Assembly: GCA_937888925.1 (NCBI GenBank)
Contig: CALARM010000662.1
Span: 1 to 29,653 of the forward strand
Length of the DNA stretch: 29,653 nt
Direction: 5' to 3'
Source: an uncultured Synergistia bacterium
GTDB lineage: Bacteria; Eremiobacterota; SpSt-956; JAKJGF01
A program made the position numbers and the translations under genes. The notes below the pieces were generated by a model. That model worked only from the letters and a program-made list of their open reading frames with translations. It was not told where the DNA came from and did no database searches. This document shows, piece by piece, positions 1-29,653 of the stretch (its first letter is position 1; every line of letters starts with the position of its first letter).

Positions 1-190
1 GAAATACAGGAGCAGGTCTGTACCATCCTGTATGTAAATCTTCAATTACTTTTTTAAAATTTTCTTCAGAGAGACTTTGAGCTTTAAGTGTAATGCCGAA
101 CGGATTTTTCTCTTTTGCTTTGCCTGGAAAATTCATAGGAATTAGAAGGAAAATTATAAGAAGAATGATAGGGACTGTCCGAAAAAGCAT
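1..190 (-). CDS. N-terminal part of a secreted protein, cut by the window edge
   Basis: Reading the minus strand from an ATG at 190-188 gives 63 residues before the left edge. The start is preceded by a good ribosome binding site (GAGGTG, six bases upstream). The first ~25 residues form a signal peptide or anchor: MLFRTVP, a run of Ile/Leu, then PMNFPGKAK. The mature part begins NPFGITLKAQSL and later has a GWYRPAPVF stretch. The NPFGI ... WYRP pattern is reminiscent of the first strand of TIM-barrel glycoside hydrolases, but too little is visible to assign a family. The existence of the gene is well supported; its function is unknown. Confidence 0.7.
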   Translation of the reverse strand, partial: MLFRTVPIILLIIFLLIPMNFPGKAKEKNPFGITLKAQSLSEENFKKVIEDLHTGWYRPAPVF

Positions 191-241
191 ATTATTCACC
201 TCTATATACTGACATAAGTATAAGCATTTAATAAAGGTTTT

Positions 242-279
242 CTCTCCCGTTACGTGTTACGGGTTACGCGTCAAGAGAG
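242..279. repeat. Four-unit GTTAC heptad array (copy 1)
   Basis: Four consecutive seven-base units lie at 247-274: CCGTTAC, GTGTTAC, GGGTTAC, GCGTCAA. They are flanked by a short inverted repeat, CTCTC (242-246) and GAGAG (275-279). A second array of the same design lies at 16566-16621, so this is a dispersed element. Here it sits upstream of two divergently transcribed genes (190 on minus, 488 on plus). Whether it is a terminator-like hairpin, a protein-binding site or a small mobile repeat cannot be decided from the sequence. Confidence 0.55.
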
Positions 280-398
280 CATATGTGTATTATTTATGCT
301 TACCACAGTAATTGTACACGATATAAAATATTATATATGAAAAAATACCTGAAGCAAAGGGAAGCTGAAAAAATTAACAAAATTTTAACAAAAATTTC

Positions 399-428
399 TT
401 GAATTTTTCTATATTTTTATGATAAAAT
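399..428 (+). promoter_or_regulatory. Candidate sigma-70-type promoter for the 488 gene
   Basis: TTGAAT (399-404) and TAAAAT (423-428) are separated by 18 bases and lie about 60 bases before the ATG at 488. They match the consensus at four and five positions respectively. The region is very AT-rich, so chance matches are easy. A second possible pair, TTGTAC (312-317) with TATATG (334-339), lies further upstream. Confidence 0.35.
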
Positions 429-487
429 TCAGAAGGAAACCGGATATTTTTACCATAAAAATGTTTTTCAGATGAATGGAGAAATTC

Positions 488-1216
488 ATGAAGATAAATA
501 CCATTTTGGCTCATAAAAGTTTTACTGCGAATAAAAAATGTGAAGATAAAAAGCAGGATGTTGAGCCGAAAGACACCTATATTCCATCTGAAATAGGAGA
601 AGAAAAAGAACATACCCAGCATCTATCCAATGCAGGCTTTGGCGCATCATCAGTCATCACTATGGGGAAAAACCTGAAGACTCTTGCAGGAATAGCTTCA
701 AATTCCAAAATAGCAAGATTTGTTCCAGGCCTTAATTTTGGAGTCGCCGGTATTGAAACATACCATGCCATAAAATTCCTTCATAAAGGTGAACCAGTGG
801 TGGCAGCCACGTCTGCCGGTAATGCCGCAGGCTGTATGAGTTCTTTCCTGGAAGAATCCGGTACCCTGTCCATGCTTGCCTCAAATGCAACAAATATGGC
901 AGCCCTGCGGCTCGGAGCGTCTGCCTTCGGAGTAATGGGCGGATTACTCGGTATAGTAGCGGGAGCAAAAGAAATAAAAGAAGGGAAAAAGATAAAAGAG
1001 GCTACCGGTTCAAATAGAACCCTTGCTATGGGTGTTCTTGATATTGCTTCCGGTGTAACCTCTCTTGCAGGTGGTGCTCTCTGTGCTACAGGAGCAGGAG
1101 CAGTATTCGGCCTTCCATGTCTTCTTGCTGCCAGTTTGTTCGATATAAGCGGTATTGTAGTCGATTATTACGGAAAGAAAATAGAAGAAAAGATTAAAGG
1201 CACGGGAGATAAGTAA
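488..1216 (+). CDS. Small Gly/Ala-rich hydrophobic protein of unknown function
   Basis: I place the start at ATG 488 because GGAG (478-481) lies six bases upstream; the in-frame ATG at 476 has no ribosome binding site. The product is 242 residues. The first ~55 residues are polar and charged. The rest is rich in small hydrophobic residues with repeated Gly/Ala spacing (for example GASAFGVMGGLLGIVAGA, then an Ala/Gly-rich run ending in GLPCLLAA), ending with a charged tail KKIEEKIKGTGDK. Glycine-zipper-like membrane segments of this kind occur in pore-forming effectors, bacteriocin-like proteins and membrane-inserting proteins. There is no signal peptide. The gap of 239 bases before the next gene, which has no other recognisable gene or convincing promoter, argues against a shared operon. 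I do not recognise the family. Confidence 0.75.
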   Translation: MKINTILAHKSFTANKKCEDKKQDVEPKDTYIPSEIGEEKEHTQHLSNAGFGASSVITMGKNLKTLAGIASNSKIARFVPGLNFGVAGIETYHAIKFLHKGEPVVAATSAGNAAGCMSSFLEESGTLSMLASNATNMAALRLGASAFGVMGGLLGIVAGAKEIKEGKKIKEATGSNRTLAMGVLDIASGVTSLAGGALCATGAGAVFGLPCLLAASLFDISGIVVDYYGKKIEEKIKGTGDK

Positions 1217-1455
1217 GAATTTTCTTCTTCTGAACAATGATATACCAGGTTAAATATCTCATGTTTTATTCCATCCTTATTATTTTTTCTGCACCTTATT
1301 TTTTCTTTTAGCTACGTCTGATTTTTATCGCCACACATTTCATTATTTCGCTTGATAAAAGGGATTTTTGAACCTTTTATAGAATATATGTGAAAAATAG
1401 AGATTTAATGATTACTCTGTAATATTCATTTATATGTCCCGAAAGGCCTGTTACT

Positions 1456-3081
1456 ATGAAAGAAGAAAGATGGGTACCTGTATTTATAAGAGATAAAAAA
1501 AACAGGTTTTTGTTTAAATGGCATGATGAATGGGAAACATATCATTTTCTGGGAGGCAAACAGAGAGAAGGAGAAAAAACGGTTGAAGAAACAATAAGGA
1601 CAAAAATAAGGAAACAACTATCTCTGGAATATGGAGATGATTATGGAGTCAAACCTCTTACAGATAAATTTAGATTTATTCAATATTCTCTTGAAAACAA
1701 AGCTGAACAGTACTATATATGTTATCCCCATCATATAGTTTTTTTAAAAAAATGGGAAGAAATAGAACATATAATTAATAAGAAAAATAAAGAAATGTGC
1801 CGTTGTAAAGGTAAGAATTACGAATATTTGAAATGGTTTTCCATTGAAGAATTATCTACTGCCAGATTAATCAGGGGAACGATAAAAGTTAAAGAGGAAG
1901 AATTAAGAGCTTATAAGCTGGAGATAACTGCTTCTAATGAGAATTTTTATATATCATATCCACTGCTTGATATAATGTGGAATATGACTAAAGAAGAAGA
2001 ATATCATGGTAATAAAGAATTACTGGAAAGCGGATTATATAAAATTGAAGAAAGTGTAAATAATATACTTGTAGAATTGAGAAGAAGTCACATATATACA
2101 GGAATCAGTTCGAAAGCATTTAAATTAATCGATAAGATAAAAGAAGCTATATACGATCCTTTTGAAAGACCGATACTCTTAATTGGCAATCCGGGAACCG
2201 GAAAATCTACTATGGCAAGGGCTATTCATAATCTTTCAAAAAGGGGTAAAGATAAAGAAGAAAAGAAAAAAACAGGAACCGGTAATAGTGGCACTTCCGA
2301 CATGAGTGCAGGCAGTTGGAAAAGAAAAGAAAGAACAGGGGATTTTGATTCCACAACTCTTGCAGGTATAAGTGATGAAAATTTTCAATGTGCCGTATTT
2401 GGTCATACAAAGGATGCTTTTACCGGTGCAACAGGAGAAAAATCTGGACTTTTAGAAAGGTGTCATGGGGGCACTGCTTTCCTTGATGAAGTTACATCTT
2501 TGACTCCTTCCGGCCAGCAGATTCTTTTGAATACTCTCGGAATCGATTTCTTTAAAGGTTTTACAAATTTAAGCTTTTATAAATTCGGCCATGCTTCAAC
2601 AGATCCTGTTAAATCAAATGTAAGAATAATATCTGCTACAAATCAAAAACCTTTTTATGAAAATCAGGAGATAAGATTTGAAGGTTTTCGACCTGATCTT
2701 ACTGCAAGACTGGCAGGACATGTTATAGAATTACCTGATCTGAAAGATATTAAAGAAGAGTGGGATTATATTATAGATTCTTTTTTAAGAGATCTGTCTG
2801 ATGAATGTGAGTATAAAGAAAAATTCCTGGAGATATTAAATTACAATACTGAAGAAAAGTCTCATAGATATAATAATAAAAATATAAAATTCGAATTTAA
2901 ACTGCAAGAAGAAGCAAGAAAAGAGCTTACCGGCGGAAAATATTCATTTAAAGGAAATTTTAGAAGTCTGATAAGAATCCTTGCAGATTCAATCTGCAGT
3001 GCTATGAAGCAAAAAGACAGAGTAGACGGAGATATAATTCACATTGTAATTAAAAAAGAACATTTACCGGACATAGAGTGA
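1456..3081 (+). CDS. Sigma-54-activator-type AAA+ ATPase with N-terminal degenerate Nudix domain
   Basis: 541 residues, first gene of the transcription operon. Residues ~1-125 have the Nudix fold pattern: GGKQREGE near residue 33 and a closing YLKWFSIEEL. The Nudix box REUXEE is replaced by RTKIRKQ, so hydrolysis is unlikely and ligand sensing is more plausible. Residues ~215-500 are the AAA+ domain of sigma-54 activators (bEBPs): Walker A GNPGTGKST (244-252), sigma-contact loop DAFTGA (320-325, normally GAFTGA), Walker B GGTAFLDEV (338-346), sensor I VRIISATN, Arg fingers R412 and R418 in FRPDLTARL, and sensor II GNFRSLIRIL. A ~35-residue Lys-rich insert follows Walker A. No Fis-type HTH is present at the C terminus. 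The gene is 10 bases upstream of the fused polymerase. Inference: it remodels the sigma-54-like protein encoded two genes downstream. Confidence 0.9.
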   Translation: MKEERWVPVFIRDKKNRFLFKWHDEWETYHFLGGKQREGEKTVEETIRTKIRKQLSLEYGDDYGVKPLTDKFRFIQYSLENKAEQYYICYPHHIVFLKKWEEIEHIINKKNKEMCRCKGKNYEYLKWFSIEELSTARLIRGTIKVKEEELRAYKLEITASNENFYISYPLLDIMWNMTKEEEYHGNKELLESGLYKIEESVNNILVELRRSHIYTGISSKAFKLIDKIKEAIYDPFERPILLIGNPGTGKSTMARAIHNLSKRGKDKEEKKKTGTGNSGTSDMSAGSWKRKERTGDFDSTTLAGISDENFQCAVFGHTKDAFTGATGEKSGLLERCHGGTAFLDEVTSLTPSGQQILLNTLGIDFFKGFTNLSFYKFGHASTDPVKSNVRIISATNQKPFYENQEIRFEGFRPDLTARLAGHVIELPDLKDIKEEWDYIIDSFLRDLSDECEYKEKFLEILNYNTEEKSHRYNNKNIKFEFKLQEEARKELTGGKYSFKGNFRSLIRILADSICSAMKQKDRVDGDIIHIVIKKEHLPDIE

Positions 3082-3091
3082 GGTATGAAGA

Positions 3092-6000
3092 ATGGATAAA
3101 AAACCTTATAAAACCCAGAAAGACTCCTACAGGCCTTTCTGGGAAGACGAGAAGTATAATGATAATTTTTCCCATATTCCTTTTCAGGTTCTTATGGAAA
3201 ATTTTCTCATAGATATATTTCCAGCTTACAGGGTATATGTATATAAACCTGAAATAACAGAAATTAATGATAGTCTCCGTTTGAAATATAGAGCAGAATT
3301 ACTTCATTCGTCAACATCTCAATCTATAGAAAAGTTTTTTCAGTTTTTAGTTCCGGCGATTACCGGAAGAGGCACTTTTATAATAGATGATATTGAAAGA
3401 GTATTTTTACTTCAGCTTGTCTCGAGCGCCGGTATATTTTTTGGAGATAACTCTGTTTCTATAAGACCGGCCATGGGCTATTGGATTGATTTCGACCTTT
3501 CTCCTTCCAGAAATTATCCTTATGGAACAGTAAGATTAAAGAAACATTATAAAATACCTGTTCCTGTATTTTTGAAATTAATAGGCTTTACAGCAAAAGA
3601 TTTTAAAGAAACCGGTATGACGGAAATAGAAATAAGTAAGCCTGTAAACAGGCAAATTTCCGAATTGACCGGGATTGATGATGAAAAAAAGTGGCCTGCC
3701 ATATTCAAAAAAGATTTTTTAAATCATATTGATATGGGTAGAACAGGTATATGGCAGTTAAGCAGAAAACTCGATATAAAAAAGAAAGATACATTTCTGA
3801 CAAAAACTGATATAAAAAATATGCTTCAGATAATCAAGGAGAATAATTACCGGGATGATTTAGATTGTCTTTCCAACAGGGTGGTAATGCAAATAGGAGA
3901 CCACCTGGAAAGAACAATAGATAGTATACTGACCGCTCTTAAAAAGAGTATTATAAAAGAACATAAGAATGATCAAGCAGGTGTTCTCTTTGATTATATA
4001 AGAAGAGTTCTTCCCGGCCGGACAGTTGAAGCAGTTAAGACCCTTTTTAAAAGCTCATCTCTTTCGCAGATTATTCCATCTACAAATATACTTTCCGATG
4101 TAACCTTTACAAGAAGAATTACAAAATTCGGGCCGGGAGGAATCAGCAAACAGACGGCAGAAGACTATAAAGTAAGAGATCTTCATAGTTCATATTATGG
4201 AAGAATCTGTCCTGTTGATACTCCTCAGGGAGAGAATGTTGGTGTTGTGCTCAGTCTTACGGAAAATACCAGAATAAATGGACTTGGTATTCTGGAAGCA
4301 CCTTATTATAAAGTTAAATATAGAAATAAAAGATTTTACATAAATGAAGAACCGGTATGGATGACACCTGACCAAGAAAAAAAGTATTTTATAGCTTACG
4401 GTGACCGGATAATTTCGAAAGATCAGGAAATAGTGCAGGTAAGAAAAGACGGCAAAGAGCTTCTGGAAGTGGAAATAAATAAAGTGGAATATATTGATTC
4501 CTGTCCTGAACATGCCTGTGGGCTTACAGCCAGATTGATTCCATTTCTTTCTAACAATGATCCTTCAAGAATGATGATTTCCTGCGCACTTATGCAACAG
4601 TTTCTTCCTCTGAAAAAGAGGGAATTACCTCTTATTTATACAGGATATGAAAAGATTATAGCAGAAGAGTCAGGCCAATTATACAGGAAAGGTGACAGAG
4701 GCAAATATTCAGGGCCACAGGCAAGCCATCTTAATGTTCTTAAAGGAAGTATTGAATTAAAAAAAGAGAAAGAAGCCAGTGAAGGCGATATTATAGCTGC
4801 TCCTCCGTCAACTCTGGACGGAGAGCTTGCCGGCGGTGTAAATCTGCTTGTAGCCTATCTTCCCTGGAAAGGGTACAATTATGAAGATGCCATAGTAATT
4901 TCAGATGAACTTGTAAAAGAAGAACTTCTGACTTCACTTCATTCCGATGGACTGGAAAAACCTGTTGAAGTCGGAGATAAACTTGCTAACCGCCACGGTG
5001 GAAAAGGAGTTGTTTCTCTTATTCTTCCAAAGGAGAAAATGCCTTATTTTTTTGATAAAGACGGAAATAAACGTCACATACAGGTAATATTAAATCCTCT
5101 GGGAGTAATTTCCAGGATGAATCTCGGACAGATTTTTGAAACTCATCTGGGATTAATTGCCAGAGAAAATAAAACCAGATACATGGTTCCTGTTTTCGGT
5201 AATACAATTACAGAAAGATCTGAGGAGCTACCTCTTTCTTCTGAAATACCTGAAAGTTACAGATTGTTTTCACAGATAAAACATAAACTTGAAGAATTGA
5301 GAAAAACGTTTAAAGGTATTGATGAAAACGGTAAAATAACTCTCTATGATCCTGAACTTGGAGAAATAAAGAATTCTGTTCTGGCTGGCTATCAGTATAT
5401 CATGAAATTAAACCAGCTTGCCAGGGATAAGTTTAATTTCAGGAAGGACGGGCCATATTCTTATATTACGGAACAGCCGGTAAAAGGAAGGAAATTCCAT
5501 GGCGGACAGAAAGCAGGTGAAATGGAGGGCTGGGCACTTCAATCTTACATGGCTTTTGAAAATTTAAGAGAATTTTTTACCCTTAAATCTGATGATATAG
5601 CATCCAGAACAAAAGATATAAGAGGAGTCCCTGAGTCTTTGAAAACTTTTATTTATTATCTTAGAGGAATGTGTCTTGATCTTAATTTCTTTGCTAAAGA
5701 TGGTAAAAATATAACGGAAGAGCTTCTTTATGATGAGATTTCCCCTGATGAAATAGACACTATAAAACTGGATATTGCCGGTGAAGATATTGTAAAGGAA
5801 TGGTGTTGCGGCAGACAGATAACGTTATCTACTCTGAGAGAGGAAAGGACAGAAACTCTGGCAGATATGGACGGTACTATTTATAGTAAGGAATTCTTCG
5901 GTGAATGGAGGAAAAATAAAAAGATAAATCTGGATATATGGCTTGTAGTGACTGATAGTATATTAAACAAAGTAAAAAGGAAAATTTCGAAAGATAAAAG

Positions 6001-8536
6001 AGAATTTTTAAAGACTCTTAAAAACAGAGCATTTACAAGGGAAGAATTGATTAAAAAGCTTTTAAAAAAGAATTTCAGTAATAAAGAAATTGAAATAATA
6101 ACAGGAGAAGCACGTGTAAATATCAGTAACAGACCCCTGAAAAACGAAATCTTCGGAGAATGTTTGAAAAAACTGGATATACAGGAAAATAATATAGCAG
6201 ATGGTGTAGTGAAGCTTATAAATAACCATGAAAAGTGGGAAGCTCTTCTGAAAATCTTAAGAAGATATTTCTATGAAGAAAGCATAAATGACTTCGATGT
6301 TTATATGAGAGAAAATGCATTTATAAAAACCTTCGGTAATCACCTGGGCGATTATTTGAGAGAAATGACTGTTTTCTTTCCCAGGGCTTTAAATCGTCTG
6401 AAACTGGACAATAAAAAACTTCTTCGTCATAGAATGGCCTGTATATCATTACCTGAAGCGGTAAAACATCCTCTTTTTAGTTTTAAAGAAAATATAAAGA
6501 TAAAGCTTCTCCCTGTAATACCTTTCGCTTACAGACCTGTTATATCTCAGAATGGTATATGTATAAGCCATGATCTGAATACTCATTACGAGTGGATTCT
6601 TCATTTAATGAACGGAATATATAATAAAGATAAATTTTACAGGGTTCTTCACAGACTTTTTATAAATAAGAAGATAAAAGTAAAAATAAATGAGAAAGAG
6701 GAAATTCAAATTTATCCTCTTAAAATAGATGGTATTCCGGCCAGTTCTTTTATGAAGCTTCTGGAAGGCAAAGATGGATTTATAAGAAAATATATGCTTG
6801 GTAAAAGGGTTAATTACAGCGGACGCGGTGTAATAGTTGTAGATCCTTCTCTGGAGATAGACCAGGTAAGAATAGCTTCGAAGGATGTATTGAAATCTAT
6901 AATGGAACTTGAAGAACCGTATGGTCTGGACGAAACTGATTATGAAACTATGAGAAAAAAGATTGAGAACCGTCCTTTGTTACTTAACAGACAGCCGTCG
7001 CTTCATCGTCTTTCCATACAGGCTTTTAAGAATATTCCATTACCGGAAAATTCGGAATATGTTATTTATATAAATCCTCTTGTAACAGGAGGGTTTGGAG
7101 CCGATTTTGACGGAGATACCATGGCTTTTCACATACCTCTTTCACGGGAAGCTGTGAAAGAAACAGAGAAAATGTTACCTTCACATAATATTCTTTCCCC
7201 CGCCAGCGACAGGATTCATTTCAGCCTGGGACAGGATATAAAACTGGGTCTTACTGCCGGACGATATAATAGTGAGCTTATAGAAGAATTGTCTCCTGGA
7301 AAGACGGAAATTTCTGAAAAAGATCTGCAAAATTTTATACTTGAAATAGATAAAAATAATAAAGACATAGATATAATATCGACGATATCAAAGAAACTTT
7401 CTCTCATATTAAAGCTAATATATGAACAATCTACCCTTTCCGGAACAACTTTTTCAATATTTGATCTGCCTCTCAGATCAGGGAATTCGGAGAAAGAACT
7501 TGAACTTTATGAACAGGGTAAAAAGAATGAAGATGAAATTGACTTCTTTAAAGATAATAATACTCTTTTCTCCATATATCCTGCGAAGGCCAGAGGCTCG
7601 AAAGATAATTTAATTCAGATGTGTTATAAAAAAGGAAAGGTTTCAGGCATAAGGGATAGAAAAGACGGGGATCGTGAGATTAATTCCTGTTATATGGAAG
7701 GTCTCACAGCAGGTGAGTATTATTATGCAAATTATGGCGCAAGGCAGGGCATTGTTTGTAAGAAACTCGGCACAGGTAAAGGAGGAGATCTCACAAGACA
7801 TCTTATAGAAGCGGTCTATGATATTACCATAACGGCAGAAGACTGTAAAACAAAAGAAGGAATAAAATTGACTCCTTATATGATTGAAAACGGCATCTGC
7901 CTTACAGGACGCTATATGACAGGAGACAGTAAGCCACTTGATGAAGAAAAAATCAAAGATATTTTAAAGAATGGAAAAGATATAACTCTCCGTTCTCCTC
8001 TTACCTGTGCTCAGAAAGATGGTATATGCAGTTTATGTTACGGTAATTTTACAGGTAAATTACCTGAACAGGGCCTTCCTGTCGGTATTATTGCCGCTCA
8101 GACCATAGGAGAAAGGGGGACTCAGCTTCAGCTTAAAATAATTCATCTTGCCGGTCAGACTGATATAAAACAAGCTATAGGACAGGATCTGGACGGAGCT
8201 GTAAAACTGTTTAAATTAAATCCCGAAAAACTTCTTGAAACAGAATCTTTTGTAAATAAAGAGGAGCTGTACGGGAAACTGATGAGTTTTGCCAGAAGTG
8301 TATACAGTAAATCAGATATACTTGACAGGCATTTTGAGGTGATTTTCCGTTATATGCTTCAAAAATATCCTGATAAAAAGATCAGAAAACTCAAAGAAAT
8401 TATAGAAGACGGTGATTTCCTTAATAAAATTACTTTTTCTTCTACGTTGAAGTTACTGGCAGAGGCAATATTAAATAAACATAACATAATAAAACTCGGA
8501 GGCCTTAAAAAAAGACTCCTGTTCACATCATTTTAG
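3092..8536 (+). CDS. Single-chain RNA polymerase: fused, reduced beta and beta-prime subunits
   Basis: 1814 residues; SD GAGG before ATG 3092. The beta part (~1-870) shows GTFIIDDIERV (94-104), the rifampicin region with TRRITKFGPGG, YGRICPVDTPQGENVG, PWKGYNYED (E598, D599), the active-site lysines in GDKLANRHGGKG (K630, K638), NPLGVISRMNLGQ, GEMEGWALQSY (809 on) and VPESLKTF (846 on). The beta-prime part (~880-1814) shows DGTIYSKEFFG, LGKRVNYSGRGVIV (1236 on), NRQPSLHR (R1300), the Mg-binding loop GADFDGD (1336-1342; D1338, D1340, D1342), bridge helix GARQGIV (1549 on), zinc site Cys1585/1639/1646/1649, trigger loop GERGTQLQLKIIH (His1685) and a normal beta-prime C terminus. Each separate subunit is usually ~1150 residues or more. 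The beta flap and the N-terminal beta-prime zinc domain are missing. The intact catalytic set suggests an active enzyme. Alpha is not encoded nearby. Confidence 0.95.
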   Translation: MDKKPYKTQKDSYRPFWEDEKYNDNFSHIPFQVLMENFLIDIFPAYRVYVYKPEITEINDSLRLKYRAELLHSSTSQSIEKFFQFLVPAITGRGTFIIDDIERVFLLQLVSSAGIFFGDNSVSIRPAMGYWIDFDLSPSRNYPYGTVRLKKHYKIPVPVFLKLIGFTAKDFKETGMTEIEISKPVNRQISELTGIDDEKKWPAIFKKDFLNHIDMGRTGIWQLSRKLDIKKKDTFLTKTDIKNMLQIIKENNYRDDLDCLSNRVVMQIGDHLERTIDSILTALKKSIIKEHKNDQAGVLFDYIRRVLPGRTVEAVKTLFKSSSLSQIIPSTNILSDVTFTRRITKFGPGGISKQTAEDYKVRDLHSSYYGRICPVDTPQGENVGVVLSLTENTRINGLGILEAPYYKVKYRNKRFYINEEPVWMTPDQEKKYFIAYGDRIISKDQEIVQVRKDGKELLEVEINKVEYIDSCPEHACGLTARLIPFLSNNDPSRMMISCALMQQFLPLKKRELPLIYTGYEKIIAEESGQLYRKGDRGKYSGPQASHLNVLKGSIELKKEKEASEGDIIAAPPSTLDGELAGGVNLLVAYLPWKGYNYEDAIVISDELVKEELLTSLHSDGLEKPVEVGDKLANRHGGKGVVSLILPKEKMPYFFDKDGNKRHIQVILNPLGVISRMNLGQIFETHLGLIARENKTRYMVPVFGNTITERSEELPLSSEIPESYRLFSQIKHKLEELRKTFKGIDENGKITLYDPELGEIKNSVLAGYQYIMKLNQLARDKFNFRKDGPYSYITEQPVKGRKFHGGQKAGEMEGWALQSYMAFENLREFFTLKSDDIASRTKDIRGVPESLKTFIYYLRGMCLDLNFFAKDGKNITEELLYDEISPDEIDTIKLDIAGEDIVKEWCCGRQITLSTLREERTETLADMDGTIYSKEFFGEWRKNKKINLDIWLVVTDSILNKVKRKISKDKREFLKTLKNRAFTREELIKKLLKKNFSNKEIEIITGEARVNISNRPLKNEIFGECLKKLDIQENNIADGVVKLINNHEKWEALLKILRRYFYEESINDFDVYMRENAFIKTFGNHLGDYLREMTVFFPRALNRLKLDNKKLLRHRMACISLPEAVKHPLFSFKENIKIKLLPVIPFAYRPVISQNGICISHDLNTHYEWILHLMNGIYNKDKFYRVLHRLFINKKIKVKINEKEEIQIYPLKIDGIPASSFMKLLEGKDGFIRKYMLGKRVNYSGRGVIVVDPSLEIDQVRIASKDVLKSIMELEEPYGLDETDYETMRKKIENRPLLLNRQPSLHRLSIQAFKNIPLPENSEYVIYINPLVTGGFGADFDGDTMAFHIPLSREAVKETEKMLPSHNILSPASDRIHFSLGQDIKLGLTAGRYNSELIEELSPGKTEISEKDLQNFILEIDKNNKDIDIISTISKKLSLILKLIYEQSTLSGTTFSIFDLPLRSGNSEKELELYEQGKKNEDEIDFFKDNNTLFSIYPAKARGSKDNLIQMCYKKGKVSGIRDRKDGDREINSCYMEGLTAGEYYYANYGARQGIVCKKLGTGKGGDLTRHLIEAVYDITITAEDCKTKEGIKLTPYMIENGICLTGRYMTGDSKPLDEEKIKDILKNGKDITLRSPLTCAQKDGICSLCYGNFTGKLPEQGLPVGIIAAQTIGERGTQLQLKIIHLAGQTDIKQAIGQDLDGAVKLFKLNPEKLLETESFVNKEELYGKLMSFARSVYSKSDILDRHFEVIFRYMLQKYPDKKIRKLKEIIEDGDFLNKITFSSTLKLLAEAILNKHNIIKLGGLKKRLLFTSF

Positions 8537-8556
8537 ACAGGGAGATGTAAAGAAAC

Positions 8557-9798
8557 ATGGCAGTTACAAAAAAGACTGGCTTAAAGGGTGTAAAATTACC
8601 ACGGGTAAAACCTGATATAAGACCGGATGTGGAAAAAACTCCTGCCATAGAAATAGCAAAGAAAATTTCTATTTATTGCTCCAGGGAAATTCTGCGAAAC
8701 CCTTCGGAAGAGATTTTATGTGATATATGCGGCAGATATTATCCTTCCGAACAATATGAATGTCCCTTCTGTTTTGATGAAGAAGAGAGGGAAGAAGAGA
8801 GTTTTTCACCGGAAGACTTTTCAGACGATGATGAAGAAGCCGGTTCTGAAGTTGCTATTAAAAGAAATTTTTTATTTGAAAATTCTCCCTGTGAACTTAA
8901 TATAGAAGAGAGTTTTATGAGCAGATTTGAGTCACTCGTAAAAAATGAAGAGAAATTTAAATCTGTAGTTCCTGAACTGGCTCCATGTGATGATAAAACA
9001 GTAAATTTATTGAGAAGAACTTTATATGAAATATTCGAGCTTTCTGATATAGAAAGCGGAAGAATAGCGCCGGAAATTTCCAGATTGACGTCTCTCGAAG
9101 ATTCTCTGGATGAAGAAAAACCTTCTGTAGATGAAGGTGTATTGACTGATAGTATTTTTCAGATTGCAAAGTTTTTATTCGATGAAATGACTGAAGAGAT
9201 AAAGAATATGTATAAACAGGAAGAAATAATGCCGGGAATAATAATAAATGATTACGGTGACGGCAATCTCTACCAGGAAGTTCCCTCTTATCTTCCGGAC
9301 TATTTAGAACTTTCTGATAATTTAATAACTGAAGAGAGAATGGAAACGTCCAATTTCCTCCATTATTATAAAGAAAAACTGAAATGGCTTTATTATACAG
9401 GCGAGTTTTTAATAAGGGAAGAAAAAGATTTTTTTCTGGGTAAGACAGATGAAGTTACAGAAATAAGACAGGTAGATCTATTGGATTACATAAAAAAAAG
9501 GACAGGAAGAAACCTTCATAAAGGTACTATTTCCAGGATTTTTTCCGGTGAATATGTTCAGTGTCCTGACGGTAAAATTCTTCCTTTGAAGTATTTTCAA
9601 ACTACCACCAAACAGGACTTTCTGGAGGAACACAGAGAGTGGGTTAAAGAAAGAGTCTATGAAGGATTAAAGGATAAAGAAATTGCAGATATTATGAATA
9701 ATGAATGGGACAGGTTTTTTATAACAAAGGACGATATTCAGGATTTCCGTACAAAGAAACTTGGGATTGAGAAGAAGAGGGGCAGAGCTGGAAGATAA
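8557..9798 (+). CDS. Divergent sigma-54 (RpoN-like) factor with N-terminal zinc ribbon
   Basis: 413 residues, 20 bases after the fused polymerase. The C-terminal half follows RpoN: MPGIIINDYGDGNLYQ (225 on) corresponds to the TPDVIV core-binding segment; KLKWLYYTGEFLIREEKDFF precedes the HTH; GTISRIFSGEYVQCPDG and LPLKYF (323 on) match the STVSR...KYVQTPRG...LKYFF block; EIADIMNNEWDRFFITKDDI then QDFRTKKLGI (395 on) matches the segment leading into the RpoN box. The box itself is TKDDIQDFRT rather than ARRTVAKYRE, so promoter recognition probably differs from the usual -24/-12. The N terminus lacks the Gln/Leu-rich region I; it carries a Cys4 ribbon (C55, C58, C69, C72) and an acidic stretch (~75-95). 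A SREILRNPSEEIL segment may be a relic of the ENPLLE part of region I. Role inferred: dedicated sigma for the fused polymerase. Confidence 0.88.
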   Translation: MAVTKKTGLKGVKLPRVKPDIRPDVEKTPAIEIAKKISIYCSREILRNPSEEILCDICGRYYPSEQYECPFCFDEEEREEESFSPEDFSDDDEEAGSEVAIKRNFLFENSPCELNIEESFMSRFESLVKNEEKFKSVVPELAPCDDKTVNLLRRTLYEIFELSDIESGRIAPEISRLTSLEDSLDEEKPSVDEGVLTDSIFQIAKFLFDEMTEEIKNMYKQEEIMPGIIINDYGDGNLYQEVPSYLPDYLELSDNLITEERMETSNFLHYYKEKLKWLYYTGEFLIREEKDFFLGKTDEVTEIRQVDLLDYIKKRTGRNLHKGTISRIFSGEYVQCPDGKILPLKYFQTTTKQDFLEEHREWVKERVYEGLKDKEIADIMNNEWDRFFITKDDIQDFRTKKLGIEKKRGRAGR

Positions 9799-9815
9799 GA
9801 TTTCAGGCAATCTTA
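9796..9815 (+). terminator. Weak hairpin at the end of the transcription operon
   Basis: TAAGATT and AATCTTA form a seven-base-pair stem with a six-base loop (TCAGGC), overlapping the stop codon of the sigma-54-like gene. The stem is AT-rich and there is no clear T-run, so termination is only possible. The next gene is convergent, so a terminator is expected between 9798 and 9841. Confidence 0.3.
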
Positions 9816-9840
9816 TTAGAGTTAATTTAAGAACTGGTAA

Positions 9841-10563
9841 TCAGAGTCCGATCTTTTCTATATATGATAAAAATTCTTTTGAAAGTGTAATTATATCTTT
9901 TTTATAATATTTGATATTTTCAGGTGTATCAAGCTCCGAATCATAACCGGAATAAATTATTGGTACTATATAAGTTTCATAGTGTAAAACTGCCAGATTA
10001 CGGCAGTATTTAATTATATCCTCATCACTGCCTTTTATTATTTCAGCCAGATATATTTTAAATAATTTTGTATAAAAATATCTTTTTGTATTTTCATTAT
10101 TCAGTAAATCCTGAAATTTTTCTTTTATTAAATTTTTTAAATATACATTTGATAATTTATTAATACTGTCAAATATCTCCAGAGACAAATCATTTCCTGT
10201 TTCAGAAAAAAACTCGTCTATATTACTGTCAAAATAATTACTGAACGTTTTTAAATTGATAATATTAAAATAATATTCCAGTAGTTTAACCATACTCTGG
10301 CTTATTTCGAGAGGCTTTATGTTTTTAATCATATATTTACTGTATTCATTGTGTAGAGTGCTGTCAAGGTTAAATAATTTTATACAGAATTCAGTATCAT
10401 GAATATGTGGATATTTTGTTTTCATCAAATCCTTTTCATATTCAGGTTTATATAAATCTGCTGGAAGCCATCTGGTAGCAAGAATCCAGTCTAAAAAATC
10501 TGTACCATTCATTTCACCTTCAATATATTTAAATATAATTTCTTTATCATCAGGTGGAATCAT
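9841..10563 (-). CDS. Uncharacterised 240-residue protein
   Basis: The start at 10563 (MIPPDDKEI) is chosen because AGGAG lies about nine bases upstream; an in-frame ATG 60 bases earlier has no such site. The protein is soluble, mostly helical in appearance, rich in Lys, Asn, Ile and Tyr, and has no signal peptide, membrane segment or Cys cluster. Visible landmarks are a TDFLDWILATRWLPADLYKP segment near residue 20 and a YIVPIIYSGYDSEL segment near the C terminus. I do not recognise the family. It is convergent with the transcription operon, with only 42 bases between the stop codons. Confidence 0.8.
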   Translation of the reverse strand: MIPPDDKEIIFKYIEGEMNGTDFLDWILATRWLPADLYKPEYEKDLMKTKYPHIHDTEFCIKLFNLDSTLHNEYSKYMIKNIKPLEISQSMVKLLEYYFNIINLKTFSNYFDSNIDEFFSETGNDLSLEIFDSINKLSNVYLKNLIKEKFQDLLNNENTKRYFYTKLFKIYLAEIIKGSDEDIIKYCRNLAVLHYETYIVPIIYSGYDSELDTPENIKYYKKDIITLSKEFLSYIEKIGL

Positions 10564-10646
10564 AAATATTCTCTCCTTTATAAAATATAACTGTATTATA
10601 GAATTTTTTACATTCATATGCAAACAATCAGATAGAATATTTTGTT

Positions 10647-10675
10647 TTTATATTAAAAAGTGTAAGTTGTAAAAT
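10647..10675 (+). promoter_or_regulatory. Promoter candidate with AAGTTGTA motif (copy 1)
   Basis: TTTATA (10647-10652) and TAAAAT (10670-10675) are 17 bases apart, 49 bases before ATG 10724. The -10 hexamer overlaps the octamer AAGTTGTA (10664-10671), which recurs at the same distance upstream of two other genes (11049-11056 and 25592-25599). The recurrence at matching spacing raises confidence above that of a single AT-rich match. Confidence 0.45.
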
Positions 10676-10723
10676 AATTTGGAATTGATGGAAAACATGT
10701 GATATTTTTAAGGAGGTGGAAAA

Positions 10724-11014
10724 ATGCAGGAACAGGAAATAAAAAGTAATTTACTTGGCTCATGTCGGAAATTAAAAAAGACAGGTAATTATGTAGTTGA
10801 TCCAAAAATTGTTCTGAATAGAGGAGGAGAAACAGATTGTTATATCAGGTATTTTTGTACAGGTTGTGGCATATATCTTGATTTGATTGAGAAAGGAGCC
10901 AGGCTCTTATCTGAGAGATATAATTTTAAAATAATTGACAGGAGTAATTCTTATATTGAGGTTGATGGCTGTATAGCCTGCAGTGATGATTTTGAAAATG
11001 CAAGAATAAAGTAA
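10724..11014 (+). CDS. Small Cys4 (zinc-ribbon-like) protein
   Basis: 96 residues with a perfect ribosome binding site (AAGGAGGTG five bases before ATG). Two CxxC pairs, Cys45/Cys48 (FCTGCG) and Cys83/Cys86 (DGCIACSDD), could bind one zinc ion; Cys14 and Cys39 are extra. No signal peptide or membrane segment. The spacing of 34 residues between the pairs is compatible with a small zinc-ribbon or treble-clef fold. I do not recognise the family. It is followed after 101 bases by a gene with a similar upstream motif, which may mean shared control. Confidence 0.75.
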   Translation: MQEQEIKSNLLGSCRKLKKTGNYVVDPKIVLNRGGETDCYIRYFCTGCGIYLDLIEKGARLLSERYNFKIIDRSNSYIEVDGCIACSDDFENARIK

Positions 11015-11031
11015 GAAAGATTGCCTGGTAT

Positions 11032-11060
11032 TTTATCTAAAAAAGTATAAGTTGTATAAT
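11032..11060 (+). promoter_or_regulatory. Promoter candidate with AAGTTGTA motif (copy 2)
   Basis: A perfect -10 hexamer TATAAT (11055-11060) has TTTATC (11032-11037) 17 bases upstream, 55 bases before ATG 11116. The octamer AAGTTGTA is at 11049-11056. Both the -35 (TTTAT) and the octamer match the copy upstream of 10724 at identical spacing. Confidence 0.5.
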
Positions 11061-11115
11061 TATTTAACATTTATCGGTAGATAGAGATAATATTTTTATG
11101 AAAGGAGGAGTTGCA

Positions 11116-11459
11116 ATGATTAAGCAATTCGATAGAATTACAAAAATTATATTGTTTTTTTCTTTACTCTTATCTTTGTGCTATGCATGGGATGGAGTAA
11201 TTATATGTTCTTTGCACATGCCAATCAATTTACCTCCACTCAATCCGGCAGCATAGAGTATAATGAACCTTATAAAGTAGCCGGAATATTTGCATGCATG
11301 ATTACTGTTAAATCGGATTCTCATCATAATATCACATCTTTTCCGGAAGGCCACTATAGATTTATATTAATCACGACTCAGAATAAAGTAATTCTGGCTG
11401 ACTGGCTTAATATCAGGGAACGTCCCTATTTATGGAGACCTGTCAGAAGAATTGCTTGA
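11116..11459 (+). pseudogene. Exported small protein interrupted by a frameshift at a T-run
   Basis: ATG 11116 has a strong ribosome binding site (AAAGGAGGAG) and starts MIKQFDRITKIILFF, a signal-peptide-like beginning, but this frame stops at 11254-11256 after 46 residues. A second open frame, shifted by -1, continues to TGA 11457-11459 and encodes a polar domain (FAHANQFTSTQSGSIEY ... ITVKSDSHHN ... RPYLWRPVRRIA). That frame has only a GTG at 11178 with no ribosome binding site. The two frames join sensibly at T7 (11155-11161), giving a continuous hydrophobic segment. One missing T, polymerase slippage or a real mutation could each explain it. The function of the ~75-residue domain is unknown. 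Confidence 0.55.
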
Positions 11460-11527
11460 ACTGATAGATGACTGCTGTTTATTGATTGCTAATAATAATT
11501 TAATTCATTAAGAAGGTTTATATATAC

Positions 11528-11563
11528 TATTTAACGAAATTTAAAATTCTAAAAGGGAATTTT
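11528..11563 (+). promoter_or_regulatory. Shared 12-mer and inverted repeat upstream of the 11578 gene
   Basis: TATTTAACGAAA (11528-11539) is repeated exactly at 16629-16640 upstream of the STAND gene. It is followed here by an inverted repeat, AAAATTC (11543-11549) and GAATTTT (11557-11563), ending just before the G-rich ribosome binding site (GGGGGG, 11566-11571). An operator or a shared promoter element is possible. Confidence 0.3.
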
Positions 11564-11577
11564 CAGGGGGGCTTTTT

Positions 11578-14532
11578 ATGACAGTAGATAATAATTCTAG
11601 CCAGGATAATAAAGAAATATGCAGGGATATATTAAAACCTGGCATAATCCTGGATAAGAGATATGAGATAAAATCTCTTCTCAGAACATGCGAAAATGAG
11701 AAAGTTTATGAAGCCTTTGATCATAGATTTGAAAAGAGATTGTGTGTTGTAAAAGAAATCGTTCCGTCTGCTGTTGACCTGAACAGTCATCAGAATATGT
11801 CTGCCACTTTTAAAAAAGAAGCTACAATTCTCTCCAGAATGAGACACCCCGATTTACCTCTTTTAGTAGATTACTTTGCCGAAAATGGCCGCTATTATCT
11901 TGTCATGGACTATATGGAAGGCGTAACCTTTGAAAAGGTTATTAAAAATAAAGATCTTATAAATGAAGATAAAGTGATAGACTGGGCAAAAGATATACTC
12001 GATGCTCTGGAATATCTTCACAATCAATCTCCTTCTTTTGTATATCAAAACCTTAATCCACGTAATATAATACTTCGTAATTCAGATGGAAAAGCAGTAA
12101 TTTCGGATTTCGCTATAGAGAGAACAGTTGAAAAATGGAGGGGAACCGTACAATTGAATAGTTTTATTCCTGCCTTTGCCCCTCAGGAATTACTTGACGG
12201 GAAACCGGAACCTGCCAGTGATATATACTCACTTGGAGCGGTAATGCACTGTCTTTTAACCGGTATATTGCCGGAAAAACCATGCGATTTTAAGCCTGTT
12301 AGAGACTTTAATCAGAAGGTGTCGGAAGAACTTGATGCGATAATAATGAAAGCTCTTTCCGTTTCCGTGAAAGACCGTTATGTAAGTGCCGGGGAGATGA
12401 GAGACCTTCTTGAGGAATTGAAAGGAAAGACCAGAATTTTAAGTAAAGCGGAAATTCAGGTTGTTGAAGCTATACCGGAGAGGGAGGTTTCTGCTGTTAC
12501 ATCTCAGACTGTTCCTGAAAGAGATATTTCAGAGTCTTCTTACAGGGGAATATCATCTGATAAAATCGGAATATGGAATAAAATTATAAAATCTACCTGG
12601 TTATTATTTGGTTTTAAGATAATTTATCGTTTTGTGCTGGTTACACTTATAGTTTCATATATTATCTGGGTAATTACTGGCCCTGCTCATTTTAAAGATG
12701 ACTTTTGTTTTGGATATTATCATAACTTTTTTGATGTTTTTTACTGGATGTTTTTTACTATTAATATTTATTTACTTGTGCCGATACTCTGTTTTATTTC
12801 TGTATTTTTTTATAGTTGGTATAATGAGGTTGGTAGTAAATTTAATAGCTCTATAATAACTGTTGTCTCTTTTATTTTGAAAGGAATACAGGGGTTTATT
12901 GGAGGTACAGGTATAGGAATATTTTTATGTATAGTTATATGTTTACTACTTAAAGATATAACAACTGATAAAATTATTGATTTATTTATTCTTATTATGT
13001 TACCTGCTTGTGGATTCATCGGAGTAATTACGATATACTATAAATATAAATCAGAAAACTTTTTTATAAAAGTTTTCTCTTTTCTATTATTTGTTGGTAC
13101 ATCCTTAATTGTATCTTTAATATTACTTGTATTGATTGGTGTATTGATGAATGAAATTATCGGTTGTAATATTCCTTATAAAGGTGAAATTCTATTTCTT
13201 TTATTTGCAGTATTTTTTCTAGCTATTGTATATCTTCAGTTTTTTCCTCCATCAGGTAAGAAATTTGTTATTCCTTCATCAGGTAAGAAATTTTCTATTC
13301 CTTTATTTTATTCTGATAAAGTGTCATTCTGTTATTCATATTTACATGAAAAATCCGGTAAAATTCATCCTCTAATCTGGTTTTTAGCCGGATTTGTTTT
13401 AATGCCTGTAACGTTATACTTTTTCTCTTATTATATAGGTTTATGTACATACTCAAATCAAACCTGTTATCTTGCTTATTTGAATAAATCCCTGGAAGTT
13501 AACCCTACCGATACAAATATATGGATTAAAAAGGGAGATCTTTATTATAGTAATCGTAGATATCAGGATGCTATAGATTCTTATAACAGGGCTCTGGTAA
13601 GTGATCTTTTTAAATATAAAGGTATTTACATATTAGATGGAATTTGCGATTATTATAAATATTCTGCTGATTTAGAAAAAGTTGATCCTCTATATGCCCG
13701 TATAGAAAGCAGAAAACAGGAAGCTTCAAGAGAGCTTGTATCTCTACAGACATTTTATATTACAAAACCTGAAATGGTTTTAATCAGTGGCAATACCTTT
13801 CAGATGGGAGAGATAGTGGAAGGAGAATATTATTCTGAATTTTCCAGTAATCCTCATACAGTTACTCTGACTGATTTTTATATAGGGAAATATGAAGTGA
13901 CAAATAAAGAATTCAGTGCTTTTTTAAATTCTCAGGGTAATCAGATTGAAGGGGGGAGACCATGGGTAATAATAACAGTTGCTGGTAAAGAAAATTCATT
14001 CGGAGCGTTATCAGGTTGTTCTGCACCTGGGACAATTGTAATCAGAAGTGGTTATTTAACTCATCCTGTAATTTTTGTAAGCTGGTACGGAGCAGTAGCT
14101 TATTGTAACTGGTTAAGTGAAAAGGAAGGATTGTCTCCATGTTACGGGCCCAAAGATAACAGAGGAAATGGCGATATAAAGAAAAACGGATACCGTCTTC
14201 CTACGGAAGCAGAGTGGGAATATGCCTGCGGAGGAGGAGTAAATACTAAATATTTCTGGGGTGATGAGGATGATATATTATATTATGCTCCCACCTATTA
14301 CCCGGTTGGACAGATGAAGCCAAATAGTTTCGGTCTTTATGATATGATTGGAAATGCTTCCGAATGGTGTAATGACTGGTCCGGAGATTATCCTTCCGAA
14401 CCGGTTATTAATCCTGTCGGCCCTGCTACCGGTTCAGAGAAGATTATAAGAAACAAATTTCGTGGGCGTATGCATTATGACCTATTATCAACAAAGTTTT
14501 TATCAGGCTTCCGGCTTGCAAGAACTCCTTAA
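11578..14532 (+). CDS. Membrane pseudokinase-TPR-FGE-sulfatase fusion
   Basis: 984 residues. Residues ~27-290 have a Ser/Thr kinase fold but key positions are lost: no Gly-rich loop (LLRTCENEKVYEAF), the HRD-equivalent is YQN with Asn158 in place of the catalytic Asp, the following Lys is Asn160, and DFG is DFA (D177). The ATP-site Lys59 (VVKE) is kept. Residues ~341-621 hold about seven or eight membrane segments. A TPR-like pair of helices follows (~630-681, LEVNPTDTNIWIKKGDLYYS). Residues ~731-984 are an FGE-sulfatase/SUMF1 domain (EMVLISGNTFQMG, YEVTNKEFSAFLNS, YGAVAYCNWLSEKEGLSPCYG, NGYRLPTEAEWEYACGG, FGLYDMIGNASEWCNDW, GFRLARTP). The usual RGGSW/RSA..R C-terminal motif is degenerate. 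It has the same design as the gene at 22153 and likely works in membrane signalling, not as an active kinase. Confidence 0.9.
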   Translation: MTVDNNSSQDNKEICRDILKPGIILDKRYEIKSLLRTCENEKVYEAFDHRFEKRLCVVKEIVPSAVDLNSHQNMSATFKKEATILSRMRHPDLPLLVDYFAENGRYYLVMDYMEGVTFEKVIKNKDLINEDKVIDWAKDILDALEYLHNQSPSFVYQNLNPRNIILRNSDGKAVISDFAIERTVEKWRGTVQLNSFIPAFAPQELLDGKPEPASDIYSLGAVMHCLLTGILPEKPCDFKPVRDFNQKVSEELDAIIMKALSVSVKDRYVSAGEMRDLLEELKGKTRILSKAEIQVVEAIPEREVSAVTSQTVPERDISESSYRGISSDKIGIWNKIIKSTWLLFGFKIIYRFVLVTLIVSYIIWVITGPAHFKDDFCFGYYHNFFDVFYWMFFTINIYLLVPILCFISVFFYSWYNEVGSKFNSSIITVVSFILKGIQGFIGGTGIGIFLCIVICLLLKDITTDKIIDLFILIMLPACGFIGVITIYYKYKSENFFIKVFSFLLFVGTSLIVSLILLVLIGVLMNEIIGCNIPYKGEILFLLFAVFFLAIVYLQFFPPSGKKFVIPSSGKKFSIPLFYSDKVSFCYSYLHEKSGKIHPLIWFLAGFVLMPVTLYFFSYYIGLCTYSNQTCYLAYLNKSLEVNPTDTNIWIKKGDLYYSNRRYQDAIDSYNRALVSDLFKYKGIYILDGICDYYKYSADLEKVDPLYARIESRKQEASRELVSLQTFYITKPEMVLISGNTFQMGEIVEGEYYSEFSSNPHTVTLTDFYIGKYEVTNKEFSAFLNSQGNQIEGGRPWVIITVAGKENSFGALSGCSAPGTIVIRSGYLTHPVIFVSWYGAVAYCNWLSEKEGLSPCYGPKDNRGNGDIKKNGYRLPTEAEWEYACGGGVNTKYFWGDEDDILYYAPTYYPVGQMKPNSFGLYDMIGNASEWCNDWSGDYPSEPVINPVGPATGSEKIIRNKFRGRMHYDLLSTKFLSGFRLARTP

Positions 14533-14545
14533 GAGGTGTATAAAA

Positions 14546-16534
14546 ATGTCAGTTTACTGTGAAAAATGCGGACATAAAAATACGGACTCGGCAAAATTCT
14601 GTCAGGGTTGCGGTGATCCTGTAGTTCTTCTTACCGACTACGGCATATTGAAAGCAGGTGTAATCCTTGATAAAAGATATGAAGTAAAAAGGCTTATCAG
14701 GGCAGGAGGTATGGGTGCAGTATATGAAGCCATGGATCATAGATTTGAAAACAGGATTTGTGCCGTAAAAGAAATGCTCAATCAGGCAAAAGGGCCTGAA
14801 GATGAGCAGTATATAATTGACCGGTTCAAAAAAGAAGCTTTCATATTAAGAAGTCTCAGACATAAACATCTTCCTGTAGTGACAGATTACCTTATAGAAA
14901 ACGGCCGTTACTATCTTGTCATGGACTACATAGAAGGTAAAGACCTCGATATTATGATAGGTAATTTTATAAAAGGAGATTCTACTGAAAATCCTGAAGC
15001 TGAAGATATAGAAGTAAAGGTAAATGAAGGCATACCTGAAGACACTGTAATAGAATGGGCGAAAGAGATACTTGAAGCACTCGAATATCTCCATACTCTG
15101 ACTCCTCCCATTGTTTACCGTGACCTGAAACCTGCCAATATAATGCTTCGCTCTTCAGATCATAAGGTAGTACTTGTAGATTTCGGTATAGCAAGACCTG
15201 TTACTGCCGGAAGTGATAGTACCAAGACAATTGTCGGAACTCCGGCTTTTTCCCCGAAAGAATTATTTGAAGGTAAACCTGAACCGAGAAGTGATATATA
15301 TTCCCTGGGAGCTACCATGCACTGCCTTCTTACAGGCATTATACCAGTAATACCATGTGCCTTCCGGCCTGTAAGAGAACATAATCCCAAAATATCAGAA
15401 GAACTTGCAGAAATAGTAATGAAGGCTCTTTCCATTTCACCGAAAAAACGTTATGAAAGTGCAGGTGATATGAGAGAAGCTCTTGAAAAATTAAGACCTA
15501 CAAGAAAAACGGATAGTTTAAATCTGGAAAAAGAAACAACTTCAGAAGAAGGGGAAGGTTTATCATCTCAAGCTATTCAGTCCTATAAACCTGAAAAAGC
15601 AGAACAAAACCTGTCTCAGGCAAAATTTTCTTTTTCTCTGTTTTCATTTGTAAAAACTGCTACAGGAAAGGTTCTTTTAATTTCTTTATCTGCATTGATA
15701 CTTATCTCTGTTTTATTGTTCATAATCTTCTCAGATAAGAATAAAATATCCTCTTCCTCAGAAGGTCCGAGGATGGTTTTAATTCAGGGAGGCACTTTTG
15801 ATATGGGAAAGATTGATTCCGGAAGTAAAGAAGTGGTTCACAGTGTTACTATCAGTTCTTTTTATATGAACAGATATGAAGTGACAAACAGTGAATACTG
15901 TGCCTTTTTAAATTCTATGGGAAATCAGACTGAAGGAGGATCTATCTGGATTAATGTCGATGGTAAAGAATGTGGTATAACTAAATGGTCTACTTCAGGA
16001 ACATTTAAAGTAAAGGATGGTTATGAGAATAAGCCTGTCATATATGTAACCTGGTTCGGAGCGGTGGCTTACTGTAACTGGCTGAGTGAAAAAGACAGAT
16101 TAAGCCAGTGTTACGGACAGAAAGATAAAAGAGGAAACTGTGATATAAAGAAGAACGGATATCGTCTTCCTACGGAAGCAGAGTGGGAATATGCCTGTTG
16201 TGGCGAAGATCTGACTTATGATAAGATAAATAATATGGCCTGGTACAGGTATAATTCAGGCAATAACACTCATGATGCAGGACAGAAGAGTCCTAATAAG
16301 TTCGGTTTATATGATATGAGAGGAAATGTGTGGGAGTGGTGTAATGACTGGTACGGAGATTATTCTCCGGAACCTGTGACAGACCCGGGAGGTACTTCAT
16401 ACGGAGCTTACAGAATTGGCAGGGGAGGAAGCTTTATGACAGGAGAAGAAAGCCTATATCGCCAGAAACGCAGCACTTTTGATCCTTTAAAGGGATATCC
16501 AGATGTAGGATTTCGTATTGTAAGGACTCCGTAA
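14546..16534 (+). CDS. Ser/Thr protein kinase with zinc ribbon and FGE-sulfatase domain
   Basis: 662 residues. I start at ATG 14546 (AAGAGGTG upstream), 13 bases after the previous gene, not at an in-frame ATG inside that gene. The N terminus is a Cys4 ribbon (C5, C8, C19, C22; CEKCGHKN...FCQGCG). The kinase domain (~50-335) is intact: RAGGMGAVY loop, Lys75 (AVKE), YRDLKPAN with Asp193, DFG Asp212, GTPAFSPKE in the activation segment, and SDIYSLGAT. An acidic insert follows the hinge (~135-160). One membrane helix lies at ~370-392, placing the FGE-sulfatase domain (~408-662; GGTFDMG, NGYRLPTEAEWEYAC, FGLYDMRGNVWEWCNDWYGD, RGGSF, GFRIVRTP) on the other side of the membrane. It is the only kinase in the window with the full catalytic set, so it is the likely writer for the neighbouring pseudokinases. 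Confidence 0.92.
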   Translation: MSVYCEKCGHKNTDSAKFCQGCGDPVVLLTDYGILKAGVILDKRYEVKRLIRAGGMGAVYEAMDHRFENRICAVKEMLNQAKGPEDEQYIIDRFKKEAFILRSLRHKHLPVVTDYLIENGRYYLVMDYIEGKDLDIMIGNFIKGDSTENPEAEDIEVKVNEGIPEDTVIEWAKEILEALEYLHTLTPPIVYRDLKPANIMLRSSDHKVVLVDFGIARPVTAGSDSTKTIVGTPAFSPKELFEGKPEPRSDIYSLGATMHCLLTGIIPVIPCAFRPVREHNPKISEELAEIVMKALSISPKKRYESAGDMREALEKLRPTRKTDSLNLEKETTSEEGEGLSSQAIQSYKPEKAEQNLSQAKFSFSLFSFVKTATGKVLLISLSALILISVLLFIIFSDKNKISSSSEGPRMVLIQGGTFDMGKIDSGSKEVVHSVTISSFYMNRYEVTNSEYCAFLNSMGNQTEGGSIWINVDGKECGITKWSTSGTFKVKDGYENKPVIYVTWFGAVAYCNWLSEKDRLSQCYGQKDKRGNCDIKKNGYRLPTEAEWEYACCGEDLTYDKINNMAWYRYNSGNNTHDAGQKSPNKFGLYDMRGNVWEWCNDWYGDYSPEPVTDPGGTSYGAYRIGRGGSFMTGEESLYRQKRSTFDPLKGYPDVGFRIVRTP

Positions 16535-16554
16535 AACGGCCATGACCGTTTCGG
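16529..16554 (+). terminator. Hairpin over the stop codon of the active kinase gene
   Basis: AAACGG (16534-16539) pairs with CCGTTT (16546-16551) around a six-base loop. The outer CCG (16529-16531) can also pair with CGG (16552-16554) if two bases bulge. No T-run follows, so a Rho-independent terminator is not certain; RNA-end protection is an alternative. Confidence 0.4.
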
Positions 16555-16565
16555 TAACAACTAAG

Positions 16566-16621
16566 TATGAGAATCTGTTCCTCCCGTCATGCGTTACGCG
16601 TTACGCGCTACGATTCTCATA
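16566..16621. repeat. Four-unit GTTAC heptad array inside a perfect inverted repeat (copy 2)
   Basis: TATGAGAATC (16566-16575) and GATTCTCATA (16612-16621) are a perfect ten-base inverted repeat. Between them, at 16584-16611, lie four consecutive heptads: CCGTCAT, GCGTTAC, GCGTTAC, GCGCTAC. The design matches the array at 242-279. It lies between the kinase gene and the STAND gene, about 30 bases before the latter's start, so it could form a long hairpin in the transcript or serve as a binding site. Confidence 0.65.
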
Positions 16622-16651
16622 TAAATCATATTTAACGAAAGGGAGTTTATC

Positions 16652-19600
16652 TTGAAAGAAATATCATTACAGCAATTAAAAATTAAACTTAACAGCCTTA
16701 TCAAAGAATACAGAAATACATGGCCTTCTCCCATAGCAATAGCAATGAAATCACTTCTGGAAGAAGAGACAGGTAAAAAGGTTCTTGCCATATTATCTTT
16801 CCTGGATTCTGTAGCTACTTTCCTGGGATCTATTCTGATTTCAATCTATATAAAAGATCCTTCCAGAAATTTTGAGAATAATAATCTTAATAAAATAATA
16901 GTTGAAAAATTCTTTAATAAACATGCCACTCTCGGAGAATGGATAGGAATTTTACGGGAAGGACTCACTCATTTTCAAAAAGAAGAAGATTTTTTTATGC
17001 CTGAACTGAAGGATTTTGCTTCAGGAATAAAGGATCCTCTTAAAATTACTGAAGAATCGATAAAAATACTGAAAATAAAAGAAAAAGACAGAGGTTTACT
17101 TGATGATTTAAATATATTCCGCCTCGGTGTGGGCCATCCGGAGAAGAGAATTAATTATCTGGAAAAACATAATTTGAGCTTACATGAATTCAGTGAAGAT
17201 ATGATAAAAGACTATGAGAAGTCTTTTCCGAAAGTAATCCCCGATCTTACACGCCTTATTTACGGTCTTTCTTTTCTTTCCGATTACTGGCTCTTTTTCA
17301 TCAGGAATATAAGAGAAGAAGAAGGAGAAAGACTTGCAGAAATCTATCTCTATAATTCAGACAGACCTTCTATTGACGAATTGGATGTAACAGATTGTAT
17401 AAAAGAATTACTTCACGATGAGGATTTTGAACCAAATATCTATCGCACCAGACTCTTTCTTGCCAGAGTCATAAAGGATGAAACATCTCTCTTTCAGACT
17501 GTAAAAGCGGAAAAAATCATAGAAGTCAATCCTGTTTTAATTAACTGGATAAAGGAAAGGGATTACCTGCCATACAGGTTTCTCGAATGGAAGGACAGGA
17601 AAAAGAAAAGGATATTTATGGGAGAATTAATTTATCAGAGAGGAAAGGAAGAAATACCACATGAAGATACAAGAGAACATCTCTGGGAAACCTATCAGGA
17701 ACTGAAAAGCAGATTGAAGCTCACTAATGATGATTCTTATGAAATAAAAGAAGAAAAATGTCTTACTATGTTTCATTCAGATCAGAGATATAAGATAATA
17801 AGAAAAGAAATATACCCTCATCTAAATATAGCAGATGAAATACTTCCTTCCGTAAAGAATGTTCAGGAAGATATAGAAAGCAATCTTCAGGCAGAAATCT
17901 TTACACTCCGTCAGTCTGTAGAGAATTTATGGAATAACCCTGAAAAATGGAACTGTGTCCTTCTTGGAGACGGAGGAATGGGGAAGACTACTTCACTCTT
18001 AAAACTCTGGGAAAGTTTTCTTTCCGGAAATGACATATCTCCCGTTCCTGTCTTCCTTCAGCTTGAAAAATACAACCATACAGGTGAAAATTATAAAAAA
18101 TCCTTTATCTGGGACAGGATTTCTCTGGAATATCTTAACCGTGTTTCCACACCTGAAGATATAATAGAAATGAAGAATTATTTTATGGAAAGAATTAAAT
18201 CCGGCGGAAAAGAATGCCCCTCTGTTATTCTTCTTCTGGATGGTTTCAATGAAGTAACTGAAGACAGCAGGGAGCTTCTTTTATGCCTTATGGAAATAAG
18301 GGAATTAAAAGGTGTTCAGATTGTAATTTCATCCCGTTATGATATGAGGAAGACTTTGAACTGGGCAGATTTTAATGCATTTTCTCTGATAGAATTAACA
18401 GATGAACAGATAAAGTCGTTTATGAATTTACAGAGTACAGATTTCGATGGGAGCTTAATAAAAAACATACCCCTTCTTCGAAGTCCTATGATGTTGACTT
18501 TATACTGCGGTCTTGAAAGAGAGATGAAAATATGTTCGGGAAAAGATGATTATGATTTTATTCCTTCTCCGGGATATAAGGCAGAAATACTTCATAATTT
18601 TATTGTTTCTTCAATTTCCAGGGAGGACAGGCAGATTGTTGCACCTTCCGACAGAATTATCCACCGTCTGTATCTCAGATTTCTTCTTCCCAGGATAGGA
18701 TATGAAATGGAAAAGGCCGGACTTTTTGAAATAACCCATGAAAAGCTTGTAAACATTATAAAAGAAGAATTGAAAAGATACTCTTCCGATGAATTTTTGA
18801 ATCTTTATCCTGCCATAGACTCTCAAATGAATGATGAAACAGAATCTCTCCTTAACAGTGATAACAGAAAGAATATCAGGGAAGTTATGAGAAGGCTGAA
18901 AGAAAATTACTGCATGATGAGAGAACTTGATGGACACAGTTATATTCTATTTCATCAGGATTTCAGAGATTATTTTGCCTCTGTTTATATAAAACAGAAA
19001 TTAGAAGAAAGGGTCACATTATGTGACAGCACTTTACCTGAATTATCATGCCGTGTGTTTGATACACATCTGACGAATATGGTTGGAGAACTCACCGGAG
19101 AGCCTGCAAGGAGTCCTTCTATCAGGGGATGTTATCGTAAAGATATTATAAATGGAACATTACTGGATAGAATACTTGCTCTCCTGAGAAATAAAGAGAT
19201 AGGAGAAGGAGATTACCGCATATTAAATATTCTCAATATATTAAAAGAAAAGAGATGTGATTTAAGTGATACAGATCTGTCTTCACTTGATCTGCGCCAT
19301 ATAGTATTGAACAGTGTAAGACTGGGTTACAGAGAGACAGGTAATATATTGAGAAGTGCCGATTTTAAAAACAGCATATTAAGGGGATGTAATTTCTTTC
19401 AGCAGGGCCATTCCAGATGGGTTACAACTGTATGCTACAGTCATGACGGAAAAAAGATTCTCTCAGGCAGTGAAGACAGCACTGTAAAAGAATGGGATGT
19501 ACTTTCAGGAGAATGCATCAGAACTTATAAAGGTCATAGTTCTACTGTATCTTCTCTCTCTTACAGTCATGACGGGAAAAGAATTCTCTCAGGCAGTGAA

Positions 19601-21268
19601 GACGGCACTGTAAAAGAATGGGATGTCCTTTCAGGCGAATGTATCAGAACGTATAAAGGTCATTCCAGATATGTGGAATCAGTAAATTACAGTTTTGACG
19701 GAAAGAAAATAGTTTCTGCAGGCAGAGACGGAACTGTCAGAGAATGGGATAGAGAGACAGGAGATTGTATCGGAAGTTATAATTTCAGCGGTGTTACCTG
19801 TGTGAGCTACAGTCCTGATAATCGGAGAATACTGGCAGGAGGCTATGACGGCACAGTAAGAGAATGGGATGTAAATACAGGTGAATGTATAAATACTTAT
19901 AAAGGCCATAACAAATATATTACTTCCATATATTGCAGTTCTGACGGAAGTCATTTTATTTCAGGCAGTGAAGATAGAACCATTATGGAATGGAATATAA
20001 ATTCAGGCACTGTCAGAACTTATAAAGGACATTCCGATATGGTTTCTTCTGTCAGATATAACCGGGACAATAGCAGAATTATTTCGGGAAGTTATGATAA
20101 AACGATAATGGAATGGGATGTAAATACAGGAAAATGTATAAAAATCTACATAGGTCACTCTGAATCTGTTTCTTCTGTAAGCTACAGCCCTGATGGGAAG
20201 AGAATAGTTTCAGGCAGTGTGGACACAGCAATTAAGGAATGGGATACGGGAACAGGGGAATGTATCAAAACCTACAGGGGATCTTCTATAAAGGCCACAT
20301 CTGCTGTTTACAGTCCTGACGGCAATAGAATTCTTACAGGAAGTGAAGATAAAACAATGAGAGAATGGGATGTAACATCAGGCAGATGTATCAGAATCTA
20401 TACAGGGCATACCGATTTTGTTTCTGCTGCCATCTACAGTCCTGACGGGAAAAAGATTCTCTCAGCAAGTCATGATAAAACCATAAGAGAATGGGATGTA
20501 AATACAGGTGAATGTCTTTTTATTTATAAAGGCCACAGTGATATTATTACTTCTATTCTCTACAGTCCTGATGGCAGAAGGATTTTTTCAGGAAGTTATG
20601 ATAAAACTGTAAGGGAATGGGATGTAAATACAGGAAAGTGCAGCAGAATTTATAAAGGTCATACGTGGTATGTTACTTCACTGACCATGAAGCCTGAGGG
20701 AAAGAGCATTGTCTCCGGAAGTTCCGATATGACATTAAAAGAATGGGATATATCTACAGGGGAATGTATCAGAACTTTCAGAGGGCATAATACAAAGATT
20801 TCTTCTGTGTCTTATAGCATGGATGGCAAGAGGATTGTTTCCGGAAGTTCCGATATGACATTAAAAGAATGGGATACACTGACAGGAGAATGTGTCAAAA
20901 CCTACAATGGAGATTCTACAAAGATTTCTTCTGTTTCCTGCAGTCCCGATGGTAAGAAAATCATTTCTGCCTGCTGGGATAAAATCAAGGAATGGGATAC
21001 AGAAAGGGGAGAATGTATCAGAATCTTTAAAGGCCATTATATGAGAATTTCTTCTGTTACTTACAGTCCTGACGGTAAAACCATTCTTTCTTCCGGTTAT
21101 GACGGAACTATCAGAGAATGGGATGTAAATACAGGGGAATGTATGAGAGTCTTTAAAAATCTCGCCGGTCTTTTCGTTCAGGGAGTTAATATGTCTGAAG
21201 TTCATTCTTTTTCTCAGATAAATGAAGAAGAAAAGAAAATACTTGAGGATTACGGAGCAAATTTTTAG
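16652..21268 (+). CDS. STAND (NACHT-type) NTPase with HEPN-like N terminus and 14 WD40 repeats
   Basis: 1538 residues from a TTG start with GGGAG eight bases upstream. Residues ~1-200 are helical and contain R157-x4-H162 (RLGVGH), the spacing of HEPN-type domains. The NTPase has Walker A GDGGMGKTT (439-447) and Walker B VILLLDG (D530) followed by FNEV. A short stretch of pentapeptide-like ladder (LSDTDLSSLDL ... SADFKNSILRGCNF) leads into WD40 repeats at ~919-1500. I count 14 EWD/EWN units, enough for two seven-bladed propellers. Units have a period of 42 residues and several are nearly identical in DNA. The tail has FVQGVNMSEV and ends ILEDYGANF. STAND proteins oligomerise on ligand binding; here WD40 would be the sensor and the N terminus the effector. 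Defence or signalling is possible; the ligand is unknown. Confidence 0.92.
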   Translation: MKEISLQQLKIKLNSLIKEYRNTWPSPIAIAMKSLLEEETGKKVLAILSFLDSVATFLGSILISIYIKDPSRNFENNNLNKIIVEKFFNKHATLGEWIGILREGLTHFQKEEDFFMPELKDFASGIKDPLKITEESIKILKIKEKDRGLLDDLNIFRLGVGHPEKRINYLEKHNLSLHEFSEDMIKDYEKSFPKVIPDLTRLIYGLSFLSDYWLFFIRNIREEEGERLAEIYLYNSDRPSIDELDVTDCIKELLHDEDFEPNIYRTRLFLARVIKDETSLFQTVKAEKIIEVNPVLINWIKERDYLPYRFLEWKDRKKKRIFMGELIYQRGKEEIPHEDTREHLWETYQELKSRLKLTNDDSYEIKEEKCLTMFHSDQRYKIIRKEIYPHLNIADEILPSVKNVQEDIESNLQAEIFTLRQSVENLWNNPEKWNCVLLGDGGMGKTTSLLKLWESFLSGNDISPVPVFLQLEKYNHTGENYKKSFIWDRISLEYLNRVSTPEDIIEMKNYFMERIKSGGKECPSVILLLDGFNEVTEDSRELLLCLMEIRELKGVQIVISSRYDMRKTLNWADFNAFSLIELTDEQIKSFMNLQSTDFDGSLIKNIPLLRSPMMLTLYCGLEREMKICSGKDDYDFIPSPGYKAEILHNFIVSSISREDRQIVAPSDRIIHRLYLRFLLPRIGYEMEKAGLFEITHEKLVNIIKEELKRYSSDEFLNLYPAIDSQMNDETESLLNSDNRKNIREVMRRLKENYCMMRELDGHSYILFHQDFRDYFASVYIKQKLEERVTLCDSTLPELSCRVFDTHLTNMVGELTGEPARSPSIRGCYRKDIINGTLLDRILALLRNKEIGEGDYRILNILNILKEKRCDLSDTDLSSLDLRHIVLNSVRLGYRETGNILRSADFKNSILRGCNFFQQGHSRWVTTVCYSHDGKKILSGSEDSTVKEWDVLSGECIRTYKGHSSTVSSLSYSHDGKRILSGSEDGTVKEWDVLSGECIRTYKGHSRYVESVNYSFDGKKIVSAGRDGTVREWDRETGDCIGSYNFSGVTCVSYSPDNRRILAGGYDGTVREWDVNTGECINTYKGHNKYITSIYCSSDGSHFISGSEDRTIMEWNINSGTVRTYKGHSDMVSSVRYNRDNSRIISGSYDKTIMEWDVNTGKCIKIYIGHSESVSSVSYSPDGKRIVSGSVDTAIKEWDTGTGECIKTYRGSSIKATSAVYSPDGNRILTGSEDKTMREWDVTSGRCIRIYTGHTDFVSAAIYSPDGKKILSASHDKTIREWDVNTGECLFIYKGHSDIITSILYSPDGRRIFSGSYDKTVREWDVNTGKCSRIYKGHTWYVTSLTMKPEGKSIVSGSSDMTLKEWDISTGECIRTFRGHNTKISSVSYSMDGKRIVSGSSDMTLKEWDTLTGECVKTYNGDSTKISSVSCSPDGKKIISACWDKIKEWDTERGECIRIFKGHYMRISSVTYSPDGKTILSSGYDGTIREWDVNTGECMRVFKNLAGLFVQGVNMSEVHSFSQINEEEKKILEDYGANF

Positions 21269-21297
21269 CTGAAAGCTAATTAAGAAGGGAATTAATT

Positions 21298-22119
21298 ATG
21301 AATATAATTGCTGAAAAATACTGTCTTCTTGAAAAAACAGTAAAGGGCCAGTCCGGAGATGTATATAAAGCAAAGGATATGGATAAGGAAAAGATAGTTG
21401 CACTCAAATTATTTCACATTCATCTCAAGGATAATATATATCTGTCTCATATCAAAAGAGAAGCCGAGTATGTTCTGAGCCTCAATCTGGAACACAGAAA
21501 TATAGTTAAAATTTTAAATTTCGAGCATCATGAAGATTATGTTTTTCTTGTAATGGAATATATTACCGGGAATATGATAAAAGATTATATAAAGCAATCT
21601 CCGTCAAAAATACGAGATATTCTTAATTTTACCATTCAGATATGTGATGGTCTTGATTATTTTCATTCCCTTAACCTCGTTTACAGAAATATAAGGCCTG
21701 AAAAAATATTTATCAATGAAGATCTTAATGTGAAACTGCTGTCTTACGGATTAAATCTGGCAAGGCCTGGAGCCGGCAAGTCAAGCAGGATGGGTATGGG
21801 AAGCTTCGGTACAGGCGGTTCCCAGTATATTCCGCCTGAGTATATTGAGGGTAAGAATTTTACTCATCTTTCTGACCTTTATTCTCTTGGTGTAACCCTT
21901 TATGAACTCCTTACAGATAAATTGCCCTTCCCTGATGACGAGGAGTCTTTTTTCCCCCAGCTCGGAGGAAAGCCCGCTCCTCTGACAGAGTATAACCGGG
22001 GAATTTCCGGGGAACTTGAAGGAATAGTTCTTTCTCTGCTGGAAAGAAAGCCTGAAAAAAGGCTTCAGAGCGTAAAGGAATTGAAGGAACGTATAAATCT
22101 GTTCGCTGAAAAATATTGA
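21298..22119 (+). CDS. Stand-alone pseudokinase
   Basis: 273 residues, essentially only a Ser/Thr kinase fold, 29 bases after the STAND gene. Lys37 (VALK) and a Glu in the C-helix region are kept, as are the architectural SDLYSLGVTLYELLT and PEKRLQSVKEL segments. The catalytic Asp is Asn131 (YRNIRPEK) and DFG is SYG (Ser149), so both catalytic Asp residues are lost. The activation segment is Gly/Ser-rich (SSRMGMGSFGTGG) and still ends in PPEY. No membrane segment or extra domain. Probably a scaffold or nucleotide-binding switch. The spacing suggests cotranscription with its STAND neighbour and the gene at 22153. Confidence 0.9.
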   Translation: MNIIAEKYCLLEKTVKGQSGDVYKAKDMDKEKIVALKLFHIHLKDNIYLSHIKREAEYVLSLNLEHRNIVKILNFEHHEDYVFLVMEYITGNMIKDYIKQSPSKIRDILNFTIQICDGLDYFHSLNLVYRNIRPEKIFINEDLNVKLLSYGLNLARPGAGKSSRMGMGSFGTGGSQYIPPEYIEGKNFTHLSDLYSLGVTLYELLTDKLPFPDDEESFFPQLGGKPAPLTEYNRGISGELEGIVLSLLERKPEKRLQSVKELKERINLFAEKY

Positions 22120-22152
22120 AAATCATAAAAAAAATGAAGGAGGATTTGTTTT

Positions 22153-25100
22153 ATGGCACACAGTGATAATACTCCGGAGGAAATAAACAAAGACTCCGAC
22201 AGAAATATATTAGCTCCCGGTGTAATACTTGACAACAGATATGAAATAAAAGCTTTTCTCAGAGCAGATGAGAGTAAAAGAATCTACGATGCCTTTGACT
22301 GCAGATTTGAAAAAAGACCGTGTACCGTGAAAGAAATACTTTATACCTCAGATACTCCTTCTGCTCAGTCAATAATCGACCGGTTAAAGAAAGAAGCCAC
22401 TGAGTTATCAAAATTGAGGCATCCTGGCCTTCCTGTCATGTTAGATTATTTTGTAGAAAAAGACCGCTGTTATTTTGTAATGGATTACGTGGAAGGTACA
22501 GATCTCGAAAAATTAATTGAAAAAAAAGAGCCAATCAGCGAAGCTAAAATAATAGAATGGACAAAACAATTACTTGATGCTCTGGAATATTTACACAGTC
22601 AGTCTTTGATATATTGCGATTTGAGTCCTTCAAATATTCTGATTTGTGATGAAGGCCGTAAGGTAATGCTTATGGATTTCGGTATAAATAAAGATTCGTC
22701 ATCTGAAGCTTTCCGGAAAAGGTTCGTAAAATCAATTTTTATATCTGAAGAGGTAATGGAAGGAAATGCTGATGTAAGAAGTGACATATATTCACTGGGA
22801 GTTACTGTGTATTACCTTCTTGCCGGCTCTATCCCTGAAGCTTCCGATAAGTTCAGACCATTAAGTGAAGTTAATTCGAAAGTATCGAAAGAATTTGAGT
22901 CGATAGTTATGAAGTCCTTATGCAGCGCATCATCGGAAAGGTATGGAAGTGCCGGCGAGATGAGGGAAGAGATTGAAAATATAGGGAAAAGTAAAGTGAA
23001 TGAAAATAAATATGGTAAACAGGAAATTAAGTCATCTCTTAAGGAGTCTTCAGAAACGGATAGTTCTGGTTCTTCCGTTGGTATGAGCGTAAAAGATATG
23101 GGGAATTTGGTAACCGGTATTTTTAAATCCAGATTTTTATCCATAACTATTAAGGTTGCCATTCATACTTTTATAACTACAATCATAATTACTTATATTT
23201 TTTGGATTATTGTTATTCCAATAAAATTTTTTGAAAATTTTATTTTTTATTCTTGTAGTTTTTTTGATAGATTTTCTTATTATTTTTTTACTTATTATTA
23301 TCAATATGATACCGATTTTTACTTTAATAAATTTTCTCTTATCCCATTATTATCTTTTCTCTCTGTACTATGTTTTATTTTATATAAAGAATTAGATAGA
23401 GGAGAGAAAAAAATAATATGGGAAAGATGTATTTTAAGATTAATAGTTAAGAATAGTTTTATTCTACCGGTAATTATTATATCAGTATTGTATTTTGCAA
23501 TATTAAGTTATTATGTCGATTGGAGTATGGGCTATTGGTATTGGTCTTACGACGATATTTTACTATTTTCTATTTCTTTTATATTTCTTTTATTTATATT
23601 TAATGGATTTTTAACTGTATATATCCCTTTTAAAATTTCAATAAAATATTTATTTATTATAGTTAAACTAATTATTCCTTTTGCTAAAGGAGCCATTGCC
23701 TATTTAGCGTTAATTATTTTTATAAAATGTATTGCAGATAAATTAACCAGGGAAAAATTTGAGTTCCACTATATTCCCTTTCTCTTCACTTTACTTCTTT
23801 ACTTTTTTTGGACTTTTATAGTTACTTTGAATAAATATGTTGACTGTGACACCAGAAAAGCTATATGGGAAAGAAATTTTATTAAGTTTTTAACTTTTAT
23901 TTTTAAAATGGCAAATGTTGTAATTGCAATGATAGGTATAGGTATTATAATTGGTTTTTTAGATTTATTTCACTTTTTAAATAGAGACGTTACATCTTTT
24001 TGCCTGACTATGGTTTTACTTATTATCCCATATTCTATTGAATTTAAAAAAACTTCTATAAAAATTTCTACCAAATTTTTATCTGTATTTTTTAAAACAA
24101 TATATCTTGGGATTAAATTTCTTGGTACAGTTTTTTTTATAGCATTTACTACTGGCTTCCACTTTTTCGGTATTCTTGACTTTTTTTCCAGAGACTACTA
24201 CAATCGTTCTCCACTTGGTATTCTTGTTGTTTTTCTTCTGTGTTTACCTACAGCTATCTATATTGAAGAAAACAATATTAATATTGAGCATTTTTTTCTT
24301 TTATCTGATTTAAAGGATAGATTTATTAAACTAAAATTATACTTACAGAATGTTTATTTCTATTTGAAATATATTTATTCTTATACAGTGTTGTTTCTCT
24401 TGGGTTTTATATTACTACCACCTGTTGTATCTTCTATATATTCTAATAGGTATTATTTGAATGATTATTATTTTATACAGTTATTTTATCTAAATAAAGC
24501 AATTGAGTTGAACCCTGCCAATGAAGATTTATGGATAAAAAAAGGAGATTTATCTTATAGTGAAAAATTGTATGAACAGTCCTTGGATTGTTATGATAGA
24601 GCCATTATAAGCAAGATTTTTAAAGATTTTAGAGTTCCTTGTATGGACAATACGTTATTATATGATTATTACCATAATACAGCTTTAAAGAAAAAATCAG
24701 ATCTTTTATATGAGCAGATAAATAGAAAAAAAGAAGAAGCTTCCAGAGCATTATCTGAAGAACAGTGTATTACTTTTTTAAAACCTGATATGGTTTTAAT
24801 ACCATCCGGTACATTTCAAAAAGAGAAAAACTATGACCCCGTAACTGTAAACAGTTTTTATATGGGAAAATATGAAGTGATAAATAAGGAATTTTGTACC
24901 TTCTTGAATTCTGAAGGAAATCAGATGGAAGAAGGAGAGCCATGGTTATATATGTATCATATCAGTAGATATATGAATGAAAGAGGTATAATAGGATGTT
25001 TAACTCCGGGAACAATTGCAGTCAGAAACGGTTATTTCAATAAACCTGTAGTTCATGTAACATGGTACGGAGCAGTGGCTTACTGTAACTGGCTCAGTGA

Positions 25101-25527
25101 AAAGGAAGGGTTGTCTCCCTGCTACGGCCCGCCAGGACACAGAGGTAAAGCAGATATAACAAAAAATGGCTATCGCCTTCCTTCGGAAATAGAGTGGGAA
25201 TATGCCTGCAGGGCAGGTACAACTACTAAATATTACTGGGGAGATGATATAGACAGAACATACTGCTGGGAAAAGGGTATTTATGAAGCTGGCCTCAAGA
25301 AACCGAACCCTTTCGGACTTTATGATATGATTGGGAATGCCGGGGAACTGTGTGGTGATATTAAGGATTCTAAATATTCTGAATGCTCTTATTTTGCATG
25401 GAACTCACGGGAGTATGGTGGCGGCTCTACTGACGATAAGAAAGAGAAAGAGCATATTCTTATTAACGTTAGCAAATGGGGCCCTGCCAGTTATCTCACA
25501 GGCTTTCGCCCTGTGAGAAATCCATAG
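22153..25527 (+). CDS. Polytopic membrane (pseudo)kinase-TPR-FGE-sulfatase fusion
   Basis: 1124 residues, AGGAGG upstream of ATG. It is a paralogue of the protein at 11578 with a larger membrane section. Kinase fold ~30-290: Lys60 (TVKE), catalytic Asp156 and DFG Asp175 are present, but the Gly-rich loop is gone (FLRADESKRIYDAF), HRD is YCD, the catalytic-loop Lys is Ser158 (DLSPSN), and the activation segment lacks the GT..Y.APE pattern. Weak activity cannot be excluded; a pseudokinase is more likely. About 12 membrane segments occupy ~330-766 in very T-rich DNA. A TPR-like pair follows (~777-823), then an FGE-sulfatase domain (~877-1124; YGAVAYCNWLSEKEGLSPCYG, NGYRLPSEIEWEYAC, FGLYDMIGNAGEL, GFRPVRNP). 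The last ~60 residues differ strongly from the paralogues. Confidence 0.9.
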   Translation: MAHSDNTPEEINKDSDRNILAPGVILDNRYEIKAFLRADESKRIYDAFDCRFEKRPCTVKEILYTSDTPSAQSIIDRLKKEATELSKLRHPGLPVMLDYFVEKDRCYFVMDYVEGTDLEKLIEKKEPISEAKIIEWTKQLLDALEYLHSQSLIYCDLSPSNILICDEGRKVMLMDFGINKDSSSEAFRKRFVKSIFISEEVMEGNADVRSDIYSLGVTVYYLLAGSIPEASDKFRPLSEVNSKVSKEFESIVMKSLCSASSERYGSAGEMREEIENIGKSKVNENKYGKQEIKSSLKESSETDSSGSSVGMSVKDMGNLVTGIFKSRFLSITIKVAIHTFITTIIITYIFWIIVIPIKFFENFIFYSCSFFDRFSYYFFTYYYQYDTDFYFNKFSLIPLLSFLSVLCFILYKELDRGEKKIIWERCILRLIVKNSFILPVIIISVLYFAILSYYVDWSMGYWYWSYDDILLFSISFIFLLFIFNGFLTVYIPFKISIKYLFIIVKLIIPFAKGAIAYLALIIFIKCIADKLTREKFEFHYIPFLFTLLLYFFWTFIVTLNKYVDCDTRKAIWERNFIKFLTFIFKMANVVIAMIGIGIIIGFLDLFHFLNRDVTSFCLTMVLLIIPYSIEFKKTSIKISTKFLSVFFKTIYLGIKFLGTVFFIAFTTGFHFFGILDFFSRDYYNRSPLGILVVFLLCLPTAIYIEENNINIEHFFLLSDLKDRFIKLKLYLQNVYFYLKYIYSYTVLFLLGFILLPPVVSSIYSNRYYLNDYYFIQLFYLNKAIELNPANEDLWIKKGDLSYSEKLYEQSLDCYDRAIISKIFKDFRVPCMDNTLLYDYYHNTALKKKSDLLYEQINRKKEEASRALSEEQCITFLKPDMVLIPSGTFQKEKNYDPVTVNSFYMGKYEVINKEFCTFLNSEGNQMEEGEPWLYMYHISRYMNERGIIGCLTPGTIAVRNGYFNKPVVHVTWYGAVAYCNWLSEKEGLSPCYGPPGHRGKADITKNGYRLPSEIEWEYACRAGTTTKYYWGDDIDRTYCWEKGIYEAGLKKPNPFGLYDMIGNAGELCGDIKDSKYSECSYFAWNSREYGGGSTDDKKEKEHILINVSKWGPASYLTGFRPVRNP
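25495..25517 (+). terminator. Perfect eight-base-pair hairpin at the 3' end of the FGE-domain gene
   Basis: CTCACAGG (25495-25502) and CCTGTGAG (25510-25517) pair perfectly around a seven-base loop, inside the last codons. TTTTT follows 11 bases later, past the stop codon, so this may act as a terminator. Its GC-rich stem stands out in this AT-rich gene. Confidence 0.4.
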
Positions 25528-25572
25528 TTTTTCTAGATTTTTCCCATTGATATTAAACTTGTTTTCTAAAGT

Positions 25573-25603
25573 TTTGCCTTTAAATATGGGCAAGTTGTAT
25601 ATG
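25573..25603 (+). promoter_or_regulatory. AAGTTGTA motif (copy 3), promoter candidate
   Basis: AAGTTGTA (25592-25599) followed by TATATG (25598-25603) lies 52 bases before ATG 25651, the same distance as upstream of 10724 and 11116. The best -35 candidate (TTTGCC, 25573-25578) has a 19-base spacer and is weak. Confidence 0.3.
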
Positions 25604-25650
25604 ATTTTGAGCAAAATATCTATCATCTTCAGCAGAAAGGAGGCTATTAA

Positions 25651-26784
25651 ATGAATTCCTTATTTAAAATATTTAAAAAGAAGCAAAAAGCAGAAAATTT
25701 ATGTGGAAATTTCCCGGAAAAGAATGACTTGCCCGGAAGAAAGAAAAAAATACTGCTGATAAATGAAAGGACGGAATTATCTGAACTATTCAACGAAAAC
25801 AACTGTGAAATAATAAGAGCCGGCGATTGTAAAAAAGCTCTTTCCATACTTGAAAAGGAACCGGTAGATATTTTACTTGGAGAATACCAAAAAGGTAATG
25901 ACTGTCGTGATATATATGCTTATATAAAAAATGCCTATCCCTCTCTTACTATAATCATATTTACGGATTCTCAGGACTTTTTTATAAAAAGTAATAAGGA
26001 TTTTAATCAAAGTGTTGATAAAGAAATTAAAACAGGCGAATATGTCCTTGATGAAAAGAAAAAACTTGAATTTATACGCCATATTTCAGAGGCAATTACA
26101 AAACCTCTGGATATACTGACAGGAAAATTTCTTCTCACGGAAAGTGACGAGATGTTCATGGCAGCAGGAGAATTTAAAAAAATTAAACATGCTTTTAAAT
26201 ATATATTGATGTTATGTAAGAAAATAAAGAAAATAAGTTCTGACGGTATTTCGATTAAAAAAGAATTACCGGCCCTTCACAGGCAATATTGTTCTGTCAG
26301 GTATATTATAGATGAAACAGTGGCAGGGTTTCATAAAAATGTCTTTATAAAAAAAGAATATATACTGCATACAGGGAAGACTTATATAGATGAACCTGCT
26401 ATAAAACTGGCTCTATATATAATTCTGGAAAATTTTATAATTCATAACTCTGAAAGTAAAAAAATCAGGTTAAGAGTCGTAAACAGTGAAGATGATTTAA
26501 GTATAAGCATAATGACAGATTCTTCCGAACCTGTTCCTTCAGGGGCTTTTTTGTATGATGAAAGAATGTCTGTAGCAGAGGAAATCATAAAAGCCCATAG
26601 AGGAGAAATCAGAATAAGAAACAGGGAATTTATTACGATATTTATTCCTCTGCCTTTTAAAGAAATAAGAGCAATAAATAAAAAAATCAGCAATGAAAGG
26701 CTTCTTGCTTCCATGAGTTTTATCTTTAGTTTTTTTTACTATTTTTTTACCTGCTTATTTATAAAAAAAATAAACAGGAGGTGA
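25651..26784 (+). CDS. Degenerate receiver / histidine-kinase-like hybrid
   Basis: 377 residues; AAAGGAGG upstream of ATG. Residues ~30-120 follow the CheY-like pattern (KKILLINER ... VDILLGEYQKG ... PSLTIIIFTDSQD), but the phosphoacceptor Asp is Gly77. Residues ~145-345 resemble a histidine kinase: FIRHISEAITKPLDIL fits the H-box with the His replaced by Glu, LYIILENFIIHN fits a degraded N-box, ISIMTDSSEPVPSG replaces the DxG box, and HRGEIRIRN fits the G2-type end. A membrane helix and a basic tail end the protein (LLASMSFIFSFFYYF...KKINRR). No phosphotransfer is expected. It may be a signalling remnant with a new role, or a protein-interaction platform. It lies seven bases from the HEAT gene. 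Confidence 0.75.
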   Translation: MNSLFKIFKKKQKAENLCGNFPEKNDLPGRKKKILLINERTELSELFNENNCEIIRAGDCKKALSILEKEPVDILLGEYQKGNDCRDIYAYIKNAYPSLTIIIFTDSQDFFIKSNKDFNQSVDKEIKTGEYVLDEKKKLEFIRHISEAITKPLDILTGKFLLTESDEMFMAAGEFKKIKHAFKYILMLCKKIKKISSDGISIKKELPALHRQYCSVRYIIDETVAGFHKNVFIKKEYILHTGKTYIDEPAIKLALYIILENFIIHNSESKKIRLRVVNSEDDLSISIMTDSSEPVPSGAFLYDERMSVAEEIIKAHRGEIRIRNREFITIFIPLPFKEIRAINKKISNERLLASMSFIFSFFYYFFTCLFIKKINRR

Positions 26785-26790
26785 TTTTTA

Positions 26791-27843
26791 ATGGGAATAT
26801 TTGATTTCTTATTATCATATTATTTACCTGTAAAGAATGAATATGAAGAACTGATAAATCCTTATACTTTAATGGAAGAAGAATTGATAAAGGATTTAGA
26901 GGATAAAGAAAACTATACGGTAGAAATACCGGAACAGATAAAAAATGAGGAAGAAAATGAACTTTTGATAAAGATTTTAAGAGATAAAAATAGTCTTTTT
27001 CGATGGTGTGCCGCAGAAAAACTGGGGAAACCCGGTGAGTCATATCCTGTAATTTATCTTATGGAAGCTCTGGAGGATAAAGACAATTTTCTTCGATATC
27101 ATGCTGCAGAAGCTCTCGGTGAAATTGGCGACCCTATATCTGTAGATGCCCTTACAGGAAAACTGTATGATGAGGATTCTATCCTGCAGTTGTATGCAGC
27201 AGAAGCTCTTGGGAAAATCGGAGATGTCAGGGCAGCAGAAGCTCTTGTCGGGAAATTAAGTGATATGGATGAACTGGTAGTGGACTATACAGTAGAAGCT
27301 CTTTTGAATACAGGTAAACCTGCTCTTCCATATCTATTGAGAGCTTTAAAACATGAAAGCTGGAAGGTCAGATTGAATTCCATAGAAATAATTAAAAAAA
27401 TCAAAGATAAGAGTCTGGTAGAACCTCTCATAGAAACATTAAATGATATATATGAGATAAGAATAAAAACATCGGAGCTTCTCAGAGAATATGTTATACC
27501 GGCAGGTCTTATGGGTTTTAATTCTATAGAACACCTGTATCAAATAATAGCAGGAGAAGAAAGAGGAAAAGACGAAGCAATTAAAGTTTTGAGAGAACTT
27601 TTAATAAGTGATAGCTCTCTCCATGAAGCAAGGATAACACCTTCGGATATTGCATATTTTAAAAAGGGAATGAACTGTTTGAAGGAATTCCGGGAAGGAT
27701 ATACACAGGAAGATGAAAGGAGATTAACAGATATATTTAATGGATATTTCAGTAATATAAAAGATATATTTATATTTCCACAGGAAGAAGTAAAAGATAA
27801 AGATATAGAAATAACTGGATGTATACGGAGAGCTATAATATAA
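26791..27843 (+). CDS. HEAT-repeat (PBS-lyase-type) protein
   Basis: 350 residues, AGGAGGTG upstream, six bases after the previous stop. Residues ~65-235 hold about five HEAT units with the PBS-lyase-like consensus: EALEDKDNFLRYHAAEALGEIGD, followed by units containing LYAAEALGKIGDVRA and VDYTVEALLNTGK, then RALKHESWKVRLNSIE. The N terminus begins MGIFDFLLSYYLPVKNEYEE and has no signal peptide. The C-terminal ~110 residues are less regular and charged. HEAT repeats form interaction solenoids; the partner may be the preceding protein, given the spacing. The gene ends at the left border of an IS256-type element, so loss of an original C terminus cannot be excluded. Confidence 0.88.
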   Translation: MGIFDFLLSYYLPVKNEYEELINPYTLMEEELIKDLEDKENYTVEIPEQIKNEEENELLIKILRDKNSLFRWCAAEKLGKPGESYPVIYLMEALEDKDNFLRYHAAEALGEIGDPISVDALTGKLYDEDSILQLYAAEALGKIGDVRAAEALVGKLSDMDELVVDYTVEALLNTGKPALPYLLRALKHESWKVRLNSIEIIKKIKDKSLVEPLIETLNDIYEIRIKTSELLREYVIPAGLMGFNSIEHLYQIIAGEERGKDEAIKVLRELLISDSSLHEARITPSDIAYFKKGMNCLKEFREGYTQEDERRLTDIFNGYFSNIKDIFIFPQEEVKDKDIEITGCIRRAII

Positions 27844-27846
27844 AGA

Positions 27847-29223
27847 TGTGGAAAAAGGATTAGGGAATAAAAAGGCGTAATCTTTCAAGTGCAAATCATT
27901 CTAAAAAGAAAGGAAAGAAAACGCCATGAAGATAGTTTATCTTAAAAAGGAGAAAAATACAATAAAAGAAGAAGAAATTGATACCCTGGAATTATTGGCA
28001 AGAGAAGGAGCAAGACAGCTCCTGGCAGAAGCATTAGAAAAAGAAGTAGAAGAATTTCTTGGAAGAGGAAAATATGAAAGAGTAGAGGAATTTCGAGGAT
28101 ATAGAAATGGCTATGGAAAAACACGAGATGTAGCCATAGGATATGGTCATGTAGAAGTAAAAGTTCCCCGCGTAAGTAATGTTCCGAAAGATGTCAGTGA
28201 AGAAGGTTATAACTCAAAAGTTTTAAGTAAATATCAAAGAAGCTCAAAAGGTGTGCAGAGAAATCTCGTAAACCTGTATTTAGAAGGATTATCCAGTGGT
28301 GACTTTGAACCTGTATTTAGAGATATTCTTGGTGAGACAGCAGGTTTATCATCAAGTACAATAATAAAATTGAAAGAAGACTGGCAGAGAGAATATGATG
28401 AATGGAAACAGAGAGCTCTCTGGTCAGAATATTATGCATATATATGGACTGACGGTGTTTACATTAAAGCCGGTTTAGAAAGGGAAAAGACGGCTCTTTT
28501 ATGTGTAATAGGAGTAAAAGAAGATGGCACAAAAGAATTATTATCTATAGGAGAAGGCTATAGAGAGAGCACTGCATCCTGGTTAGACGTATTGAGAGAC
28601 CTTAAAAAGAGAGGTATGAAGAGTCCGAGATTGGCAATAGGAGATGGAGCACTTGGTTTCTGGTCTGCTTTAAGAGATATATATCCCGAATGTAAAGAGC
28701 AGAGATGTTGGAACCATAAGATTATGAATGTAATAGATAAATTACCTAAACATATGGAGGAAAAAGCCAAAAGAAGATTAAGAGAACTCTACAGGGCAGA
28801 TACTCGCAAACAATGTCAGGACTGGTGCAGGACTTATGCCCAGGAATTGAGAGTTGCAAATTATAATGATGCTGCAGATACTCTCTTGAGAGAGCTGGAA
28901 CAACTTACAACTTTTTATGATTTTCCTAAAATTCACTGGGTTCATATCAAGACTACCAATCCTATAGAGTCTGTATTTTCCGGCGTAAAAACCAGAACAA
29001 ATGTGGTGAAACGGTTCAGGAAGAGAGAAAATGGGAAGTATATGGTTTTTAAGTTGATACAGAGATTGTCTATAAACTGGCTTCCTATAAAAGGGAAAGA
29101 TTTATTGCCTCTTTTGAAACAGGGGGCAAAATTTGTTGATGGAATTATAGTACAGAATATGCCTGATTTAGCTAAAGCAGCTTAATTGAAAGGAGTTGGA
29201 GGCACTTGAAAGAATTTTCCACA
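27847..29223 (+). mobile_element. IS256-family insertion sequence with unequal ends
   Basis: The transposase is flanked by matching ends in inverted orientation: TCTTTCAAGTGC (27881-27892) on the left and its complement (29202-29213) on the right; outside these, TGTGGAAAA (27847-27855) and its complement (29215-29223). On the right the two blocks are one base apart; on the left they are 25 bases apart. The exact ends are therefore uncertain. I saw no clear target-site duplication of eight or nine bases at either candidate border. Confidence 0.65.
27926..29185 (+). CDS. IS256-family (Mutator-type) DDE transposase
   Basis: 419 residues, full length for the family; AAAGGA upstream of ATG. The DDE triad is visible: Asp176 in WTDGVYIK, Asp240 in AIGDGALGFW, Glu348 in TTNPIESVFSGVKTRT. 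Between the second Asp and the Glu lies the family signature CWNHKIMNVIDKLP. The N-terminal region has the typical LLAEALEKEVEEFLG and RNGYGKTRDV segments and KVPRV. The reading frame is intact, so the protein could be active. Codon use resembles the neighbours. Confidence 0.95.
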   Translation: MKIVYLKKEKNTIKEEEIDTLELLAREGARQLLAEALEKEVEEFLGRGKYERVEEFRGYRNGYGKTRDVAIGYGHVEVKVPRVSNVPKDVSEEGYNSKVLSKYQRSSKGVQRNLVNLYLEGLSSGDFEPVFRDILGETAGLSSSTIIKLKEDWQREYDEWKQRALWSEYYAYIWTDGVYIKAGLEREKTALLCVIGVKEDGTKELLSIGEGYRESTASWLDVLRDLKKRGMKSPRLAIGDGALGFWSALRDIYPECKEQRCWNHKIMNVIDKLPKHMEEKAKRRLRELYRADTRKQCQDWCRTYAQELRVANYNDAADTLLRELEQLTTFYDFPKIHWVHIKTTNPIESVFSGVKTRTNVVKRFRKRENGKYMVFKLIQRLSINWLPIKGKDLLPLLKQGAKFVDGIIVQNMPDLAKAA

Positions 29224-29294
29224 ACTATTGACAAGAGCTCTATGCAATTTGAAGTAGATTAATCTTTGACGTTACACTGATTTTTAATAGACTC

Positions 29295-29653
29295 CTACTT
29301 ACCGTTATCTCTATATTCTGGATCAATCTCTAAGACTTTATTATAATAAATGTTTGCTTCTTTATATTTACTCTGGGATTTTAGAACTTTGCCTTTATTA
29401 TACAAAGCCGGAACATATTCAAAATCGATTTCCAGAGCTTTATCATAACACGTTATAGCTTCTTCGTATTTAATTAGAGATTTTAAACTATTTCCTTTGT
29501 TATACCATACTTCTTTATCTTTAAAATTTAACTCTATTGCTTTATTATAACAGTCTATAGCTTTTTCATATTTACTTTGATTATGTAAAACTTCTCCTTT
29601 ATTATTCCAGGCAGCATCATAATCAGGATTAATTTCTAAAGCTCTATCATAAC
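29295..29653 (-). CDS. C-terminal part of a TPR-repeat protein, cut by the window edge
   Basis: Minus-strand reading from the right edge gives 118 residues and a TAG stop (complement of 29295-29297). It shows three consecutive 34-residue TPR units and part of a fourth, with the usual pattern: AAWNNKGEVLHNQSKYEKAI, then CYNKAIELN, EVWYNKGNSLKSLIKYEEAI, CYDKALEID, PALYNKGKVLKSQSKYKEAN, LEIDPEY. The stop falls soon after the last unit (RDNGK). The N-terminal part and any effector domain lie outside the window. The ~70 bases between the insertion sequence and this gene hold nothing recognisable. Confidence 0.88.
   Translation of the reverse strand, partial: YDRALEINPDYDAAWNNKGEVLHNQSKYEKAIDCYNKAIELNFKDKEVWYNKGNSLKSLIKYEEAITCYDKALEIDFEYVPALYNKGKVLKSQSKYKEANIYYNKVLEIDPEYRDNGK

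What the first reader, a model, noticed from the sequence alone, without database searches (positions are those of the whole stretch)
1456..9798. Three-gene operon encoding a complete second transcription machine: fused RNA polymerase, sigma-54-like factor and its AAA+ activator
Seen: three tightly spaced genes (10 and 20 bases apart) encode a sigma-54-activator-type AAA+ protein, a single-chain beta/beta-prime polymerase and an RpoN-like factor. Known: sigma-54 holds polymerase closed until a bEBP ATPase remodels it; normal cells use the housekeeping core for this. Inference: this is an orthogonal, ATP-gated polymerase with its own promoters and regulon. Fused rpoB-rpoC genes are known (Helicobacter, Wolbachia) but are full-size housekeeping enzymes; some jumbo phages carry divergent multi-subunit polymerases but, to my knowledge, none is paired with sigma-54 and an activator.
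Basis: partly seen in the sequence, partly recalled or inferred. Interest (0 to 1): 0.96.

Follow-up and report, generated by a model that had tools for sequence, protein, structure and literature searches.

The report
Private ATP-gated second RNA polymerase
A piece of DNA, probably from an uncultured bacterium, carries three adjacent genes for a shrunken one-piece RNA polymerase, a sigma-54-related promoter protein and an ATP-driven activator, which likely work together as a private, switchable second transcription system.

Summary
They encode a Nudix-AAA+ sigma-54-type activator, a fused beta/beta' RNA polymerase of 1,814 aa, and a sigma-54-derived factor of 413 aa. The polymerase keeps its metal-binding aspartates and most active-site residues tested, but lacks the beta flap, the beta' zinc finger and most of the jaw. 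In published structures the flap and zinc finger hold the sigma-54 core-binding domain. The sigma-like protein keeps a clear sigma-54 ELH-HTH module (0 of 1000 shuffles score as high), but its Region I and core-binding domain are not recognisable by sequence, so both sides of the usual interface are altered. Word-based searches of 5.8 billion proteins found no close relative of polymerase or sigma, and two of the activator. The polymerase sits on a long branch outside housekeeping, split-phage and fused-viral enzymes, but its placement is unresolved. Best reading: a dedicated, ATP-gated second polymerase. Not shown: activity, conservation of the trio, or a separate housekeeping polymerase (no genome held). 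No polymerase or sigma relative turned up to go with the two activator relatives, mild evidence against a conserved trio.

The parts
1456..3081 (+). Activator: degenerate Nudix N-terminal domain fused to a sigma-54-activator AAA+ domain, no C-terminal DNA-binding HTH
   Evidence: Sigma54_activat 1.7e-27. Two relatives (51% and 36% identity over residues 1-235) score NUDIX just above the gathering cut-off (21.8 and 23.5 against 21.1 bits). The alignment with PspF shows the window protein ending before the PspF C-terminal HTH.
1456..1905 (+). Nudix-derived domain, predicted ligand sensor; glutamates of the Nudix box are replaced
   Evidence: Alignment with P0122 and P0123, which score PF00293 over cut-off. 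The window's own N-terminal part gives no Nudix hit. The Nudix-box consensus is recalled.
2185..2208 (+). Walker A, GNPGTGKS
   Evidence: Alignment with PspF, P0122, P0123
2413..2430 (+). GAFTGA loop, here DAFTGA: the element that contacts sigma-54 Region I in known activators
   Evidence: function of the motif from PMC7057263 (passages)
2479..2490 (+). Walker B, FLDE
3092..8536 (+). Single-chain RNA polymerase: beta-like part (about residues 1-870) fused to beta'-like part (about 880-1814)
4061..4129 (+). Rifampicin-pocket region with substitutions at E. coli positions 516 (P), 526 (F), 531 (T)
   Evidence: Alignment
4883..4888 (+). Active-site E598-D599 (E. coli beta E813-D814)
4955..4960 (+). 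Site of the missing beta flap (E. coli beta 838-1057 absent; about 120 residues absent against Monoglobus and Pontibacillus)
   Evidence: ED-to-GDK spacing is 27 aa against 147-341 in the 118 of 119 RpoB rows that could be measured and 146-260 in five references
5897..5941 (+). Place where the beta' N-terminal zinc finger (Cys70/72/85/88) would lie; the cysteines are missing
7097..7117 (+). Metal-binding motif GADFDGD (E. coli NADFDGD, D460/D462/D464)
7844..8038 (+). Second beta' zinc site, all four cysteines kept (C1585, C1639, C1646, C1649)
8099..8152 (+). Trigger-loop region; Gln929 and His936 kept, Met932, Arg933, Thr934 and Phe935 substituted
8557..9798 (+). Sigma-54-derived promoter factor
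   Evidence: Sigma54_DBD 6.7e-05, TIGR02395 6.2e-05 but far below its cut-off (22 against 277 bits); HMM against shuffles; AF2 model matched to sigma-54 structures
8719..8772 (+). CxxC-x10-CxxC, a predicted zinc ribbon followed by an acidic linker, where sigma-54 Region I/II would be
   Evidence: Sequence; cysteine positions
9217..9606 (+). ELH-HTH module (residues 221-350)
9607..9771 (+). C-terminal helix-turn-helix at the place of the RpoN domain; the RpoN-box sequence ARRTVAKYRE is not conserved
   Evidence: RpoN-domain HMM 1.5 bits, reached by 30 of 1000 shuffles; confident helices in the model

Best explanation
These three adjacent genes encode a shortened single-chain RNA polymerase, a sigma-54-derived factor and a Nudix-AAA+ activator, which likely form one dedicated, ATP-gated second transcription system. 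Inferred steps: the sigma-like factor docks on the fused core by an interface of its own, because the core elements that hold normal sigma-54 are gone, and brings it to promoters unlike the standard -24/-12 type. The closed complex waits until the AAA+ ring, with its DAFTGA loops, hydrolyses ATP and remodels the factor. The degenerate Nudix domain, predicted to bind rather than cleave a nucleotide-type ligand, is the switch. With no DNA-binding domain, the activator would act from solution and not from an enhancer. Shown directly: gene order and spacing, domain identity, conserved motor motifs of the activator, conserved metal-binding and most tested active-site residues of the polymerase, and absence of the flap and beta' zinc finger.
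For: Operon-like spacing of 10 and 20 nt with Shine-Dalgarno-like GAGG and GGGAG. The polymerase keeps D460/D462/D464, E813/D814, K1065, K1073, R1106, R425, R731, trigger-loop H936 and the second zinc site. Of 953 columns invariant in four housekeeping enzymes it keeps 365 (38%); retention is higher around K1065-R1106 (25 of 33), the Zn2/trigger-loop part (20 of 31), the fork/rifampicin part (32 of 62) and the beta' catalytic barrel (58 of 118), and 0 of 66 in the flap. The flap and beta' zinc finger that hold the sigma-54 CBD (PMC10786286, passages) are absent, and the CBD of the neighbouring factor is not recognisable by sequence (127 of 1000 shuffles score as high), although it is recognised in all eight RpoN proteins held out in turn (31-128 bits). 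The ELH-HTH is sigma-54. The activator keeps Walker A, Walker B, the AFTGA core and sensor ATN. Codon usage is uniform across the trio (r 0.92-0.95).
Against: Region I, the part of sigma-54 the activator must grip, is not recognisable (148 of 1000 shuffles score as high). Trio conservation is not shown: the database that holds the two activator relatives gave no polymerase or sigma relative other than the window's own. Several usually invariant active-site residues are changed: beta' N458 to G, K789 and A791 to G, trigger-loop M932/R933/T934/F935 to L/K/I/I, beta H1237 not conserved; bridge-helix part only 24 of 55. Loss of the beta' zinc finger is not special: 0 of 43 fused viral enzymes and 5 of 9 split phage enzymes show its motif. 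No excess of -24/-12 sites in the window (8 found, 8.95 expected). No alpha gene seen in the window. No whole genome held, so a separate housekeeping polymerase is assumed. The sigma model was built with RpoN rows in its alignment, which biases it towards that fold. The activator model failed (mean pLDDT 42).
Confidence: 0.5

Rival explanations
1. The Nudix-AAA+ protein is an ordinary regulator that acts on the host's normal sigma-54 polymerase, for example to switch on this operon; the fused polymerase and its sigma-like factor work downstream without ATP gating.
For: Two relatives of the activator exist, but no polymerase or sigma relative was found in the same database. Region I of the sigma-like factor is not recognisable. 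The activator's motif stays close to the canonical one.
Against: The activator lacks the DNA-binding domain that normally directs such proteins to one operon, and it is the first gene of the same tight cluster.
Confidence: 0.22
2. The polymerase comes from a phage or plasmid and has been domesticated, or sits in a decaying element, with the sigma-54-like factor recruited later.
For: Fused polymerases of about 1,800-2,500 aa occur in viral contigs, and none of the 43 compared has the beta' zinc-finger motif, as in the window. The best tree puts the window next to split phage enzymes with 76% support; AU tests do not reject a sister relation to them (p 0.60) or to the fused viral clade (p 0.12).
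Against: Mean identity is higher to four housekeeping enzymes (30.5%) than to nine split phage (26.5%) or 43 fused viral enzymes (24.6%). The viral enzymes keep a flap-sized segment of 134-184 residues against 32 here. No phage structural family among the Pfam or PHROG hits of the window genes scanned (the WD40 gene was not scanned with PHROGs). No sigma-54, sigma-like or activator hit within the 136 viral loci. One activator relative is labelled as coming from a bacterial MAG.
Confidence: 0.15
3. The sigma-54-like protein is not a partner of the fused polymerase but directs the host core to other promoters; co-location is regulatory only.
For: It is still recognisably related to sigma-54, and some structural rows align a CBD-like stretch, though at high rmsd.
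Against: Its CBD, which would bind the host flap and zinc finger, is not recognisable by sequence, and the neighbouring core lacks exactly those elements.
Confidence: 0.08
4. The fused gene is the only RNA polymerase of a reduced or very divergent organism.
For: No housekeeping copy could be looked for. Fused housekeeping genes exist (NCBIfam models PRK09603 and PRK14844).
Against: Scores of 543 and 534 bits against cut-offs of 5372 and 4632. Loss of the flap would remove the dock for sigma-70 region 4 (recalled). The neighbours (large kinase-FGE and WD40 proteins, a transposase) do not look like a reduced genome.
Confidence: 0.03

Closest known systems
Sigma-54 (RpoN) holoenzyme with a bacterial enhancer-binding protein (PspF, NtrC, RtcR)
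   Same: ELH-HTH module, activator AAA+ domain with Walker motifs and AFTGA core; best-scoring named activator models are RtcR-type (126 bits each, the NCBIfam one far below its cut-off of 650)
   Different: Own dedicated single-chain core; no flap or beta' zinc finger; Region I and CBD unrecognisable by sequence; Nudix-derived sensor in place of the CARF domain named in the RtcR models; no DNA-binding domain on the activator
Fused rpoBC of Helicobacter and Wolbachia
   Same: Beta and beta' in one chain in the same order
   Different: 1814 aa against models of 2890 and 2839 positions; scores about a tenth of the cut-offs; flap, zinc finger and most of the jaw missing
Jumbo-phage multisubunit RNA polymerases (phiKZ, AR9) and mReC phage enzymes
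   Same: Divergent second polymerase of multisubunit type; for jumbo phages, own promoter recognition and no alpha (PMC7598289, passages; PMC7481178, abstract and passages)
   Different: Those are split into several chains, and no sigma-54-type factor or activator appears in the passages read; the window enzyme is one chain and lies outside the mReC clade, next to it at 76%
Single-chain phage RNA polymerases (crAss-like phi14:2 gp66, P23-45 gp64/gp96)
   Same: One polypeptide with both catalytic barrels (PMC10770324, passages and section 12)
   Different: The crAss enzyme is described as too divergent for easy sequence detection (PMC7481178, passages); the window enzyme is readily recognised by RpoB and RpoC models. 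Direct comparison not made
Duplicated rpoB of Nonomuraea (the 'magic' RNA polymerase)
   Same: A bacterium with a second polymerase form (PMC5431353, title and start of abstract in the search listing only)
   Different: Only rpoB is duplicated according to that listing; no dedicated sigma-54-type factor or activator is mentioned there

Membership tests
Bacterial-type multisubunit RNA polymerase | Catalytic Asp triad, beta ED pair and lysines, bridge helix and trigger loop | tested here: met
   D1338/D1340/D1342, E598/D599, K630, K638, R1300, T1561, H1685 kept; bridge helix and trigger loop present but with substitutions (K789G, A791G, M932L, R933K, T934I, F935I in E. coli numbering)
Bacterial-type multisubunit RNA polymerase | Beta flap | tested here: not met
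   E. coli beta 838-1057 absent; spacing 27 aa against at least 146 in the five references and the 118 of 119 RpoB rows measured
Bacterial-type multisubunit RNA polymerase | Beta' N-terminal zinc finger | tested here: not met
   Cys70/72/85/88 not conserved; motif found in 4 of 5 references by pattern, and the fifth, Pontibacillus, has four cysteines at the place with a two-residue insertion
Bacterial-type multisubunit RNA polymerase | Assembly on an alpha dimer | not testable with these tools
   No alpha hit among the window genes scanned; no whole genome held
Sigma-54 (RpoN) | ELH-HTH module that recognises the -12 element | tested here: met
Sigma-54 (RpoN) | RpoN box ARRTVAKYRE that recognises -24 | tested here: not met
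   Alignment; RpoN-domain HMM 1.5 bits, reached by 30 of 1000 shuffles
Sigma-54 (RpoN) | Region I, activator-interacting | tested here: not met
   Sequence only: HMM -0.6 bits, 148 of 1000 shuffles as high; no Pfam hit. A diverged Region I is not excluded.
Sigma-54 (RpoN) | Core-binding domain | tested here: inconclusive
   No sequence signal (127 of 1000 shuffles), but some VIA rows align model residues from about 112 on with sigma-54 residues from about 116 on, at high rmsd
Sigma-54 activator (bEBP) | Sigma54_activat AAA+ domain with GAFTGA loop and Walker motifs | tested here: met
   1.7e-27; DAFTGA, GNPGTGKS, FLDE, ATN
Sigma-54 activator (bEBP) | C-terminal DNA-binding HTH (common, not universal) | tested here: not met
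   Ends before the PspF HTH in the alignment; no HTH hit
Fused housekeeping rpoBC | Passes the PRK09603 or PRK14844 cut-off | tested here: not met
   543 against 5372 and 534 against 4632 bits
Fused viral RNA polymerase clade found here | Clusters with the clade | tested here: inconclusive
   Outside a clade with 100% support in the best tree, but the AU test does not reject joining it (p 0.12)
Jumbo-phage vRNAP/nvRNAP | Beta and beta' split into several chains | tested here: not met
   One ORF of 1814 codons
crAss-like / P23-45 single-chain RNA polymerases | Sequence or structure grouping with those enzymes | not tested
   No sequence of theirs was compared

The most novel reading that the evidence does not exclude
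A cellular bacterium runs a self-contained second transcription machine: a flapless one-piece polymerase, a private sigma-54-derived factor and a ligand-switched AAA+ opener. The core lost the flap and zinc finger while its factor lost the matching core-binding domain, so the pair is locked together and insulated from the host enzyme. This would be the first orthogonal ATP-gated polymerase of cellular life.
Probability: 0.35. Interest if true: 0.95.

Novelty: new variant of a known kind. Interest (0 to 1): 0.83.

Why it matters
Bacteria are taught as having one RNA polymerase that swaps sigma factors. A second polymerase with a dedicated, ATP-gated sigma would show that a cell can split off part of its genome under a separate, switchable machine, as eukaryotes do. 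It would also test how much of the core (flap, zinc finger, jaw) can be removed if the sigma factor changes with it, and it could offer a naturally insulated transcription system for synthetic biology. It asks directly whether sigma-54 gating needs the flap-CBD contact.

Tried and rejected
Artefact or chimera: thought unlikely. Codon usage agrees across the trio and with seven of eight neighbours tested, and the sigma protein is on 9 contigs and the polymerase cluster on 5.

Membership in the fused viral clade: tested with a 25-taxon tree (LG+F+G4, 1373 columns). Housekeeping, mReC and fused viral groups each have 100% support; the window groups with mReC at 76%; AU tests reject none of three placements (p 0.60 with mReC, 0.38 with housekeeping, 0.12 with fused). 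Origin unresolved. Of 52 ORFs that span both halves, 45 near-complete ones passed the filter, 43 were kept after removing near-duplicates, and 10 of the 43 with 9 split pairs went into the 25-taxon tree. A first IQ-TREE run on all 58 timed out; FastTree on the 58 also put the window with mReC, with weak support (0.60).

Promoters: no excess of TGGCAC-N5-TTGC sites with up to two mismatches. A 24-base motif at 10658 and 11043 may be an ordinary extended -10 promoter.

Structure: the activator model (3 rows) failed at mean pLDDT 42 and was not searched. The sigma model (mean pLDDT 59.7) is confident over residues 271-400 (block means 73-91) and partly over 121-160, and below 50 at 246-264 and in most of the N-terminal part; it was used for the C-terminal part only. 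The polymerase was not modelled.

Relatives: sigma and activator scans of viral contigs, the three-row activator alignment there, and the sigma scan of genome contigs found none. Sigma against phages: none. Sigma against plasmids at E up to 1: 11 records; of the 10 listed, seven are annotated rpoN (25-32% identity), two an antitoxin, one has no annotation. The polymerase as a single sequence found none in viral contigs. P0122 against plasmids and the window activator against phages gave only partial AAA+ matches in the rows listed. A search of 99 relatives of G001 found none, and the tool warns this shows nothing without a positive control. No Rfam match.

Literature: ten searches were run, of which 84 and 122 asked other questions. 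In the rows listed (for, 15 of 5,296 papers) I saw no paper on a polymerase paired with its own sigma-54 factor and activator. The library holds open-licence papers only, so this is weak evidence of absence.
Full report
OBSERVATION. The window holds three forward ORFs at 1456-3081, 3092-8536 and 8557-9798, separated by 10 and 20 bases. The second and third have Shine-Dalgarno-like sequences in front. Pfam and NCBIfam identify them as a sigma-54-activator AAA+ protein, a fused RpoB-RpoC-type polymerase and a weak sigma-54 DNA-binding-domain match.

POLYMERASE. Aligned with RpoB+RpoC of E. coli, Monoglobus, Tsukamurella, Sinorhizobium and a Pontibacillus plasmid copy, the chain runs in the order beta then beta', with the join near residue 870-880. 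It keeps the metal-binding Asp triad (as GADFDGD), the ED pair, K1065, K1073, R1106, R425, R731, the trigger-loop histidine and all four cysteines of the second zinc site. Other usually invariant positions are changed: N458, Q465, K789, A791, trigger-loop M932/R933/T934/F935, and beta H1237. Missing relative to the references are the beta flap (E. coli beta 838-1057), the beta' N-terminal zinc-finger cysteines and most of the jaw. The distance from the ED motif to the GDK motif is 27 residues; in the 118 of 119 RpoB proteins's capped list that could be measured it is 147-341. Of 953 columns invariant in four housekeeping enzymes the window keeps 365, changes 398 and lacks 190. Retention is 25 of 33 around K1065-R1106, 20 of 31 in the Zn2/trigger-loop part, 32 of 62 in the fork/rifampicin part, 58 of 118 in the beta' catalytic-barrel part, 24 of 55 in the bridge-helix part and 0 of 66 in the flap. 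Three rifampicin-pocket positions are substituted, so the enzyme is predicted to be insensitive; that is inference. The chain is about equally distant from all five references (34-35% over beta, 29-34% over beta'; counts).

ACTIVATOR. Walker A, Walker B, the AFTGA core and the ATN sensor align with PspF; the protein ends before the PspF HTH. The best-scoring named activator models are RtcR-type, the NCBIfam one far below its cut-off. Its N-terminal half has two relatives among 1,591 candidates drawn from 5.8 billion proteins, P0122 (51%, labelled Candidatus Eremiobacterota) and P0123 (36%), both with a NUDIX domain just above the Pfam cut-off. In the window protein the glutamates of the Nudix box are replaced (consensus recalled), so ligand binding without hydrolysis is predicted.

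HOW IT MAY WORK. In published structures the sigma-54 CBD is held by the beta flap and the beta' zinc finger (PMC10786286, passages read), and the activator's GAFTGA loop contacts Region I (PMC7057263, passages read). Here the core lacks both docking elements and the neighbouring factor lacks a CBD recognisable by sequence. The simplest reading is a co-evolved private interface, with ATP gating kept through the AAA+ protein. Both steps are inferred: the factor's Region I is not recognisable, and nothing shows that these proteins bind each other.

DISTRIBUTION AND ORIGIN. Sigma: only itself among 3,614 candidates. Polymerase: itself, then RpoB-type proteins of up to 1,347 aa at 32-36% in the 120 rows listed of 7,750. 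No relative of the trio was found in phages, plasmids or viral contigs. None of the 43 fused viral enzymes compared has the beta' zinc-finger motif, but all keep a flap-sized segment (134-155 residues in the span where the window has 32). So zinc-finger loss is shared with viral enzymes, and flap loss was seen only here. The window enzyme lies outside them in the best tree, on a branch of 1.3-1.5 substitutions per site, next to split phage enzymes at 76%, and its placement is statistically open. Its identity to housekeeping enzymes is higher (30.5%) than to split phage (26.5%) or fused viral (24.6%) enzymes.

WHAT COUNTS AGAINST. The database holding P0122 and P0123 showed no polymerase or sigma relative, although a close polymerase relative should have outranked RpoB proteins at 34%. 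P0122 lies on a 6.3-kb contig and could have run off the end; P0123 lies on 19 kb, where this is harder to excuse. No genome is held for the window, so the housekeeping copy is assumed. No promoter class was found.

VERDICT. Observation confirmed; interpretation partly supported; a surprising, testable candidate whose mechanism and conservation remain unproven.

Noticed in passing
L081, L083, L089, L091, L101, L118, L129, L149 and others (IMG/VR loci): 45 near-complete fused beta-beta' RNA polymerase ORFs of about 1,800-2,500 aa in viral contigs; the 10 used in the tree form a clade of their own (100%). Of 43 compared, none has the beta' zinc-finger motif and all keep a flap-sized segment. I did not establish whether this clade is described.
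   Followed up: partly
L014 (NZ_CP062975.1, 897,839-bp Pontibacillus plasmid): A plasmid carries annotated rpoB, rpoC and rpoA genes in a row, with rpoB next to a ribonuclease J gene: apparently an extra standard-type polymerase set.
   Followed up: no
window 10658-10681 and 11043-11066: Two copies of AAGTRTAAGTTGTAWAATWATTTR in front of two small ORFs (10724 and about 11117); the pattern was written from these two copies, so its shuffle expectation of 0 is not independent. A looser 12-base core is not enriched (5 found, 4.82 expected), one of its matches lying near 25588 before the gene at 25651.
   Followed up: partly
window 11578-25527: A cluster of large proteins that combine protein kinase and FGE-sulfatase domains, with a 1538-aa WD40 protein and a stand-alone kinase; the ORFs at 11578 and 14462 overlap by about 70 bases as listed.
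   Followed up: no
window 476-1216: A 246-aa Gly/Ala-rich hydrophobic protein without Pfam match just upstream of the trio; only a marginal hit (E 0.02) to a T6SS effector family model. Its codon usage differs from the other genes tested.
   Followed up: no
window 27926-29185: Mutator-family transposase; its two genome contigs matches are at 43% (a Dehalococcoidia MAG) and 41% (a Deltaproteobacteria MAG), so it does not identify the host.
   Followed up: yes
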